Below, one piece after another: positions 1-64,000 of a DNA stretch of 64,000 bases. Origin of the DNA: a virus. The notes under the pieces were generated by a model. It was not told where the DNA came from. It searched no databases and saw nothing but the letters and a program-made list of their open reading frames with translations. The first letter of the stretch is position 1. Every line of letters begins with the position of its first letter. Where the stretch lies: IMG/VR virus record IMGVR_UViG_3300025000_001646, positions 20,487 through 84,486 of that record. The stretch is one strand, 5' to 3'. Position numbers and translations under genes: made by a program.

Positions 1-1
1 G

Positions 2-586
2 GTAGATGCAGATGACGAAAATAAACTTGAAAGAGAATATATAAGATACCATAGAATGATTGAAGAGATGCTTTTAAACAAATTAAACTTAGCAAAAAGA
101 AGTGTATTAGATATTGGTTGCTGACCTTATTCAATATTAAATTTATTAGATTGTAAAAAAAAGACAGTTATAGACCCTCTTATTGATGATTATAATAAAC
201 ATTTTGGTTTTAATCCAGAAATTAATTATGTAAAATGAGTAGGAGAAAAAATGCCTTTTGAAAAAAATAGTTTTGATTTAGTAATAACAATGAACTCGCT
301 AGACCATTGTGAAAATCCAGATGAAGTAATTAAAGAAATCAGAAGAGTAATAAAACCAAGCGGATATTTAGCAATTCATATTTGTATTAACAACGCCATA
401 AACAACCCACACCCTAGCCACAAAATCAATATAAATAGCGAATGGCTACATAATAGACTAGACGATATGTTTGAAACTGTCAGCGAAAAAGTAGTGCCTT
501 ATTGATGGCAGATTGACAAAACAACAGGAAAAAGATGACAGCCAGCTATTGCTTTACTTATGCGAAATTGTAACTTTAACAAATAA
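2..586 (+). CDS. Class I SAM-dependent methyltransferase, 5' end outside window
   Basis: Open from the first bases; the start lies upstream. About 194 codons are visible. The SAM-binding motif I reads VLDIGCGPYS near residue 35, with one of its glycines encoded by UGA, followed by a motif IV-like stretch (FDLVITMNSLDHC) and motif V (IKPSGYLAI), the pattern of UbiE/Methyltransf_11 enzymes. Read with UGA as Gly it stays open to TAA at 584-586; with UGA as stop it would break into fragments. It leads a run of sugar genes, so a methylated sugar or lipid is a plausible substrate, but this is inference. The stop overlaps the next start (TAATG). Confidence 0.8.
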
Positions 587-762
587 TGAAAAAAACTTGC
601 AATCAATGTAAAGAAGAAATGATTCTTATAGACAATCTAGAAATTTTTGAGAAGAAAAAGAAAGAAAGTAAGTCTATATTTAGAGCCTATGTTTGCAGGA
701 ATCCTAAATGCCCAAACTATGCTTTATTACAAATTCCTTTAGAGGAAATGACTAAAAATTAA
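586..762 (+). CDS. Small zinc-ribbon protein
   Basis: 58 codons starting at the ATG that overlaps the upstream TAA (TAATG), which suggests translational coupling. It has a CNQC pair near residue 5 and a CRNPKCPNY knuckle near residue 39, so a single zinc site is likely. No in-frame UGA. I do not recognise a specific family; small zinc ribbons of this kind are common in phages and may bind nucleic acid or protein. Confidence 0.6.
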   Translation: MKKTCNQCKEEMILIDNLEIFEKKKKESKSIFRAYVCRNPKCPNYALLQIPLEEMTKN

Positions 763-774
763 TTTTATTTATTT

Positions 775-924
775 ATGAAAAAAGAAGAAAAAATTAAAAT
801 ACCTCAAATTGAAATATCTCAAAAAGTAATTGATGTATTAACATTAGACGAATTGAAAATAACAGTAAATTTATCAAAAATACTTATAAAAAATCATCCA
901 TTAATAAAAATTAAAATTTCATAA
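775..924 (+). CDS. Hypothetical protein, 49 aa
   Basis: Small Lys/Ile-rich ORF after an AT-rich TTTATTTATTTATG leader of the type seen before most genes here. No cysteines, membrane segment or recognised motif. No in-frame UGA, but it contains no glycine codon either, so it is neutral with respect to the genetic code. It sits between a zinc ribbon and a nucleotide-sugar dehydrogenase. Confidence 0.45.
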   Translation: MKKEEKIKIPQIEISQKVIDVLTLDELKITVNLSKILIKNHPLIKIKIS

Positions 925-949
925 TATTTAATATATAAATAATTTACCT

Positions 950-1801
950 ATGAAAAAACCATTAATCTGATTTATTTGACAAGGTTGGATTGGAAAAAAT
1001 TATTCTGATGACCTTGAAAATAGATGTTATGAAGTTATTAGATACTCTCTTGATCCTCAATATATTTGAAACAAAGACAAAATAAAAGACGCCGACATTG
1101 TATTTTTAGCTGTTCCTACTCCAAGCACTCCAGAATGATTTGACTTTTCAATTGTTAGAGAATGATTGAGTCTTGTTTGAGATTGAAAAATAGCCGTTAT
1201 TAAGTCTACAATCTTGCCTTGAACTACCGACAAATTACAAGCAGAATTTCCAGAAATTTATCTTTTTCACTCTCCAGAATTTTTGGCAGAGGCTACAGCT
1301 AAACAAGATGTAGAAAATCCAGACAGAAATATAGTTGGCTATACAGAAAAATCTCAATGTAAGGCTAGTGATGTTATGAGCGTTCTTCCAGTAGCTCCTT
1401 ATGAGAAAATAATTCCAGTTAAAGAAGCAGAACTTATTAAATATGGCGGAAATTGTTTTTTCTATTTTAAGGTTATTTATTGAAATTTGCTTTATGACAT
1501 GGCTAAGAAACTTTGACTTGATTATGAAATAGTACTAGATTGAGTATATAATGACAAAAGAATCGGCAGGACACACCTCAATCCTATTCATAAAAATTGA
1601 AGATGAGCTGGAGGCCACTGCTTCGTCAAAGACCTTTGTGCCTTCTACGAACTATATTCTAAAATTAATTCAGAAGACAAAGAAGGTATAGAACTTTTGA
1701 GAAAACTACAGGAAAAAAATATTAAACTTATGAAGGATTCAAACAAAGATTTAGATTTATTGAAAGGAGTATATTGAGAAAATTTAACTTTAAACTTTTA
1801 A
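950..1801 (+). CDS. UDP-glucose/GDP-mannose dehydrogenase family protein, truncated
   Basis: 283 aa with many UGA-Gly. The N-terminal Rossmann motif is GFIGQGWIG (residues 7-15), followed by VFLAVPTPSTPEG, STILPGTT and HSPEFLAEATA, all diagnostic of nucleotide-sugar dehydrogenases that oxidise a hexose C6 to a uronic acid with NAD+. The catalytic cysteine is present in GGHCFVKD near residue 225 (the usual form is GGHCFPKD). Family members are normally 400-450 aa; here the protein ends soon after the central helix, so the C-terminal nucleotide-binding domain is missing. It may be a reduced enzyme or may work differently. It abuts rmlB (TAA then ATG). Confidence 0.8.
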
Positions 1802-2740
1802 ATGATATTAGTCACTGGTGGTTATTGATTTATTGGTAGCAATTATATAAAACACTTAATCGAGAAATGAGAAAGTGTTATTAATATTGATAAACTTACT
1901 TATGCTTGAGATGTTTCTAATCTTCCAGAAAGTGACAAAATAAAGAATTTTCAAATTGACATTAATGACAAGAATTTAGTATATGATGTATTAAAAGAAT
2001 ACAAGCCAGAAACAATTATACACTTCGCAGCCGACAGTCACGTGGACAATTCGATTCAAGACCCTAGCCCTTTCATAGTCAATAATATTCTTGGAACTTA
2101 TAACTTACTAGAGGCTCTTAGAAAATATGGAAAAGCTAAAAAAATAATTATAATTAGCACTGACGAAGTGTATTGAAGCACCGAATATTGGGGTGTAGAA
2201 GAAGATTATAGATTTGAGCCAAACTCTCCATATTCAGCCTCTAAGGCTTCTGCCGAATGCTTAGCTTATTCCTATTACAAGACTTTTGACTTACCTATTA
2301 TTATAACAAGAAGCTCTAATGTTTATTGACCTAACCAACAAGAAGAGAAGCTAATACCTAAAATAATTTCCAAATCATTAGATAAATCGGAAATTCCGAT
2401 TTATTGAAATGGTAAAAATAAACGCTGGTGGTTGTCTGTATATGATTTGTGTAATGCTCTTGATTTATTAATTAAAAAAGGAAAAGTTTGAGAAAAATAT
2501 AATATAAAATGAGACTCTGAACTTTCTTCATTACAGATTGCTAAAATATTTAAAAAAACAATGTGAGATGATTTGAAAATTAAGTTTGTAGCTGACAGAA
2601 AAGCACACGACAAGAGGTATAATATTAATGACAGCAAGATTAGAGAATTATGATTTAGGAATAAACATAAATTTAAGAAAGAATCGAGAAATTTGGTATT
2701 TAATTTTATTACTAAACTTTTTGAAAAATGGAAGGATTAA
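1802..2740 (+). CDS. rmlB: dTDP-glucose 4,6-dehydratase
   Basis: 312 aa. It begins [15 protein letters not shown], in which the glycine before FIGS is UGA, one of the clearest proofs of the recoding. It also has [18 protein letters not shown] (an in-frame UGA is the Gly) and the catalytic YSASK ([11 protein letters not shown]), all RmlB signatures. The family converts dTDP-glucose to dTDP-4-keto-6-deoxyglucose, step two of dTDP-L-rhamnose synthesis. RmlA follows immediately with a 13-base overlap; RmlC and RmlD lie 35 kb downstream (37413, 39778). The overlap and shared UGA use point to one operon. Confidence 0.9.
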
Positions 2741-3621
2741 CTTTCGTTGAAAATTTCGCTTATGAAAGAGATTGAAAAAGATGCCGACACTGTGGCACCA
2801 ATGAGAATATAAAAATTTATAAAATAGATGAAAAGAAAATAACTAGAACAGCAGGAGTAGACAATCTTATTACTCTTTGTAAAGATTGTTACAATAAAAA
2901 ATTCTTTAATGAAGAAGAAAATGTTTGTTGAGTAATTTTAGCTGGTTGAAAAGGCACAAGGATGGCTCCAATAACTAATTTCTTAAATAAACACGAATTA
3001 CCAGTAGGCAATAGACCAATGGTTTTTCATCCTCTTTTCACTCTTAGAGAATTATGAATTAAAAATGTATTAGTTATTTTCGAGCGGTATAATACTGGAA
3101 GAATGATTGAGGCTCTAGGTAATGGAAGAGAATTTGGAATGGAAATAACTTATAGAATACAGCATTGAGCGGGTGGTATTGCAGACGCTCTTAGTCTAGC
3201 TAAAGATTTTGTTTGAAATAGAAATTTTTATGTTATTCTTGGAGACAATATTTTTGACAATAACGAGATTGGAAAATTTAAAAAATCTGTTAATCCAAAA
3301 GTATTCATTAAACAAGTAGCCAATCCAGATGAATATTGAATTGGGGAAATTATAGATTGAAAAATAAATAGGATTATAGAAAAGCCTAAACAATATATAG
3401 GTAATATGGCGGTAACTGGACTTTACCATTATACTCCAGATGTATTCGACATTATTCAATGATTAAGACCTTCTTGAAGAGATGAGCTTGAAATAACAGA
3501 CATAAACAATTACTACTTAAAAGAATGAAAACTTGATTATGAAATTATAGAAAGTTATTGGGTTGACTCTTGATGCAATCTTTCATCATATATAGAAGCT
3601 AATAAAATTTTTAATCTTTAA
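2728..3621 (+). CDS. rmlA: Glucose-1-phosphate thymidylyltransferase with N-terminal HNH-like zinc domain
   Basis: 297 aa in two parts. Residues about 1-65 look like a degenerate HNH domain: YERDGKRCRHCG, then NLITLCKDCYNKKF, so two CxxC zinc pairs and the N are kept while the first catalytic His is replaced (YKI where HHI or DHI is expected). Residues about 70-297 are RmlA: GVILAGGKGTRMAP, NKHELPVGNRPM, VILGDNIF and EKPK, catalysing glucose-1-P plus dTTP to dTDP-glucose. There is no stop or start between the parts, but an internal start for the RmlA half cannot be excluded. The start overlaps the end of rmlB. Confidence 0.82.
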
Positions 3622-3626
3622 AAAAT

Positions 3627-4595
3627 ATGAAAATATTAATTACTGGCGGGGCTTGATTTATAGGATCTAGTCTAGCACAAAAACTTTTAACAAGAGAATG
3701 AATAGAAGAGATTGTTATAATTGACAATTTGAGTACTGGGAATAAAAACAATATTCCTAAAGATGAAAAAATTAAGTTTATTGAATGAGATGCTGGAGAC
3801 ACTGAATTAATTAAAGACTATGATTTTGACGAGATTTATCACTTAGCTAGTGCCGCTTCTCCAAAGAAATACCAGATTTATGCAATTGAGACTATGATTG
3901 TAAACGCAGAAGCTACCAGAAAACTTCTTGATTATTGCGTAAGACAATTAAAAGAAAAGAAAAGAAAAGTCAAATTTCTATTCGCTTCTACTAGTGAAAT
4001 TTATTGAGAACCAATTAGTCATCCTCAATCTGAAACAGATCTTTCAAGAATAAATATTAATTGACCTAGAGCTTGTTACGATGTTTCAAAAGCTTATGGA
4101 GATGTTTTGACAAGATTATATGCAGAAGAAAAAAAGATTGACACCAAAATAGTGCGAATTTTTAACACTTATTGACCTGCTTTAGATAAAAAAGATGGAA
4201 GAATAATTTGCAATTTTATTGAACAGGCTAAGAAAAAAGAACCATTTACAATTTATGGAGCTTGAAACCAAACAAGATCTTTCTCTTATGTAGATGACAC
4301 TGTTGATGGAATATTGACTGTAATGGAAAAAGGTAAATCTGGGGAAGTATATAATGTTGGTAATCCATTTCAAGAATTTACAGTAGAATCAGTTGCCAGA
4401 ATAATTTGTAAAATATTCCGAAATGAATATAGTGTTATTCGAAGAGATTTACCACAAGATGATCCTAGCAAACGAAAACCATCTATAAATAAAATACAAT
4501 CTTTAGACTGGAATCCTAAAGTAAATATATATACAGGAATAAAAAAAATGATTGGAGAAGAACTCCTTTCCGAAATAGAATCATTTACAAAATAA
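3627..4595 (+). CDS. NAD-dependent epimerase/dehydratase, UDP-glucuronate decarboxylase-like
   Basis: 322 aa extended SDR. It has the nucleotide motif ITGGAGFIGS (UGA for the second-last Gly), HLASAASPKKY, STSEIYGEP, catalytic YDVSK and the FNTYGPALD segment characteristic of UDP-xylose synthase/UXS-type enzymes. With the upstream nucleotide-sugar dehydrogenase it could turn a UDP-glucuronate-type product into a pentose. UGA-Gly are concentrated in the first 225 codons; the last 93 codons have none. Function by family; the exact substrate is inferred. Confidence 0.8.
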
Positions 4596-4607
4596 TCTTA
4601 AAAAAAA

Positions 4608-4934
4608 ATGAAATTCAAAATTACTGACAAGAATTGAAAAATAGTAAATTCAGCAAAATTTACAATTGAAGATTGAGAAATTAAAAAACTTATTGTAGAT
4701 AAAGAACCAGATGAAATTGATTTTTCTAAAAATAAATTAGATCTTTACAAAGAGTTAGATGCAGATCAATTTAATATTGAAATGTTTGATGAAAAACCAA
4801 ATGAAGAAAAAGTTGAAGAGAAAAAAGAAGAGCAAAAAATTGAAGAAAATAAAGAGGAAAAAGTTGAAGAAAAACCAGAAGAAAAAAAAGAGGAAGTAAA
4901 AGAAGAGCCTAAAGAAGAGCTAAAAAGTGAATAA
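4608..4934 (+). CDS. Acidic-basic repeat-tailed protein
   Basis: 108 aa. The first 60 residues are a small folded-looking segment with three UGA-Gly (KNGKIVNSAKFTIEDGEIKK). The C-terminal 45 residues are a low-complexity Glu/Lys tail of EEK and EKKEE repeats, likely an extended or coiled region. A poly-A stretch precedes the ATG. It overlaps the next gene by 8 bases (AGTGAATAA). This N-terminal type occurs in small phage structural or scaffold-like proteins, but I cannot name a family. Confidence 0.5.
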
Positions 4935-5670
4935 TTACTTATTAGGAAAAGATTGATTTATTGGAAGTAAATTAGCAGAGAGGCTTGAAAATCTCTCTGT
5001 TTTTGAATGAGATTTTTTGAAAGACCAATTTGATTTAAAAGGAATAGACTATGTCTTTCACTATATTTCTACAACAGTACCTTTTTGATCATTCGCAGAA
5101 AAAGACATATATGAAAATTTGCTTAATACTATTAGACTTCTCAATGCTTGTGTATTGAATAAAGTAAAGAAAATTATTTTTCCGTCTAGTGGTTGAAGCC
5201 TATGCGAAGAGCCAAAAAGCTCCCACGCTATAATCAAACGAACTATTGAGGATTTTCTTAAGTATTACCAAAGACAATATTGACTTGATTATTTAATTCT
5301 AAGGTATACGAATGTTTATGGTTACAATGAAAGACAAAATATTTGATTAATTAATAATATGATTAGATGTGCTTTGCATTGAGACATTTTTTTACAATAT
5401 TGAGACTTAAAAAAGAATTATATTTATATCGATGACGCTATTGACGAAACAATTAAAAATTTAGACAGAAAAAATGAAACTATTTTAATTGGTGGACAGA
5501 CTTACAGAGCAAGCGAAATTGAAAAAATAATCAATAAAAATTATTGAAATATTAGAATAGAACATTTAGAACCGTCAAAATTTGATGTAGAATATTTTTG
5601 ACCAGAATTTATTACTAATACTACTATAGAAAATGGAATTAAAAAAATTGCGAATAGGTATATTGGCTAA
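4927..5670 (+). CDS. NAD-dependent epimerase-like protein with altered active site
   Basis: 247 aa starting at GTG inside the stop region of the previous gene. It reads NNYLLGKDGFIGSKLAERL, a shortened SDR nucleotide-binding motif (GKDGFIGS for GxxGxxG), then PSSGGSLCEEPKSSHAIIKR and LRYTNVYG. The catalytic Tyr of YxxxK is replaced by His (HAIIK), so normal epimerase chemistry is doubtful and it may be a binding or regulatory relative. Many UGA-Gly. It overlaps the following glycosyltransferase by 38 bases. Confidence 0.7.
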
Positions 5671-6646
5671 TTGTATTGAAGTTCCACCTCTTTCTTATGG
5701 ATGAATTGAAAGGGTTATTTTTCATACAGTTGAAACATTAAATTGACTTGGTTATGATGTTGTTTTGTTTGCTCCAAAATGAAGTAAAGTAAGTTGTAAA
5801 CTGGTAGAAGTTAGTTGATGGAATGATGAGACAGATGTTTTTTACGAGGCTTTTAAGAAAGAAAATGAAATAAAACCTTTTGATATTTTGCACGACTTTA
5901 ACGCTTCGGGCTACAAGAACCCAGAAAGATTTAAACATAATTATTGTTGCACAATTATTTCTTCTGGCTATTGAACAGGAGTAGTCAATGAGCCAAACCC
6001 TATTTTTCAAAGTCAAGCACAATTAAATTGAGCAAGAGAATTTATAAAAGACCTAGATGCTCCAGTAGTTTATAATTGATTAGACAACGAAAAAATAGTA
6101 TATAACGAAAACAAAGATGATTATTTTTTATATTTAGGAAGGTACGATTGGCAAAAAGTCCCACATATAGCAATTGAGGCAGTTAAAAAGGCTTGAGTGC
6201 CTTTGGTAATGTGCTGATACAATGCAGATGACAAATACTATAAAGAAAAAGTTGAGCCGTTTTTTGACTGAAAACAAATAATTAATCTGGGAGCAGTTAG
6301 TGAAGATATACAGTCAAGATTATTAAGTGAAGCCAAAGCACTTTTATTTCCTTCCAATTGGAGAGAATGTTTGGCAATAGTTTTATTACAAGCTCTAGCA
6401 AGTTGAACTCCTATAATAGCAGAAACTTTTGACTGAAAAAATTGTATTCCAGAAGTAATTGAAAATTGAAAAGAAGGTTTTATTGTTAAGTGAAGCTATG
6501 AAATGGCAGAGGCTATTAATAATATAGACAAAATTAAACACATGGATTGTCGTGTTAAGGCAGACAGTCTTTTTACTAGACAAAAAATGGTTGAAGGTTA
6601 CTTAAAAATCTATTATATATTATTGGAAAACAAAAAAACCTCTTAA
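5633..6646 (+). CDS. GT4-like glycosyltransferase
   Basis: 337 aa. The N-terminus GILANCIEVPPLSYGGIERV matches GT4 family glycosyltransferases (GT-B fold); LYLGRYDWQKVPHIAIEAV starts the C-terminal nucleotide-binding domain, with PSNWRECLAIVLLQALASGTP (the EX7E-like donor site) and VIENGKEGFIV near the end. It transfers a sugar from a nucleotide donor to a lipid or glycan acceptor. The ATG lies inside the previous gene in another frame, so translation is probably coupled. Rich in UGA-Gly. Confidence 0.85.
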
Positions 6647-6656
6647 TTAAAAGAGG
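6639..6656 (+). terminator. Short terminator-like hairpin
   Basis: CCTCTT and AAGAGG pair around an AATTAA loop at the very end of the GT4 gene, followed by CTTATTT rather than a clean T run. It may be a weak intrinsic terminator or only an mRNA-stabilising hairpin. Confidence 0.4.
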
Positions 6657-6736
6657 CTTATTTGCTAATCTAATCTATAAAACCAATCAAACATTAACAC
6701 CAAAATAATTATAGCAATTATAAATTTAAAAATCAA

Positions 6737-7525
6737 ATGAAAATTTCAATTTGTATGGCGGTTTTCAATCGGGCTGAACTTTTGAAAAATGCTATCAAAT
6801 CTCTTTCTATACAAACAAGAATACCAGATGAAATAGTAATAGTAGATGATTGAAGTGACGCTAAAAATGATTTAAAACTTGTTTTAGATAATTTTCCTTG
6901 ATTAAATATAAAACTACTAAGAAGAGAATCAAAACTATGGAATAACCCTCCTATACCTCTAAATTGAAGTGTCAAGAATGCTACTTGAGATTTAATAATC
7001 TTTTCTTTCCCAGACATAATTCATTACAATTTCGATAATATAGAAAGATTGGAAAAAATGTTTGAAGAAAATAGTAATCAATGTATTGTAGGAGCTAAGA
7101 TTTATTGGCAAGGCAAAGATGTTCTTTTACCAGAGAATATAGTAGAAAATCCTAAACTTATTGACGATTTTAATGTAAAGACTTGGTATAACTGATTTGT
7201 TTCAAAAGATGATGAGGTTGTAATTACAGAAGACTTGCAAACCAGCAATATAATGGCAGTTACTAGAGAAAATTTTATTAAGTTATGAGGTTTTGATGAA
7301 GAACTTTCACAAAGTTATTGACACGAAGACAGCGAATTTCTTAATCGTTGCCATAACAACGAAATAAAAGTAAGTAGAGACAATTCTATAATATGAATAC
7401 ACCAGTGGCACAAAAGACCACCAGTTTATGCTGTGGCTAATTTAGAGAGTAAAAGAGATTATTTAAATGCTAGAAGAAAAATATTAACCGCTAATGATTG
7501 AAAAGATTGGGGTAATCTTATTTAA
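6737..7525 (+). CDS. GT2-like glycosyltransferase
   Basis: 262 aa, GT-A fold. It starts MKISICMAVFNRAELLKNAI, with VIVDDGSDAKN (donor-binding DDGS, Gly by UGA), NGSVKNATGDLIIFSFPD (a modified DxD region) and LGGFDEELSQSYGHEDSEFLNR, the acceptor-side ED motif. An 80-base gap separates it from the GT4 gene. The last 8 bases overlap the convergent nuclease gene. Confidence 0.85.
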
Positions 7526-7871
7526 GCATATTTTCGATTAGATTTATAGCTTCCTCTGCTCCATAACATATTTCAGCTTGAACATTTTCAATCGTATTTA
7601 GATTATTAATCCATTCTTTTTGAGCCTTTCTAACAACGCTAAGGCTTTTTTTCTGTCTTTTCATCTCTATAAATATTAGTGCAGGCTCTTTTTTAGGTAA
7701 AATAATCATTAAATCTGGAAGACCAGCATTCAATCCCATTGCCTTATTCTTTCTTTTTTGATTCCAAGAAGTAGTGAAAGTTGAATTAGGTATTGCCGTA
7801 AATTTAATATTCTTCATATTGAGCCAGTTAGCAAGCATTATTTGCTCTTCTTCCTCTAGTGGTATATTCAT
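7518..7871 (-). CDS. VRR-NUC domain nuclease
   Basis: 117 aa. EEEEQIMLANWLNM, PNSTFT, GLNAGLPDLMIILPK and FIEMKRQKKSLS fit the VRR-NUC fold of the PD-(D/E)XK superfamily, with E, D and ExK catalytic positions visible. Phage VRR-NUC proteins often process branched DNA. It has no in-frame UGA and uses GGT/GGA, unlike the sugar genes it overlaps. A TATAAT on this strand (7895-7900) lies about 25 bases upstream of the ATG. Confidence 0.8.
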   Translation of the reverse strand: MNIPLEEEEQIMLANWLNMKNIKFTAIPNSTFTTSWNQKRKNKAMGLNAGLPDLMIILPKKEPALIFIEMKRQKKSLSVVRKAQKEWINNLNTIENVQAEICYGAEEAINLIENMLK

Positions 7872-7894
7872 AATAAATAAAGGTTATTTCTCTA

Positions 7895-7922
7895 ATTATA
7901 GCAGTATTTTAATGAAAATAAA
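7895..7922 (-). promoter_or_regulatory. Putative promoter for the nuclease gene
   Basis: On the minus strand TATAAT sits at 7900-7895 with a TTTATT about 16 bases upstream. The -35 match is weak, so this is a moderate call. It diverges from the early promoter at 7994. Confidence 0.4.
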
Positions 7923-7993
7923 GTATATTATAAAATATTTTGTAAAAAAGTAAATAAAAAGTGTAAAAAAAAGTGATTTTCTTTAAAAAAAAC

Positions 7994-8022
7994 TTGATTT
8001 TGTTAAAAAAAAGGATTATAAT
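7994..8022 (+). promoter_or_regulatory. Early promoter P1
   Basis: TTGATT (7994-7999), a 17-base A-rich spacer and TATAAT (8017-8022). The same element (CTTGATTTT, A8-9, GAnTATAAT) recurs at 11547, 17550 and 29644, so it is a promoter family. The 100-base leader that follows holds a 12-base AAAATAACGATT element also found before the gene at 11750, and no convincing gene before 8122. Confidence 0.85.
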
Positions 8023-8121
8023 GGTTATGTTATTAAATAAAAAGTTCATTAAAATAACGATTTATGCAGGAAATAATCCTAAAGATTATGACTTGCACCT
8101 ATTATTTAAACTTATTTTATT

Positions 8122-8373
8122 ATGAAAAAAATCAATCTAGCAACTTTTAAATCATTTTTAAAGAAAAATGAAGGAAATGTATTCTTCAAACAAGAAACAG
8201 ATGTAATTAGTGACGAAGGAAGTTTTCAGATTGATGGAAAAGAAACAGAAACAAGTTTAGAAAAAGTTTATGATCAAAACATTTTAACTTATTCTGGAAA
8301 TTATTTTTCAGAAATAGAAAATGGATTTAATGTTTACAACTGTTGTGGATCTTGGAATTTTTACACTAAATAA
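8122..8373 (+). CDS. Hypothetical early protein, 83 aa
   Basis: First gene after promoter P1, starting after a TTAAACTTATTTTATTATG leader. No UGA inside; stop TAA. The C-terminus reads NVYNCCGSWNFYTK, with adjacent cysteines. No family recognised. It is the first of a same-strand series with 5-20 base gaps. Confidence 0.6.
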   Translation: MKKINLATFKSFLKKNEGNVFFKQETDVISDEGSFQIDGKETETSLEKVYDQNILTYSGNYFSEIENGFNVYNCCGSWNFYTK

Positions 8374-8385
8374 CCTTATATTTTT

Positions 8386-8880
8386 ATGGAAAATTTTTTT
8401 GAAAATCTTAAAAATTGGAATAATTTAACAAAAGATGAAAAAAGACAAATTTCAGATCAAACAAGAAAACTTTTCAATATGAATATTGATATCTATGATG
8501 AATGTTTTGAGATTTATGTTTTTACTGAAAGTTTGAAAACGAAAACCGTAAAAACAAAAATAAAACCCGAGGAAATAACAATGGAAAAAATTTTGAAAGC
8601 TAGTGAAAAAGTAGAAAAGCTTTTAAATGTAGACACAAAGGACTTTATAAACATTGCTAAAATAATTAGAAAAGAAGTTAATCTCGGAACTTATGTATCA
8701 AGCTATGGACTAGGTATTGATACTTTACTTTTAAAAGAAGAACATAAACAAAAAATAAGAGATTATTTGAATAAAAACAAAATAGAGTTTAGAGAGGAAT
8801 ACAGTCAAGCAAGCTTGGTTTACCGTTTTATATTCTCTAAAAACAAAGATAACATTATAAAAATTAAAAATATTATTTAA
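8386..8880 (+). CDS. Hypothetical early protein, 164 aa
   Basis: Charged, mostly helical-looking protein with a VEKLL-rich centre and a C-terminal YRFIFSKNKDNIIK. Four glycines in the coding region are all GGN. ATG follows ATTTTT. No recognised domain. Confidence 0.6.
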   Translation: MENFFENLKNWNNLTKDEKRQISDQTRKLFNMNIDIYDECFEIYVFTESLKTKTVKTKIKPEEITMEKILKASEKVEKLLNVDTKDFINIAKIIRKEVNLGTYVSSYGLGIDTLLLKEEHKQKIRDYLNKNKIEFREEYSQASLVYRFIFSKNKDNIIKIKNII

Positions 8881-8892
8881 CATTATTTATTT

Positions 8893-9108
8893 ATGAATTT
8901 AAACAATCTTACAAGCATAAGTGTTCATTCAATCAAAATAAAAGATTTTTATAAAGGATTTATAGAAGTAACTCATAAACAAGGAAAAGAAATTATAAAT
9001 CAAAAATATTATTCAAAAATAAAAAGGCTTAATAAAGAAGATGCCAAAAATGATGCCAAAACGGCTGTATTGGAAAGTTTTCACTTAGGATGTATTCCAG
9101 AATTTTAA
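8893..9108 (+). CDS. Hypothetical early protein, 71 aa
   Basis: Small basic protein after a TAACATTATTTATTTATG leader. The ending AKTAVLESFHLGCIPEF resembles small phage proteins of unknown role. No UGA in frame. Confidence 0.55.
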   Translation: MNLNNLTSISVHSIKIKDFYKGFIEVTHKQGKEIINQKYYSKIKRLNKEDAKNDAKTAVLESFHLGCIPEF

Positions 9109-9127
9109 TATTTAATCTTACTTATTT

Positions 9128-9544
9128 ATGAAAACAATAAAGAATACTGATTATAGATTTTATGATACAGAAAATTATAAAGGAAATGGTTATGTGATTT
9201 TTAAAAAAGAATTTCTAAAACATTTTGATTTAGAATTTCAAGAAAAAGGAACAAAAATGAATTTAACTGAAGAGGCAATTAATTCAACAATAGAACAAAA
9301 TATAAATATTGAAAATTTTCAAACTATAGATGATTTTTTAAAAAAAGGAACTAAAATAATAATTGAAAAAGAAAGAGAATTAATTAAATTAAGAAAAAAC
9401 TGGTATAATAGAATTTTTATTGAAATATTAAGAAATAAAAAAATAATGTTTATTGAAAGTGAAAATAAATTATATATTTACTATTATAAAGACAATACAG
9501 AAGGAACTATTTTAGGAGGAGTAATAATGAAAATTAATCTTTAA
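9128..9544 (+). CDS. Hypothetical early protein, 138 aa
   Basis: Lys/Ile/Glu-rich, no cysteine, no membrane segment. A helical middle (LKKGTKIIIEKERELIKLRK) is followed by a short beta-looking C-terminus. Leader is TAATCTTACTTATTTATG. No UGA. Family not recognised. Confidence 0.55.
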   Translation: MKTIKNTDYRFYDTENYKGNGYVIFKKEFLKHFDLEFQEKGTKMNLTEEAINSTIEQNINIENFQTIDDFLKKGTKIIIEKERELIKLRKNWYNRIFIEILRNKKIMFIESENKLYIYYYKDNTEGTILGGVIMKINL

Positions 9545-9550
9545 AAAAAT

Positions 9551-9928
9551 ATGCAAACATTTTTACCATATTCAGACTTTAAAAAATCAGCTAAAAGTCT
9601 TGATTATAGAAGGCTAGGCAAACAACGAGTGGAATGTTACCAAATATTAAGAGCAAATTTAGGAATTACAAGTGGTTGGATTAATCATCCAATCACTAAA
9701 ATGTGGAAAGGATTTGAATATTGCTTATTACAATACACTCTTGCTATATGTGATGAATGGATTGGAAAAGGTTATAAAGACACAATCAAGCAAAAGGTTT
9801 TAGATTTAGGAATAAAAAAATCAAATAAAAAACCTAGATTTCTAGGTAATAAATACTTCTACGAAAACTACCAGAAAATCCTTTTAGAGAAAAATTACAA
9901 TTACTATTCTAATATTTTTAAAATATGA
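9551..9928 (+). CDS. Pyrimidine dimer DNA glycosylase-like protein (PF03013-type)
   Basis: 125 aa. MQTFLPYSDFKKSAKSLDYR, LGKQRVECYQILRA, WINHPITKMWKGFE and ICDEWIGKGYKD match the MSMEG_6728-type family grouped with pyrimidine-dimer DNA glycosylases such as T4 DenV. A role in DNA repair is the family expectation, not shown here. It ends at a UGA at 9926-9928 that overlaps the next ATG (ATGA). If UGA were Gly here the protein would run on for about 37 more residues in an otherwise unused frame, so UGA probably works as stop for this gene. Confidence 0.7.
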   Translation: MQTFLPYSDFKKSAKSLDYRRLGKQRVECYQILRANLGITSGWINHPITKMWKGFEYCLLQYTLAICDEWIGKGYKDTIKQKVLDLGIKKSNKKPRFLGNKYFYENYQKILLEKNYNYYSNIFKI

Positions 9929-11475
9929 TTAATAAAAATTTTTACCCTACTCCAGAAAAATTGATTTACAAAATGGTTTTTCTGGAAAATATTAAGACAA
10001 TTCTCGAGCCTAGTGCTGGTAAGGGAGATATTGTTGATTTTATAAAAAAAAGAAACGAAAAACTAGACATTGATTGTATAGAGAACGATGAGATGTTACA
10101 AAACATTCTGAAAGGCAAAAAGCATAAACTAATTCACGATGATTTTTTGACTTTTGAAACTAATAAAAAATATGAATTGATCATTGCTAATCCTCCTTTC
10201 GATGAAGGAGATAAACATTTAAAAAAGATGATTGAATTGCAAGAAAGAACAGGAGGAAAAATAGTTTGTCTTCTTAATGCAGAGACTTTAAAAAATGATT
10301 ATAGTAATTTAAGAAAAGAATTAAAACAAAAACTAGAAAAATATAATGCAGAAATAGAATATTTGCAAGGCGAATTTGAAGAGGCTGAAAGAAAGACAAG
10401 TGTAGAAGTTGCATTAATTAAAGTTGAAATTCCAGAAAAAAATGTGGATAGCTTAATTTTAGAAAATTTAAAAAAGGAGGTAATTAATGAAGACATTTTT
10501 GAAAATACAGAAATTGTAGAAAATAATTTTTTAAATCAAATAATTAGCAGATACAAGTTTGAGGAAAAAGCTGGTTTACAATTAATTAAAGAATGGAAAA
10601 AACTTGAGCCTTTTATTAAAGATAAGATTAATCCAAAAAAAGAGGATTATTGTAAATCAATAATCAATTTAGAAATAGAAGGAGCGAGTAAATATTCTGA
10701 TAACTGGAATAATTCATATATTGAACAATTAAGATTAAAATATTGGAAGACTTTATTTGAAAATAACGAATTTATTAGAAATTTTACATCTAATATTAGA
10801 AGTGATTTATTTGCTAAAATAGAGTCTTTGAAAGATTATGAATTTTCTTTATTTAATATTGAGCAAATAAAAAATGATATTAATAAAAATTTAGAAGTTG
10901 GAATTGAAAAAACTATTTTGGATTTATTTGAAAAATGTACTCAAGAATATTCTTATTATCCAGAATGTAAAAAGAATATCCACTATTATAACGGTTGGTG
11001 TACTAACAAGGCACATAAAATAAATAAAAAAATAATATTGCCTATTAATGGATTCTCTAGGTATTATGATGACGGAAGACTGGAAACATACAGACTTTCT
11101 CCAGAATTATTTGATATGGAAAAAGTCTTTAATTATTTAGATGCATCAAAAACAACATCAAATATAAGTTTTTTGTTGGAAAGAGCTAATCAAGAAAAAA
11201 ACTATAAAATAGAATTGAAATATTTCAATTTAACATTTTATAAAAAAGGAACTTGTCATATAGAATTTACTAATCTTGATTTACTAGAAAAATTTAATAT
11301 TTTTGGTTCTCAAAGAAAAAAATGGCTACCACCAAATTATGGAAAAACAAAATACGAAGATATGAATAAACAAGATCAAGACACGATTAATGAATTTCAA
11401 GGAAAAGAGAAATACAATGAGGTTATTAACAATAAAGACAAATTCATAATAGAAAATAATAGGCTATTTTTATAA
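9925..11475 (+). CDS. DUF4942-type N6-adenine DNA methyltransferase
   Basis: 516 aa. The N-terminal third is a methylase: NFYPTPEKLIYKMV, ILEPSAGKGDIVDFI (SAM motif I) and LIIANPPFDEGDKH (the NPPF catalytic motif of N6-adenine enzymes). The C-terminal half has YYNGWCTNKAHKINKKI and LPINGF, features I associate with the DUF4942 domain fused to phage methylases. It likely methylates phage DNA against restriction. No UGA although glycine is frequent. The start overlaps the upstream UGA. Confidence 0.8.
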   Translation: MINKNFYPTPEKLIYKMVFLENIKTILEPSAGKGDIVDFIKKRNEKLDIDCIENDEMLQNILKGKKHKLIHDDFLTFETNKKYELIIANPPFDEGDKHLKKMIELQERTGGKIVCLLNAETLKNDYSNLRKELKQKLEKYNAEIEYLQGEFEEAERKTSVEVALIKVEIPEKNVDSLILENLKKEVINEDIFENTEIVENNFLNQIISRYKFEEKAGLQLIKEWKKLEPFIKDKINPKKEDYCKSIINLEIEGASKYSDNWNNSYIEQLRLKYWKTLFENNEFIRNFTSNIRSDLFAKIESLKDYEFSLFNIEQIKNDINKNLEVGIEKTILDLFEKCTQEYSYYPECKKNIHYYNGWCTNKAHKINKKIILPINGFSRYYDDGRLETYRLSPELFDMEKVFNYLDASKTTSNISFLLERANQEKNYKIELKYFNLTFYKKGTCHIEFTNLDLLEKFNIFGSQRKKWLPPNYGKTKYEDMNKQDQDTINEFQGKEKYNEVINNKDKFIIENNRLFL

Positions 11476-11546
11476 TAATATTATAAAATAAAAGTATAAA
11501 AAAACAAGACTTTTTATAAAAAAAGAAAAGAAAATGCAAAAAAAAC

Positions 11547-11575
11547 TTGATTTTTATAAAAAAAAAGAGTATAAT
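11547..11575 (+). promoter_or_regulatory. Early promoter P2
   Basis: TTGATT (11547-11552), 17-base spacer, TATAAT (11570-11575). The sequence from AACTTGATTTTTATA through the A run is identical to P4 and P6. Confidence 0.87.
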
Positions 11576-11584
11576 TAATTCAGA

Positions 11585-11715
11585 AAACGATTAGGAAATT
11601 AAAAAACCTGTAAAAAATCGTTTCACAAACAAAAGATTCTCTCCTACCGATTAATCTTTAGGAAGGTTTCTACCAACTAGCTCTTTAAAATAACGATTAA
11701 ATATGAAATATTGAG
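11585..11715 (+). promoter_or_regulatory. Structured 5' leader downstream of P2
   Basis: Two hairpins are visible: AAACGATT (11585-11592) with AATCGTTT (11616-11623), enclosing AGG/CCT; and AAAGATT (11632-11638) with AATCTTT (11653-11659), whose loop carries CTCCTACC that could pair with GGAAGG downstream. A five-codon reading frame, ATG AAA TAT TGA GCC TAA, begins at 11703. The leader ends with the 12-base AAAATAACGATT shared with the P1 leader. A regulatory leader is likely; the signal sensed is unknown. Confidence 0.55.
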
Positions 11716-11749
11716 CCTAAAGCTAAAAATATTTAACCTTTACTTTTAT

Positions 11750-11905
11750 ATGAATGCAACAACAAAAAAATTTTTATGGTTTTATTTAGGAATCATAAAT
11801 AACGGATCAAAAAAATTGATAGTTTCTATTAGATTGAGAAAAATTAATGCTCTAAGAGATGCTTTGGATAAGATAGATGACTTGAAAAATGTATCTATTA
11901 TTTAA
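11750..11905 (+). CDS. Hypothetical early protein, 51 aa
   Basis: I start this at the ATG at 11750 (MNATTKKFLWF) because it directly follows the TTTAACCTTTACTTTTATATG leader motif; an upstream TTG in frame would cover that leader. Basic, with a short hydrophobic patch. No UGA. No family recognised. Confidence 0.55.
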   Translation: MNATTKKFLWFYLGIINNGSKKLIVSIRLRKINALRDALDKIDDLKNVSII

Positions 11906-11917
11906 CCTTACTTTTAT

Positions 11918-12211
11918 ATGACAAAAGATCAAGCAAAAGAAACAATAGATCAACTTGGAGGACAATCAAGGCTGAATGCTATGATTGGAACAAAAAATTT
12001 TTGTTATGGAAATGATGGAGTAGGATTTATGTTTAAAGGAAGCAAAATAGCTAATTGTTGCAAAATTAATATTAATTCAATGGATTTATATGACATAAAA
12101 TTTCTAAAAATGGGAAAAAATTTGAAAAAAATCAAAGAAATAAAAGATGTCTATAGCAATCAATTAATCAATATTTTCCAACAAGAAACTGGTCTAGCAC
12201 TTCATTTATAA
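11918..12211 (+). CDS. Hypothetical early protein, 97 aa
   Basis: MTKDQAKETIDQLGGQSRLN starts a helix followed by MIGTKNFCYGNDGVGFMFKG, then a helical C-terminus ending TGLALHL. The form resembles small phage proteins that bind or inhibit a host enzyme, but I cannot assign one. Same leader type as its neighbours; no UGA. Confidence 0.6.
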   Translation: MTKDQAKETIDQLGGQSRLNAMIGTKNFCYGNDGVGFMFKGSKIANCCKININSMDLYDIKFLKMGKNLKKIKEIKDVYSNQLINIFQQETGLALHL

Positions 12212-12229
12212 TCTAACATTACTTATTTT

Positions 12230-12397
12230 ATGGAAATCAAACAAAATTTAAAAGAATATTTAATAAAACTTAGAGAAGAAAGAAACAAAATAATGGACAG
12301 AAACAAATTCAATACTTATTCAAGATGGACTCAAGACGACAGAGAACAATTTAAAACATTTAAAAATGGAATAGAAGTTTTAAAAGAAATTATTTAA
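12230..12397 (+). CDS. Hypothetical small protein, 55 aa
   Basis: Starts after TAACATTACTTATTTTATG. Highly charged and helical (RLREERNK-like composition), ending FKNGIEVLKEII. Too short for confident domain assignment; supported by leader motif, spacing and strand. Confidence 0.5.
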   Translation: MEIKQNLKEYLIKLREERNKIMDRNKFNTYSRWTQDDREQFKTFKNGIEVLKEII

Positions 12398-12409
12398 ACT
12401 TATTATTTT

Positions 12410-12565
12410 ATGTCAATGATTAAAAATTTTCAATCACACGAAGAGGAAATGATTGAAAGATTAGAGGAAGACACTTATGAGCAAGACAGTTTAGATAAAG
12501 ATCAACAACGAGAAGATGACATTAACGCTTATTTTGAAAATACATTAGACGAACACTGGGAATAA
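12410..12565 (+). CDS. Hypothetical acidic small protein, 51 aa
   Basis: Starts after AACTTATTATTTTATG. Rich in Glu, Asp and Gln (HEEEMIERLEEDTYEQD), predicted helical. Acidic early phage proteins sometimes mimic DNA or bind polymerase, but no evidence for that beyond composition. Confidence 0.5.
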   Translation: MSMIKNFQSHEEEMIERLEEDTYEQDSLDKDQQREDDINAYFENTLDEHWE

Positions 12566-12589
12566 TTTAATTCTTAACTTACTTATTTT

Positions 12590-12733
12590 ATGAAAAAAAT
12601 TACCAAAAAAATGAAAATAATTGCATTAAAAAAGATTTATGGTTATGACAATGTAACAGCACAAAAGGCACTTACAAGATTAACTATAAGAGATGAAAAA
12701 GAGATTAAAGACTTTTATAAAACTAAAGAATAA
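12590..12733 (+). CDS. Hypothetical basic small protein, 47 aa
   Basis: Starts after TTAACTTACTTATTTTATG. Basic N-terminus (MKKITKKMKII), then a helix. No glycine besides one GGT. No family recognised. Last gene before promoter P3. Confidence 0.5.
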   Translation: MKKITKKMKIIALKKIYGYDNVTAQKALTRLTIRDEKEIKDFYKTKE

Positions 12734-12760
12734 TTTTTGAGTTTAGTAAACTGAAAAGAT

Positions 12761-12789
12761 TTTACTTTTTTAAAAAAAAGGAATATAAT
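12761..12789 (+). promoter_or_regulatory. Early promoter P3
   Basis: TTTACT (12761-12766), 17-base spacer, TATAAT (12784-12789). The -35 departs from the TTGATT of the other early promoters, but the A-rich spacer and exact spacing match. The first transcribed base would fall right before the structured RNA at 12797. Confidence 0.7.
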
Positions 12790-12796
12790 AAGTAGT

Positions 12797-12875
12797 GGAA
12801 TAAGTTTACCTCAGTTATTGATAATATCGATATAATACTGCCCGAGAACTTATTCCAAAACTGAGCTCGGGCAGT
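12797..12875 (+). ncRNA. Compact RNA with three interleaved helices before the replication genes
   Basis: Three pairs of perfect complementary segments occur in the order A B C A' B' C': GGAATAAGTT (12797-12806) with AACTTATTCC (12847-12856); CTCAGTT (12810-12816) with AACTGAG (12859-12865); ACTGCCCGAG (12837-12846) with CTCGGGCAGT (12866-12875). All three cross, so they form a multi-pseudoknot or mutually exclusive states. C with C' followed by TTTTG looks like a terminator, so A with A' could be part of an antiterminated or ligand-bound form. It lies between promoter P3 and the initiator-like gene, the place for an attenuator or riboswitch. No known class recognised. Confidence 0.65.
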
Positions 12876-12903
12876 TTTGTATTGTAACTTTAATTTTATT
12901 ATT

Positions 12904-13791
12904 ATGAGACAAATAAGAAAACAGCCATTTTGTTGGCAGGAAAAAAAAATAAATAGATTAATAAGAGAAAAATTTAAAGAAAGAGATAGAGTAAAAATGC
13001 TATTACTTTATTCTACAATTACAGAAATTGATAGTGATTTTAATGGAAAAGACATAAAATATTATACTAAAACTATTTCTACATATAGCGGATTAAATAA
13101 AGGATTTATTCCTACTGGTCTAAAATACTTAGAAGAAATGAATATAATAAAAATTATAGAAGATAGAAATAATGGTAAATTTAAAGGAAAAAGATTAATT
13201 TTTACTCCAGAAAAAATAAAAGAAACGAACGAAAACACCATTACTGATTTTGATGCTAACGGTGAAAACATTAATGGAAAAGAATACACATCAGAAGATA
13301 GTCTTATAAAAGAAGATAGTCTTATAGAAGAAAATAATAATAATATTAATAATAAAAATTTTCAAAAAAAAGAAATTATCGATTTTACCAAACAGGAAAA
13401 TCAAGAACAAAAAGAAATTCCTAAAGAATATCAAGAAGCTCATAATCTTATTGAGTCTTATAAAATCGAAGACTGTCTTAATTATGAATTAGTTACTAAA
13501 AAAGGATTTAGTTCTATGGAATTAATGGGTTATGTAGAAAGAATGTGTCTTTGGTTGACTGAAAGCGATAAAGCAAAAAGAAGACCTAAAAGAATAACAA
13601 GTTTATTATTGAATACTTTTAGCAAAGACCGTGTTGACTGGAGTTTATTAACACTAGAAGAGAAATATTTAAAGAGTGGAAACTTATTGAGAAAAGAACT
13701 TAGGAAAACACATACATCAAGCGAAACTTGTGATATTCTCGACCAACTTTGGAGAAAAACTGACGTACACCCAGATGATGGTTCAAGATAA
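12904..13791 (+). CDS. Replication initiator-like protein with winged-helix N-terminus
   Basis: 295 aa from the ATG at 12904 (MRQIRKQPFCWQEKKINRL). The N-terminal 100 residues look like a winged helix (YYTKTISTYSGLNKGFIPTGLKYLEEMNII), as in phage replication initiators and DnaD-type loaders. A low-complexity Asn/Glu linker (residues about 125-170) leads to a basic C-terminal domain. It sits directly before the DnaB-like helicase, so loading or initiation is the likely role. No UGA. Confidence 0.65.
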   Translation: MRQIRKQPFCWQEKKINRLIREKFKERDRVKMLLLYSTITEIDSDFNGKDIKYYTKTISTYSGLNKGFIPTGLKYLEEMNIIKIIEDRNNGKFKGKRLIFTPEKIKETNENTITDFDANGENINGKEYTSEDSLIKEDSLIEENNNNINNKNFQKKEIIDFTKQENQEQKEIPKEYQEAHNLIESYKIEDCLNYELVTKKGFSSMELMGYVERMCLWLTESDKAKRRPKRITSLLLNTFSKDRVDWSLLTLEEKYLKSGNLLRKELRKTHTSSETCDILDQLWRKTDVHPDDGSR

Positions 13792-13808
13792 TTTAACCTT
13801 TTATTCTT

Positions 13809-14966
13809 ATGGAATATGAAGAAGCTCTAATTTCTTCTTTGCTTATAGACCCAGAAAGTGTTAAACAGATTGACGGATTCAAATCTGAATACATACAAAA
13901 TTACAATTTTAAAAAAATTTTTGTAGCCTTTGTAAAAGTTCTAAAACAAGGAAAAATACCAGATTTAATTCTTATGAAAGAATATCTAGATGAAGATACT
14001 CAAATGTTGGCTTGTGAATTAATGGCAAATGATGTAATACCATTTAATATTAGGGAATATGCAGAGAAAATTATTGAAGAATACAAGATAAAAATATTAG
14101 AACTTCTGGGAAAAGATTTAACAAATGGTCTTGATGTTGTAAACAAGATTAATGAAGTAAAAGAAATAAGTTTGAAACAAAAACATAAAGAAAAAGAACT
14201 TAAAAATAATTATATTTGGAATACAGAAGGACTTAATTTGAAATTTCCAATCATTAAGAGAAACAAGGCAACTATGATTTATGGAGATAGTTACAGTGGT
14301 AAGACGACATTTTGTTTTGATATGGCAGTTAAAAATGGAAATATTGGGCATAAAATTTTATTTGTAAGTCTTGAAATGGAAACTAGTGACATTTATTTTG
14401 ATATAGCAAGGCGTTATTCTGGAATTACGATTGAGGAAGAAAGAGACAAAAAAATCCCAGAGAGTAAGCAATTTGCTTTTAATAATAAAATTAAATATTT
14501 AAAAGAGCAAACCAATTTATTCATCGAGGGAGCAATAATAGGCAACGATTTAACCTTTAGTCAGATTGAAAAAATAATAGACAAGTATAATGACATTGAT
14601 TTAATATTCATTGATAACTTTGACTTAATCAGAAGTGAAAGAAACGAAACCGAAATGGACAGAAATGCCAATGTAAGTAAACGAATAGTAAACTTTACCA
14701 GAACGAGAAAAATACCAATAATAGTAATTCATCATACAAATAAGAAAGATAATAAAGGAAACAACTCAATGCGTGGTAGCCAGAAAATAATGGATAACTT
14801 TGATAATGTGATTAAACTAAACAGAGACGAAATAGACACAAACCTTTTTGTTGAAAAAGCTAGAGGGTATGACAAGACACAACATAGAGTAAAATTTTGG
14901 AAAGGAACTTTTCTTGATGAAGATGAGGATGATGACGAAATAACAATAGATCAACTTCCTTTTTAG
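13809..14966 (+). CDS. DnaB-like replicative helicase
   Basis: 385 aa. Residues 1-100 resemble the DnaB N-terminal domain (EEALISSLLIDPESVKQI). The RecA-like core has Walker A GDSYSGKTTF (about residue 160), SLEMETSDI, Walker B DLIFIDNFDLI, an IVIHHTNKK sensor and MRGSQKIMDNFDNVIKLNRD. It should unwind DNA at the phage fork. It is somewhat shorter than cellular DnaB (about 450-470 aa). No UGA despite many glycines. Confidence 0.85.
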   Translation: MEYEEALISSLLIDPESVKQIDGFKSEYIQNYNFKKIFVAFVKVLKQGKIPDLILMKEYLDEDTQMLACELMANDVIPFNIREYAEKIIEEYKIKILELLGKDLTNGLDVVNKINEVKEISLKQKHKEKELKNNYIWNTEGLNLKFPIIKRNKATMIYGDSYSGKTTFCFDMAVKNGNIGHKILFVSLEMETSDIYFDIARRYSGITIEEERDKKIPESKQFAFNNKIKYLKEQTNLFIEGAIIGNDLTFSQIEKIIDKYNDIDLIFIDNFDLIRSERNETEMDRNANVSKRIVNFTRTRKIPIIVIHHTNKKDNKGNNSMRGSQKIMDNFDNVIKLNRDEIDTNLFVEKARGYDKTQHRVKFWKGTFLDEDEDDDEITIDQLPF

Positions 14967-14993
14967 TGATATTTATTAAAATTTGATGTTATT

Positions 14994-15022
14994 TTGGACT
15001 TTTATTTAAAAAATAATATATT
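14994..15022 (+). promoter_or_regulatory. Putative promoter for the 15-17.5 kb gene group
   Basis: TTGGAC (14994-14999), 17-base spacer, TATATT (15017-15022). It lies in the only gap between the helicase and the following small genes. It differs in spacer from the P1-type promoters. Confidence 0.5.
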
Positions 15023-15054
15023 ACACTATTTTAAAAAATAATCTCTTAAAAACG

Positions 15055-15297
15055 ATGCTAACGATTAAAAATAAAAAACTTATTTATGAAATAGATTTTG
15101 AACCAGAAAATTTTTATTTAGTTAATGAAAATGGAGTATTTGGAGACTACGAATCTGGAGTTTGGAGCTTGAATCATAAAATTGACAGAAGCTACAAAGG
15201 AAAAACACCAGATGTCGGCTGTCCTATTTTTTATTTAGACTTTGAAGAATTTAATCAACTATTTAATTTAAAAGGACTAGAAATAGTCTGGATTTAA
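15055..15297 (+). CDS. Hypothetical protein, 80 aa
   Basis: Beta-looking protein with aromatic residues (ENFYLVNENGVFGDYESGVWSL, FNLKGLEIVWI). The leader is unusual (AAAAACGATGC) and lacks both SD and the TTATTTTATG motif, fitting a promoter-proximal gene. No UGA, no family recognised. Confidence 0.55.
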   Translation: MLTIKNKKLIYEIDFEPENFYLVNENGVFGDYESGVWSLNHKIDRSYKGKTPDVGCPIFYLDFEEFNQLFNLKGLEIVWI

Positions 15298-15311
15298 CCT
15301 TTATTTATTTT

Positions 15312-15494
15312 ATGGAAAAAATTATTATACCAAAAGAAACAACTACAATTAAAGAATTAAAAATAGACAGAAACTGTAAATATGAAATAACAATAGAATT
15401 TTATGACGATGAAACATTTAATCAATTATTAAAACTTCATCAAAAAAGCAATGGAAGATTAGGAGAATTTCAAGGAGAAATTATTATTAAATAA
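15312..15494 (+). CDS. Hypothetical protein, 60 aa
   Basis: Starts after AACCTTTATTTATTTTATG. Acidic/basic mix with IIIPKETTTIKELKID, probably two beta strands and a helix. No family recognised; supported by leader and spacing. Confidence 0.5.
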   Translation: MEKIIIPKETTTIKELKIDRNCKYEITIEFYDDETFNQLLKLHQKSNGRLGEFQGEIIIK

Positions 15495-15507
15495 CATTAT
15501 TTATTTT

Positions 15508-15741
15508 ATGAGCGGTGGATACTTTGAATATAAACAAGATTATTTAACAGAATTAGCAGAAGAATTATTGCCAGAAGAAAGAATATATGAATTTGGAAAA
15601 TATAATTTAAAAAGACTTAGTAAATTATTATTAGAATTAGAACAAATTATACACGATATTGATTGGCACTTGTGTAGTGATGAAGAAATAGAAAATCCAG
15701 AAATGTGGTTAAGAGACAAACTTAATAACCTTAAAATATAA
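15508..15741 (+). CDS. Hypothetical protein, 77 aa (MSGGYFEYKQ type)
   Basis: Begins MSGGYFEYKQDYLTELAEEL, an opening seen in a widespread group of small phage proteins of unknown function; WHLCSDEEI and WLRDKL follow. Leader TAACATTATTTATTTTATG. The stop TAA overlaps the next ATG (TAATG). Confidence 0.65.
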   Translation: MSGGYFEYKQDYLTELAEELLPEERIYEFGKYNLKRLSKLLLELEQIIHDIDWHLCSDEEIENPEMWLRDKLNNLKI

Positions 15742-16976
15742 TGAATATATTTATAACTTCTGATACACATTTTAGTCACACTAAAATAATTGAACTAGGA
15801 AGACCACCAGACTATGAAGAAAAAATTAAAAAAGAATTAATTAAAAGAGTTAAGCCAGATGATATTCTTATTCATTTGGGAGATATCTGTATTGGTAATG
15901 ACTTAGAAAATAACAATTGGTTTAAAAAGAATTTAAAATGTAGAACTTTTTTGGCACGGGGAAATCACGATAGACAGAGCTTAGAATGGTATTTATTAAA
16001 TGGTTGGGATTCTGTTTCAGATAGACTAGACTTGAAATTTTACGGGAAGACTTTTTGTTTTACCCATGAACCTATTCCCTGGGATGGAAAATATGATCTG
16101 AATATTCATGGTCACTTACACGATAATGGACATAGAGAGGAAGAATACCAGTTACATTCTCGAAACAAACTAATTTCTTTGGAGGAACTAAAATATAAAC
16201 CTAAAAAATTTAACATTAATCTTACTAAAAAAGATATGCAATTCAGACTACGAAGAGTTTGGAATAAAGTAAAAGAGCTTGGATACAATCCATATTACAT
16301 AGGACTATATGGTAGCCAAAATTATGGACTAGATACTGAAACTTCTGATTTTGATTTTAAAGCTATTATTTTACCAACGTTAGATGATTTAGTTTGTAAG
16401 ACAAAACCAGTTTCTACTGTAGTGGATTTTGAAGGAGGAGAAATCGACATCAAAGATATTAGAACTTACATAGAAAGTGCCATAAAAGTAAATGTAAATT
16501 TTATAGAAATATTAAGTACAGAATTTTATTTGGGAGATAAAGATATAAAGAAATTTTTTACTCCATTATTAGATGAACTTGGCACACAATACACTAGGTC
16601 GTTATTAGGAATGGCAAAAATGAAATACATAGCTCTCAAGCACGAATACCCTAGCAAGGAATACGAAATAAAAACCTATGGTTATGACCCAAAACAACTA
16701 CATCACATTAAAAGACTTAGAATATTAGCTGAAAGATATTTGAAAGGAAACTATAGTTTCAAGCATACTGGAAAAGAAAGACTTGATTTATTGAAACTAA
16801 AGTCTGGAATTTATACTCTTGAAGAAGCAGAAAAAATTGCTAATAAAGAAATAAAAAAATTAGAAAAAATAGTGGATAATTATAAAAAAGAAGATATTTA
16901 CGAGACTAAAGAAAAAATGGTAAAATTTAGCCAAGAAATAATTAAAAATTGTATAAAATTTAACATTTTAATATAA
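15741..16976 (+). CDS. Metallophosphoesterase fused to a nucleotidyltransferase domain
   Basis: 411 aa. Residues 1-135 are a calcineurin-like phosphoesterase: SDTHFSH, LGDIC, ARGNHD, FTHEP and HGHLHD give the full metal-binding set. Residues about 150-411 hold a polymerase-beta-type nucleotidyltransferase: GLYGSQNYGLDTETSDFDFK, with the GS and DxD catalytic signature, followed by a helical C-terminal region. The two activities are opposite in sense (phosphate-bond removal and nucleotide addition) and could act on RNA ends or nucleotide signals. Translation is coupled to the gene before it (TAATG). No UGA. Confidence 0.8.
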   Translation: MNIFITSDTHFSHTKIIELGRPPDYEEKIKKELIKRVKPDDILIHLGDICIGNDLENNNWFKKNLKCRTFLARGNHDRQSLEWYLLNGWDSVSDRLDLKFYGKTFCFTHEPIPWDGKYDLNIHGHLHDNGHREEEYQLHSRNKLISLEELKYKPKKFNINLTKKDMQFRLRRVWNKVKELGYNPYYIGLYGSQNYGLDTETSDFDFKAIILPTLDDLVCKTKPVSTVVDFEGGEIDIKDIRTYIESAIKVNVNFIEILSTEFYLGDKDIKKFFTPLLDELGTQYTRSLLGMAKMKYIALKHEYPSKEYEIKTYGYDPKQLHHIKRLRILAERYLKGNYSFKHTGKERLDLLKLKSGIYTLEEAEKIANKEIKKLEKIVDNYKKEDIYETKEKMVKFSQEIIKNCIKFNILI

Positions 16977-16977
16977 T

Positions 16978-17157
16978 ATGAAAGAATCAAAAATAAACGA
17001 ATTATACGCAGAAAATAAAATATTGAAAAAAGAATTAAAAAATAGAATAAAAAGAACAGAAACAGCAATATTATTGGCTTTTAATTTAGTTGATTACCCA
17101 GAGGAAAAAGCTATTGAAGAAATGAAAACTATAATGATTTCATGTAATTTATATTAA
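16978..17157 (+). CDS. Small coiled-coil protein, 59 aa
   Basis: Immediately follows the fusion gene (TAATATG). N-terminal heptad-like segment NELYAENKILKKELKNRIKR suggests a short coiled coil; the rest is helical. No UGA. Confidence 0.5.
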   Translation: MKESKINELYAENKILKKELKNRIKRTETAILLAFNLVDYPEEKAIEEMKTIMISCNLY

Positions 17158-17169
17158 CTTTACTTTATT

Positions 17170-17319
17170 ATGGAAAAAACAATTAAAGAAATGATTAATT
17201 ACATAATAGAAAATGGAAATAAGGAGCAAATAAAAAGAATGATTGAAATAGCTAAAGAAATTAACAAAGATTTTACTAAAGAGGAAATAAAAGAATTTTC
17301 TAAAAAATCTAAAATTTAA
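17170..17319 (+). CDS. Small helical protein, 49 aa
   Basis: Starts after TTAACTTTACTTTATTATG. Almost all Lys/Glu/Ile, helical, no recognised family. Confidence 0.45.
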   Translation: MEKTIKEMINYIIENGNKEQIKRMIEIAKEINKDFTKEEIKEFSKKSKI

Positions 17320-17331
17320 CTTTACTATTTT

Positions 17332-17523
17332 ATGGGTCATCATCTAAAACAAAATCACAAGACTTATTATGAGTACTTAGAAGAAGTAAGAAAAAAAGAC
17401 AAAGATTATATTGGTTATGATAGAAGATATTTAACTGGAAAATTTAATTTTTGGGAAGACATTAAGAGAGGTTTTGGAGAAAAATTTGGTTTTAAGAGAC
17501 GTATTATTAATGAAAAAGTGTAA
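17332..17523 (+). CDS. Hypothetical basic protein, 63 aa
   Basis: Starts after TTTAACTTTACTATTTTATG. Basic and aromatic (GHHLKQNHKTYYEYLEEV, FGEKFGFKRR). Possible nucleic-acid binder by composition only. Last gene before promoter P4. Confidence 0.5.
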   Translation: MGHHLKQNHKTYYEYLEEVRKKDKDYIGYDRRYLTGKFNFWEDIKRGFGEKFGFKRRIINEKV

Positions 17524-17549
17524 AAAAAACGTAAAAAGTGAAAAAAAAC

Positions 17550-17578
17550 TTGATTTTTATAAAAAAAAAGATTATAAT
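17550..17578 (+). promoter_or_regulatory. Early promoter P4
   Basis: TTGATT (17550-17555), 17-base spacer, TATAAT (17573-17578), identical core to P2 and P6. It drives the structured leader at 17634 and the group starting at 17782. Confidence 0.87.
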
Positions 17579-17619
17579 ATTAATATACAATGATCTTTTA
17601 AATAACAAATCAATATTTT

Positions 17620-17676
17620 ATGAAAAGCATGGTGTCGTGAGTTTTCTCTTATGTGGTCAGTAATATATTCCTTTAA
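17620..17676 (+). CDS. Possible leader peptide containing an in-frame UGA
   Basis: An ATG 42 bases after the P4 -10 box, preceded by AATCAATATTTTATG, opens 18 codons: MKSMVS, then UGA (17638-17640), then VFSYVVSNIFL and TAA. If UGA is stop it makes six residues; if Gly it makes a hydrophobic 18-mer running into the base of the structured RNA that follows. Whether it is translated is unknown. Confidence 0.3.
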
Positions 17677-17755
17677 AGGCAATTTCAGGACAATATATGA
17701 AGAACGTACGAGAGAAAAGCGGAGGCGACTTAAATCAACCGCAAAAAACTAGCCT
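17634..17755 (+). ncRNA. Structured leader RNA with nested helices and an A-rich pseudoknot
   Basis: Outer helix GTCG (17634-17637) with CGAC (17726-17729); TTTTCTCT (17642-17649) with AGAGAAAA (17711-17718); inner ATATATT (17663-17669) with AATATAT (17692-17698). At the 3' side GCGG (17719-17722) can pair with CCGC, leaving a GGC (17724-17726 region) that can pair with GCC after AAAAAACTA, an H-type pseudoknot with an A-rich loop reminiscent of preQ1-I riboswitch tails, although the whole does not fit that class. The region is gene-free and lies between P4 and the next gene, so regulation of the downstream operon is likely. Confidence 0.5.
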
Positions 17756-17781
17756 ATTTTAAAATTAACATTATTTTAGAT

Positions 17782-17916
17782 ATGCCAGATATATTAAAAG
17801 ACCTTGAAAAACAATTAGAAAAAGCTCTAGAAGATAGAGCAGATGGTGAAGTTATAAAAGCATTAATTAGAATAATAGAAATTATTAAAAATAAAAACAA
17901 AAATACAAATAATTAG
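17782..17916 (+). CDS. Small helical protein, 44 aa
   Basis: Reads MPDILKDLEKQLEKALEDRA, a strong amphipathic helix, then a short Asn/Lys tail. Starts after TTATTTTAGATATG. First gene after the P4 leader RNA. No family recognised. Confidence 0.45.
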   Translation: MPDILKDLEKQLEKALEDRADGEVIKALIRIIEIIKNKNKNTNN

Positions 17917-17936
17917 AAATATAATTTTAAAAAAAT

Positions 17937-18221
17937 ATGTATGGAATTGCGAAATTCGCCGATAAAACAAAATTTTCTCGGCACATTATAAAGAAATTAA
18001 TTGAGGTAGGATTCTTAACACCAGTAAATCTTGGAGACAAGAATTGCAAATATATGTTCAATGAAAGTGATATAATTAAATGTAATAATTTAGTAACAAT
18101 AGATTATATTAAAGAAAAAACTAATATGAGTTATGATATTATTTTGACTAAATTTAAAGATAAAAAAATAATAAAAGGAAAATTGCTTTTTAACAAAGAA
18201 CAAATAGATAAATTTTTATGA
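17937..18221 (+). CDS. Helix-turn-helix DNA-binding protein
   Basis: 94 aa. Opens with a MerR/excisionase-like segment (GIAKFADKTKFSRHIIKKLIEVGFLTPV) and repeats a second HTH-like part (TIDYIKEKTNMSYDIILTKF). It may be a transcription regulator of the early region. The reading frame meets UGA at 18219-18221; if UGA is Gly the protein gains ten more codons and stops at TAA 18249-18251, overlapping the next gene by 14 bases. Confidence 0.6.
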   Translation: MYGIAKFADKTKFSRHIIKKLIEVGFLTPVNLGDKNCKYMFNESDIIKCNNLVTIDYIKEKTNMSYDIILTKFKDKKIIKGKLLFNKEQIDKFL

Positions 18222-18237
18222 TTAATTTCACAAAGCA

Positions 18238-18636
18238 ATGAACCAAATTAAATTACCAGAGACTAGGGTGTTAAGATTTACCGAGACTAAGATTGGTCTC
18301 AATATTACTTTAGAATTGCAAGAAATAGACCTAACATCAGAAACTAGAGAAACTTTCAGAAATTGGTATAAAGATGGAACTAGTTTGACTGGAATATTAG
18401 GAAGCGTTGATGCTCTACCTAGACAGCAAGAAATGAAAAAATCTCAAAGACTGCATAGAATAATAGCAGTAGCAAGCAAATATATGGGAAAAACACCAGA
18501 AGAAATAGAAAAAGTAATAAAAGAAAAAAACAACATAAGTCATTTTGACGACCTTACGGAAGACAAACTTGATGAATTAATAACTGGATATAAAACTTAT
18601 ATACCAGACGACAGATATAATTCTTATTTATATTAA
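18238..18636 (+). CDS. Hypothetical protein, 132 aa
   Basis: Reads as a beta-rich N-terminal half and a helical C-terminal half (TPEEIEKVIKEKNN, LTEDKLDELITGYKTYIPDD). The leader is weak (CAAAGCAATG), so coupling to the upstream HTH gene is probable. No UGA among its glycines. No family recognised. Confidence 0.55.
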   Translation: MNQIKLPETRVLRFTETKIGLNITLELQEIDLTSETRETFRNWYKDGTSLTGILGSVDALPRQQEMKKSQRLHRIIAVASKYMGKTPEEIEKVIKEKNNISHFDDLTEDKLDELITGYKTYIPDDRYNSYLY

Positions 18637-18648
18637 CCTTACAATTTT

Positions 18649-18864
18649 ATGGAATTAGGAATAATTGTTTGGGCTTTACTTGTCATTTGGACAGTATATT
18701 TAGCCAACAAAAATGGAAGAAATCAAATAATCGCATTAATAGCTGGAATATTTTTAGGACTATTAGCAGTTATAATTTATGCAATAATGGGAAAAACTCA
18801 AGAATTAAAAGATGAAGATTTTATTAAAAAAATGGAAGCATATAAAAATATTGAAAAAAAATAA
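18649..18864 (+). CDS. Small membrane protein, 71 aa
   Basis: Two hydrophobic segments (LGIIVWALLVIWTVYLA and IIALIAGIFLGLLAVIIYAI) separated by NKNGRN, then a charged tail. A two-span inner-membrane protein, topology unknown. Stop overlaps the next start (TAATG). Confidence 0.65.
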   Translation: MELGIIVWALLVIWTVYLANKNGRNQIIALIAGIFLGLLAVIIYAIMGKTQELKDEDFIKKMEAYKNIEKK

Positions 18865-19142
18865 TGGGAAGAAATACAGTTAGATATATTGACAAAAAAA
18901 CCGCAGAAGAAGTATTGGAAAGAGATAGATATTGTTGTGCTTTATGTAGAAGCAACTTCAAATTGGAAATCCATCATATACATTATGGCATAAATGCTGA
19001 ATATGTCAAGGAAAGAAATAATTCTGATAGACTAATAACATTATGCGGTAATTGTCATTATTCAATACATAACACTAAAGGAGGTCAAGGGATAAGAGAG
19101 GCTTGTATTAAGTATATAAACGAAATTTATGATATAATATAA
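18864..19142 (+). CDS. HNH endonuclease
   Basis: 92 aa. CCALCRSNFKLEIHHIHYG, then NNSDRLITLCGNCHYSIH: two CxxC zinc pairs with the HH, N and H of the HNH active site. Such small HNH proteins are often free-standing homing or DNA-packaging nucleases. No UGA. Start coupled to the membrane protein. Confidence 0.85.
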   Translation: MGRNTVRYIDKKTAEEVLERDRYCCALCRSNFKLEIHHIHYGINAEYVKERNNSDRLITLCGNCHYSIHNTKGGQGIREACIKYINEIYDII

Positions 19143-19189
19143 CTTATAAGATAAAAACAAAAATAGTTTATCACTAATATTATTGATTT

Positions 19190-19594
19190 ATGATTTTTGA
19201 ATTACTTGTTAGCCTGATAATTAGTAGACCAATAGAAATAGATTTTAAACATTACTTAGAACCTCACAAACAAGTGCAAGTAAAACAAACATTTGGTGAA
19301 TGTGTAGCCTTTGTTAAGAAAAAACTTGGTATAAAAGAACATCTCGGTGTTCAATACGCTAAGCAAATAGTAAATTTACCACAGTTTAAAAAAATAACAG
19401 ACCCTAGGGGAGGAGACATCGTAGTCGCCCCTAAAATATCAAAGACTGGACATGTTTCTTACATCTTATACAACGAAAATGGTCGTTTAAGAATACAAGA
19501 TTCTAATCTATTCGGAGATAAAGTTGTGAGGGAATACTGGCTAGATTCTTATTTCAAGAGTAGTCAGGTAGTTTTCTTGCGTTATAATATTTAA
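19190..19594 (+). CDS. CHAP/NlpC-like cell-wall hydrolase candidate
   Basis: 134 aa. A hydrophobic start (MIFELLVSLIIS) precedes QTFGECVAFVKKKLG, with the presumed nucleophile Cys, then PRGGDIVVAP, TGHVSYILY (presumed His) and IQDSNLFG, the order seen in CHAP amidases/peptidases. No UGA, unlike the M23 peptidase of the lysis group. It could be a virion-carried or early-acting wall enzyme. Confidence 0.6.
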   Translation: MIFELLVSLIISRPIEIDFKHYLEPHKQVQVKQTFGECVAFVKKKLGIKEHLGVQYAKQIVNLPQFKKITDPRGGDIVVAPKISKTGHVSYILYNENGRLRIQDSNLFGDKVVREYWLDSYFKSSQVVFLRYNI

Positions 19595-19605
19595 CCTTAA
19601 TTTTT

Positions 19606-19746
19606 ATGTCATACATAACACCTCCACCTTTGATGGTGGAAAAGAAGAAAGAGAAGTTAAAAGATAAGATTATTACTCATCTAGGATACTTTTTTCTTTT
19701 CTTGCTAACTTTTTGTTTTATAGTAGATTTTTTTAACCTTAAATAA
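19606..19746 (+). CDS. Small single-span membrane protein, 46 aa
   Basis: Starts after TTAACCTTAATTTTTATG. Charged N-terminal half (VEKKKEKLKDK) and a C-terminal hydrophobic span (LGYFFLFLLTFCFIVDFF), likely cytoplasmic N-terminus. Next to the wall-hydrolase candidate, so a lysis role is possible but unproven. Confidence 0.5.
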   Translation: MSYITPPPLMVEKKKEKLKDKIITHLGYFFLFLLTFCFIVDFFNLK

Positions 19747-19749
19747 ATT

Positions 19750-20157
19750 ATGAGAGAAATAAAGTTTAGAGGAATGAATTATGAGACAAATGAATGGGTA
19801 TATGGTGGTTATTATAAAGGAACTAGAGTAAACGAGGAAAATGTTAATATAACCACAAAATTATCTGATTGTTATGTAGCAGAAAATATAATATTTGATG
19901 GATTAATATATTATATACAAAATGGAGAAACAATAGGTCAATATACAGGATTTAAAGACAAGAATGGAGTAGAAATTTACGAAGGCGATATTATAAAAAT
20001 GAATTCAAAAGGAATAAATTTTATAGGATATATAGAATATAATAACGGAAGATATATTGTTAGAAGAAGATCAATGCTGGATGGTTTTTATGATTTACAT
20101 ATTCAAAATTTAGAATTAATAGGTAATATATACGAATATAAAGAACTTATTAATTAA
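19750..20157 (+). CDS. YopX family protein
   Basis: 135 aa. MREIKFRGMNYETNEWVYGG, then IGQYTGFKDKNGVEIYEGDI, the hallmark of the YopX family found in many phages and prophages of low-GC bacteria. Function unknown. No UGA among its glycines. Confidence 0.88.
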   Translation: MREIKFRGMNYETNEWVYGGYYKGTRVNEENVNITTKLSDCYVAENIIFDGLIYYIQNGETIGQYTGFKDKNGVEIYEGDIIKMNSKGINFIGYIEYNNGRYIVRRRSMLDGFYDLHIQNLELIGNIYEYKELIN

Positions 20158-20169
20158 CATTTATAATAT

Positions 20170-20376
20170 ATGGACACTAATATAGGAGACTGCGAAATAT
20201 GCAGAAAAGAGCCAGAACTTAGCGAATATATATATAAAAAATGTTTTTTTGAAACAGATAATCCTAGAAAAGCACAGGAACATTTTAGTCAAACAGGACA
20301 TAATGTTAAACACTTTATTAAAGTAGTAAAAACCTGGAAAAAAGATATTTTATTTCATAAATATATTTGCCAATGA
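20170..20376 (+). CDS. Small cysteine-containing protein, possible zinc binder
   Basis: 68 aa: DCEICRKEPELSEYIYKKC, then EHFSQTGHNVKHF and a final C. The Cys/His spacing suggests one zinc site. It ends at UGA 20374-20376, which overlaps the next ATG (ATGA). Read as Gly it would add six residues and stop at TAG 20392-20394. Confidence 0.55.
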   Translation: MDTNIGDCEICRKEPELSEYIYKKCFFETDNPRKAQEHFSQTGHNVKHFIKVVKTWKKDILFHKYICQ

Positions 20377-20603
20377 ATTTATATCAAAAACTAGACTATT
20401 CACAACCAATACAAAGCGTAGAGATAAAATCATCTCATTCTTGTATATTTCCAGTATGGAGACTGATAGTCAATAAACAAGAACTTGATTTTTGGGACAG
20501 AAAAACAGAGCATAGAGATGGACTTACTAAAGAAGAATTGAAAGAAAAACTTATTAATTTATATCCTAAACTTTCAAAACATTTATGCCACCAGATATCT
20601 TAA
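20373..20603 (+). CDS. Hypothetical protein, 76 aa
   Basis: The ATG at 20373 (MNLYQKLDYSQPIQ) is chosen over a TTG six bases upstream because it forms an ATGA overlap. It contains SHSCIFPVWRLIVNKQELDFWDRK. The stop overlaps the start of the interrupted gene downstream. No family recognised. Confidence 0.5.
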   Translation: MNLYQKLDYSQPIQSVEIKSSHSCIFPVWRLIVNKQELDFWDRKTEHRDGLTKEELKEKLINLYPKLSKHLCHQIS

Positions 20604-20791
20604 TTGATGATACGACTATTGATAAAATAAATATAAAACAAGATACCGATTATACCACTACAGGAGGAATTTTAATACAATAAAATCCTATAATAGATAT
20701 TTTTGCGGATACATTTTGTGATAATGATATTGCGGAAATAAGTAAGCAAAAAGCAGAAAAATTAAGAAATTTAATATATCCTATAATTTAA
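20585..20791 (+). pseudogene. Small gene interrupted by an in-frame TAA
   Basis: From ATG 20585 a 32-codon frame ends at TAA 20681-20683 (TGGILIQ), but the same frame continues open for 35 codons (NPIIDIFADTFCDNDIAEIS) to TAA 20789-20791. The continuation looks coding, so a nonsense mutation has probably split a 68-residue gene. Readthrough is less likely because TAA is a stop in both codes considered here. Confidence 0.5.
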
Positions 20792-20798
20792 TATAACT

Positions 20799-20984
20799 AT
20801 GTATTATATTTCAGAAACAGCACCAATAGGAAGCTATGTTTGTATTAGAGAAGACGGAGGAGAACTTATTTGGTGGCAAATAAGAGATAAACAAGGAGAA
20901 AGCTTTCTTATTAAATACCAAGATTTTACTAGAGTAATACCAATCGGTAGCGAAATAGTATCTTGGAGAAAACATAAAATTTAA
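20799..20984 (+). CDS. Hypothetical protein, 61 aa
   Basis: Compact beta-looking protein (SETAPIGSYVCIREDGGELIWW). Starts after TAATATAACTATG. No UGA; no family recognised. Confidence 0.5.
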   Translation: MYYISETAPIGSYVCIREDGGELIWWQIRDKQGESFLIKYQDFTRVIPIGSEIVSWRKHKI

Positions 20985-20996
20985 CCTTACCTAACA

Positions 20997-21287
20997 ATGA
21001 ATAAAGAAGAATTGGAAGATATTGTAATGTTGAGAATTATTGAAGATGCAGAATTTTTTAATAGCAAGATTATAATATCTGCAGAAAAGTTAAGAAATTA
21101 TTTTAAAGAATATATTGATATAATAATTAAAAATGTAATAATTGACTTGGATTGTGATTATAAACAATTAAAAGATTTTGATAAATATAAAAGTAATGAA
21201 TATTTAAATGGATTTACGGATGGAGAATGTTGTTATGATAAAAAACTCAAACAAAAAGCTAAAGAACTTTATAATATAACATTATAA
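20997..21287 (+). CDS. Hypothetical protein with LYNITL tail, copy 1
   Basis: 96 aa, acidic and helical, with NGFTDGECCYDKK then [12 protein letters not shown] at the end. Leader TTAACCTTACCTAACAATG. Its C-terminal motif and leader are shared with the gene at 21492, so the two are likely diverged duplicates. No UGA. Confidence 0.55.
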   Translation: MNKEELEDIVMLRIIEDAEFFNSKIIISAEKLRNYFKEYIDIIIKNVIIDLDCDYKQLKDFDKYKSNEYLNGFTDGECCYDKKLKQKAKELYNITL

Positions 21288-21293
21288 AACATT

Positions 21294-21479
21294 ATGGGAG
21301 ATGATACTTATATTGAAGTACCAATCAAATGGCTCGAACGATTATCAGAATATTCTAAAAAAGCTAATAAAGAATTTGAAGAAGAAGATATAATATTTCA
21401 AGTTGGAGTAGTACAATTGATAGGATATTCTAGTTCAGTTGATAGCATTATAAAATATGAAAAACATATTACTAAATAA
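21294..21479 (+). CDS. Hypothetical protein, 61 aa
   Basis: Lies between the two LYNITL genes. MGDDTYIEVPIKWLERLSEY resembles short phage proteins with a helix and acidic middle. No UGA; no family recognised. Confidence 0.5.
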   Translation: MGDDTYIEVPIKWLERLSEYSKKANKEFEEEDIIFQVGVVQLIGYSSSVDSIIKYEKHITK

Positions 21480-21491
21480 CCTTATCTAACA

Positions 21492-21737
21492 ATGGATAAA
21501 AAAGAAATGATAAAAATGATTAGTGAATACTTTGACGAATGTAATTTATCAGCACATAAAGAAATTGAAAAATTTATTTTTGAAACTATAATCCCAGAAG
21601 TATTAAATAGTGTGATGCCAGAAATAGAAGAACATATTTGTAGATTCAATGATGGTGAATGTAAGTGTGAATGCTTCGTTAAGTTTGAAGAATGTATCAA
21701 ACAAAAATCTAAAGAACTTTATAATATAACCTTATAA
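21492..21737 (+). CDS. Hypothetical protein with LYNITL tail, copy 2
   Basis: 81 aa, acidic, helical, with [14 protein letters not shown] and the ending [13 protein letters not shown]. The ending, the DGEC motif and the CTTATCTAACAATG leader match the gene at 20997. The extra cysteines may bind metal. No UGA. Confidence 0.55.
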
Positions 21738-21741
21738 ACTT

Positions 21742-22842
21742 ATGATTACACTTTGTGATTTAAACAAATCACTGATTAAAAAAGCTAAAAAACTGAAAGG
21801 AGAAATAGAATTTAAAGCAGTATGTGGAGATATATTTGAATATCAAAAAAAGAATGGTGGACTGATAGCAACTGCCTCTAATCCTAGTTTCAATATGGGA
21901 GGAGGATTAGATGGAAAGATCGCAAAAAGATTTCCAGAAGAAGTAAAACAAGCTAAAGAGTTTATGTATACTGATAATTTATTCTTTACTGTTACGGTTG
22001 ACAATGAATTAAAATCTTCAAGAGAAATAATAAAAAGAGCATTAGCAGGATGTTATGCTTATAGAAGCATAAACATTATTATTAGTGGATTCGGTACAGG
22101 TATAGGAGGATTAGATGAAGATATTTTTATAGAAGAATTAGAATGTATTATTAATGCTGACTTGAGACATGCTAACTTGGGAGGTGCTGACTTGGGAGGT
22201 GCTAACTTGGGATATGCTGACTTGGGAGGTGCTAACTTGAGAGGTGCTAACTTGGGAGGTGCTAACTTGAGAGGTGCTAACTTGAGAGGTGCTAACTTGG
22301 GAGGTGCTAACTTGAGAGGTGCTGACTTGAGAGGTGCTGACTTGGTAGGTGCTAACTTGGGAGGTGCTAACTTGAGAGGTGCTGACTTGAGACATGCTAA
22401 CTTGGGAGGTGCTGACTTGAGAGGTGCTGACTTGGGAGGTGCTAACTTGGGAGGTGCTAACTTGAGAGGTGCTGACTTGAGAGGTGCTGAAACAGATAAC
22501 GTTATAGTTGACGAAAGAACTTGTTTCTTTTCATTACAATGTCCAGAAGAAGGTAGTTTTATAGGTTGGAAAAAGTGTAGAGATGGTAAAATAGTAAAAC
22601 TACTAATCACAGAAAAAGCTAAAAGAAGTAGTGCTACTACTAGAAAATGTAGAGCATCTGAGGTTGTAGTTTTAGAAATAGATGGTAAAAAGACAGGAAT
22701 AGCAGTATCTCTTCAAGATGAGAAGTTTATTTATAAAGTAGGAAAAACTATTAAAATAAAAGACTTTGACGAAGATAGATGGAATGAGTGTTCGTCAGGT
22801 ATACACTTCTTTATCACCAAAAAAGAATCTATTAATTATTAA
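21742..22842 (+). CDS. Macro domain - pentapeptide repeat - DUF5758-like fusion
   Basis: 366 aa in three parts. Residues 1-135 look like a macro domain that binds ADP-ribose or related nucleotides: [22 protein letters not shown] and [11 protein letters not shown]. Residues 139-248 are 22 pentapeptide repeats ([10 protein letters not shown]), which fold as a right-handed beta helix. The C-terminal 115 residues ([21 protein letters not shown]) match the domain that often follows pentapeptide repeats in phages (DUF5758-like). ADP-ribosylation counter-defence is one possible role for the macro part, but that is inference. No UGA although glycine is very frequent. Confidence 0.78.
22156..22485 (+). 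repeat. 15-bp tandem repeat coding pentapeptides
   Basis: Twenty-two consecutive 15-base units, mostly GCTAACTTGGGAGGT or GCTGACTTGAGAGGT, differing at only a few positions. Near-identity at the DNA level, including silent sites, points to recent expansion by slippage or unequal recombination. The reverse strand is open too, which is a by-product of the repeat. Confidence 0.95.
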
Positions 22843-22856
22843 CCTTATAAAACATT

Positions 22857-23219
22857 ATGCAAGAATTAGATCAAATTAAAAAAGCCTTTGATACTTTTAT
22901 TTCACAGGCAGAAACCTTTGTTGAGAAACAGAAAGTCAAGGAAGAATATAAAAGATGGAGAGGGAAGGAAGGAGAAGAGTATTTTTGTATAGATGACAAT
23001 GGAGATATTTATGACGATAATGATTTTAATAATAAAGAAGATAATTTTAGATACAACACTGGTAACTACTTCCAAACAGAAAAAGAAGCAGAACAATACC
23101 GTGATAGACTACTGGCTACTACTAAAGTAAATGATAGGATAGATGAACTGAACGAAGATTGGAAGCCTGATTGGAATACTTATGAACAATGCAAATATTT
23201 AATCGTATATTCTATATAA
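22857..23219 (+). CDS. Hypothetical phage protein, GNYFQTEKEAE type
   Basis: 120 aa. An N-terminal coiled segment (FISQAETFVEKQKVKEEYKRW) is followed by EYFCIDDNGDIYDD and NTGNYFQTEKEAEQYRDRLL. The G-N-x-F-x-T-x-x-E-A pattern recurs in uncharacterised phage proteins of low-GC hosts. No UGA. Confidence 0.6.
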   Translation: MQELDQIKKAFDTFISQAETFVEKQKVKEEYKRWRGKEGEEYFCIDDNGDIYDDNDFNNKEDNFRYNTGNYFQTEKEAEQYRDRLLATTKVNDRIDELNEDWKPDWNTYEQCKYLIVYSI

Positions 23220-23279
23220 AATGGTGTTTTTGTTTATGATTATACTTTTAGGATTAAAAATGATTTGAAATTAAATTAT

Positions 23280-23357
23280 ATGAAATCGTAAGAAGTAGCA
23301 TACCGAATCATCAAAGAACTAGAACCAGAATTAAAAATAATTTTTAATATTGTTTAG
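23280..23357 (+). pseudogene. Remnant of a small gene
   Basis: ATG AAA TCG is followed by TAA, then 21 open codons (EVAYRIIKELEPELKIIFNIV) to TAG in the same frame. With the unassigned 60 bases before it (23220-23279, which hold only a 17-codon hydrophobic frame), this looks like decayed coding DNA. Confidence 0.4.
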
Positions 23358-23359
23358 AT

Positions 23360-23644
23360 ATGACTGAAAAATTAAAAGACAAAATATTTACAGTATCAAT
23401 GATATTATTAATTGTATTTCTATTTTCTTTATTGATATTTATTTGGTCTGGACAAGAATGTAAAATGGTATTAATTAAAGGAAAAATAGAATCAGTTTAT
23501 TATCAACCATCATCTTTCAGAACAGGAGAAAGTTGGAGCGGATTACTTAGAAAAGATGATGGAACTTTAGAAGAATTCTACAGTAATAAAATAGTACAAC
23601 CTGGTATGAATTTTGAATACGATAAAGAAGTTTGTATTTATTAA
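23360..23644 (+). CDS. Membrane-anchored small protein, 94 aa
   Basis: One N-terminal span (VSMILLIVFLFSLLIFIW) with KDK before it, then a beta-looking soluble part containing two cysteines. Topology suggests an anchored extracytoplasmic domain. A similar plan is seen in the gene at 24871. No UGA. Confidence 0.6.
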   Translation: MTEKLKDKIFTVSMILLIVFLFSLLIFIWSGQECKMVLIKGKIESVYYQPSSFRTGESWSGLLRKDDGTLEEFYSNKIVQPGMNFEYDKEVCIY

Positions 23645-23647
23645 CAT

Positions 23648-23710
23648 ATGAGCGACAAACTTTTTAGTCAATCATATTTAATAAAATATGAGAGACAAAA
23701 TATTACTTAA
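23648..23710 (+). CDS. Possible microprotein, 20 aa
   Basis: ATG AGC GAC ... TAA in the gap between two genes, without a good leader. It may be chance. Confidence 0.2.
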   Translation: MSDKLFSQSYLIKYERQNIT

Positions 23711-23723
23711 CATTAATTAACTT

Positions 23724-24002
23724 ATGGTAAATAAATTGACTAAAAGAGAAAGAGAATTATTTGATTTATTACAAGAATTCCCATTAATTACTACCAAAGA
23801 ATTACAAAATAAAATGAAAGTAGGAAAGAGTTTTATTTCTCAATATATAGATAGACTTAAAAAGAAAGGATATATCTTGAACAATATGTCAATATCTAAA
23901 AAAATTAATAAAACTAATTTAACAGAAATAATAAAGATAATAGAAAAGAATAATAGGAAATTAATCAGAGAATTACAATCATTATCATTTAACTTTATTT
24001 AA
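23724..24002 (+). CDS. Winged-helix DNA-binding protein
   Basis: 92 aa. LTKRERELFDLLQEFPLITTKELQNKM then VGKSFISQYIDRLKKKGYI is a classic MarR-type winged helix-turn-helix. Probably an early regulator. Starts after CATTAATTAACTTATG. No UGA. Confidence 0.7.
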   Translation: MVNKLTKRERELFDLLQEFPLITTKELQNKMKVGKSFISQYIDRLKKKGYILNNMSISKKINKTNLTEIIKIIEKNNRKLIRELQSLSFNFI

Positions 24003-24005
24003 CTT

Positions 24006-24353
24006 ATGAGAAAACCAGTACAAAAAAATAACTGGATGTTATTAGTAACATTAGCTACCATAGTTATCCTATGTGTATTCATGTTAGTCAGGAGTGGAGT
24101 AGCCTTATCCAAAATTAAGATGTTTCAAGAAGAGCAAAAGAAGGCAGAACAGATTAAGAACTTGAGTAATGAGAAGATCAGTTATCTTACAGAGATCAAA
24201 GATTTAATCGAAGAGAAGAAAGTGATACAAGAGAAACTATCGGCAGTAGAGAAGCGTATTGAGACACACGATAAGAAGATCAAGGAATTGGAGACCAAGA
24301 TCAATACGATCATCGGAATACCTACTCAAGTAGATCAGGTATCAAAAATCTAG
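24006..24353 (+). CDS. Membrane-anchored coiled-coil protein, possible spanin-like
   Basis: 115 aa. Short basic N-terminus, one span (WMLLVTLATIVILCVFMLV), then about 70 residues of coiled coil (IEEKKVIQEKLSAVEKRIE). This is the plan of an inner-membrane spanin or envelope-bound factor. It overlaps the next gene by TAGTG, and that gene is a wall-enzyme candidate, which supports a lysis or entry role. Host envelope type is not known. Confidence 0.6.
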   Translation: MRKPVQKNNWMLLVTLATIVILCVFMLVRSGVALSKIKMFQEEQKKAEQIKNLSNEKISYLTEIKDLIEEKKVIQEKLSAVEKRIETHDKKIKELETKINTIIGIPTQVDQVSKI

Positions 24354-24850
24354 TGCTATCGTCGAAAGACCTAGTCGGTAGCACAATTAAAAAGGAGGAG
24401 GCAACTGAAAAAAAACCATACAAGATTGGAGCAAGCGATAAACAAAACGAATATTTGCATTATGCTTGGATGATAAGCAAGAACGAAGATTTTATTTACA
24501 CATTGCTAGCCGAGAATGGACAAGTAAATCATGACAGAAAACATACAGTTTCTTATTGGAGGTGTCACTCTTGGAAAAATGGAGTAACTATAAAAGGAAA
24601 ATGGTATGGAAATGTTATAGACAAATCTTATTGTCAATTACCAGAACCAAAAGGATATTGGAGATTAGGAAACGACTGGGGATTTTGTGGTACATCTGAT
24701 TCATATCAACCTATAGTAAGATACGATGATAGATTTATGAAAGATCCTGGTTGGCAACTAGATCAGTGTTGGAATTTCTTTAGAAACGGAACTAGAATTT
24801 ATGGTAAAGATAAGATAAATGAAACAAAGAATCAAGTGGTATGGAAATAA
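24353..24850 (+). CDS. Lysozyme/transglycosylase-like protein candidate
   Basis: 165 aa from a GTG that overlaps the upstream TAG. HYAWMISKNEDFIYTLLAENG carries a Glu in the context expected for goose-lysozyme or SLT enzymes (x-x-A-E-N-G), followed by a Trp/Cys-rich region (SYWRCHSWKNG, WGFCGTSD, QLDQCWNFF). Family assignment is by motif only. No UGA. Confidence 0.5.
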   Translation: MLSSKDLVGSTIKKEEATEKKPYKIGASDKQNEYLHYAWMISKNEDFIYTLLAENGQVNHDRKHTVSYWRCHSWKNGVTIKGKWYGNVIDKSYCQLPEPKGYWRLGNDWGFCGTSDSYQPIVRYDDRFMKDPGWQLDQCWNFFRNGTRIYGKDKINETKNQVVWK

Positions 24851-24870
24851 TATTTAACCTTATTTAATTT

Positions 24871-25236
24871 ATGACAAAAAAAATAACATTATCAGAAATA
24901 TTTTTCTGTACAATGTTCATATTAATTTTAGTTTTTAGTGGATATTCTGCTATAAAACTATCAAAACAAAAAACTGTTTGTAATTATGACTATTCTACAA
25001 AAGATTATAAAAATAACTATGAAAGAAGAATAGGAAAAATAAACAAAGTAAATAATGGAACAGTTGAAGTTATTCTTATGGATAGTTCTCTTCAAAGATT
25101 CTATACACCATATTACTGGACAAAAGAAGATGATAATTATATTAAAAAATTTGAAGGAAAACTAGTTGAATTTTCTTATATAAGATTGGGAGATTTTAAT
25201 TTTGAAATATCTCAAATAGAAGAAGTCATTATTTAA
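24871..25236 (+). CDS. Membrane-anchored small protein, 121 aa
   Basis: One N-terminal span (IFFCTMFILILVFSGYSAI), then a soluble beta-rich part (IGKINKVNNGTVEVILM). Organisation like the gene at 23360. Leader TTAACCTTATTTAATTTATG. No UGA. Confidence 0.55.
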   Translation: MTKKITLSEIFFCTMFILILVFSGYSAIKLSKQKTVCNYDYSTKDYKNNYERRIGKINKVNNGTVEVILMDSSLQRFYTPYYWTKEDDNYIKKFEGKLVEFSYIRLGDFNFEISQIEEVII

Positions 25237-25248
25237 CCTTATTTAATT

Positions 25249-25365
25249 ATGAAAACTCAAGAAATTATTACAGCTATTGCCACCCTAGCTATAGTTACTT
25301 TCGTTGGTGGTGTGTGTGTTATTATAGCACTTATAGCTTGTGGATTATCAATAACATTTTACTAA
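25249..25365 (+). CDS. Small membrane protein, 38 aa
   Basis: Nearly all hydrophobic after KTQE (IATLAIVTFVGGVCVIIALI). Leader TTAACCTTATTTAATTATG is a strong match to the local motif, so translation is likely. Confidence 0.5.
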   Translation: MKTQEIITAIATLAIVTFVGGVCVIIALIACGLSITFY

Positions 25366-25380
25366 TAATATTTTATTTTT

Positions 25381-25560
25381 ATGACTGATTTTGACCTTGT
25401 AGAACAAATCGTAGCAATTTTTTATGAATATTATAGTAAAAGCACTGAATTAGAAAGAAAAAAACAACTAAACAACGCTTACGACGAAGCAAGAGAAATA
25501 TTGAAAGAATATATAGAACAAGAAAAATATAAATGGGAACAAAAAAATTTTAAAAAATAA
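25381..25560 (+). CDS. Small helical protein, 59 aa
   Basis: Acidic and aromatic helix-rich protein (FDLVEQIVAIFYEYYSK) with a basic tail. Follows the previous gene after 15 bases. No glycine, so silent on the code. Confidence 0.5.
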   Translation: MTDFDLVEQIVAIFYEYYSKSTELERKKQLNNAYDEAREILKEYIEQEKYKWEQKNFKK

Positions 25561-25574
25561 CCTTATTTTATTTT

Positions 25575-25859
25575 ATGGAAATCGAAACTGTAAAAAACAA
25601 TGTTAAAAAAATACTATCAAAATACAAAGAAACAAGAAATGATGATGGAAAATTACTAGATAATTACTATAATGAATATTTTATTAATTATTTTGATGAA
25701 AGAATTGAGAATTATAATAACAAATGCTCAATTGAAACTATTATTAGAATGAGAAGATTTTGGCAATCGAGAGGGGAATATTTACCTACACTTAAAACAA
25801 TAATGAGAAGAAGAAGGCTTGCCAATAAATTCAAACTTTATTTTAGAAAACTTAAATAG
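25575..25859 (+). CDS. Hypothetical basic protein, 94 aa
   Basis: Helical N-terminus, then CSIETIIRMRRFWQSRGEYLP and MRRRRLANKFKL. Resembles uncharacterised phage proteins with an RRxWQ segment. Stop TAG. Leader AACCTTATTTTATTTTATG. No UGA. Confidence 0.55.
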   Translation: MEIETVKNNVKKILSKYKETRNDDGKLLDNYYNEYFINYFDERIENYNNKCSIETIIRMRRFWQSRGEYLPTLKTIMRRRRLANKFKLYFRKLK

Positions 25860-25945
25860 ATTTTATGGCTTGAATTAGATTGAGTTATCTTAGATTATAT
25901 TAATTTCTATTAAATTACTTTTATTATTTTATTTTTATTTATTTT

Positions 25946-26488
25946 ATGAAATACAATTTTACTATTAAATTTACATCTCAATACTTACAGGCTAGATTTT
26001 CAGATGAAGCAAAGGAAGGTTTATTGGAAAATGCTAGAAAAACAGTTATTAAAGACGTAAAAGATGAAGATGAGATGTGGTTAAGATTTTCTTATTTTGA
26101 CAAAAATGGTTATTATATACCTGGAGAACAAATATATATGGCTTTAGTTTATTCTGGAAAAGATTTTAAAATGAAATCAAGCAGATGCAATATTTCAAAT
26201 TATATTAAAGCAAATCTTATTGTTAGCGAATTTAATTATTTAGGAAAGAAAAAACCAGATGAATTAATTGTTTCCTATGTAAAAAGAAAGGATGGTAGTA
26301 GAGTAAAGGTTATTCACCCATCTTTTAAACAAGGAACAGAATGTGATTTTGAAATTGATTTTATTGATGATTATCCAGAAAAAGAACTTAAACTACTTAT
26401 AGAAAATGCAGGAAAAAGATGTGGAATAGGAGCAAGAAGACCAAGATTTGGAAGATTTGAAGTTACAAGTTTTAAAAAAGCAAAATAA
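25946..26488 (+). CDS. Conserved-looking phage protein, 180 aa
   Basis: Beta-rich protein ending NAGKRCGIGARRPRFGRFEV. The terminal G-x-G-x-R-R-P-x-x-G-R-F stretch looks like a conserved nucleic-acid-binding loop found in phage proteins of replication regions; I cannot name it. No UGA. An 87-base AT-rich gap (25860-25945) with ATTAGATTGAG-type repeats precedes it. Confidence 0.55.
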   Translation: MKYNFTIKFTSQYLQARFSDEAKEGLLENARKTVIKDVKDEDEMWLRFSYFDKNGYYIPGEQIYMALVYSGKDFKMKSSRCNISNYIKANLIVSEFNYLGKKKPDELIVSYVKRKDGSRVKVIHPSFKQGTECDFEIDFIDDYPEKELKLLIENAGKRCGIGARRPRFGRFEVTSFKKAK

Positions 26489-26663
26489 ATTGGTTTACAT
26501 TTGATTAAATTAGATTAAATTCCCTTAAATTAAATTTAGTTGAATTTACACTAGCTAGATTATGTCTAGCTAGATGTGAGTTTGACTCACTAATTTATTG
26601 GATTAAATTTAATTATATTTCGTTAGATTGATTTTGATTATTTTATATTAAATTAAATTAAAT
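26489..26663. other. AT-rich spacer with two perfect hairpins, possible origin or regulator
   Basis: No gene. CTAGCTAGA (26551-26559) pairs with TCTAGCTAG (26565-26573) around TTATG, and GTGAGT (26576-26581) with ACTCAC (26585-26590) around TTG. They are flanked by repeated GATTAAATT/TTAAATTAAATT units and T-rich DNA. This is the longest iterated AT-rich tract here, so an origin, partition site or operator is plausible. Confidence 0.45.
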
Positions 26664-26693
26664 TTGTATTTTTTTATAAAAAAGGTATATAAT
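26664..26693 (+). promoter_or_regulatory. Early promoter P5 (variant)
   Basis: TTGTAT (26664-26669), 18-base spacer with the same TTTTTATAAAAAA run as P2, and TATAAT (26688-26693). It would transcribe the UGA-containing gene at 26721 and the tRNA-like region. Confidence 0.7.
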
Positions 26694-26720
26694 ATTAATA
26701 GACAATAACTTTTAAAAAAT

Positions 26721-26912
26721 ATGAAAATCAAAGTAAAGAATAAATTTCGTTCTTGATATATACCTATTCACGCTTGACAGACTTTTGATAATGTTAGAGA
26801 AAATAAATGAAAATATTTTATTAATACAAAATATTATGATTCAAATTATAAAGATTATAAAGAAAAAACAATTACCTATCTAAAAGAGGAAATTATAATA
26901 TTAGAGGATTAG
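26721..26912 (+). CDS. Small protein with three in-frame UGA, lone code-25 gene of the early region
   Basis: 63 aa from the ATG after P5: KVKNKFRSGYIPIHAGQTFD and NVRENKGKYF, where each G is UGA, ending at TAG. In the standard code only 11 residues would be made. SGYIP and AGQTF read naturally with Gly. It is the only clear UGA-requiring gene between 8 and 32 kb, so it can be produced only where UGA is decoded. Confidence 0.65.
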
Positions 26913-26971
26913 GTTTCAGACTTGGAAAGCCCAAATTTACATATATTATAAATTTTAACTTTCACTATTTT

Positions 26972-27202
26972 ATGAAAGGACTAAAAGAGGAAATTTTACA
27001 ACTTAAGAAGGAGAAAAATTCATTGTTGAAAGACAACAAGAATTTGACTAAGATTAATGATGGACTTCTTGAAGAAAACGAAAAATTAGCTAATATTGGA
27101 GCAGACTTGTATAAGAAGTATAAGAAGGTTTGCTCACAGATAGCAACTATGTTAAACGAAAAAAGATGGGGTAAAAAAGTTGCTGTAAAAAAGAAGAAAT
27201 AA
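26972..27202 (+). CDS. Coiled-coil protein, 76 aa
   Basis: Continuous heptad pattern (LKEEILQLKKEKNSLLKDN, NDGLLEENEKLANIG) followed by a very basic tail (WGKKVAVKKKK), like a small bZIP-type or scaffold protein that may touch DNA. Leader AACTTTCACTATTTTATG. Ends before a terminator. Confidence 0.6.
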   Translation: MKGLKEEILQLKKEKNSLLKDNKNLTKINDGLLEENEKLANIGADLYKKYKKVCSQIATMLNEKRWGKKVAVKKKK

Positions 27203-27208
27203 AATTAT

Positions 27209-27237
27209 TAGACTGGTTTAAACGAACCAGTCTATTT
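27209..27237 (+). terminator. Intrinsic terminator
   Basis: TAGACTGGTT (27209-27218) pairs with AACCAGTCTA (27225-27234) around TAAACG, followed by a short TTT. A 10-bp perfect stem just after the coiled-coil gene. Confidence 0.6.
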
Positions 27238-27239
27238 AT

Positions 27240-27305
27240 GTCGCCTACTCGAGCGTATTATTTAATTAATAATATGAGTCTGGAAAAACCAGACGGGCGA
27301 CTCCA
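27240..27305 (+). tRNA. tRNA-like sequence lacking a D arm, encoded CCA
   Basis: A 7-bp acceptor stem (GTCGCCT, 27240-27246, with GGGCGAC, 27295-27301), discriminator T and CCA (27303-27305). A 5-bp T stem GTCTG/CAGAC has a 7-base loop, and ATTAT/ATAAT forms an anticodon-like stem with loop TTAATTA (nominal anticodon AAT). Only ten bases (27247-27256) replace the D arm. It may be a degenerate tRNA or a tRNA mimic. Confidence 0.4.
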
Positions 27306-27306
27306 A

Positions 27307-27373
27307 CGAGAAGTAGTTTAAGGAAAACATTAGCTACAAGCTAATAATCTAGGGTCGATACCTAGCTTCTCGA
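27307..27373 (+). tRNA. Compact tRNA-like sequence, nominal anticodon ACA
   Basis: All four stems pair perfectly: CGAGAAG/CTTCTCG (27307-27313, 27366-27372), GTTT/AAAC, ATTAG/CTAAT and CTAGG/CCTAG. The anticodon loop is CTACAAG (U33, A37 correct) giving ACA, the T loop GTCGATA keeps UCGA, and the D loop AAGGA keeps GG but is very short. ACA would read the Cys codon UGU, and A34 is unusual outside tRNA-Arg. It starts one base after the CCA of the previous element. Confidence 0.45.
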
Positions 27374-27399
27374 AAAAATCTTAATTAAAGGAGTTTAAC

Positions 27400-28206
27400 A
27401 TGAAGGAAAACAAGAAATTAGAATTAGTAAAGCAATTTTCTGAAAAAGAATTGGCTACTATTATTCAAAAACAAACTCAGAGAATAGAATCAGTTTACCA
27501 GCCAAAAGCTACTAAGAAGAAATTTAAGGTTGCTATTGTGTCTGATACACATCTAGGATCAAAAGTTTGTAAACTTGAATATCTCAATGATGCTTATGAC
27601 ATAATTGAGAAAGAACATATTAAGACGGTGTTACACGGAGGAGATAATTTTGACGGAAATGGATTTGTGTATAAGGGGCATATCTATGAATTGTCTATCA
27701 TAGGTTTTGACAATCAGTTAAAATTTGGAGTAGAAAATTACCCAAAAAGAAAAGGTGTTAAAACTTATATGATTGCAGGAAACCATTGCTGTAGCTGGAA
27801 AGACGCAGATATTGTTCAAGCCTTTGCAAAAGAAAGAAGCGATATTGTTTATTTAGGTCAGTATTTGGCAGATGTAGTATTGAATGGTGTTAAATTTAGA
27901 TTAATTCATCCCATCAAATCTTCGGCATATGCTTTGACATATTTTTGCCAGAAGGAACTCGAAGCTATACCAAGTGGAGAAAAACCACAAGTATATATTC
28001 GAGCGCATAGTCACACTGCCTATTCTTTCTTCTACAGAAACATCTATGCTTTCGGAGCAGGTTCATTTCAAGGAGCTACAGATCTTACTAATAGACTTGG
28101 TATTAATGTAGTCAATGGTTTCTGGATATTAGATATTGAAGTCAATGATGATGAATTGAACTCAATCAAGACTTTATCTTCTAAATTTATCCCGTATTAC
28201 AATTAA
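27400..28206 (+). CDS. Calcineurin-like metallophosphoesterase
   Basis: 268 aa. VAIVSDTHLGSKV, VLHGGDNFDG, MIAGNHCCSW and IRAHSHTAYSFF supply the D-x-H, GD, GNH and H-x-H metal ligands. Substrate unknown; phage members include Mre11/SbcD-like and small-nucleotide phosphatases. Unlike genes on either side it has a strong Shine-Dalgarno site (AAAGGAG, 9 bases before ATG). No UGA. Confidence 0.82.
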   Translation: MKENKKLELVKQFSEKELATIIQKQTQRIESVYQPKATKKKFKVAIVSDTHLGSKVCKLEYLNDAYDIIEKEHIKTVLHGGDNFDGNGFVYKGHIYELSIIGFDNQLKFGVENYPKRKGVKTYMIAGNHCCSWKDADIVQAFAKERSDIVYLGQYLADVVLNGVKFRLIHPIKSSAYALTYFCQKELEAIPSGEKPQVYIRAHSHTAYSFFYRNIYAFGAGSFQGATDLTNRLGINVVNGFWILDIEVNDDELNSIKTLSSKFIPYYN

Positions 28207-28215
28207 GGAGGTAAT

Positions 28216-28356
28216 ATGAAATTAATTATCGAATGTTCATGTTGTGGAAAAGAAGTTACAATTAATGTGCAAGGCAGTGAGAGCATGAGAGAGATGACAG
28301 AGAAAGCCATATTTTGTCACTGTAAAATTAGAAAAATTAAGGAGGCAAGGAAATAA
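28216..28356 (+). CDS. Small zinc-finger protein, 46 aa
   Basis: IIECSCCGKEVTINV with three cysteines and CHCKIRK at the C-terminus give a probable four-ligand zinc site. SD AAGGAGG 6 bases before the ATG. No UGA. Confidence 0.6.
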   Translation: MKLIIECSCCGKEVTINVQGSESMREMTEKAIFCHCKIRKIKEARK

Positions 28357-28423
28357 AATTATTTTAAAAAATGAATAAAAACTAGAATAATAATTCTAGC
28401 AATTGTAATCAAGGAGGAAAAAA

Positions 28424-28747
28424 ATGAAAAAAATTTTATTATTGATTGTATTGTTTTTAACAATTAGCTGTTTAAGTACTTCCGTTGTTAATATTACAAT
28501 GGATGGGAAAATGGTATATTTTTCTTCAAATAAGCCAGAATGGATTAACAAAGAAGGAATTATAAAAGAAACAAAAGATTTTAAACTTATTTGTTATAAA
28601 GATTCTGGTGATACTGTTGAAGAAGCAATTCTTAAAATACAGGAAAGAATAAAAGAAAAAGGTTATATTTACAATGTTATTGTTTTATATAACAAAAAAT
28701 ATACTGTTTATATGTTATTTATTGAATTAAAAGGGAGGTTAATATGA
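28424..28747 (+). CDS. Putative lipoprotein ending in UGA
   Basis: 107 aa. KKILLLIVLFLTISC is a signal peptide with lipobox ending in Cys 16, so it is probably lipid-anchored outside the cell. SD AAGGAGG upstream. The frame ends at TGA 28745-28747, overlapping the next ATG (ATGA), and the next gene's SD (GGGAGG) lies in its tail. Read as Gly it would gain 27 residues to TAA 28826-28828, giving an unlikely long overlap. So UGA is probably stop here. Lipoproteins of this type can exclude superinfecting phages. Confidence 0.65.
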   Translation: MKKILLLIVLFLTISCLSTSVVNITMDGKMVYFSSNKPEWINKEGIIKETKDFKLICYKDSGDTVEEAILKIQERIKEKGYIYNVIVLYNKKYTVYMLFIELKGRLI

Positions 28748-29082
28748 AAAAGGTTTATGTTTGTTCTCCTTATCGAAGTAATATTGAACTTAATACAAAA
28801 AGAGCTAAACAATATGGAAGAGCTATAATATTTGAAGGAAAAATACCAGTAATACCACATTTACTTTATACACAATTTTTAGATGATGAAAAAGACATTG
28901 AAAGAATAATTGGACTTAATATAGCTATTCATCTTATGCTTGAATGTGATGAGATTTATGTTTTTTCTGAAAATAATTACATTTCTGATGGAATGAAAGA
29001 AGAAATAAAAGTATGGTTTAAGGAGAAAAATATAAAACCAATTACAATTCTTCCATATAACTGGGGGGAAAAATATGGATAA
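28744..29082 (+). CDS. Nucleoside deoxyribosyltransferase-like protein (DUF4406/DUF7768-type)
   Basis: 112 aa. KKVYVCSPYRSN, AIIFEGKIPVIPHLLYTQFL, LECDEIYVFSE and ISDGMKEEI follow the order of phage DUF4406-type proteins of the nucleoside 2-deoxyribosyltransferase clan, suggesting nucleotide salvage. SD GGGAGG. Starts inside the UGA stop of the lipoprotein gene. Confidence 0.75.
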   Translation: MKKVYVCSPYRSNIELNTKRAKQYGRAIIFEGKIPVIPHLLYTQFLDDEKDIERIIGLNIAIHLMLECDEIYVFSENNYISDGMKEEIKVWFKEKNIKPITILPYNWGEKYG

Positions 29083-29115
29083 ATAAAATTAAAATTATTT
29101 TATGGAGGTGATGAT

Positions 29116-29487
29116 ATGGATTCAAAAATAGATTATAATTCTTTTTTTAGCACTTATATCAGAATGCAAGCAGAGCTTTACAACCATATTAAATTTTTCG
29201 ATGGTAATACTCTTATAACAAGACATTTGGCAATAACTGGAATGTTTGCAGAAGTTTACTCTTGGTTAGCAGAAACTGGAATAGGTCAAGCTTGCTATAT
29301 TATTATAGAACTTGCCAAAGATAAAGAATTTGTAAAAATGATTGACGAAGAAAAATGGAAAATTTCGGAAAAAGAAAACCACGATATTTACCCCAACGAA
29401 ATGGATAAACTTTCTAAGCCAATAAAAGAATATGTAAAAATAAAATATAAAAAATATTTCAAAGATAAAAAATCTATTGAAATATAA
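29116..29487 (+). CDS. Hypothetical protein, 123 aa
   Basis: SD TGGAGGTGATG precedes the ATG. N-terminal half has a hydrophobic, helical part (ITGMFAEVYSWLAETGIGQA); C-terminal half is charged. Last gene of the Shine-Dalgarno block, directly before a terminator. No UGA. Confidence 0.6.
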   Translation: MDSKIDYNSFFSTYIRMQAELYNHIKFFDGNTLITRHLAITGMFAEVYSWLAETGIGQACYIIIELAKDKEFVKMIDEEKWKISEKENHDIYPNEMDKLSKPIKEYVKIKYKKYFKDKKSIEI

Positions 29488-29493
29488 TTAAAG

Positions 29494-29520
29494 GTCAATC
29501 TATCAAGATTGGCTTTTTTT
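29494..29520 (+). terminator. Intrinsic terminator closing the SD block
   Basis: GTCAATCT (29494-29501) pairs with AGATTGGC (29506-29513) around ATCA, followed by seven T. A second imperfect hairpin (AACCCCCA/TGGAGGTT) follows within 40 bases. The rest of 29521-29643 holds no gene. Confidence 0.85.
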
Positions 29521-29643
29521 ATACACAAAAACCCCCAAATGGAGGTTCCTGTGCTATTTTATGAAAAACACTAAAAAATTATAATCTATATAAAATTAAA
29601 AGTAAAATTTTATAAAAAAATAACAAGAAAATAACAAAAAAAC

Positions 29644-29672
29644 TTGATTTTTATAAAAAAAAAGAGTATAAT
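29644..29672 (+). promoter_or_regulatory. Early promoter P6
   Basis: TTGATT (29644-29649), 17-base spacer, TATAAT (29667-29672), same core as P2 and P4. It drives the recombination genes. Confidence 0.87.
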
Positions 29673-29703
29673 TAAAATATATTATTTAATTTAAACTATT
29701 TTT

Positions 29704-30315
29704 ATGGAAAACAATTATTATGAGAATCTATCAAAAGTAGATGTCTCTGGATTGCTTGAAAAGAAAAGCAATCTTTCTTATCTTTCTTGGGCCCATGCAA
29801 TAGATCAAGTTCTTAAGAGGTATCCAGACATGATTTATGAGATTATTAAGTATGACGGAAAACCATATTATATGGATGAGACAGGAGCAATGGTTTATAC
29901 TAAAGTTACTATCGAAGGAGTAACTAGAGAAATGTGGCTTCCTGTTATGGACGGAGCTAATAAGACAATGAAAAAAGAAGCCTATACATATAAGACTAAA
30001 TTTGGTGATAAACAAGTAGAGGCAATCTCAATGTTTGACGTAAATAAGACAATAATGAGATGTTTAGTTAAAAACTTAGCAATGTTTGGTCTAGGAATAA
30101 GTGTTTATGCTGGGGAAGATTTACCACTTATAGACGAGACAGAAAAAACCATTGAAGAAAAAGCAATAAATACTTTTGGAAAACCATTTGATATAATGGT
30201 ACAAGAACAAAATAAAGAATTACACGGAAAATGCCCAAAATGTGGGGCTTCTATGATTAAGAGTAAAACAACAGGAAACGTATTTTGTCAAGATAGGTGT
30301 TGGTCGAAAAAATAA
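29704..30315 (+). CDS. Sak-type single-strand annealing protein (DUF1071-like)
   Basis: 203 aa. LSYLSWAHAIDQVLKRYPDM, GAMVYTKVTIEGVTREMWLPVMDGANK, then SMFDVNKTIMRCLVKNLAMFGLGISVYAGEDL match the DUF1071/Sak annealing proteins, RAD52-fold recombinases of phages. A C-terminal zinc ribbon (CPKCGASM, FCQDRCW) is appended. With the nuclease downstream it forms a two-gene recombination system. No UGA. Confidence 0.8.
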   Translation: MENNYYENLSKVDVSGLLEKKSNLSYLSWAHAIDQVLKRYPDMIYEIIKYDGKPYYMDETGAMVYTKVTIEGVTREMWLPVMDGANKTMKKEAYTYKTKFGDKQVEAISMFDVNKTIMRCLVKNLAMFGLGISVYAGEDLPLIDETEKTIEEKAINTFGKPFDIMVQEQNKELHGKCPKCGASMIKSKTTGNVFCQDRCWSKK

Positions 30316-30326
30316 TCTTACTTTTT

Positions 30327-30875
30327 ATGAATAAAATTTCTCGTGATTTTTATGTCAAAAGGGGAGAAAGAGAAATGCTTTATCAGTTTACTACCAACTC
30401 AGACATTTTTAATTGTAAAAAACCAATCTATAAAATGTTAAAAGAAATATTTATAAAAGGTATTCCAGAAGAAGTAATAGGATATCAATCTATAAGTGAA
30501 GGAGAATTATTGAATATTAACAAGGAAAGAGAAGAGAAAGGATTTATTTGTCTAGCTGACAATTATGAAAATAGAGGTAATAAACAACACGAATTTGTGC
30601 AGAATAACTTTATAGAACAAGACGACTACTTATTAGGAATAGAAGTGCCAGTATGGTCTCATAAACTTAAAATTTTTGGACATATAGACATTTTAAGATT
30701 AGTAGATAATAAAATACAGATACTTGATTTCAAGCCTAAAGCACACCAAGAAAAAAAAGCTCCTAGTCAAGTATTCAGATATGGAGTTTGCATTGCTGAA
30801 ATGATTGGTTGTAGTATTAAAGATTTAGAAATGTATTATTTTGATGATAAAAACTGTTTTAAAATTTTACTTTAA
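30327..30875 (+). CDS. PD-(D/E)XK exonuclease, Cas4/RecB-like
   Basis: 182 aa from the ATG at 30327 (the frame is open further upstream, but this start follows CTTACTTTTTATG). IEVPVWSHKLKIFGHIDILR, IQILDFKPKAHQEK and SQVFRYGVCIAEMIG give the E, D, ExK-like (DFK) and QxxxY motifs of RecB-type nucleases. It probably makes single strands for the annealing protein before it. No UGA. Confidence 0.78.
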   Translation: MNKISRDFYVKRGEREMLYQFTTNSDIFNCKKPIYKMLKEIFIKGIPEEVIGYQSISEGELLNINKEREEKGFICLADNYENRGNKQHEFVQNNFIEQDDYLLGIEVPVWSHKLKIFGHIDILRLVDNKIQILDFKPKAHQEKKAPSQVFRYGVCIAEMIGCSIKDLEMYYFDDKNCFKILL

Positions 30876-30884
30876 CTTATTTTA

Positions 30885-31240
30885 TGAATAATCTTGAAGA
30901 ATTAATTGATTTATGTGGATAGAATTTCAAGATGAATTTATTAATATAAGTAAGTTTTCTTGTATATTTAAAAAAGAAAAAACTTAATGAATTTTTCGAT
31001 GAATTTATTATTTACCATTATTGGAACAGAAAATTAGAAGAAAAATTAGAAAAAAAACAAAAAATGACTAAAGAAGAAATACAAAAAATGAAAGACCCTA
31101 TTTTATTTGGAATGATTAAAGAATCTAATAGACTTTATTTTATAGATGATTGGGAAGATGAATATTGTGATTTAACTTTTGATGAAATAATAGATGTAAT
31201 TGGAGAAAATAAACTTACTAAAAATATTAACCTTAATTAA
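30885..31240 (+). pseudogene. Frameshifted hypothetical gene
   Basis: A well-led ATG at 30885 (ACTTATTTTATG) gives only 12 codons (NNLEELIDLCG) before TAG. Coding then seems to continue in another frame (WIEFQDEFINISKFSCIFKK), and in a third (NEFFDEFIIYHYWNRKLEEK) through to TAA 31238-31240. The last part is intact from ATG 31064 (58 codons, YFIDDWEDEYCDLTFDEIID) and may still be made. At least two frame changes are needed, so the original gene is broken or sequencing errors are present. Confidence 0.55.
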
Positions 31241-31242
31241 TT

Positions 31243-31620
31243 ATGGAACATATTAAACCATTTTATACTGGAATGACTAAAGATGGGGCTATAACTTGTT
31301 TAAGAAACAAGTTATATATAATGCAGCTTAATAATGGAAATAGTTTTGAAAATTATGATTTATTTAAAGTTTCTACTCAAGTTGCTATTGATATTGTTAC
31401 TAAATATATTCCTTATGAAGAAAATTGTGATAAAACAGAAAAATTAAAAAATGGTAATGGAGGAAATGGTGCGTATAATATGAAAGAAGAAATAGAAAAT
31501 CTAAAAAAAGAAATTAAAGAAATAAAAAGAATGAAATTATTAGAACTTGAAGCACAAATAGAAGCTAAAAAAAATTGGGGAGAACATACAGAGGAATACT
31601 GGAAAAAATTTAACAATTAA
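31243..31620 (+). CDS. Hypothetical protein with C-terminal coiled coil, 125 aa
   Basis: N-terminal globular-looking part (MTKDGAITCLRNKLYIMQL), a linker with NGNGGNG, then a coiled coil (EIENLKKEIKEIKRMKLLEL). Leader TTAACCTTAATTAATTATG. No UGA although glycines are present. Confidence 0.55.
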   Translation: MEHIKPFYTGMTKDGAITCLRNKLYIMQLNNGNSFENYDLFKVSTQVAIDIVTKYIPYEENCDKTEKLKNGNGGNGAYNMKEEIENLKKEIKEIKRMKLLELEAQIEAKKNWGEHTEEYWKKFNN

Positions 31621-31634
31621 CATTATTTTATTTT

Positions 31635-32288
31635 ATGTTAGAACAGATTAACACTACTAATCTTGAGTTACAAATTAAAGATACTCAAGAAAAATCAAAC
31701 AATATATTGATAACTAATGAAGAACAATTATTACAAGCTACTGACTTTTTAGGCAATGTAAAAAAACTCTATAAGAATGCAGAGGAGGAAAGAAAAGAAA
31801 TTACAAAACCTCTCAACGATTCTTTAAAGGCTATTAATAAAAAATACAAAATAATTACAGAACCATTATTGGCTCTTGAAAGTAAGCTAAAAACACTTAT
31901 TACAGCTTATTTAAAGAATAAAGATGAGCAAGACAGAAAAATAGTTGAAGAAGAAAGAAAATTACTGGAAGCAAAAAGGATAGAACTTGAAGAACAAGAA
32001 AAAAACGCTAACAAAGAAGAGCTAGCACTCATAGAAACGCAAAAAAACAGCCTAGAACAGCAGGAAATACTAAATATGGTAGATAATAAGCTAAACAATC
32101 AAATACGTACAGAAAACACTTTAATTAGCAAAAAGAAGGTATGGAAATTCGATGTTGTAGATATTTATAAAATTCCAAATAAATATTTGATTTTAGATGA
32201 AAAAAAAGTTGCAGAAGATATTAGAAATGGTATAATAGAGATTGAAGGATTAAAGATATATCAAGAAGAAATAATAGCAGTTAGATAG
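31635..32288 (+). CDS. Recombination-associated coiled-coil phage protein
   Basis: 217 aa. A long coiled coil (residues about 40-140) ends in KKVWKFDVVDIYKIPNKYLIL and IEGLKIYQEEIIAVR, an ending common to phage proteins encoded next to annealing proteins and exonucleases. The precise role is unknown. No UGA. Last plus-strand early gene. Confidence 0.65.
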   Translation: MLEQINTTNLELQIKDTQEKSNNILITNEEQLLQATDFLGNVKKLYKNAEEERKEITKPLNDSLKAINKKYKIITEPLLALESKLKTLITAYLKNKDEQDRKIVEEERKLLEAKRIELEEQEKNANKEELALIETQKNSLEQQEILNMVDNKLNNQIRTENTLISKKKVWKFDVVDIYKIPNKYLILDEKKVAEDIRNGIIEIEGLKIYQEEIIAVR

Positions 32289-32385
32289 TTATAAAAACTT
32301 CTGTATCTCACTAATATAAAAATAAATATTTTTAAAAAATAAATATATCAATATTTTAGATGATTTACGGAGGTGAATAAAAAAG

Positions 32386-32450
32386 AAAAAGCAGGTATCC
32401 AATATAATCAATTATAGATTGCTTATTGGTATTAATCCTGCTTTTTTTTT
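32386..32450. terminator. Bidirectional terminator between early and lysis units
   Basis: AAAAGCAGG and CCTGCTTTTTTTTT form the base, with CCAATA (32399-32404) and TATTGG (32424-32429) as an inner stem. A-rich 5' and T-rich 3' flanks fit termination from both sides, where the early genes (plus) and lysis genes (minus) converge. An SD-like GGAGGTG at 32370 has no gene after it. 32289-32385 is otherwise featureless AT-rich DNA. Confidence 0.8.
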
Positions 32451-32457
32451 ATAAAAA

Positions 32458-32643
32458 TTATTTCTCTGTCAAAATTTTATAAAAGTTTCTCAAAACACTT
32501 AACAGAGAAGTCCAAGCCACAACTTGAATAATTTCTGGAGTAAGTCAGTTCTCTATATTAGCAACAGCCAATAAACCTGCAATGAAACAAGTTATATAAG
32601 TTTTTGCAAACGAATAGAGATGTTGTAGAATTTTTTCTTTCAT
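32458..32643 (-). CDS. Holin-like small membrane protein
   Basis: 61 aa. Two hydrophobic segments (SFAKTYITCFIAGLLAVANI and IIQVVAWTSLLSVLRNF) separated by NGLTPE, where G is UGA, with a charged tail. Size, topology and position after the M23 peptidase fit a holin. It needs UGA as Gly to be more than about 33 residues long. Confidence 0.6.
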
Positions 32644-32647
32644 AGAA

Positions 32648-32752
32648 TTAAAAAAGGTTTAAAATAGAATTATATAAAAATGATACTATTCCAAAAATTT
32701 CTAATATACATAGAATCATATATATTAATATGAAATATAAAAATACTTTCAT
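32648..32752 (-). CDS. Tiny membrane peptide in the lysis group, 34 aa
   Basis: The ATG overlaps the stop of the M23 gene (TAATG). Reads MKVFLYFILIYMILCILEIF and more hydrophobic residues to TAA, a single membrane span. Its place between peptidase and holin suggests a holin partner or antiholin, but the evidence is positional only. Confidence 0.45.
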   Translation of the reverse strand: MKVFLYFILIYMILCILEIFGIVSFLYNSILNLF

Positions 32753-33243
32753 TAGTATTTAGAGATTTTATGTTGTAGAATCCATCATTTTCAAAAGCAA
32801 TCGACAAATCATCCATAGCCATTATATACATTTATAACATTTCATTTTTCATCTTTATATCTTAATCACCAATGTAGATGTGGTTTTCATTTAGCACAAC
32901 CACTGTCTCAAGTCTTGGCTATTAATTGTCATTGAGTAACTTTTGAATTATGAGTAATTAAAATTTCCGATAAATGAGCTAAAACTGTTTGTCTTCTCTT
33001 GGCTCAAAATTCTTCTGTTATATAAATATATTTACCATATCCGTCTATTTCATAGCCAGTGGTTAATATTCAATCAAATGAAGCAAATACTTCTGTTCAT
33101 ATAGGAGTTTTTAGGTCTACTCAATTGTGTCAAGAAAGTCACCATTTTGCATAAAAAGGTGTTTTTGTTTTTTGGTCAATCCAAGTATTGCCGAAAGGAT
33201 TGTATTTTGAATCAAAACCTTCTTTAACTGGTGCAATAATCAT
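32752..33243 (-). CDS. M23 family peptidase, endolysin
   Basis: 163 aa. GLSGHNGVDLKTPIGTEVFA gives the first zinc ligands (HxxxD), VLAHLSEI and KTGDSG follow, and KPHLHWGLR is the HxH motif of LytM-type endopeptidases that cut peptide cross-bridges of peptidoglycan. About a dozen glycines, including catalytic-core ones, are UGA, so the enzyme cannot be made without UGA decoding. No signal peptide, so a holin would be needed for release. Confidence 0.85.
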
Positions 33244-33269
33244 ATAAAAATAAAGTTAAGTCTATATAT

Positions 33270-33298
33270 ATTATACTCTTTTTAAGAATATACAACAA
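33270..33298 (-). promoter_or_regulatory. Promoter of the lysis genes
   Basis: On the minus strand TTGTTG (33298-33293), 17-base spacer, TATAAT (33275-33270). It differs from the early TTGATT/A-run class and resembles the TTGTNN promoters of the tail genes at 45309, 47237 and 52493. Confidence 0.75.
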
Positions 33299-33348
33299 GA
33301 TTGAAAAAAACCTTGAAATAATAATTTAAAAGTTGTAGAATATAATTA

Positions 33349-34380
33349 ATGAAAATTATAAATAAGTCATACAGACCAAAGGTTTTATTCCATTATTCAA
33401 ATGAGTTTCACTATTGCTGATTTGACGATTTAATGATTGAGTTAAGAAAAGATTTTGAGGTTACTAGTTTTTTTGATAGAAGAGTAAACGAAAATGAATA
33501 TATTTGAATATTAAGATGTGTAAATCCAGATATTATAATTGATGTAGAATGGGACAGGAGAACAATGGAAAGTGAATTTAAAGACAAAATAAGAATACAA
33601 TTGCCACATTGACTAGTATCTAAACATTATATGTATTGAGTGATTTGGAATAATTTTAGATATAATAAAACAATCACTTCTTGACCAGAAATTACTAAAC
33701 AATTTATTGAAAGAGGATTGATTCCAAAAGAAAATTTGCTTGAATTAGGTTACCCGAAAATTGACAGACTACATAATGGATTTTATGACAAAGAAAAAAT
33801 AAAAGAAAATTTATGAATAAAAAATAATCTTAAAACTATTCTATACGCTCCTACATTCAAAGAATTTTCTTCTTTCAATTATTTTATTGAAGAAGATGAG
33901 GAGTATTTTTATAAAAGAATAAATTATTTAGCGAATAATTACAACATTATAATTAAGTTACACGCTTGAACACCAAACGAAAAATTTAAGCCGTATTTAT
34001 TTGGAGAAAATGTTTACTTAATTTTTGATTATGATATTAGACCTTACCAATACTTAGCTGATATATGTATTTCTGATTTGTCTTCCGTAATATTTGAGTT
34101 TGCTTCACAAAACAAGCCAGTAATACTCCTTAGACCTTATGAAGATAACATTATAGACAAAAATTGAATAGAATGGACTATGAAAGACATAGGGACTAAT
34201 TGTAAAAATTTAGAAGATTTAGAGAAGGCAGTTATGGAATATGATAAAAACCCAGAAAAAGACAGTGAAATCAGAGAAAAGTATAACAAACAAATATTTA
34301 AAAACTTATGATTTTCCAGTAAAATTCTAGCAAATAATATTCTAAAATTATATGAATCTAATAGTGCTTTCAGCTGGTAG
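33349..34380 (+). CDS. CDP-glycerol glycerophosphotransferase-like enzyme
   Basis: 343 aa with many UGA-Gly. QLPHGLVSKHYMYG, ELGYPKIDRLHNGFYDKEKI, ILYAPTFKEF, IIIKLHAGTPNEK and ISDLSSVIFEFASQNKP are the ordered motifs of TagB/TagF-type transferases, which move a phospho-alcohol from a CDP carrier onto a polymer. Given the phosphonate genes downstream, the transferred group may be a hydroxyethylphosphonate; that is inference. It is transcribed away from the lysis genes and overlaps the next gene by 29 bases. Confidence 0.8.
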
Positions 34381-35002
34381 ATGAAGTAGGCTTAGACCAC
34401 TAACAGACAACAAACCAAAGGTACTATTGAAAATAAACTGAAAGACTATATTAGAAATGCTAAAAGAAAATGTTTGAGCCGAAAAAAATGTTGTAGTGAC
34501 TTGATATCTTTGAGAAAAAATTGAAGAAAATAAGGTTACAAATGATTTATGGTATGAAAATGGTTCGTCTAGTAGTCTTTATTTGGCTAGAAACTACTTA
34601 AAATGAGATACAATGATAGTTTATGGCGATATGATTATAGACAAAGAAGACTTTGAAGAAATGAAAAATCAAGATTGTATATTGGTAGATGACAAAGAAA
34701 AATGAGATGATTATGATGAATATGTAAACAAAGACAGTCTTTGACTTAAATATAGAAGCGAGATTTGAGAATGTGAAAGATTTTTGTGAGCAATACATCT
34801 AAAAGAAGAAACTGCTAAAAAACTTTATAAATATTTTAAACCTTGAATGTTAAATTATAAGATTTGATTAGCCGACTTAATATGAGATTTTTTTGATGCT
34901 AACAATATAGACTTCAAAAAAGTTAAAGCTAAAAATAAATGGTTTGAATTAGACAAAATTCAAGATTATATAAATGCAAAAATATATTTTAATGATTATT
35001 AA
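34352..35002 (+). CDS. Cytidylyltransferase-like sugar/phosphocholine nucleotidyltransferase
   Basis: 216 aa. MNLIVLSAGRGSRLRPLTDN with KPKVLLKINGK is the LicC/RmlA-type signature; MIVYGDMII supplies the metal-binding D. The short length and the missing C-terminal sugar domain resemble LicC-like cytidylyltransferases, which activate phosphocholine or phosphonates as CDP/CMP forms. Its place between PEP mutase and a CDP-alcohol transferase suggests activation of the phosphonate. UGA-Gly throughout. Confidence 0.75.
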
Positions 35003-35005
35003 AAA

Positions 35006-35884
35006 ATGAAACTTCCTAAAATAAATTTTCAAGAAAAACTTAACTTAAAATGACAAGTTATAATCACTACATTTGATACTGGATTAAAAGACAATGAAAT
35101 TATAATGATTTCAGAAGAGCCTAGCAAAGAAGAATTAGACAAAATAGTTTTTCAAACAATTACTGACACTATTTATGCTATTGGTGGTGGATCAGCTATT
35201 GATTGAGCTAAATACCTATGCAATAAAGAAGGTAAAAAATTAATAGCAATACCAACAACTTTTTCTGGATCGGCTTCCTCTAGTCACTTAGTATTGAAAG
35301 AAAACTGAAAGAAAAAAGGTTATTCTGGAAATGAATACATACCAGATGAAGTAATAATCATCAACGATTTGCTTTACACTTTACCAGCTAAAACTTTCTT
35401 TTATTCTCTTATAGATTGTTTTGCACATTCGCAAGAGGCTGTTAGAAGCAATAAGAATAATTTTATTATAGAATTAATTTCTGAAAATATTATAGGAACT
35501 TTTGGTAATGTTTTACAAATGAAATTTGAGGACTTTATAAAACTTGATGAAAATAAAATGGAAGAAGAAAAAGCATTATTAGTTAGAGATTTTGGAAAAG
35601 TTTTATTAGTTATTTCTCTTTATGCTAGTTATATATTAAGTGAAGCTGGGACTAATTTACCACATGCAATTTCTTATGCTATTAGCAATTATGGACTTTC
35701 ACATTGAGAAGCTATAGCAATAGTTTATGGACTTAATGACAGAAGAATGAAAGACCTTTGAATAGAATTTGATTTAGAAAAAATGACAGATGAAATTTTA
35801 TTAGATAGACACCATTTAGACAATTTTCCTTGAGAAATTTCTAAGGATTTAATATTTAATACACTTAAAAAACTTTATGAATAG
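35006..35884 (+). CDS. Iron-type alcohol dehydrogenase, likely phosphonoacetaldehyde reductase
   Basis: 292 aa. IYAIGGGSAIDGAKYL (NAD binding), AIPTTFSGSASSSH, then SLIDCFAHSQEA (D and H metal ligands), GTNLPHAIS and LSHGEAIAI (two more His) define the group III alcohol dehydrogenase family. The N-terminal part is shorter than usual (family about 370-390 aa). Members next to PEP mutase and Ppd reduce phosphonoacetaldehyde to 2-hydroxyethylphosphonate. UGA-Gly at key positions such as DGAK. Confidence 0.78.
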
Positions 35885-36656
35885 GATTATTGGTTGCCAT
35901 AATGCAATGACGGCTATATTATGAGAAGAGGCTTGATTTGATATGCTTTGGGCTTCTTGATTCGAGATTTGCACTTCTAAATGAATACCAGACAAGGATA
36001 TACTTACTCAAACAGAATTTCTTGATGCTTTTAGAGAAATTAAAAACTCAGTTAAAATACCAGTAATTATAGATGCTGATACTGGTGGGACTTTAGAACA
36101 ACTTAAAAGAATGATTACTTTTTATAATCAAATTTGAATAGATTGAATATGTATAGAAGACAAGAAATTTCCAAAGACTAATAGTTTTATTGAAAAATGA
36201 CAAGAACTTGAAGAAATAGATTTGTTTTGTAAAAAAATAAAGTTATTGAGCAAAGAATTTTCTGGAATGATTTTTGCTAGAATAGAAGCACTTATTGCTG
36301 GAAAATGAGAAGATGAAGCTATAAAAAGAGCTAAGGAATATATAAAAGCTGGTGCTAATGTTATTTTAATTCATTCAAAAAGCGAAACTCCAGATGAAAT
36401 AGTCTCTTTTTGCAGAAGGTATAAGAAGGAATGACTTACTATTCCTATTGCAATTATTCCAACAAAATATACAAGTTTTACTGAAAATTACATAAAAAAA
36501 TACCCTCAAATTAAATATGTTATTTATGCTAATCAATGAATAAGATCTTCAATAAAAGCAATAAAAGAAACTTATAAAAAGATTTTAAAAGATTGAGGCG
36601 TAAATAATTTAAATATTTCTACTCTTGATGACTGTTTTAAAATACAATGATTATAG
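35877..36656 (+). CDS. pepM: Phosphoenolpyruvate mutase
   Basis: 259 aa. GEEAGFDMLWASGFEICTSK then GIPDKD, PVIIDADTGG, ICIEDKKFPKTNSF and FARIEALIAGKG are the PEP mutase signatures; EDKxFPKxNSF is the motif that separates mutases from isocitrate lyase and methylisocitrate lyase relatives. It converts PEP to phosphonopyruvate, the committed C-P bond step of nearly all phosphonate pathways. It overlaps the alcohol dehydrogenase by 8 bases and the next gene by 10. UGA-Gly throughout. Confidence 0.88.
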
Positions 36657-36952
36657 GCGTTCCATATTCTGGCTGTGATTTTAAAGACGCTATTTATTTT
36701 CCTAGAGAAAATAGTGCTTTAGGTTATGCTATTTGAGCTAGACTAGCTTGAAAGGATGTTACTGTATTTATGCAAAACTCTTGATTATGGCATATATGAG
36801 ATTTATTTTCCTCTTTCTTAATTCCTAGCAAACTTAAATGAATAAAATTTATTATTAACAACAGAAAAGAGCCAGAGCATCACAAGCATTCTTTTGAAAA
36901 TATAAATAATCTCTTAAAAATTTATGGAATTGAAAATGCCGAACTTAACTAG
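36647..36952 (+). CDS. Phosphonopyruvate decarboxylase, alpha-like subunit
   Basis: 101 aa. IIGVPYSGCDFKDAI, RENSALGYAIGARLAGKDV and FMQNSGLWHIGDLFSSF match the N-terminal (pyrimidine-binding) half of Ppd and sulfopyruvate decarboxylase; the catalytic Glu is the E of REN. It lacks the TPP pyrophosphate motif, which is in the next gene, so the enzyme is split as in ComDE. It decarboxylates phosphonopyruvate to phosphonoacetaldehyde, pulling the unfavourable mutase reaction. Confidence 0.82.
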
Positions 36953-37403
36953 AAGCACAGCTATATTGTCTATTGCAAAATTAAAATATGATGAACCATT
37001 AGTTATAGCATCAACTTGATTAAATTCAAAAGCTCTTTATTCTTTAGGTCATCGAGACAGATTTTTATATAATAGATGAGCATATTGAGAAACTTGAATA
37101 ATAGCATTAGGTATTGCCGAGAATACTAATAAAGAAGTAGTAGTAATTGATTGAGACGGTAGTTTTCTGGCTTGATTTGCTAATTACCCGATTATATTAG
37201 AAAGGAAGCCTAAAAATTTGCATTATTATATTTTAAGAAACTGAAAAACACAGACTACTTGATGACAACCTCTTATACAATTTCCTAAATTAGACAAATA
37301 CTTTACTATTTTTGATATAGACGAAGACGACAGAAAGCCTCAAAACATAGAAATTACTATTGAAGAAAATGTAAAATCTTTTATGGAATATTTAAAATCT
37401 TAA
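36936..37403 (+). CDS. Phosphonopyruvate decarboxylase, beta-like subunit (TPP binding)
   Basis: 155 aa. IASTGLNSKALYSLGHRD, NRGAYGETGIIALGIAEN and VVVIDGDGSFLAGFANY contain the GDG...N thiamine-pyrophosphate motif. It overlaps the alpha subunit by 17 bases in another frame, so both should be made together. The fifth-member position of the phosphonate operon and the shared UGA use support a single acquisition and long residence in this code. Confidence 0.82.
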
Positions 37404-37412
37404 TTTTATTTT

Positions 37413-37850
37413 ATGATTAACGGTGTAAAAATTATTGACGTTAATAGATTCTGGGATGACAGATGATTTTTTGCAGAGGTATGGAGGAAGTCTCAACAAT
37501 GAGAAATGGCTCAAATGTCTTTCACTAAAACTTACCCTTGAGTTGTCAAGGCTTTTCACTACCACGAAAAACAAGATGATTTATGGTTTTGTGTAGAAGG
37601 AAATCTAAGAGTAGTTTTAAAAGACCTTAGAGAAGACTCTCCTACTTTTAATGAAGTGCAAACTATTTATATTGGTGAAAAATCTCAAGCAGTTTATATT
37701 CCTAAAATGGTAGCTCACGGTTATAAAGTTATGGGAGAAAAGCCAGCTAAACTTATTTATTTGACAACACAAGAATATGATGTAAAAAATCCAGACGAGA
37801 AAAGAATACCTTATGACGAATTTTATGATTGGAAAACAGTTTTTAAGTAA
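37413..37850 (+). CDS. rmlC: dTDP-4-dehydrorhamnose 3,5-epimerase
   Basis: 145 aa cupin. VNRFWDDRGFFAEVWRKS, VVKAFHYHEKQDDLWFCVEG (His and metal-free cupin barrel), VYIPKMVAHGYKV and PYDEFYDWK fit RmlC, although it is shorter than the usual 180 aa. Step three of dTDP-L-rhamnose synthesis. Four UGA-Gly in the first third, none after. Confidence 0.8.
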
Positions 37851-37858
37851 AAAATCTA

Positions 37859-37887
37859 TTGTTTTTATAAATTACTATTGGTAGAAT
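37859..37887 (+). promoter_or_regulatory. Putative promoter of tRNA-Gly(UCA)
   Basis: TTGTTT (37859-37864), 17-base spacer, TAGAAT (37882-37887). Transcription would begin about 6 bases before the tRNA, so the tRNA may be expressed on its own. Confidence 0.5.
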
Positions 37888-37899
37888 AATTATAGATAT

Positions 37900-37974
37900 G
37901 CGGGGATGAGGTAAAGTCTAGCCTGAATCGCTTCAACCGATTAAGTAGGGGATAGTCTCCCCTTCTCCGCTCCA
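37900..37974 (+). tRNA. tRNA-Gly with anticodon UCA, reads UGA
   Basis: Acceptor GCGGGGA (37900-37906) with TCTCCGC (37964-37970), discriminator U (37971) and encoded CCA. D stem AGG/CCT, anticodon stem AATCG/CGATT with loop CTTCAAC, anticodon TCA at 37933-37935, T stem AGGGG/CCCCT. The G1-C72, C2-G71 and U73 elements are those bacterial GlyRS uses, and C35 is kept, so charging with Gly is expected. The D loop lacks GG and the T loop (ATAGTCT) lacks UUC, so the elbow is atypical. Under standard numbering this is the decoder of the phage's UGA-Gly codons. Confidence 0.88.
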
Positions 37975-37989
37975 ATAATTTTTATTTTT

Positions 37990-38310
37990 ATGGGATCATC
38001 AAAGCACGGATTAAAGCCAAATCAAATATCAGTAAAAAGAAAAAGCACTAAAGTAAAAGGTGTTTCTCGTTTAAATCATTGGTCTACTATTTCAAAAATG
38101 AATATTGAAGATAAGAAAGTAAATGGTTATGTAACTAATATAACTAATATAAAAGGAAATACATTTTGGTGGTATTCTAAAGGAAGAAAAACTTGTTTAG
38201 ACACAGGACTTAAATGTGATCCAGATGGTTATAATAGATGGAATACTTATGAAAATCACCTAATAAGAAAAAAGAGATTTAAAAATCGTGTCAGAAAAAA
38301 TACTATTTAA
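37990..38310 (+). CDS. Hypothetical basic protein, 106 aa
   Basis: Very basic (KHGLKPNQISVKRKS, RKKRFKNRVRKN) with a central beta-like region (YVTNITNIKGNTFWWYSKGR). It may bind nucleic acid. It follows the tRNA by 15 bases and has no UGA although its glycines are several. Confidence 0.55.
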   Translation: MGSSKHGLKPNQISVKRKSTKVKGVSRLNHWSTISKMNIEDKKVNGYVTNITNIKGNTFWWYSKGRKTCLDTGLKCDPDGYNRWNTYENHLIRKKRFKNRVRKNTI

Positions 38311-38322
38311 TTTTATATTTTT

Positions 38323-38613
38323 ATGGCTCAACACATTGGAATGATATTGGAAGATGAAGATGGAAAATTAATTAAAGACTCTAAATTAAATTTTCAAGAT
38401 GTTTTAGATAAATGTGATGTTAGTGATAATGAATGGTTAGGCACAATAGATGAATATGGAAATACTGTATTTAATAATATTCAAATACCTATAATAATTA
38501 ATGAATTAAAAGAATTACCAGTAGAAGAAGAAAATTATACATTAATTAATAAATTTATAAAATTTTTAGAGCAAGCAGAGGATCACGAATATATAAAATT
38601 TATTGGAGATTAA
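38323..38613 (+). CDS. Hypothetical acidic protein, 96 aa
   Basis: MAQHIGMILEDEDGKLIKDS begins an acidic protein with a C-terminal helix (EQAEDHEYIKFIGD). Leader TTTAATTTTATATTTTTATG. No UGA, no recognised family. Confidence 0.5.
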   Translation: MAQHIGMILEDEDGKLIKDSKLNFQDVLDKCDVSDNEWLGTIDEYGNTVFNNIQIPIIINELKELPVEEENYTLINKFIKFLEQAEDHEYIKFIGD

Positions 38614-38625
38614 CTTTTAATTTAT

Positions 38626-38871
38626 ATGATTATAGAAATACCAGATATAAAAGACCGTAATGGAAAAACAGTAAGAATGGGAGATGTTATATATTTTCCA
38701 GAACAAAGTCTTCACAATACATTGGTTAGATGGGATGAGGAAGAATTTTGTTTAGTACCTTTTAATTATAAATATTATTATTATAAAGACCAAGAAACTG
38801 GAAAAATGTGTCCTTTTGAAATAGTAGGAAATATAAAAGAAGAACCAAATTTACAATATGGAAGAGATTAA
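38626..38871 (+). CDS. Hypothetical protein, 81 aa (YopX-like opening)
   Basis: EIPDIKDRNGKTVRMGDVIYF resembles the DxxGxxVx(xG)D core of YopX/small SH3-like phage proteins that recur as KDxxGxxIxxGD. The rest is acidic with aromatic residues. No UGA. Confidence 0.5.
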   Translation: MIIEIPDIKDRNGKTVRMGDVIYFPEQSLHNTLVRWDEEEFCLVPFNYKYYYYKDQETGKMCPFEIVGNIKEEPNLQYGRD

Positions 38872-38890
38872 TATTTAATTTTATTTTACC

Positions 38891-39076
38891 ATGCCAATAA
38901 TGCCTTGTGTAAGCGAAAAAAAGAAAGGTTTTAAATATTGAGAAACTTGAAATTGTTATACCTATGAAGAAGGTAATAAAACTAGTGAAGAAAATGCTAG
39001 AGAACAAGCAATCAAGCAATGACAAGCTATTGAGATTAGCAGACTTAAAAAATATAAAATAACCATTAAAAAATAA
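38891..39076 (+). CDS. Small conserved-type phage protein (MPIMPC family)
   Basis: 61 aa. MPIMPCVSEKKKGFKYGETG then NCYTYEEGNKTSEENA and IKQGQAIEIS. The MP-x-x-P-C, YGxxGxCY and QGxAI pattern occurs in short phage proteins near packaging and head genes. Three of its glycines are UGA. Confidence 0.65.
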
Positions 39077-39325
39077 ATGAAAAAATTTATAATAATATTA
39101 AAGGATTTATGAATGGGATTATTGATTGCTGGTGTAATTATTTTAGCTTTATTAATTCCTAGCTTTTTGTTAATGATTTCTTGGAATTTAGGATTGGCAA
39201 CTTTATTCACTAGCTTACCTAAAATGAATTTAATACAAGCAATTTTTATTGGAGGATTTTTCCATATTTTGACTTATAAATCAACTATTACAAAAACTGA
39301 AATTAAAGATATATTTAAAAAATAA
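39077..39325 (+). CDS. Membrane protein, 82 aa
   Basis: ATG directly after the TAA of the previous gene. One UGA-Gly (LKDLGMGLLIAGV), then two or three hydrophobic spans. The stop overlaps the next start (TAATG). Possibly a second holin-like or envelope protein. Confidence 0.6.
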
Positions 39326-39627
39326 TGATTAATAATGAAATTTATAACGAATTTTTAAATGATAATAACTTATATGAATTTAAAGATAAAACAGGTAAAA
39401 AATTTACTTTAGATTTAAAAAATATTCATATAATAGAAAAAGTAAATAGTGGAATAGGAGATGAAGGATATGATGATAATAATTATTCTCTATATATAGT
39501 TAATAAAAAGAATAAAAACAATCCTTTATTTCCAAATTTCTTAAAAGATGAAAAAGAAAGAGATAGAATATTCGATGAAATAATAAATACAAAACTTAAT
39601 CAAGAAGTAAAACAATTTAAAAAATAA
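39325..39627 (+). CDS. Hypothetical acidic protein, 100 aa
   Basis: Acidic, Asn-rich protein with FTLDLKNIHIIEKVNSGIG near the middle. Start coupled to the membrane gene by TAATG. No UGA; family not recognised. Confidence 0.5.
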   Translation: MINNEIYNEFLNDNNLYEFKDKTGKKFTLDLKNIHIIEKVNSGIGDEGYDDNNYSLYIVNKKNKNNPLFPNFLKDEKERDRIFDEIINTKLNQEVKQFKK

Positions 39628-39640
39628 TTTTATATATTTT

Positions 39641-39793
39641 ATGAATACAGACATTGAAAACTGATTCATTCCAGAACAAACAAAAACAGAAACCAATCCA
39701 GATGGTGAGAGAATAGAAGATTATATTGTAAATCAATTGGCCAGAATAGAGCATCTATTAATAACATTATTAGAGCAATGAAAAAAATCTTAG
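39641..39793 (+). CDS. Hypothetical protein, 50 aa
   Basis: Two in-frame UGA (IENGFIPE and LLEQGKKS). The helix IEDYIVNQLARIEHLLITL precedes the end. It overlaps rmlD by 16 bases. Family not recognised. Confidence 0.5.
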
Positions 39794-40593
39794 TTTTTGG
39801 TGCTAATGGGATGCTAGGGAAAGACTTGGTAAAAATAGATTGATTTAAAATTTACCCAGACTATAAAACAGACATTACTAATTGATTACAAGTATTTATA
39901 AAGACTTTATTGGTTAGACCAGATTACATAATTAATTGTGCCGCTTATACTGATGTTGATTGAGCCGAGAATGATGACAATGTTTGAAAATGCTGGAGTG
40001 TTAATTCTTGTAGTAAATTGGTCGGTATATGTAAACTTTTTAATACACCTCTTGTAGCATTTTCTACTGATTATGTTTTTAATTGAAAGAAAAAAGAAGG
40101 CTATTCAGAAGACGAAAAACTTCATAATAATAGACCTCTTGAAATATATTGAATGAGTAAATGGATAATGGAATTTAACATATTAAAAAATCTCAAGAAA
40201 TATTATATTATTAGGATTTCATCTCTTTTCGGGAAAAATGGTAAGAATTTCGTAGACTTAATCTTAAATTATGAGAAAGAAATAAACGTGCTTTGAAATA
40301 ATAAAATGAAACCTACTTATACAGTAGATTTAGCAGAGAATGTTAAAAAACTTTTACAACTAGAATATCCTTATTGAACATACCACTTCACAAACGAATG
40401 AGCTTGCTCTTGGTATGAATTTGCTAAAGAAATAAATAAATACAGAACACAACCAATCAAAATAAACAAGGTAGATGAATTTAAAAGACCAGCCGAGAGA
40501 CCTCAATATTCTGAATTGATTAATAATTCACCTTTAAAAATGAGGCACTGGAAAGAATCTCTCAAAGATTATATTTCTAACATTAAAAAGTAA
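39778..40593 (+). CDS. rmlD: dTDP-4-dehydrorhamnose reductase
   Basis: 271 aa. MKKILVFGANGMLGKDL, INCAAYTDVDGAEND, STDYVFNG and IYGMSKWIMEF (catalytic YxxxK) are RmlD hallmarks, with the ending PAERPQYSEL also typical. It completes dTDP-L-rhamnose with RmlA, RmlB and RmlC. UGA-Gly are abundant, including the G of VFNG and IYG. Confidence 0.88.
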
Positions 40594-41211
40594 ATGACAG
40601 AAGAATTTATTCAGTCTATTAATTGGCACAAAGGCGACCCTATAATAATTAATCCCCTAAAAGATGATCCAGCTATTCCTAATAATCAAGAAGGCTCTTT
40701 TTGTGTTGATTTAGGTTGTGGTAAGAATAAAAGAGAAGGATTTATTGGAGTAGATCAAGCTCCAGACGGAGTAGGCGATATTCAAATCAGACTTGATATA
40801 TTAAACGACAAATTACCTTTCGAAGATAGTTCTGTTGACTGTCTTTTTGCATCACATATAGTCGAACATATAGGCGAAGGCAAAATGATTGCTTTTATGG
40901 ATGAGTGTTATAGGGTATTAAAACCTTATGGACTTTTTGAAATTATAGCTCCAGTTTACAATTCTAGTGATGCTTATAGACACCCAGATCATAAGAGATT
41001 TATTCATCCAGAACTTTGGGGATTTTGGGATCCAGCTAACTGTCAAGAAGACAGAGAATGTTATGGAGTAAAAGCTAAATTCACTCTCGCTATTAATGAA
41101 GAAGAAAGAATATTTGGAGACAGTGAAGAGCCAATGATACTTAGAAAATGTCAGCCTATGAACTTTGTATATAAGAATGGCAATTTTGTTACTCTAGTAG
41201 CTATTAAATAA
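40594..41211 (+). CDS. SAM-dependent methyltransferase
   Basis: 205 aa. FCVDLGCGKNKREGFIGVDQ (motif I), IRLDILNDKLPFEDSSVDCL, SHIVEHIG and ECYRVLKPYGLFEII are the standard Methyltransf_11 set. It starts right after the rmlD stop. It has about 17 glycine codons and no UGA, unlike rmlD, so its codon history differs. Substrate unknown, possibly the glycan. Confidence 0.82.
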   Translation: MTEEFIQSINWHKGDPIIINPLKDDPAIPNNQEGSFCVDLGCGKNKREGFIGVDQAPDGVGDIQIRLDILNDKLPFEDSSVDCLFASHIVEHIGEGKMIAFMDECYRVLKPYGLFEIIAPVYNSSDAYRHPDHKRFIHPELWGFWDPANCQEDRECYGVKAKFTLAINEEERIFGDSEEPMILRKCQPMNFVYKNGNFVTLVAIK

Positions 41212-41223
41212 TTTTACATTAAA

Positions 41224-41757
41224 ATGAAATTTCTAACTCCTAAAAATAAACCAAAAGAAGTAAAAAGAATCAAACCAAATAGCAAGAATTATGTAATGAA
41301 TATTACTGGAGAAATAAGTGAAAATACCTTTGTAGATTGGAGATTTGCAGAAAAAGACAACGATTTAGTTTTCAATATAAATTCTTATGGTGGAGATTTA
41401 ACAACAGCAATGAATATATATGAAAGAATGAGAAAAGAAAAAAGAAAAAAAATATGCAAATCTTTTGGAGGAGTAGAGTCTGCCGCTATAAATATTTTTG
41501 TAGCAGGAGATGAAAGAATAGCAGGAATAAACGATGTTTTTATGATTCATAATGGAAAAGTAAATAACAAGACAATAGATGAATTACAATTTTTTATGGA
41601 TTATGCAAATAGATGTTCTGTAATAATAAGCAAAAGACTTTCTGACATAAGTATTAGACCTTTTGAGTTTTGGATGGACTTATTCACTAATGGAAAGAAT
41701 AACTACTTCACAGGACAGGAGATGTACGATTTAGGTGTAGTTACAGAGCTTATATAG
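41224..41757 (+). CDS. ClpP-like serine protease, possible head maturation protease
   Basis: 177 aa. NINSYGGDLTTAMNIYERM, GGVESAAINIFVAGDERIAG and FMIHNGK follow the ClpP order: oxyanion GG, nucleophile Ser (the S of ESAA) and catalytic His. Phage ClpP/S49-like proteins usually mature capsid proteins, but no capsid gene is adjacent. No UGA. Stop TAG followed by a 109-base AT-rich gap without a gene. Confidence 0.75.
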   Translation: MKFLTPKNKPKEVKRIKPNSKNYVMNITGEISENTFVDWRFAEKDNDLVFNINSYGGDLTTAMNIYERMRKEKRKKICKSFGGVESAAINIFVAGDERIAGINDVFMIHNGKVNNKTIDELQFFMDYANRCSVIISKRLSDISIRPFEFWMDLFTNGKNNYFTGQEMYDLGVVTELI

Positions 41758-41866
41758 ACAAGAATAAAAATTATGACGTAATAAGAAGTTGGTAGTACAA
41801 AGTATTAAAACAGTATTTTTGCATTAATCAAGTTTTTTTTAATAAATATTAACTTTTTTTAATAAA

Positions 41867-42064
41867 ATGAATAAATTTGAAACAATAAGATATAAAATAT
41901 ATTATTGTTTTTTAAAAAAATCAAGAATATGGACTTATTTTAGAGAAGAATTTTTAAATAATTTATTATTTGAATTAGAAAGATTTGACATTGATAAAGA
42001 AAGTATTATTAAAAAATATAAAGATGAATTAATTAAAATAAGAAAAATAAACAAAAATTTATAA
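41867..42064 (+). CDS. Hypothetical protein, 65 aa
   Basis: Basic and aromatic helical protein. Leader TTAACTTTTTTTAATAAAATG. It contains no glycine, so it is silent on the code. Family not recognised. Confidence 0.45.
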   Translation: MNKFETIRYKIYYCFLKKSRIWTYFREEFLNNLLFELERFDIDKESIIKKYKDELIKIRKINKNL

Positions 42065-42081
42065 TATGATTTTTTAATAAA

Positions 42082-42390
42082 ATGACGAAAAAATCATTCA
42101 AAAATCTAATGGAAAAATTCATTGAGATTAAAGAAAATGTAGAAAATGTAAATAAAGCATTGAAAGTATTCGAGCCAGACTTTAATTACCTTTGCTTTAG
42201 TAAATACGAATATATATTTTTAGACGCTCTAAAAGAAGCTATGAATGATGAGTATGACTGGATTGATTATTTCATATACGAATTAAATTTCGGGAAAAAA
42301 GCTAAAAAAGATTCTGTTACAGAAAAAGGCAAGAATATTCCTATTAAGACAATAGACAACCTTTATAATTTAATCACTAAAAATAAATGA
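42082..42390 (+). CDS. Hypothetical protein, 102 aa
   Basis: Helical acidic protein (MEKFIEIKENVENVNKAL). The frame meets UGA at 42388-42390 in an ATGA overlap with the next gene; if UGA is Gly, two residues are added and TAA 42394-42396 ends it, so the outcome barely changes. No internal UGA. Confidence 0.5.
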   Translation: MTKKSFKNLMEKFIEIKENVENVNKALKVFEPDFNYLCFSKYEYIFLDALKEAMNDEYDWIDYFIYELNFGKKAKKDSVTEKGKNIPIKTIDNLYNLITKNK

Positions 42391-43091
42391 AAATAAAATT
42401 TGCTTCTCTGGTAATTCTTTCATTCAATCGTAGAAAGATGATGGAAAGATCACTTAATTCTTTATTCGCTAATACTACATTTCCCTATGAATTAATCGTT
42501 GTAGATGACGGTAGTCACGATGATGATACTGTAGACTACTTAATGAGACTTTATAGACTTGGAAAGATTTCAACTCTTATTCTTAATGGAGGAAAGAATA
42601 TGGGCGTAGGTGTAGGAATAAATAGAGGATTTGATATTGCTCACGGAGACATTGTCTTGAAATTAGATGCCGACCTTGAATATGCTCCTGGTTGGTTAGA
42701 GAAGACAGTTAAGATTATGGAGACATTTCCAGAAATAGGGGTAATGGGATTATTTAAATACTTCCACGAACCAGTAGACCATAGAAAAATGTTTATTAGA
42801 AGAGAAGAAAGAGACGGAGTAGCTGTAGAAGTACATCAAGATTTCGTTGGCAGTGCTATGGTAATTACTAAAGAACTTTACAATAAGAAAGGAAAGTTTG
42901 GAGAATTTAGTGCGGCTTTTGCTGAAGACACTATTTGGAAAATGGCAAGAAAATCAGAAGGCTACTGGTTAGCTCTTCCAGAAGAAGACTTGGTTTATAA
43001 CTTTGGCTTTGGTAGGATTACTTCAATTCTAGTTAATAACGATGGTACTGTTAGGGACATCGCTCAAGAACCTTTAATCTTTAATAAATAA
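42387..43091 (+). CDS. GT2 glycosyltransferase
   Basis: 234 aa. FASLVILSFNRRKMMERSLN, ELIVVDDGSHDDD, GGKNMGVGVGINRGFDIA and DIVLKLDADLEYAPGW (DxD) define a GT-A family 2 enzyme; FVGSAMVITKELY continues the fold. About 20 glycines and no UGA, in contrast to the GT2 at 6737, pointing to a more recent arrival. Confidence 0.85.
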   Translation: MKIKFASLVILSFNRRKMMERSLNSLFANTTFPYELIVVDDGSHDDDTVDYLMRLYRLGKISTLILNGGKNMGVGVGINRGFDIAHGDIVLKLDADLEYAPGWLEKTVKIMETFPEIGVMGLFKYFHEPVDHRKMFIRREERDGVAVEVHQDFVGSAMVITKELYNKKGKFGEFSAAFAEDTIWKMARKSEGYWLALPEEDLVYNFGFGRITSILVNNDGTVRDIAQEPLIFNK

Positions 43092-43094
43092 ATT

Positions 43095-43397
43095 ATGTTA
43101 TATTATAATTTCGTTTTAATCGGTTGTGAAAACATAATAGAGATTGATATTTATAACTTTTTAAAAGAAAATAATTTTGAAGTTGTTAAAACAAAATTTG
43201 AAAGTACAATGGAAGAAAATAAACAAAACTATTTTATAGAATTTAAAGGAGAAAATGCTATACGAGAAAATTTCAAAAATTTAAAAACTAACGCAAGATT
43301 TATTATGGATTTTGAAGGTAAGGTAGAGGAAGAAGAAAAAGAAGGATGGATTATTAAAGGTCAAAAAATGTTATTCAGAGAATTAATTAATCAATAA
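43095..43397 (+). CDS. Hypothetical protein, 100 aa
   Basis: Alpha/beta, acidic protein (IIEIDIYNFLKENNFEVVK). Starts 4 bases after the GT2 stop. No UGA. No family recognised. Confidence 0.5.
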   Translation: MLYYNFVLIGCENIIEIDIYNFLKENNFEVVKTKFESTMEENKQNYFIEFKGENAIRENFKNLKTNARFIMDFEGKVEEEEKEGWIIKGQKMLFRELINQ

Positions 43398-43398
43398 T

Positions 43399-43830
43399 AT
43401 GAGAATTGCAGTAATATGAGCATTTTCTACTTGAAAAACTACTTATGTTGAAAACTATAAAGGAAAAGAATTAAAAGCTATTAATCTTGAAAGATGATTT
43501 AATTCTCAAGAAGAAATATTTAATAATCAAATAAAGTTTGAAAAAGAACATAAAGACTTTATTACAGACAATTGATTATTTACAATACTGGCATACACCA
43601 AGAAATTTAGACCAGAATTATTTGAAGAACAATTAAGAGAAACTAAAGAATATTTAAAAAATAATCCTTATGACAAAATAATTCTATTAGAACCTTTGAA
43701 TAAAATAGAAGATGATTGATTTAGATTTACAGACAAAGAGTTACAGTTAGAAATACATAATATAATATTAAATATACTTAATGAAAATATGGTTTGCTAC
43801 AGATCGTTCAACAGGTTGTTATTATGTTAG
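43399..43830 (+). CDS. P-loop kinase-like protein
   Basis: 143 aa. MRIAVIGAFSTGKTTYVENY is a Walker A motif with UGA at both its first and fourth glycines... (GAFSTGKT), proving Gly decoding. A later IILLEPLNKI may be Walker B. The small size suggests a nucleoside- or sugar-kinase-like enzyme. It overlaps the next gene by 50 bases in another frame. Confidence 0.65.
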
Positions 43831-44938
43831 AGAAAAGATTATTGAAAAATATATTAATAGAGAATGAATACACGAAGTTAGAATAGACGACCAAATAAGT
43901 TTTAAGATTAACGACAATAAAGAGATTATAGATGTTATGGCTGATAGTCTTGATTGGTGTGATGTAATGGTATTAGCAAGAACTTATAAACCTCTACAAG
44001 ACAAATCAATAAAGAGTAGGCATAAAATACCTATTCTTCTTTTAAGAAAGGCTAAAGAACTTTGAAAGAAAGTAGTCTATGAAATTGATGATGATTTTAA
44101 AACGCTCTTTGAAGGCAAGGCTCTTCACAATATGTCATCAGTAGAAATTTATAATCGCTGGGACAAGAAAGAACAGATTGATTGCTTTTATAACGAATCT
44201 GATTTAATCACTACCACTACAGAAGAACTTAGACAAAAACTTATTCCAGAAAAAACAGTCGTCTTGCCTAACTGTATTGACTTTGAAGAGTATGGAGATT
44301 TTAATTTCAATAAGAGATGAGACAAAATTAAAATACTAGTGTCTGGCGGGATTACACACCTAAGAGATTGGCAGATTATTTTAGACCCGCTCAAACAACT
44401 TTCTAAAGAATTTCCTATTGAGATTATATTTTATGGTATAGACAGTAATGTTTTGGCTACTACTTTCAAAGATTATTTCCAGAAAATGGACAGAAACAAT
44501 CCTCTTAATCAATGGATGTTTTCTCTTTTTGACTTCATAAATAAGTCTCAAGAGCTGGGCAATATTACCTTTGTGAATTGGGTAGAAGTTAAAGACTACC
44601 AAAAAACACTCAAGTCTTTAGGAGCGAACATAGGACTCATACCATTAGAGGGAACAGAATTTGATGAGAGTAAATCTGACATTAAGTTTAGAGAATACTC
44701 TGCCTGTTCTATTCCAGTTATAGCCAGCAAGGTTATTCCATACTCTAATAATATTACAGAAGAGACAGGAATACTTTGCAAGAATAAGTTTTTTAACTGG
44801 TATAATGCTATTAAGAAACTTATAGAGAATGAAGACTTGGCTAAAAGACTTGCTCTTAATGCTTATAATGACACGCTTAAAAATAGAGACATAAGCAAAA
44901 ATTATAAGCATTGGATTGATGCCTATAAGAATTTATAA
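43781..44938 (+). CDS. Glycosyltransferase, GT4-like
   Basis: 385 aa. KVVYEIDDDFKTLFEGKALH in the first half, then VLPNCIDFEEYG, ILVSGGITHLRDW and IGLIPLEGTEFDESKSDIKF with REYSACSIPVIASKVIPYSNNITEETG, the GT-B C-terminal donor site. The N-terminus resembles O-antigen or rhamnan transferases with an IDDD motif. Only three UGA, all in the first half, so the C-terminal 210 codons are UGA-free. Confidence 0.8.
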
Positions 44939-45285
44939 ACATCTTCGTTTTTTATTCTGACTACTTTTAATCCCTTAGAATATAAATAAAGGTCTTTTTG
45001 ATGGTCTTTTATTCTTTGGCTTGGTTTATTATGATAACCTCAATCTATTTCTATACAAGTCTTTTGATTAGGTAAATAGAAGTCAACAATACAATGGAAG
45101 TGGTCTTTAATAAATGATTTCTGAAATATATATTTTATTCTTTTCTTGTCTAACATATTTTTAAATAGAAGCTCTGATTTAGTAGCTTTTCTTATTAATT
45201 TTCTCCTGTATTTTTTATTTAGCTTTTGTTTTTGTTTTTTAGTTAGATTATACATAAGAAAGTAATGTTTTCTTTTATTATACAC
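44923..45285 (-). CDS. DUF559/Vsr-like endonuclease
   Basis: 120 aa with one UGA (IDGGYHNKPSQ). KATKSELLFKNMLDKKRIKY, CIVDFYLPNQKTCIEIDGGYH and LYSKGLKVVRIKNEDV match the DUF559 branch of PD-(D/E)XK nucleases (D, ExD core). The last 16 bases overlap the convergent glycosyltransferase. UGA comes just after the ExD core, so stopping there would remove the active-site tail. Confidence 0.78.
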
Positions 45286-45308
45286 AAAGATTTTAAGTTT
45301 TAAAATAC

Positions 45309-45338
45309 TTGTCTTTAATTAGATTAAAAGTGTATAAT
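45309..45338 (+). promoter_or_regulatory. Late promoter
   Basis: TTGTCT (45309-45314), 18-base spacer, TATAAT (45333-45338), 26 bases before the head-tail gene. An AACCTTATAA leader follows. Confidence 0.75.
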
Positions 45339-45363
45339 AGATATAGATAACCTTATAAAAAAA

Positions 45364-46296
45364 ATGATTGAGTTATTTTTACCAAATCCAATAATATATA
45401 GAGAGCAAGAGACAAAACTAAGTGCAGATTCGACTGTTTGAGCTACAACTTTGAGCGTAGATGATGCTACTTGATTTAGTGTAAATGATTATTTAGTAGT
45501 TTGAAATTATTGAATAGACAAGGCAGAGCTTACTAAGATTTCTTGAATACCTACTCCAACAAGTCTAGCAATCAGTGCATTAAGTTTTGCTCACAATAAA
45601 TATGACACTATAAAAAGAATTGCTTGGAACCAAATACAACTCTATTCAAGTGCTACTAAGACTGGCACTTATTCTTTATTGACCACGCTTAATATTAAGC
45701 CAGATTCAACAGTAGTTAAATATGAGCATAGTGCTTGAGCTTCAACAACTTATTATAAATGGAGATATTACAACAGCACTACATTAGACAGCTCTGAATA
45801 TTCTAATCCAGTCAATGAAGCCGCTCACTATTGCTCAATAGACAATATTAGAGAACAGGCTTGATTCAGAAATGCTGAATGAATAGAGGACAATATAATT
45901 CGAAATTACAGAATACAAGCCGAAGGAATAGTAAATGGCTATATAACAGGCTATTACACGCTTCCTCTTTCTAGTATTCCAGACATTATAGTTTTAATTA
46001 CTAAACTATTGGCCGCTGGTTATTTACTTATTGCTGAATATGGAACGCAAATTTCAGAAGACATAAGCAAATATGGAAAGAATATGATTGACCAAGCTAT
46101 GTGAATGCTTAATATGATACAAAAATGAACTCTAAAACTTATAGACACTGATTGAGCGGAATTATGAAGAGGAACTGTTTTAACTCCTAGTGGAAATAAT
46201 TACCCTTATGATTCTAGTTTGGCTGATAGTGGCGAGCTTTTCAATCTTTCCAACGAAACTTTCAAATTCAAAGACCCCTCATTTCCAACTTCTTAA
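45364..46296 (+). CDS. Head-tail connector (Mu gp36/DUF1320-like) with N-terminal beta domain
   Basis: 310 aa. The N-terminal 110 residues are a Thr/Ser-rich beta domain (STVGATTLSVDDATGFSVND). The C-terminal part reads NIREQAGFRNAEGIEDNII, NGYITGYYTLPL and LAAGYLLIAEYG, the layout of gp36/DUF1320 head-completion proteins. About 12 UGA-Gly. First gene of the tail operon. Confidence 0.65.
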
Positions 46297-46308
46297 TCTT
46301 TCTACAAT

Positions 46309-46767
46309 ATGGCAGAAGGATTTAAACTTTCTTTTTCGGTAGAATGAGAAAAACAAGCAAGTAGAATTTTAAATTGAATGGTAAGTAAGTTAAAAGATAT
46401 GTCACCAATCTTTAAAGAAGTTTCAGAAACTCTTGATGAATGAGTAAAGAAAAACTTCTCTAGCGAAGGTAAAGAATTTGAAGTTACTTGGGATCCACTT
46501 TCTCCAAATACTATAAGACAAAAAGCAAAGCTATGATATTGAAGTAAGCAAATATTGGAAAGAACAGGAGCTTTGAGAAATGCTTTTCATGCTAAATATG
46601 GAAAAGATTTTGCAGAAGTTTATAATGATAGTCCTTATTTCGCTTACCATCAATCAAATCAAGCTAGAAAAATAATCCCTAGAAGAATAATGTTTAAATT
46701 AACCAATCAATATATTTCAACTATTGTTAAAATATTCCAAAAATACTTAACTTTTACAGATAGATAA
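46309..46767 (+). CDS. Virion morphogenesis protein (Mu gpG/tail completion-like)
   Basis: 152 aa. GMVSKLKDMSPIFKEVSETL, VTWDPLSPNTIRQKAKLGYG and ILERTGALRNAF, then YFAYHQSN and IIPRRIMFKLTN are characteristic of the phage virion-morphogenesis/tail-completion family. UGA-Gly in the first half. The stop overlaps the next start. Confidence 0.78.
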
Positions 46768-47234
46768 TGACAGAAAACCTTGAAAAAATCAGAGACATAT
46801 TAAGAAGCTCTATAACAAGTGTAAAGAATTATTACATTGGTGACCCAGTATTAATTCCAGCTTCTTACTTGCCTTGTATAACAATAGACCAAGTCTCAAC
46901 AGCCGTAAAAACGCTTGACAGTGCTAGGGATATTTACACGACTAATGTTCAGCTTTCTTATATTATGGATATTAGGTCTGACTTCAATAAGAGACCAGAC
47001 GAAGTAATAGGCACGACTACCCTTAGAGAAGTTATGGAGGGCAGAGACGCTAGTGGAGATTTAAAAACTAATTCTATTGTTTATTTACTTACCAAGAATT
47101 GGGATTTAGGCAGTGATTGGAAGATTAACAACGAATACAATATAAATTATGCAGAGAAAGCTAGATGAGAACAACTAATAACTAGAGAAGCAATCCTAAC
47201 TTTTTCAATTTATAAAGCACAACTTAGGGGATAA
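46767..47234 (+). CDS. Tail terminator-like protein
   Basis: 155 aa: coding continues through a UGA at 47166 (KARGEQLITREAILTF) to TAA. LEKIRDILRSSITSVKNYYIGDP, TIDQVSTAV and NVQLSYIMDI fit the small tail-terminator/minor tail proteins encoded between head completion and tail tube. Start overlaps the upstream stop (TAATG). Confidence 0.6.
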
Positions 47235-47236
47235 TC

Positions 47237-47266
47237 TTGTCATAAACAAGATAAAAAGCGTATAAT
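47237..47266 (+). promoter_or_regulatory. Late promoter before the tail tube genes
   Basis: TTGTCA (47237-47242), 18-base spacer, TATAAT (47261-47266). The CTTGT/ACAAG bases around the -35 also form a small hairpin. Confidence 0.75.
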
Positions 47267-47291
47267 ACTTATAGATAACTTTACAAATTCT

Positions 47292-47483
47292 ATGAAAAAA
47301 AATACAGAAGTAATAGAAAGAAATACTATTACAATTCACAATTTATATCACAAACCTATGAGCTTAGTAACTATTAAATGAGACTTTCCTTTACAGGTTT
47401 GAGCAAATGAAGTTCCTAAAGATATAGCTGAACTTATCGAAGAAAATCGCTATATTAAAAAAGAATATATTTTTATAAAATAA
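47292..47483 (+). CDS. Hypothetical protein, 63 aa
   Basis: Small beta-looking protein (NTITIHNLYHKPMSLVTIKG) with two UGA-Gly. Between the late promoter and the tail tube gene; perhaps a tail accessory. Confidence 0.5.
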
Positions 47484-47495
47484 TTTTAAAAAACT

Positions 47496-48464
47496 ATGTC
47501 ACAACATATTGGAAGAGAACAGTGGATAGGGGTTGGTCTTGAAGATAGTGCTGGTTCTGGTGGAAGTATAGACAAATACATTCCTCTGGTTTCTGGCTCT
47601 TTTATGACAATGACCGATATTCTTCCAGACGAAGCTGCTCGTGGTATTCGCCATAAAGTAGGTTGAGCTGTATTAGCAAGAACTCGTGGAGAAGGTAGTG
47701 TAGAAATGCAATTAGACGTTGAAAACTCTCCTTATTTCTTATACCCAGTAATGGGAAGTATTTCTTCAATTACTAAGGCTGGAGAAACGGCAGTTTATAC
47801 TCACACAATTTCAAGAGAAAATACAGCTACTCCAAAAACTTTGGTAGCAAAAAGAGGTGAAGGTGTAGATGTTAGAGAATACGCTAATATTGTAGTTTCT
47901 TCTGCTAATCTTACAGTTTCAGACTGATTTGTTGGATTGTCTTGTGATTTACTTTCTAAAGCTGGTACATCAGAGACAGGTTCTCCAACTTATACCACCG
48001 AAACTTTACTTTCTCTAAAAGATTGTAGTATTCAATTAGGAACTGATTTAACTGCTGCTGCATTAGCTGCCGCTACTAAGGTAACAGAATTAGAACTTAA
48101 TATAGTAAACAACGCAGAAGCTCACTATATGAGTGGGTCAAGTGATGTAGATACTATTACTTATGGAACTCAAGAAATTACTGGTAGTTTTGTAAAACTT
48201 TTTGAAAGTACAACTGAAAGAGCTGCTTATGAAGCATTGACAAAAAGAGCAATGATCATTACAATTACTGGAGAATCTATTGGTAATTCTTCAACAGAAA
48301 CAATTCAAATAAATATTGCTAAAATGCACCTTTCTGGACATCCAATTGAAATGGGATTAGATGACATTATGGCAGAGACTTCAGAATTTACTTGTGAATA
48401 TGACCCTACAACTGCTAAAGATGTTCAAATAGTAATTACCAATCAAACTTCTTCTTACGCTTAG
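47496..48464 (+). CDS. Major tail tube protein
   Basis: 322 aa beta-rich protein: IGREQWIGVGLEDSAGSGG, DEAARGIRHKVGGAVLARTR and GSVEMQLDVENSPYFLYPVM, with Thr-rich linkers and FTCEYDPTTAKDVQIVI at the end. The position before the chaperone and tape measure genes fits the tail tube. It has only two UGA among about 25 glycines, so codon use is biased to GGN. Confidence 0.7.
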
Positions 48465-48483
48465 TATTTAATTTTAAAAATAT

Positions 48484-48771
48484 ATGAAAAAAATAATTCT
48501 TCCAGTATCACAAAAAGAAATTGAATTAGATTATAATTATTGAATGGAATTAGAAATTCAAGATATTTTATTTGAAAATCAAGAAGTTAATGAAAATTGA
48601 AGTTTTAAGGTTCAATGAAAATCTTTAAGTTTATTGTCAAAAAAACTTTTAGAATTAATTCCTCAAAAAATTTCTATGGAAGAAATTAAAAAACTTTGAG
48701 CAGAAGATTGAAGATTTCTAATGGAAGAATGTGCTTCTTATTATAAAGATCTTTCTCAAAAAAAAAATTAG
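48484..48771 (+). CDS. Tail assembly chaperone, zero-frame product (gpG-like)
   Basis: 95 aa ending at TAG 48769-48771. MKKIILPVSQKEIELDYNYG starts a helical protein with six UGA-Gly. The end, CTT TCT CAA AAA AAA AAT TAG, contains ten A in a row (48758-48767). It lies between tail tube and tape measure, where phages encode gpG/gpGT-type chaperones made by frameshift. Confidence 0.75.
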
Positions 48772-48941
48772 AAAAACAAATTTTTAAAGCTCTAATTTCC
48801 AAGTCTAAAAGACCTCCATCTATTTGCAATGAGAAGAATCTTCTTGAGAAATATTGAGAGGTAATATACAGATTACCACCATGGAAGATTAGAGCTTTTA
48901 TTTTAATAGATAACACTTTACAACAAATAAATGGCTGATAA
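48768..48941 (+). CDS. Frameshifted extension of the tail chaperone (gpT-like)
   Basis: After a -1 slip on the A10 run the frame continues TTA GAA AAA CAA for 57 codons (EKQIFKALISKSKRPPSICN, RLPPWKIRAFILIDNTLQQI) including two UGA, to TAA 48939-48941. The fused product would be about 152 aa. It lacks its own start. The end overlaps the tape measure start by 11 bases, exactly as in lambda-like gpGT. Confidence 0.7.
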
Positions 48942-50547
48942 AGACCTAACATTAAGAATAAATGCAGAAGATAATGCAACAGAAGTTTTAAATAAAACAA
49001 GAAAATGAGTAGATTGAATTGTTAAAGCTGGAAAAATTTTGGCTGCATCTTGGGCAGCAAAAAAAGTTTTTGAATGAACTATTTGAGTAGCAATGGATTT
49101 TGAAAAACAAATGAAAAATGTGTCTACTATGATGGATTTAACAACAGAGGCTTGAAAAAAAACATTTGATTCAGTAAGAAGTTGATTATTAGATATTGCT
49201 CAAAATGTACCAATATCTATTGATTCTTTAAGTGACTCTCTTTATAATATGGTATCTTCTTGATACCAGTGAAAAGAAGCACTAGAAATGGTTAATACTG
49301 CTGCAAAATTAGCAACAGCTGGAGCAACAGATGCTTGAACAGCAGCTTATGCCTTAACGGCTTTTATAAAAGGTTATTGAGACGCTTCTGTTTCAGCTAA
49401 AGAAGCTGCTGATTTATTATATAATACCAATGTTTATGGTATTACTACTTTTGAAGAATTGGCAGTTAGTATTTCTGGTGCAGTTCCTTCTGCGAATATG
49501 TTATGAGTTAGTCAATTAGAATTAGCAGCTACTACTGCTACTTTAGTAGGAAAAACTGGTAATGCTGCAGAAGTTTCAACTCAATTAATGTGAGCTTTTA
49601 ATGCTATGTTAAAACCAAATAAAGCATTAATATCATTAATTCAAAGTCTATGATATGAAAGTGCAGAAGCAATGATAAAGGCAAATTGATTAAAATGAAC
49701 ATTGGATTTATTAAAAGAATGAGCCAATAAATCTAATGTAGAATTAAAGGACATTACTTCTAATGTTAGGGCTGCAAATTGATTAATACCATTAATGACA
49801 ACACTTTCTTGAGATCTTACTAATAATTTAAACAATATGTGAAACGCTTCTTGAATAGTAGATGAAGCATTTAAAAAGCAAATGGAGGCAAGTAGTAATT
49901 TATGGGATGTAACAAAAAATAGATTAGCTGTTGCTGGAATAGAATTATGAACATTGGTATTGCCTTTATTATCAATGGCGATACAAGCATTAAATTTTAT
50001 TATACAAAATTGAATAAAAATGTTTTCTGAATTTTGGGATACAACAAAAAAAATATGAGAATGGTTATTAAAATCATTTTTATGAATTTGGGAAACTATT
50101 AAAAATGCTGTTTCAGACGCATTTACATATATTTATAATCAGATAAAAGATTCTCCGATAGTTTCTTTTATTCAATGAATAATTGAAAAAGTTCAATGAT
50201 TATTGGAAAAAATATGATTAGCAAAAAAACAATCTCAAGAACTTTGAGAAGTTTGAATTTGAAATTATAGTAGCAAACAAACAAGTATTTCTATGCCAAA
50301 AAAGAGAGCTATTGGTTGACCTGTCTCTTCTGGAAGTCAATATTTAGTAGGAGAAAGATGACCAGAGCTTTTTACTCCTTCTACTTCTGGAATGATTACT
50401 CCAAACAATCAACTTTGAGGCGGTGGAGTAGTAATTAATCTTAACAATCCAGTAGTAAGAGATGAATGAGACATTGACGCTTTCACAAATAAAATTATAA
50501 AAGCTCTTAGATGAGTAAATTTAAACAATAAACTTTCTTCATTCTAG
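48931..50547 (+). CDS. Tail tape measure protein
   Basis: 538 aa. LRINAEDNATEVLNKTRKG, then FEKQMKNVSTMMDLTTEAG and ISIDSLSDSLYNMVSSGYQG are the conserved TMP core (TIGR01760-type); later hydrophobic spans and the ending VGERGPELFTPS and GGGVVINLNNP are typical. My hand count gives about 35 UGA and 15 GGN glycine codons. Its modest length suggests a tail of roughly 80 nm by the usual rule, which is inference. Confidence 0.88.
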
Positions 50548-52490
50548 TGATTACTTATACTATATGATGACAAGATTTAAGTGACGAGGTAGTTAGAGGC
50601 TCGCTTAAAATATTAGAAAAGGCGACAGATTCTGTAAACATCTGTCGTTTTGATATGTTGGTAAATTGAACGACTGGAAATAAACCGCTTAGATGACAAA
50701 AGGTTCTTGTAGTAAGTGATTGATCAAAGATTTTTAATGGATTTATTGAGATGACTACTGAATGAGAATTGACTAAATGAGATTGGCTTCAATACGAGGT
50801 TGAGTGTATAGATTACACCAAAGCAATGCAACACAGATTAGTCGTTGAATCTTTCACAGGACAAACAGTCAAGACAATAGTAGATACTCTAATTAACGAT
50901 TACATAGGCACTGGCTTTGGAATTACTACTACAAATGTAGTTACTTGACCGACTATTGACTCAATTCAATTCAATTATTTAACAGTCCAGAGATGTCTCC
51001 AAAAAATAGCTCAAAATGCTCAAATGGAATGGTATATAGACTACGAAAAAGATGTGCACATGTTTAATCGAAGCGATGAGTCAGCTCCAGAATCTTTGAC
51101 AGACTCTTCTGATAACTTTTATAATCTTACCCTTGAAGTAGATACTTCACAGCTTAGAAATTCGGTAGTAGTTAGATGATCAACTTACCCTTCAAATAAT
51201 TTCTCTCAAACAATTAAGGCAGATGGTACAGCTCGGGAATGGTTACTTGCAAGAAAGCCTAAAGCTTGGGTAAGTTTAACTGTTGATTGAGTTTATAAAG
51301 ATGTTGGTGTAGACCCTCTTATGGAAGAAACGGCTGATGTCGTTATAGACAGAGTTTATTCAGAAGAATCTGGAAGCCTAGTAGACAGAACGACATTGTT
51401 TAAAAGAGAATGATGAAGTTGTACTTTTTTTTCGGCTGATGATGATTATATATATATAGGGGCTAGAAATAGCTGGAATACTATGGTTTGGGATTTTGCT
51501 ACTCCCGCCAGTGCAGATGTTGTTATGGAAATACAATATTCAAGTCTTACTGAATGACAATGGAATAATTTAGTAGTATTTACAGATTGAACAAATTGAA
51601 TGACACAAGATTGAACGCTTACTTTTATTCGACCAGAGGATTGGGGAAAGGGTAGTCAAATAGATGCCACTACTGAAATTGATCCAGCTAATACAACGAA
51701 TTATTACTATTTAAGAATAAAAAGAACAGCTAATATTTTGGTAACAGCTCCTGCCATAGCAGAACTTCTTATGGACAGGATTTTCGAGTATATGTTTAAC
51801 TTTCAAGAAAAATTTGTTAGATGTTCGGCGGCTACAACAACGCCAATTGCTTGAATATTACTCGTTCCTACTTATAGATACGAAGTGCCTATTATAGCTA
51901 AATCTCAAAACAATCAATCTATTGAAGCTATGAAGGCAATAGAGTGATGAGACGGTCTCTATGAACATATTATAGTAGATGAGAGTATTACCACTAAAGA
52001 CGAAGCAAAGGCGAGGGCGGCGGCTGAAATAGCTGATTATGCCAATCCTATTGTCAATGGTAACTTTCAAACAAGAACAGGATTACTTCAATCTGGAAGC
52101 AAATTCGTTCCTTGACAGATTTTAACTATAAGTCTTAATTCAAGAGGGCTTACTGGCGACTACAATATACAAGAGATGACTACTACCACGGCTGATGAAA
52201 GCGAATTTTATTACGATATTCGTTTCGGCGGTAGGCTTTTAAATGTCTTCAATTATTTTTTGAATAACATAAGCAAGGAAATAGTAATGAAAGAAAATGA
52301 AGAGTTATTGTCTATTGAAGTTGTAGACGAGACTGTAACTATTACCGAGACTATAACAAAAGCTACTCCAGAGACAGTAATAGAAAGTGTTTTAATCACT
52401 GAAAATGCTAGTGCCTCTACTTTTACGCCTCCTTATACTTGGTGAGATGATGCTGACGAGGGTAGATGGGGGATTTTCGAGTGGTCTTAA
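50547..52490 (+). CDS. Tail hub / baseplate protein
   Basis: 647 aa from a GTG whose G is the last base of the upstream TAG (TAGTG). TYTIGGQDLSDEVVRGSLKI opens a hub domain; NYLTVQRCLQKIAQNAQMEW with WYIDYEKDVHMF is the gp27/gpD-type signature; a beta sandwich in the middle (YIYIGARNSWNTMVW) resembles a carbohydrate-binding module. The C-terminal part returns to the hub fold. UGA-Gly throughout. Confidence 0.72.
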
Positions 52491-52492
52491 TC

Positions 52493-52522
52493 TTGTTGTT
52501 TACAAGCCTTTTAATGTATAAT
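52493..52522 (+). promoter_or_regulatory. Late promoter before the fibre genes
   Basis: TTGTTG (52493-52498), 18-base spacer, TATAAT (52517-52522), 23 bases before the next start. Confidence 0.7.
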
Positions 52523-52544
52523 ATTAATATAATCTTATAAATAA

Positions 52545-53105
52545 ATGGAAAATATAACAGAAAATGTCGGGATTAAATGAATACAAATTTTCTCTTGATA
52601 TGACATTACTAAACCTAATGCTCAAGAAATTGAAAACGAAATTATAGAAGCTAAAAAAGAAAAAATAGAATGGAGTGATTGGAAAAGTATAATCAGTAAA
52701 TTCGCTGATTGTTGCAAAACAAGAGAAATAGAATACCATAATCTAATCACGACTGTTGGCAGGTCGGTTATAGCTCAAAGATTAGTCGGCACTAATACCT
52801 ATACCCTTAATCTTGATTATGGAGCTTTGGGAACAGGCACGACTGCTCCCGCTAATGCTGATACTATTCTTGAGACAGAGCAATACAGAAATACAGTAGC
52901 TTCTCAAACTAATTCAAATAATATAGCTTACCTTACTTGGTTTTATTCTTCTACTGAAACTAATGGTAACTTTAGAGAATTTGGAAATGTTATTGACGGT
53001 TGAGCAGGAGCAAACACAGGGCAATTATTTACACACGTAGCCGTTGCTTGGAACAAGAGTGCTTTGGAATCGCTTACCGTAGATTGTTCCTATGAAATTT
53101 TATAA
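52545..53105 (+). CDS. Tail-associated protein, 186 aa
   Basis: ENITENVGIKGIQIFSGYDI begins a short helical part, then a beta-rich domain (YTLNLDYGALGTGTTAPANA, FREFGNVIDGGAGANTGQ) like those found at fibre bases or in phage head-decoration proteins. Four UGA-Gly. Confidence 0.55.
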
Positions 53106-53122
53106 TATAATATATTTAAAAT

Positions 53123-54973
53123 ATGGCAGTTTTAACTAGTGCAGTTGTAGCAGGTCAAACAGCTACGGCGGTACAATATAATAATCTAAGAAATGATGCT
53201 TTAACAGCTGGTCATATTAGTCTTCAGACTATTACTGGAGCAACTAAAACAGTAGTAGCAAACGAATGATACATTTCTCAAAATGATAGTGATAGAATAG
53301 TTTATACTTTACCTACAACAGCTAGTGTTGGAGATGTTTTTATAGTTACTGGAAAAGGTACTGCTGGCTGGAAAATTGCTCAAAATGCTTCTCAAATTAT
53401 TTATTTTTGAAAGGTTTCTACTACTACTTGAGCTAGTTGATACATTCAATCTACTTGAAACAATGATTCAGTTACATTAGTTTGCACTACTACTAATAAT
53501 GGTTGGACTGTAACAAATTCTATTTGAGAAATAACTTTAGATTCTGGTTGAACAAATAATGCTATTGACTGAATTATATGATGAGACGGAAGCGATGGTG
53601 CATTGTCAATCGGTGCTGGAGCAACTACAACTCTTAATACAAATCAAGTTTATAATTATAGTTCTATAGACATAAACGCAACAGGAACACTTGCTTTCAC
53701 AGGTGCTAATGGTGCGGCTCTTATAAACTGTAGTGGAGACGCTACAATCGCAGGAACAATAGAACTTCGCAATCTAGTAACAACTGCTTTCTCTGCCTAT
53801 ACCTCTAACAAGGATAGTCTGATGAGCGGAAGTGCTTATACTGCTGTAACTTATAATGCTGGTGGTGCAGGTGGTACAGCTGGTGGTGTTGCAGGTAATG
53901 GTGGAACAGGTGGAACATCTACTACTGCTTCTGGTACTCCTGGTACTGGTGGTGCAGGAGGAACTTCTGGTAGCAAAAATGGTGGAAATGGAGAAGGTGG
54001 TAATTCTACTACTGGAGGAGGAGGAGGCGGTGGTGGATACGGAGATGGAAATGGAACTGCTGGAGCTACAACTGCCAATACTAATGGAGGTGCTGGAGGT
54101 GCTGCTGATGCAACATCTACTGGTCCTGGTGCTGGAGGAGGCGGTGGTGGAGGTGGATTGACAACTGGAAACGGAGGTGCGGGTGGAGCTGGAGGAGCTA
54201 CTACTAGTGTAAGTGGTGGAGAAAACGGTGGAATAGGTGGTAACGGTGGTGCTTCTGGTGCTAGTGGTGGAAATGGAGGAAATGGTGGACAAGGAGGTGC
54301 TTGCACTAGAACTGTTTCTGGTATAGGAGGTAACGGTGGAGCTGCTTATGCTACTGGTGGTACTGGTGGTGCAGGTGGTGGAGCTAGTGATGATGGACAA
54401 GGTGCAGCAGGAGGAGTAGGAGGTAATTCTTCTCATGGAACTGGTGGTGTTGGCGGAACTGGAGGTAATACCGTTAATGGTAATATTGCTGGTGTTGGTG
54501 GAGCTGGAGGAAATGGAAGAATAGGAGGTGCTGGTGGAACTGGAGGTAACCCTGGTTCTTCTGGAGCTAATGGTGCAGCTGGTGGTGCAGGCGGTAATGG
54601 AACATCTGGATCAACTTGTCTAGCAATGTATGTAAAAGGAGATCTAACCATATCTGCAACTGTAACAGCTAGTGGTGGTAATGGAGGTAAAGGTGGAAAT
54701 GGTGGAAATGGATTTGGTGCTGGAGCTGGTGGGGCTGGAGGTGCTGGCGGAAGTGGTGGAGATGGAGCAGATATAATAATACTATGCAAAGGAACACTTA
54801 CTAATACAGCTACTATAACTAATACAGGTGGTAATGGTGGAACAGGAGGAACAGGAGGTAATGGTGGAGATACTAACTCTACAACTATTGGAAAATCAAA
54901 TGGACAAAATGGAACCAATGGAAGACAAGGTCGTGATGGTCGTAAAATAGTTGCTTCTATTACTAACCTTTAA
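53123..54973 (+). CDS. Glycine-rich tail fibre-like protein
   Basis: 616 aa. Residues 1-160 are a beta-rich head domain (VVAGQTATAVQYNNLRNDAL) with ten UGA-Gly. Residues about 245-600 are a low-complexity Gly-rich run of GGAGG, GGNGG, GGTGG units, like PGRS or polyglycine-II helical fibre domains, interrupted by a globular part (CLAMYVKGDLTISATVTASG). The Gly-rich part has no UGA at all. It may form a polyglycine sandwich that binds glycan at a fibre tip. Confidence 0.72.
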
Positions 54974-54978
54974 TCACT

Positions 54979-55287
54979 ATGTACATATTCTATAAACTTG
55001 ATACACTAAAAATAATGGGAATGTCTACAAATAAAAATTCTATGGAATTCCCTTCAATAGAAACAGAAGAAAATTACCATTCTACTTTTGATTTACAAAT
55101 AATCGAAGAGAATAATAAATATATAATAAAGCCAATTAATTTAACAATTAATGATGAAATAATCAGCGAATTAAATAAAAATAATAAAGTTTATATTGAT
55201 TGAAAGGAACAAGAAAATTGACAATTAATTTTAAATTGAAAAAAGATTAAAAAGGCTTGAAATAAAAAAATTAAAAGAGTAAAATAA
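54979..55287 (+). CDS. Hypothetical protein, 102 aa, possible fibre partner
   Basis: MYIFYKLDTLKIMGMSTNKN then a mixed alpha/beta region and a basic tail (GKKIKKAGNKKIKRVK). The first 74 codons have no UGA, the last 28 have four. Placed right after the fibre gene, so a fibre-assembly role is possible. Confidence 0.55.
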
Positions 55288-55315
55288 TAACGTTTAAGGT
55301 TAAATGATACTAAGG

Positions 55316-55345
55316 AATCTCTCATTCGTGGGAGATTTTTTAGTT
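55316..55345 (+). terminator. Intrinsic terminator after the tail operon
   Basis: AATCTCTCA (55316-55324) and TGGGAGATT (55329-55337) pair around a TTCG tetraloop, followed by TTTT and another T6. This is the strongest terminator in the window. Confidence 0.9.
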
Positions 55346-55352
55346 TTTTCTA

Positions 55353-55379
55353 TTGCAAAAACTATTTAGAAAGTATAAA
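55353..55379 (+). promoter_or_regulatory. Possible promoter of groES-groEL
   Basis: TTGCAA (55353-55358) and TATAAA (55374-55379) with a 15-base spacer, just after the terminator. Spacing is short, so this is tentative. Confidence 0.35.
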
Positions 55380-55408
55380 ATATAAGTAAATACTAACATT
55401 TTTGCAAT

Positions 55409-55684
55409 ATGAATATAAATGATTTAATACCTTTCTGAACTAAAATACTTGTCAAAGTAATTAATCTTGAAGAAAAAGGCTGATTAAGTTTACCAGAGAC
55501 AGAAGAAAAACCATCTGTCCTTTTTTGAGAAGTATTAAAGGTTGGTAATGGTGTAAAGACTTTTAAGGAAGGTATGGTTGTTTTATTCGACAGGTACAAA
55601 TCAAATTACTGTCCTATTCCTTGAGACTTTAACGAATACAGATTTACAATGCCTAAATATATACTTTCTTACTTTACTAAATAA
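55409..55684 (+). CDS. groES: GroES-like co-chaperonin
   Basis: 91 aa. LIPFGTKILVKVINLEEKGG, LPETEEKPSVLFGEVLKVG and GVKTFKEGMVVLFDRYKSN follow GroES: the N-terminal strand, mobile loop (shortened) and roof. Four UGA-Gly at conserved turns. It would cap the GroEL encoded next. Stop and next start overlap (TAATG). Confidence 0.85.
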
Positions 55685-57285
55685 TGGCTAAAATAGTTTA
55701 TTTAAACAACGAATGAAAACAAAAAGTCCTAAAAGGTATATTTACTGTTACTAATGCAGTTAAATGAACTCTTTGACCTAAATGACAAAATGTAATTCTA
55801 GACCAAAAGTTTTCTTACCCTAAAATTACTAACGACGGTGTTACAATAGCCAAAGAAATCGAATTAGAAGACCCTACAGAAGAGATTGGATGTAAGTTAA
55901 TAAAACAGGCAGCAATTAAAACAAACGACGAGGCTGGCGATTGAACGAGTACCTCAACTGTGTTTGCAGAAGCCATTATTACAGAATGATTAAAAGCTAT
56001 TGAGGCTGGTGCTTCTCCTATTTTACTCAAGAATAATATTATAAATATTTCAAATAAGGCAATAGAAATTATAAAGAGAAATGTTGTACCTATAACTAAA
56101 GAAGAAGAAATTATAAATGTAGCCACTATTTCATCTCAAGACGAAAATATTGGTAAAATTATTGCTGAAATTACCGACAAGGTATGAGAAAGCGGTGTAG
56201 TAACAACAGAAGAAATGGCAGAGGTAGGAATTAAAACCGAATTAGTAGAAGGATTAAAAATTGACAATGGTTATTTTTCACTTGATTTTGTTACTGACAG
56301 AAAGAGACTAGAGGCAGTTAGAAAAAATTCTAAGGTCTTTATTACAGATGATACAATTACTAGCGTAGAAGAAATGGCTAGTATTCTTCAAGCTCCTTTC
56401 AAGGCTAATTTTAAAGAGGTTGTTATTATTGCTTCAACAGTAGAAAAAGGGGCATTATATACGGCTCTCAAGAATCATATTGAGGGCAATATTTCTGTTC
56501 TAATTATTAAAGCTCCTTGATATGGAGACAGGAAAATCGAGATGTTAAAAGACATTGCTACTATTACAGGAGGCAAGGTAGTCTCTAAACAATTTGGAAG
56601 AGATTTAAAGAAGGTAACTATGGAAGATTTTGGAGAGGCTGAAACAATCAAGGCATATAAAAATTATTCTGTTATTATAGGCGGTAAAGGTAACAAGGAA
56701 GACCTAGAAAAAAGAAAAGAGGAAATACAATCTCTTATTGAACAAACTACTTCTGACTTTGAGAGGGACAAATACGCTCAACGCCTTTCTCTTCTTAACG
56801 GTGGAGTAGGTATAATCAAGGTAGGTGCTTCCTCTAAGATTGAACTTGATGAAATTAAATATAGAATAGAAGACGCTCTAAACGCCACTAAAGCCGCAAT
56901 AGAAGAAGGTATACTTCCTTGAGGTGGTACTTCTTATTTAAAGATTTTAAACGAATTAGATCAGTATAAGAATGGAGATATTAACAATGATATGGCAGTC
57001 AATATAATCCAGAACGCTCTTAAATACCCTTGTAAAACCATAGCTGAAAATGCTGGGAAAGATGGTGGTTATATTGTAGGAAAGGTTATGGAAAAATATG
57101 AAGATTTTAACTATGGTTATAATGCTAAAACAGATGTATTTGAGGACTTAATGGAGAGTGGAGTAATAGACCCTTTTAAAGTAATTAGATTAGCATTACA
57201 GAATGCCACTAGCGTAGCATCTATTTTCTTAACCACGAATACAATCGTAACAGATATAACAGATGTTGAAAAAGACAAATCATAA
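55684..57285 (+). CDS. groEL: GroEL-like chaperonin
   Basis: 533 aa. [48 protein letters not shown] (ATP site, D of GDGTS) and [18 protein letters not shown] are canonical; [10 protein letters not shown] lies near the end. UGA encodes Gly in LGPKG, GDGT and APGYG, giving very strong proof of the code. The C-terminal GGM tail is absent. Phage chaperonins usually fold capsid or tail proteins. Overlaps groES. Confidence 0.93.
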
Positions 57286-57328
57286 CATAGATAGGCTATT
57301 TAAAATATTTGAGGAAGATAAAGTAATT

Positions 57329-57670
57329 ATGAAAAAATTTATTTACATAGATTTATGAATGCAAAAATTTTGAGAAGAAAAAAAATATTTACTTGTAGCC
57401 TTTCCTAGATGACAAATTTCAAGAGAGCTTGAATATGTTGGCGTTGGAAAAGACAAAGAAGAAGCTACATTTGATTTATTCGAGAGATACTTTTATTCTA
57501 CTAACGAGCCAAAAACTTACAGACAAATATGATTTTTTCTAAATATGAGCGGAGAATCAGTTAGACAGATTATGGACTGAACGAAAGAAAGCCAATTCAC
57601 TAATTCTATAATGGAAAAATTAAGACATAGTAATTTTAATAAAAAATGAATACTTACCAAAAAATATTAG
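57329..57670 (+). CDS. Hypothetical protein, 113 aa
   Basis: MKKFIYIDLGMQKFGEEKKY begins an alpha/beta protein with a C-terminal helical part and ten UGA-Gly. The frame extends upstream into groEL without a better start. It overlaps the next gene by 25 bases. No family recognised. Confidence 0.55.
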
Positions 57671-57870
57671 ATTACATCAATCATTGAGTAGGCGTAATGT
57701 GAGAATATAAAGACAAAGAAGAAATACACATATATTTTTATGGATACTTTAATTGATTTTTGGTTTGTGTGGTAGTAAATTGAGATAGTTATATTCCAGC
57801 ACTTTATGATGAGAAAAAGATTAACGAAATAGACAAATATTTACAACTTATAAAACCTTTCAAAAAATAA
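57646..57870 (+). CDS. Hypothetical protein, 74 aa
   Basis: YQKILDYINHGVGVMGEYKD then IHIYFYGYFNGFLVCVVVNG, beta-rich with four UGA-Gly. Stop overlaps the next start. No family recognised. Confidence 0.5.
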
Positions 57871-58064
57871 TGCAAGACATAAATAAATGCACATATTGTT
57901 GAGAAGAAAAGCCAAAAGATGTAAAATGGTATTGTACTTGGTTATGTCAGAATTGCAAAAAAATAAATGAGCCAAGAAAATATTTTACTCTTAGAGGAAG
58001 ACAATTATGGACTGAAAACAAAGTAACAGAAAGAAACAGCTTTACCGAAATTATTAACTCTTAA
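57870..58064 (+). CDS. Small zinc-ribbon protein, 64 aa
   Basis: KCTYCGEEKPKDVKWYC and CQNCKK give two CxxC pairs typical of an HNH-lacking zinc ribbon; the first G of the knuckle is UGA. The rest is basic. Translation coupled upstream (TAATG). Confidence 0.6.
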
Positions 58065-58077
58065 TTTTATTTTAAAA

Positions 58078-58713
58078 ATGGATTTTAATGCCATTAAGCC
58101 TTATTCTAAAAACCCAAAAAAACATCCAGATGTTCAATTAAAAGCTATTGCTAATAGCATTAAAGAATTTGGTTGGAGACAGCCAATAGTAGTTTGAAAA
58201 GATTGAACTATTATTGTTTGACATTGAAGATATTTTGCTTACCAAAAATATAAAGATGAAATGTCTCTTCCAGAACCAAGAATAGAAGAAGCTAAAGACC
58301 TAGATGATAAAAAAATTACAGCTTATAGAATCGCCGACAACAAATTGAATGAATCAGACTGGGACATGGAAATATTAAAAGAAGAATTTCAAAAGATTGA
58401 TCCATTATTAATTGATATGACTTGATTTGATAATTCATTCATAAACATAAAAAAAGAAGAAATGGAAGTTTTGAACAATATTAAGGAAAACGAATTTTTA
58501 GAATATACTCAAGATGTTAAGGATTTCAACAAAAAGAATGAAGATGTTATATTAGAAAAACAAGGAATTAAATGAGAATATAAAGAAAGATTCCCTGTTA
58601 TTTTTTGGTTTGATGATGAGGAAGAATATAATTTAGTAAAAACATTTTTTCAAAAAGGTAATTGATTTGACAAAGAAAAGCTTATAGAAATTATGTGACT
58701 TACTAAAAATTAA
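58078..58713 (+). CDS. ParB/Srx-like nuclease-domain protein
   Basis: 211 aa. AIKPYSKNPKKHPDVQLKAI, IKEFGWRQPIVVGKDGTIIV and GHGRYFAYQ give the ParB N-terminal domain motifs (the GxxR box, with UGA for several G). ITAYRIADNKLNESDWD continues as in phage ParB-like proteins usually encoded beside DNA methylases or terminase. It may bind or cut DNA near packaging. Confidence 0.8.
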
Positions 58714-58714
58714 T

Positions 58715-59452
58715 ATGATAAAAATTTGCATACCTTCCTTTAATAGATGGTATACCATAAAAGAAAATACGATAAATTTAGTAAAAGATTTATGATTTGA
58801 ACTTTATGTTTTTGTAGAAGATGAAAATAATTTTAATAATTATTCAAAAGAATTAGAATGATTAAATATTAAAATAATACAAACTAATACTAAAAAAATA
58901 GCACCTAAGAGAAATTTCATATTAAATTATTTTAAAGAATGAGATAAAATAGTAATGTTAGATGATGATATTAAATGAATGTATTATTGAGTAAAATGAA
59001 AAGAATTAATAAAAATGTCAGAAGATCAAATTAAGAAATTTATAGAATTGTGATTTTTATATTGTGAAAAAAATTTAATAAAATTATTCTGAGTATATCC
59101 AATAAAAAATAATTTTTTTATGAATAAATCTATAAAAAATGATTGATTCATAATTTGACAATTTATGTGAATAATTATAAATAATTTAAGATTTGATGAA
59201 ATAATAAATTCAAAAGAAGATTATGATTTTACTTTACAAAATATAAAAAAATTTTGAGCTGTGGCAAGATATCAAATGATTTGTTTGCAAGCTATGTGAA
59301 AAAAAAATAATAATAAATGATGATGTAACGAATATAGAAATGATAAAACAGAAAGTGAAGATTTTTTGTATATGAAAGATAAATGGTGAGACTATATAAG
59401 AGAAAATACAAAAAGAAAAAATGAAATAATTATTAATAAAATTATAAAATAA
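58715..59452 (+). CDS. GT-A glycosyltransferase, TAGT/GREB1-like candidate
   Basis: 245 aa. IPSFNRWYTIKENTINLV, APKRNFILNYFKEGDKIVML with DDD (LDDDIKGMYY), and GGCNEYRND near the end. The R-N, DDD and GG..EYR order is that of the TET/JBP-associated glycosyltransferase fold, which glycosylates modified DNA bases. Placed between a ParB-like gene and a radical-SAM gene. About 17 UGA, including both glycines of GGCNEYR. Confidence 0.55.
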
Positions 59453-60757
59453 ATGGATTATTACCAATCTCCAAGAATATCATGAGAATTTCTAGATTGT
59501 TCAATGCCAATGACATTTGATCAATATTCTAATTGTTGATATAACTGTCTTTATTGCTTTAGTACATTCCAAAGAGGTATATGACATTGTAAAGAAAATT
59601 ATTATTGAAATACGATTAAGCATGTTAATGTAGAAAAAATAAAGAAAATGTTTTTAGAAAAAAATCATAAAACATTTGGAAAAATAATAGAAAATAAAAT
59701 ACCAATGCAATGGTGATGACTATCTGATCCTTTTTGTCCGCTAGAAGAACAATTTTGAATTTGATATGAATTATTGCAATTCTTTAATGAAATAGAATAT
59801 CCTATTAGGTTTTCTAGTAAAACAGATTTATTTACTAGACCAGAAGGAAAAAAATATTTAGATTTATTAAAACAAAAACCTCATCTATGGTTTTATATGT
59901 CTAGTATTATTACTATGGATGAAGAAAAAGCTAAACTTATGGAATGAGATGTTCCTACTCCTAAAAAAAGATTTGAAAATTTAAAAGTGTTGTCTGATTT
60001 AGGTATTTACACCACTTTAAGATTGAGACCTTTTATTATTTGATTAAGCGACAAAACATTAGAACAAGAATTTAAAATGGCTAGCGAATCTTGAATTAAG
60101 GCTATTAGCACAGAGTTTTTTTGTTTAGAAAGAAGAATGACAGATCAACTTAAAAATAAATTTAATAAAATGAGTAAAATAATATGATTTGATATTATAA
60201 AGTTTTATGAAAAAGTTAGTTCTTGAAGCGGTTATTTAAGATTAAATTATGAAATAAAAAGAAAATATATTGATATAATGACAAAATTAAGCGAAAAATA
60301 TAATATAAGATTCCATTGTTCAGACGCTCAACATAAAGAAAAATCAATGAGTGGTTCTTGTTGCTGATTACCAGAAGATAATGAAATATTTAATAAATTT
60401 AATAAATGTCAATTTACAAATGCTTTAATGATAGCAAAGCAATCTAAAGATTATACTGTTAAATTTAGTGATATTTCTAAACATGATGTTTTTTTAAAAA
60501 CAATTCAATGGTCTAATGCAGAATGATTAAACCAATGAAATACTAGGAATAGAAATTTTAATAAATGAAAATCATTATTAGACTTTATGAGAATGTGTTG
60601 GAATAATCCAAATAGTGCAAAATCACCATATAAATATTTTGGTTGAATACTTAATCCTATATGATTAGATGAAAATAAAGACATTATTTATAAATTAGAT
60701 TTAGAAAAATCTAATATATCAAATTATTGTATGTGATGTTGAAATTGCAATAAATAA
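59453..60757 (+). CDS. Radical SAM protein
   Basis: 434 aa. SNCGYNCLYCFSTFQRG is the CxxxCxxC 4Fe-4S motif; PMQWGGLSDPFCPLEEQFG follows, as in spore-photoproduct-lyase/Elp3-like radical SAM proteins. A cysteine-rich C-terminus (CMGCGNCN) could bind a second cluster. Many UGA-Gly, including CGYNC. Substrate unknown; the neighbouring TAGT-like gene makes nucleic-acid base modification a reasonable guess. Confidence 0.8.
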
Positions 60758-60781
60758 ATTTAATTAAAGGAGGAAAACAAA

Positions 60782-60946
60782 ATGAAAGAACAATGCCCAA
60801 TTTGCCAAAAAGTTGTTGAAAGTAATGTTATGATTAATTACGAAAAGTTTGGAAAGATGTTAAGAGTCTGTGACCAATGTACTAATAGAATGAATAGTGG
60901 AAAATATAATCATTACTTCAATTTTTTTAATGAGTTGGCTAAATAG
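60782..60946 (+). CDS. Small zinc-finger protein with strong SD
   Basis: 54 aa. CPICQKVVESN and VCDQCTNRMNS form a CxxC-CxxC site. It has an AAAGGAGG Shine-Dalgarno, rare in this part of the genome, and no UGA, like the block at 27.4-29.5 kb. A terminator follows at once, so it may be a recent insert. Confidence 0.65.
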   Translation: MKEQCPICQKVVESNVMINYEKFGKMLRVCDQCTNRMNSGKYNHYFNFFNELAK

Positions 60947-60966
60947 AGGAGAAAATCCTCTATTTT
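60944..60966 (+). terminator. Intrinsic terminator
   Basis: TAGAGGA (60944-60950) pairs with TCCTCTA (60956-60962) around GAAAA, followed by TTTT. It includes the stop of the zinc-finger gene. Confidence 0.8.
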
Positions 60967-60988
60967 AATCATATAACCTTTTATTAAT

Positions 60989-61525
60989 ATGAAAGTTAAA
61001 AATAAATATTCTCTCTATAAAGATGAGTTTATAAAAGAATATGTTTTGGGAAAAACTAAATCGGTAGCTGATTTCGCTAGACAAAAATGATGGATTAAAG
61101 CAAGTGATCCTTCTAATGTTAATTGAGCCATATTAGCCAATACAATAGGCTGGACTAATGAAGCTAAAGATGAGGTAGAAAGAATAAATAAAGAGACTAA
61201 AGAAAGAACAATGGTAGAACTTGAAAAAATAGACTATAATTCTATTGCTATAAAGAAAGAAGAGATTATAAAGGGTTGTACTTTCGGGCTTAAATATTTC
61301 TTTAAGGATTTAACAGATAGATATAAGGCTGGAGAAAGAATTTATGCTTGAGAAGCTAGAGTTATGTATGACATTCTTAATACAGAATTAGAACAATGGC
61401 AAAAAGTAAAACCAGCTGGAGAAAATGAACCTATAACTAAAATTCAATTATTACAGATTATTCACAACGAGATTTATAAACCTATGGAAGATGAAATTAT
61501 TAGAAAAAGTAACGAAAATAAATAA
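60989..61525 (+). CDS. terS: Terminase small subunit
   Basis: 178 aa. DEFIKEYVLGKTKSVADFAR then QKGWIKASDPSNVNGAI is the N-terminal helix-turn-helix of small terminases; a coiled middle and C-terminal oligomer region follow. Only four glycines are UGA; many are GGN. It binds pac/cos DNA for the large subunit next to it. Confidence 0.7.
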
Positions 61526-61527
61526 TT

Positions 61528-62997
61528 ATGCTAACAGATTTAGATTTACGAAAATGAGGTAACGATCTTTTTTGGTTCGCCGAAAATGTTTTTTCTAAGT
61601 CTTTCGATTATGAATTTAGGTCTTGACAACATATAAAGAATACTTGTGACTTATTGCAATATGAATTAAAGACTTGTAGAGTATCAGCCCGTGAGCATTT
61701 TAAATCTAGTTCATTATACCTTTTTTTGTTATATATACTGATGTATGTAACACCTTTGAAAGATTTAAAGGTTGGTTATTTTTCGTATACAAGCAAATTT
61801 TCTGGTAAACATATAAAAGAATTTAAAAAGATTGTCCAGAATAATCCTTATTTCAAAGATGTTATTGATTTAAAACAAAAAGCTGAAAGTCTGGCTGAAT
61901 ATACTTGGGACAATAAGCATACTTTAGAAATTTCTCCTTTTGGTATGCTTGAATTTACTCGTGGTCTACATCTTGACATTATATTGATTGATGACCCTTT
62001 CCAAGACCCAGAAAACTCTCTTAATCTTAGTAAGATTGAAAAGATTAACGAAATATTTAAGACTAATATTTTGCAAATGGGAAAAGGACAAAACACTAGA
62101 ATACATATAGTCGGCACGGCTCTTTCTCCTAAGGATTTTTATTTTGATGATGATTTAATGCACGAATTTAAAAGAGAAATATGGCCTGCAATTAAGAATT
62201 ATGAAAGAAAAGAAATTTTATGGCCAGAATATTGGACTTTCAAAGCATTAATGGGAAAGAAAAAAAGTGTTGGAGACAATACCTTCAACCAAGAATTTTG
62301 CTGCGTTCCTAAGTCAGTAGACGAAGGTTTTTTTAAGAAGGAAGAAATAGATGCAGTTTCTAAAAAAGAACTTATTAATCACGATATAAATGTTTTAAGA
62401 GACACCAAAGCTGATATAATAGCTTGATTTGATATTGGTAAAAAAGCACATGTGTCTTCTCTTAGTATTTTTGAAGTCAATCATTCACAAAAAAAAGTTA
62501 AGCAAATTCATCAAATTTTTATGGAGAAATGGAATTATTCAAATTGATCTGAATTTATTCCTCAAAAACCTACTCAAATTGAATATTTAAAAAAGGCAAT
62601 ACAAAATTTTAAAATTGATAGTTTATTTTATGACAATACTAGAGGAGAATTTGAAATTTATGCAGAACAACATATGCTCCCAAGAGAAATGAAGCCAGTA
62701 GTTTTTAGTAGTAAAGAAAAAAATAAAATGGCTACACAATTCGCTACACTAGTCTATAATAGAAAAATAGAATTGATTGAAGATGAAGATTTAAAGAAGT
62801 CTTTATTGATGGTTATGGGTGATTTAAATTCAGTTTCTTTTGGTTGATTTCATGGAGATGCTTTTTGGTCTATATGTTTAGCCCTGAAAGACTTGTCTGT
62901 ACAGTCTCTTATGAGCGATAATATAAATATATACATGAATGAAATTGATGGTGGTTGAAAATGAATTATAGACAGTTGACTTCCAAAAGGCTGGTAA
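61528..62997 (+). CDS. terL: Terminase large subunit
   Basis: 489 aa. CRVSAREHFKSSS (variant Walker A), LHLDIILIDDPFQDPEN (Walker B), VGTALSPKD (motif III) and the nuclease part IIAGFDIGKKAHVSSLSIF with YDNTRGEF and GGFHGDAFWSICLAL. Residues 43-299 have no UGA, while both flanks do. ATP-driven DNA packaging and cleavage. Three bases separate it from terS. Confidence 0.88.
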
Positions 62998-63020
62998 TTA
63001 TATTATAAATTTTTCTCTAT

Positions 63021-64000
63021 ATGAAGCTGTTAGATAGATTTAAAAAAGCAGTTACTCAAACTTCTGTAATAAAAGAAGCTAAGTGACTAGACGACAAAAT
63101 GCTTACAAAAGAAATATGATTTGCAAGAGAATGAACACTTTGAACTTATAATGAAGAAGAAAATCCAGACACATTAAAGGTCGAAGACTATATAAAAATG
63201 CAGGAAAATGATGGAGAGGTTAGAGCTATTGTTAGGCTTCTTACTCTTCCTATAACTTCATCTCTTCCAAGTTTACAACCTCACAAAGACGACAATTGAG
63301 AAAAAGAATTTATTGAGACAGTGTTATTTTCGCCGTCTTCTCTTGGTGGTATGTCTACACCTTTTCAGTTAATTCTATCCGACATGTCAAGGGCTATTAC
63401 AGAAGGTTTTAGATTATATGAAAAAGTTACTCAAATAATACCAGAATGAAAATATAAAGGTATGATTGGTTGGAAAAAATTAGCTCCTAGAGATGCTAAA
63501 ACTATTGAGATTGTAGCTGATGAACACGGCTGATTTGGAGGTGCTAGACAACAAGCTACCTTTGGAAATAAAACCATAGACATTGTTATTCCACCAGAAA
63601 AATGTTTTCTATATACTTTTCAGAAAGAAAAACATTGGCTTTATGGAGAGTCAATTCTCAAATCAATTCAATACCATTATGACAAAAAACATAAACTTTA
63701 TTACATAGCTCACAAGAAAGCCGAGCTTGATGCTCTTGGCACTCGTGTTCTTTATTTAAAAGACGCTAATATTCCAGAAGATGCTAGATTAAGAGCTGAA
63801 AAAGTAATTGATGCCTCCAGTGTTTTTAATAGAATTACTTTACCTCAACAATATTTCGAATTAGATATAAAATACCCGAGTGGCTGATACGATGTTTTAC
63901 CAATGATTAAGCACCACGACGGGCAAATGGCAAAAGCTGCCCTTTGTCAATTCTTAGAGTTAGGAAATAATGGAACTGGTAGTTGGGCATTAAGTCAAGA
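63021..64000 (+). CDS. Portal protein (Mu gp29/DUF935-like), truncated by window end
   Basis: 326 codons visible and still open. MQENDGEVRAIVRLLTLPIT, FIETVLFSPSSLGGMSTPFQ, GFRLYEKVTQIIPEG, AADEHGG-like loop (EIVADEHGGFGGAR) and SILKSIQYHYDKKHKLYYIA match DUF935-type portals, which form the dodecameric vertex channel. Several UGA-Gly. Confidence 0.85.

What the first reader, a model, noticed from the sequence alone, without database searches (positions are those of the whole stretch)
53123..54973. Glycine-rich fibre domain avoids UGA while its own N-terminus uses it
The first 160 codons have ten UGA-Gly. The following 456 codons, about 200 of them Gly, have none. If UGA were freely used dozens would be expected. 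Either the domain came from a standard-code source, or runs of Gly avoid UGA because the tRNA-Gly(UCA) would limit elongation or release factors would compete.
Basis: seen in the sequence. Interest (0 to 1): 0.7.

Follow-up and report, generated by a model that had tools for sequence, protein, structure and literature searches.

The report
Phage fibre stitched across genetic codes
A phage that reads the stop codon UGA as glycine carries a tail-fibre gene whose front part is full of such codons and whose glycine-rich rear part has none; the rear part is a swappable module seen only in phages that use the normal code, so the codon boundary most likely marks a seam between two codes rather than a dislike of UGA in glycine runs.

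Summary
In ORF 53123-54973 (UGA=Gly), 10 of 21 Gly codons up to codon 160 are UGA. Chance is excluded.

The seam falls between codons 154 and 156, about 90 codons before the Gly-rich stretch begins. Gracilibacteria do not avoid UGA in Gly runs (45% inside, 45% outside). A second tail fibre of the same phage has the same switch (23/39, then 0/107, then a terminal UGA followed by UAA), although its UGA-free part is only about 9% Gly. So glycine density is not the cause.

Forty-six relatives of the neighbouring gene mark the same tail cassette in other viral contigs. None has UGA in frame in that gene, and their own fibre slots appear standard-coded. In them the Gly-rich core "GDGSDG..." is joined to several unrelated N-termini. 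The best match (59% identity) starts at our residue 154, the last UGA codon.

Best explanation: the rear module came from a standard-code phage by tail-fibre module exchange and has not yet accumulated UGA. Donor and host are unknown. The phage's replication genes also lack UGA-Gly: possible code switching.

The parts
53123..53227 (+). N-terminal anchor of the fibre (residues 1-35)
   Evidence: Residues 5-27 are 57% identical to the N-terminus of the fibre in the same slot of L225, where the body is different
53228..53584 (+). Inserted domain and linker (residues 36-154), carrying all ten UGA-Gly codons; the last is codon 154 at 53582-53584
   Evidence: Codon count; domain 36-139 is 40-47% identical to domains in standard-code phages; absent from the short-anchored syntenic fibres
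53585..54970 (+). UGA-free C-terminal module (residues 155-616): beta-strand start, long Gly-rich region, further strands
   Evidence: 0 UGA of 168 Gly; D155 G156 D158 G159 invariant in four aligned fibres; residues 154-219 59% identical to L248; predicted strands at 160-215, 499-517, 550-568 and 608-612
53861..54610 (+). Gly-dense stretch inside the module (about residues 247-496)
   Evidence: Sequence; no confident structure here (pLDDT below 50)
52545..53105 (+). Upstream tail gene (186 aa, phrog_5417-like), marker of the cassette used to find relatives
50547..52490 (+). Baseplate-hub-like gene, 21 UGA of 44 Gly
   Evidence: Weak phrog_177 match; same order in L089, L137, L102
48931..50547 (+). 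Tape measure protein, 35 UGA of 50 Gly
   Evidence: Pfam and PHROGs; same order in L089, L137, L102
54979..55287 (+). Next gene; uses UGA again (4 of 5 Gly), so the UGA-free stretch ends with the fibre gene
37900..37974 (+). Phage tRNA with anticodon UCA, probably tRNA-Gly(UCA), with an unusual T-loop
   Evidence: ARAGORN; G1-C72/C2-G71/G3-C70 and U73 are tRNA-Gly-like features (sequence; identity rules from general knowledge); not reported by Rfam at its gathering score

Best explanation
The gene is a chimeric phage tail fibre. Its N-terminal part (anchor, inserted domain, linker) has long been in a genome where UGA means Gly, and about half of its Gly codons have become UGA. Its C-terminal part, from the conserved motif GDGSDG onward, is an exchangeable tail-fibre module taken over more recently from a phage using the standard code, where an in-frame UGA would truncate the protein. 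It arrived with only GGN glycine codons and has not had time to accumulate UGA. Shown: the codon switch, its coincidence with the module boundary, the module's presence on other N-termini in contigs that read as standard-coded, the absence of avoidance in Gly runs of recoded bacteria, and the same switch in a second fibre. Inferred: that exchange with a standard-code phage is the historical event, its recency, and that the module binds the receptor.
For: (1) Sharp seam at 154|156, 10/19 against 0/168, before the Gly-dense run. (2) Homology to fibres of standard-code phage contigs begins at residue 153-155: L102, L089, L137; L248 is 59% identical over 154-219 with an unrelated N-terminus. (3) In 46 related loci with no in-frame UGA in the neighbouring gene, the slot after that gene is modular: the core starts at residue 27-32, 53, 112 or 128 after different N-termini, and our anchor sits on another body in L225. 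(4) Non-Gly codon usage differs across the seam in the direction of the second fibre's UGA-free part, within-amino-acid permutation p=1e-4. (5) Second fibre, record 3484-8814: 23/39 UGA before codon 526, 0/107 from 531 to 1775, about 9% Gly; it ends CTA-TGA-TAA with an ATGA overlap to a UGA-free downstream ORF; parts of its C-part have standard-code phage homologues at 50-64% identity. (6) UGA share in Gly-dense windows of Gracilibacteria 265/587, outside 900/2005.
Against: No donor with high DNA identity was found, so recency is inferred. The C-part is as AT-rich at third positions as the N-part, so the codon-usage contrast is modest and rests largely on Ile and Leu codons; some UGA-rich genes have equally ATA-rich Ile usage. 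In the second fibre the seam lies inside a shared domain (residues 471-667), not at its edge. No relative using UGA=Gly was found, so loss of UGA by selection within the recoded lineage is not formally excluded.
Confidence: 0.8

Rival explanations
1. Selection against UGA in Gly runs: many consecutive UGA codons would exhaust tRNA-Gly(UCA) or let a release factor compete, so dense Gly domains are kept UGA-free.
For: UGA share is slightly lower at clustered Gly in this phage's UGA-rich genes (79/166 against 349/572, p=0.002). Host EF-Tu uses fewer UGA than GyrA in one genome (17/41 against 56/67).
Against: No avoidance in Gly-dense windows of 29 Gracilibacteria genes (0.45 against 0.45), including long mixed UGA/GGN runs. 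The UGA-free stretch begins before the Gly-dense part. The second fibre shows the same switch in a non-Gly-rich region. The C-part has ATA-rich Ile codons, opposite to the major head protein's usage.
Confidence: 0.07
2. Translational selection on abundant proteins: UGA is a non-optimal Gly codon and abundant structural proteins avoid it.
For: The major head protein has 0/26 UGA with ATT/ATC-rich Ile and CGT-rich Arg codons; window 47496-48464 has 2/28.
Against: It acts on whole genes, while here one mRNA holds both regimes. The fibre C-part uses ATA for 13 of 18 Ile, the opposite of the head protein.
Confidence: 0.04
3. Founder effect in a repeat expansion: the domain grew by duplication from a short seed that happened to lack UGA, without any import.
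For: The domain is repetitive at the protein level (sequence), so codon choice could be copied.
Against: GGT and GGA are evenly mixed (79 and 73 in codons 241-616). The ordered start of the module (154-219) is 59% identical to L248 and the overall domain layout is shared with L102, so the domain predates this phage. It does not explain the second fibre.
Confidence: 0.05

Closest known systems
Tail-fibre modular mosaicism (exchange of receptor-binding modules between phages; general knowledge)
   Same: N-terminal attachment part kept, C-terminal part exchanged at a conserved joint; same slot in a tail cassette
   Different: Here the exchange appears to cross a genetic-code boundary, so the seam is visible as a codon switch inside one gene
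Code-25 phages of Absconditabacteria and Gracilibacteria (Liu et al. 2023, PMC10746230; RSA-ATP1, PMC13059738)
   Same: UGA=Gly inside structural genes; RSA-ATP1 also encodes tRNA-Gly(UCA); code-11-compatible phages with closely spaced different stops at gene ends were described
   Different: The passages read do not describe a within-gene seam between UGA-rich and UGA-free modules. The host of this phage is not identified here
Stop-codon-recoding phages of standard-code hosts (Borges et al. 2022, as cited in PMC10746230; the paper itself was not available)
   Same: Late genes recoded, replication genes free of the recoded codon, phage suppressor tRNA
   Different: UGA=Gly here, against UAG=Gln or UGA=Trp in the cases cited there; the host code is unknown

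Membership tests
Modular tail fibre | Lies in a tail gene cassette | tested here: met
   Follows tape measure, hub-like and phrog_5417-like genes; same order in L089, L137, L102
Modular tail fibre | Same C-terminal module on different N-termini in other phages | tested here: met
   Core starts at residue 27-32, 53, 112 or 128 in related fibres; our anchor is on another body in L225
Modular tail fibre | Is part of the virion and binds the host surface | not testable with these tools
   Needs virion proteomics or binding assays
Phage using genetic code 25 (UGA=Gly) | In-frame UGA at conserved Gly positions | tested here: met
   7 of 9 UGA in the phage GroEL fall on conserved Gly
Phage using genetic code 25 (UGA=Gly) | Long ORFs only when UGA is sense | tested here: met
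   Window 45-64 kb: coverage by ORFs of 150 codons or more is 0.17 under code 11 and 0.82 under code 25; not so for the replication block (0.42 and 0.43)
Phage using genetic code 25 (UGA=Gly) | Host is a code-25 bacterium | tested here: inconclusive
   No relative of the fibre in 353 genomes of the class apart from a probable contaminant; the only head-protein matches, in one genome, are 31% and 27% identical without UGA; no spacer search was made
Code-switching phage | Replication genes free of the recoded codon and using it as stop | tested here: met
   6 of 331 Gly codons UGA in the code-25 ORF calls, all in doubtful ORFs or past a likely UGA stop; ATGA stop/start overlaps at 9925, 28744 and 42387
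Code-switching phage | Host uses the standard code | not testable with these tools
   Host unknown
Named Gly-rich fibre family | Match to a Pfam or PHROG model or to a solved structure | tested here: not met
   No Pfam or PHROG family; only a chance-level PDB match

The most novel reading that the evidence does not exclude
The phage runs two translation regimes: UGA is stop while replication genes are expressed and becomes Gly for late genes through its own tRNA-Gly(UCA), a UGA-to-Gly code switch. The replication block shares this genome's codon usage and gene-start motif yet has essentially no UGA-Gly and some UGA stops, which points to constraint rather than recent import. The UGA-free fibre modules would then be recent arrivals from phages of the same standard-code host.
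Probability: 0.3. Interest if true: 0.75.

Novelty: new variant of a known kind. Interest (0 to 1): 0.55.

Why it matters
If right, a reassigned stop codon is a one-way stamp that dates and locates recombination: imported pieces start with none of the codon and gain it with time. It would show that a different genetic code does not stop phages from taking host-range modules from standard-code phages, since a module free of UGA works in both codes. Passing a module the other way would be blocked once UGA has entered. The same stamp can be looked for in any recoded phage, without a close donor in hand.

Tried and rejected
Gly-run avoidance: rejected on host data, the second fibre and the position of the seam. 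A general 5'-to-3' decline of UGA in long genes: rejected, since the 803-aa gene at record 30-2441 has the reverse trend (2/12 then 16/21) and the tape measure has no significant split. Misassembly: unlikely, as the record ends overlap and a second IMG/VR contig spans the fibre and the record junction, essentially identical. UGA as Trp: rejected by the GroEL alignment. The only Gly-rich match in the Gracilibacteria class (L012) lies in 61% GC DNA unlike these hosts and is probably contamination. Direct scans with the Gly-rich part found only the same virus; a degenerate Gly-run pattern and the neighbouring gene's alignment worked instead. Hub, terminase and DnaB scans gave no useful relatives. 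A fold search was not run because the model is poor (mean pLDDT 40.6).

Full report
The gene and the observation. ORF 53123-54973, read with UGA as Gly, encodes 616 residues. UGA is at codons 49, 96, 103, 106, 112, 135, 143, 150, 153 and 154. Codons 1-160 have 21 Gly, 10 of them UGA; codons 161-616 have 166 Gly, none of them UGA. The best split, 10/19 against 0/168 between codons 154 and 156, has a Fisher value of 8e-12 and was not reached in 300 shuffles. UGA means Gly here: in the phage GroEL, 7 of 9 UGA positions fall on Gly conserved in solved GroELs. The record is an 84,486-base virus with a 127-base end overlap; a second IMG/VR contig, essentially identical where they overlap, carries the same fibre and spans the record ends. 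The phage carries a tRNA with anticodon UCA and Gly-like acceptor features.

Where the seam lies. The UGA-free part starts at codon 155, but the Gly-dense run starts near codon 247. An AlphaFold model from four sequences is poor overall (mean pLDDT 40.6), but its confident strands begin at residue 160 and its low-confidence N-terminal stretch ends at 157. The seam therefore looks like a domain edge rather than an effect of Gly density.

Test in recoded bacteria. A UGA-containing EF-Tu pattern found five Gracilibacteria genomes, and a Gly-run pattern was then searched in 353 genomes of the class. Hits commonly mix UGA and GGN, and the reading frames were checked. In 29 genes with Gly-dense windows the UGA share is 265/587 inside and 900/2005 outside. 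Limits: genes with fewer than two UGA were left out of that count, which biases both shares upward; some loci overlap, so a few genes may be counted twice; and the class may include standard-code members. Within this phage's UGA-rich genes, clustered Gly are 48% UGA against 61% for isolated Gly, a mild effect.

A second fibre with the same switch. The gene at record 3484-8814 (outside the window) encodes a 1776-residue tail fibre with a C-terminal S74 chaperone domain. It has 23 UGA of 39 Gly up to codon 525, none of 107 from 531 to 1775, and a final UGA directly before UAA. That UGA overlaps the ATG of a small UGA-free ORF at 8808-9047 (sequence), as if UGA had been the original stop. Its UGA-free part is about 9% Gly. 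Parts of it are 50-64% identical to standard-code marine phages. Its seam lies inside a domain (471-667) shared with standard-code phages, which would fit homologous recombination within that domain.

Relatives of the fibre. A degenerate Gly-run pattern in IMG/VR led to L102, whose 514-residue fibre aligns from residue 129 to 600 at 43%, with the convincing part beginning at GDGRDGDL = our 154-160. L102, L089 and L137 also share the order tape measure, hub-like, 52545-like, Gly-rich fibre. The four fibres align from the motif DGSDG, with D155, G156, D158 and G159 invariant. A scan with the 52545-like protein gave 47 loci, one of them the same virus. In the other 46 the matched stretch of the neighbouring gene has no in-frame UGA. 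The next ORF, found in most of them and called with UGA read as sense, has none either, except six ORFs with one UGA each; these are calls that start at an unlikely codon or may run past a UGA stop, and they were not examined one by one. The Gly-rich core occurs after different N-termini, starting at residue 27-32, 53, 112 or 128. L248 matches residues 154-219 at 59%, and our anchor sits on a different body in L225. The homology boundary and the last UGA codon thus agree to about one codon.

Codon usage across the seam. A codon classifier trained on the second fibre's UGA-free part against UGA-rich genes, Gly left out, scores our C-part higher than our N-part; shuffling within amino acids gives p=1e-4. 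Ile shifts to ATA in both fibres (4/14 to 13/18, p=0.03; 13/35 to 64/87, p=3e-4), but a few UGA-rich genes are equally ATA-rich, so this is supporting evidence only. The major head protein also lacks UGA (0/26) but has ATT/ATC-rich Ile codons, as expected from translational selection; the fibre C-part shows the opposite.

Conclusion. The best explanation is a chimeric fibre: a resident N-terminal part that has accumulated UGA, joined to a module from a standard-code phage. The recency and direction of transfer are inferred, because no close donor was found.

A wider pattern in this phage. Window 7.5-32.3 kb (methyltransferase, DnaB-like helicase, Sak-like annealing protein, exonuclease) has 6 UGA among 331 Gly codons in code-25 ORF calls. 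All six lie in a doubtful 63-residue ORF or beyond a likely UGA stop, whereas UGA-rich genes have 319 of 592. Several genes there end in UGA with ATGA overlaps. Yet codon usage is close to that of the UGA-rich genes (divergence 0.0065, split-half 0.0037, other AT-rich phages 0.0105 or more), and a gene-start motif TAAYHTT is shared (28/37 and 26/49 genes against 4% background). Part of that motif excess may come from the TAA stop of the preceding gene. This looks like constraint rather than recent import and fits a code switch, but the host is unknown, and no release factor gene of the RF-1 family was found in the record.

Literature. UGA=Gly phages of Absconditabacteria and Gracilibacteria and code-11-compatible phages are described in PMC10746230. 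A patescibacterial phage with tRNA-Gly(UCA) is described in PMC13059738. Late-gene recoding with suppressor tRNAs is cited there and in PMC10746230; the original paper was not held.

Noticed in passing
7518-32288 (and parts of 37990-43397): Replication-type genes with essentially no UGA-Gly, some ending in UGA with ATGA stop/start overlaps, although codon usage and gene-start motif match the UGA-rich genes: possible UGA-to-Gly code switching
   Followed up: partly
L084:3484-8814 (record coordinates, outside the window): Second tail fibre with the same UGA switch, ending CTA-TGA-TAA with an ATGA overlap to a UGA-free ORF at 8808-9047
   Followed up: yes
L084:9040-9636: UGA-free minus-strand ORF beside the second fibre whose start resembles HNH/NUMOD4 homing endonucleases by eye; not searched
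   Followed up: no
upstream of many genes, e.g. 8386, 13809, 21742: Motif TTTAACCTTA or TAAYHTT shortly before the start codon, in place of a clear Shine-Dalgarno sequence; role unknown
   Followed up: partly
27307-27373: tRNA gene called Cys with anticodon ACA, 67 nt, unusual anticodon; Rfam tRNA 49 bits
   Followed up: no
37900-37974: tRNA(UCA) with a non-canonical T-loop, between a UGA-rich and a UGA-free block
   Followed up: partly
L084:13969-14913; 47496-48464: Major head protein (0/26 UGA) and another tail-module gene (2/28) are UGA-poor inside the UGA-rich half; the head protein's codon usage suggests translational selection
   Followed up: partly
22155-22490: Tandem repeats of about 15 bp in the Gly-rich ORF 21742-22842 of the UGA-free block (record 42641-42976)
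   Followed up: no
950-7525, 33349-37850: Clusters of UGA-rich genes that look like sugar-nucleotide and glycosyltransferase genes by eye, unusual in number for a phage; of this kind only 39778-40593 (RmlD) and 43781-44938 (glycosyltransferase) were searched
   Followed up: no
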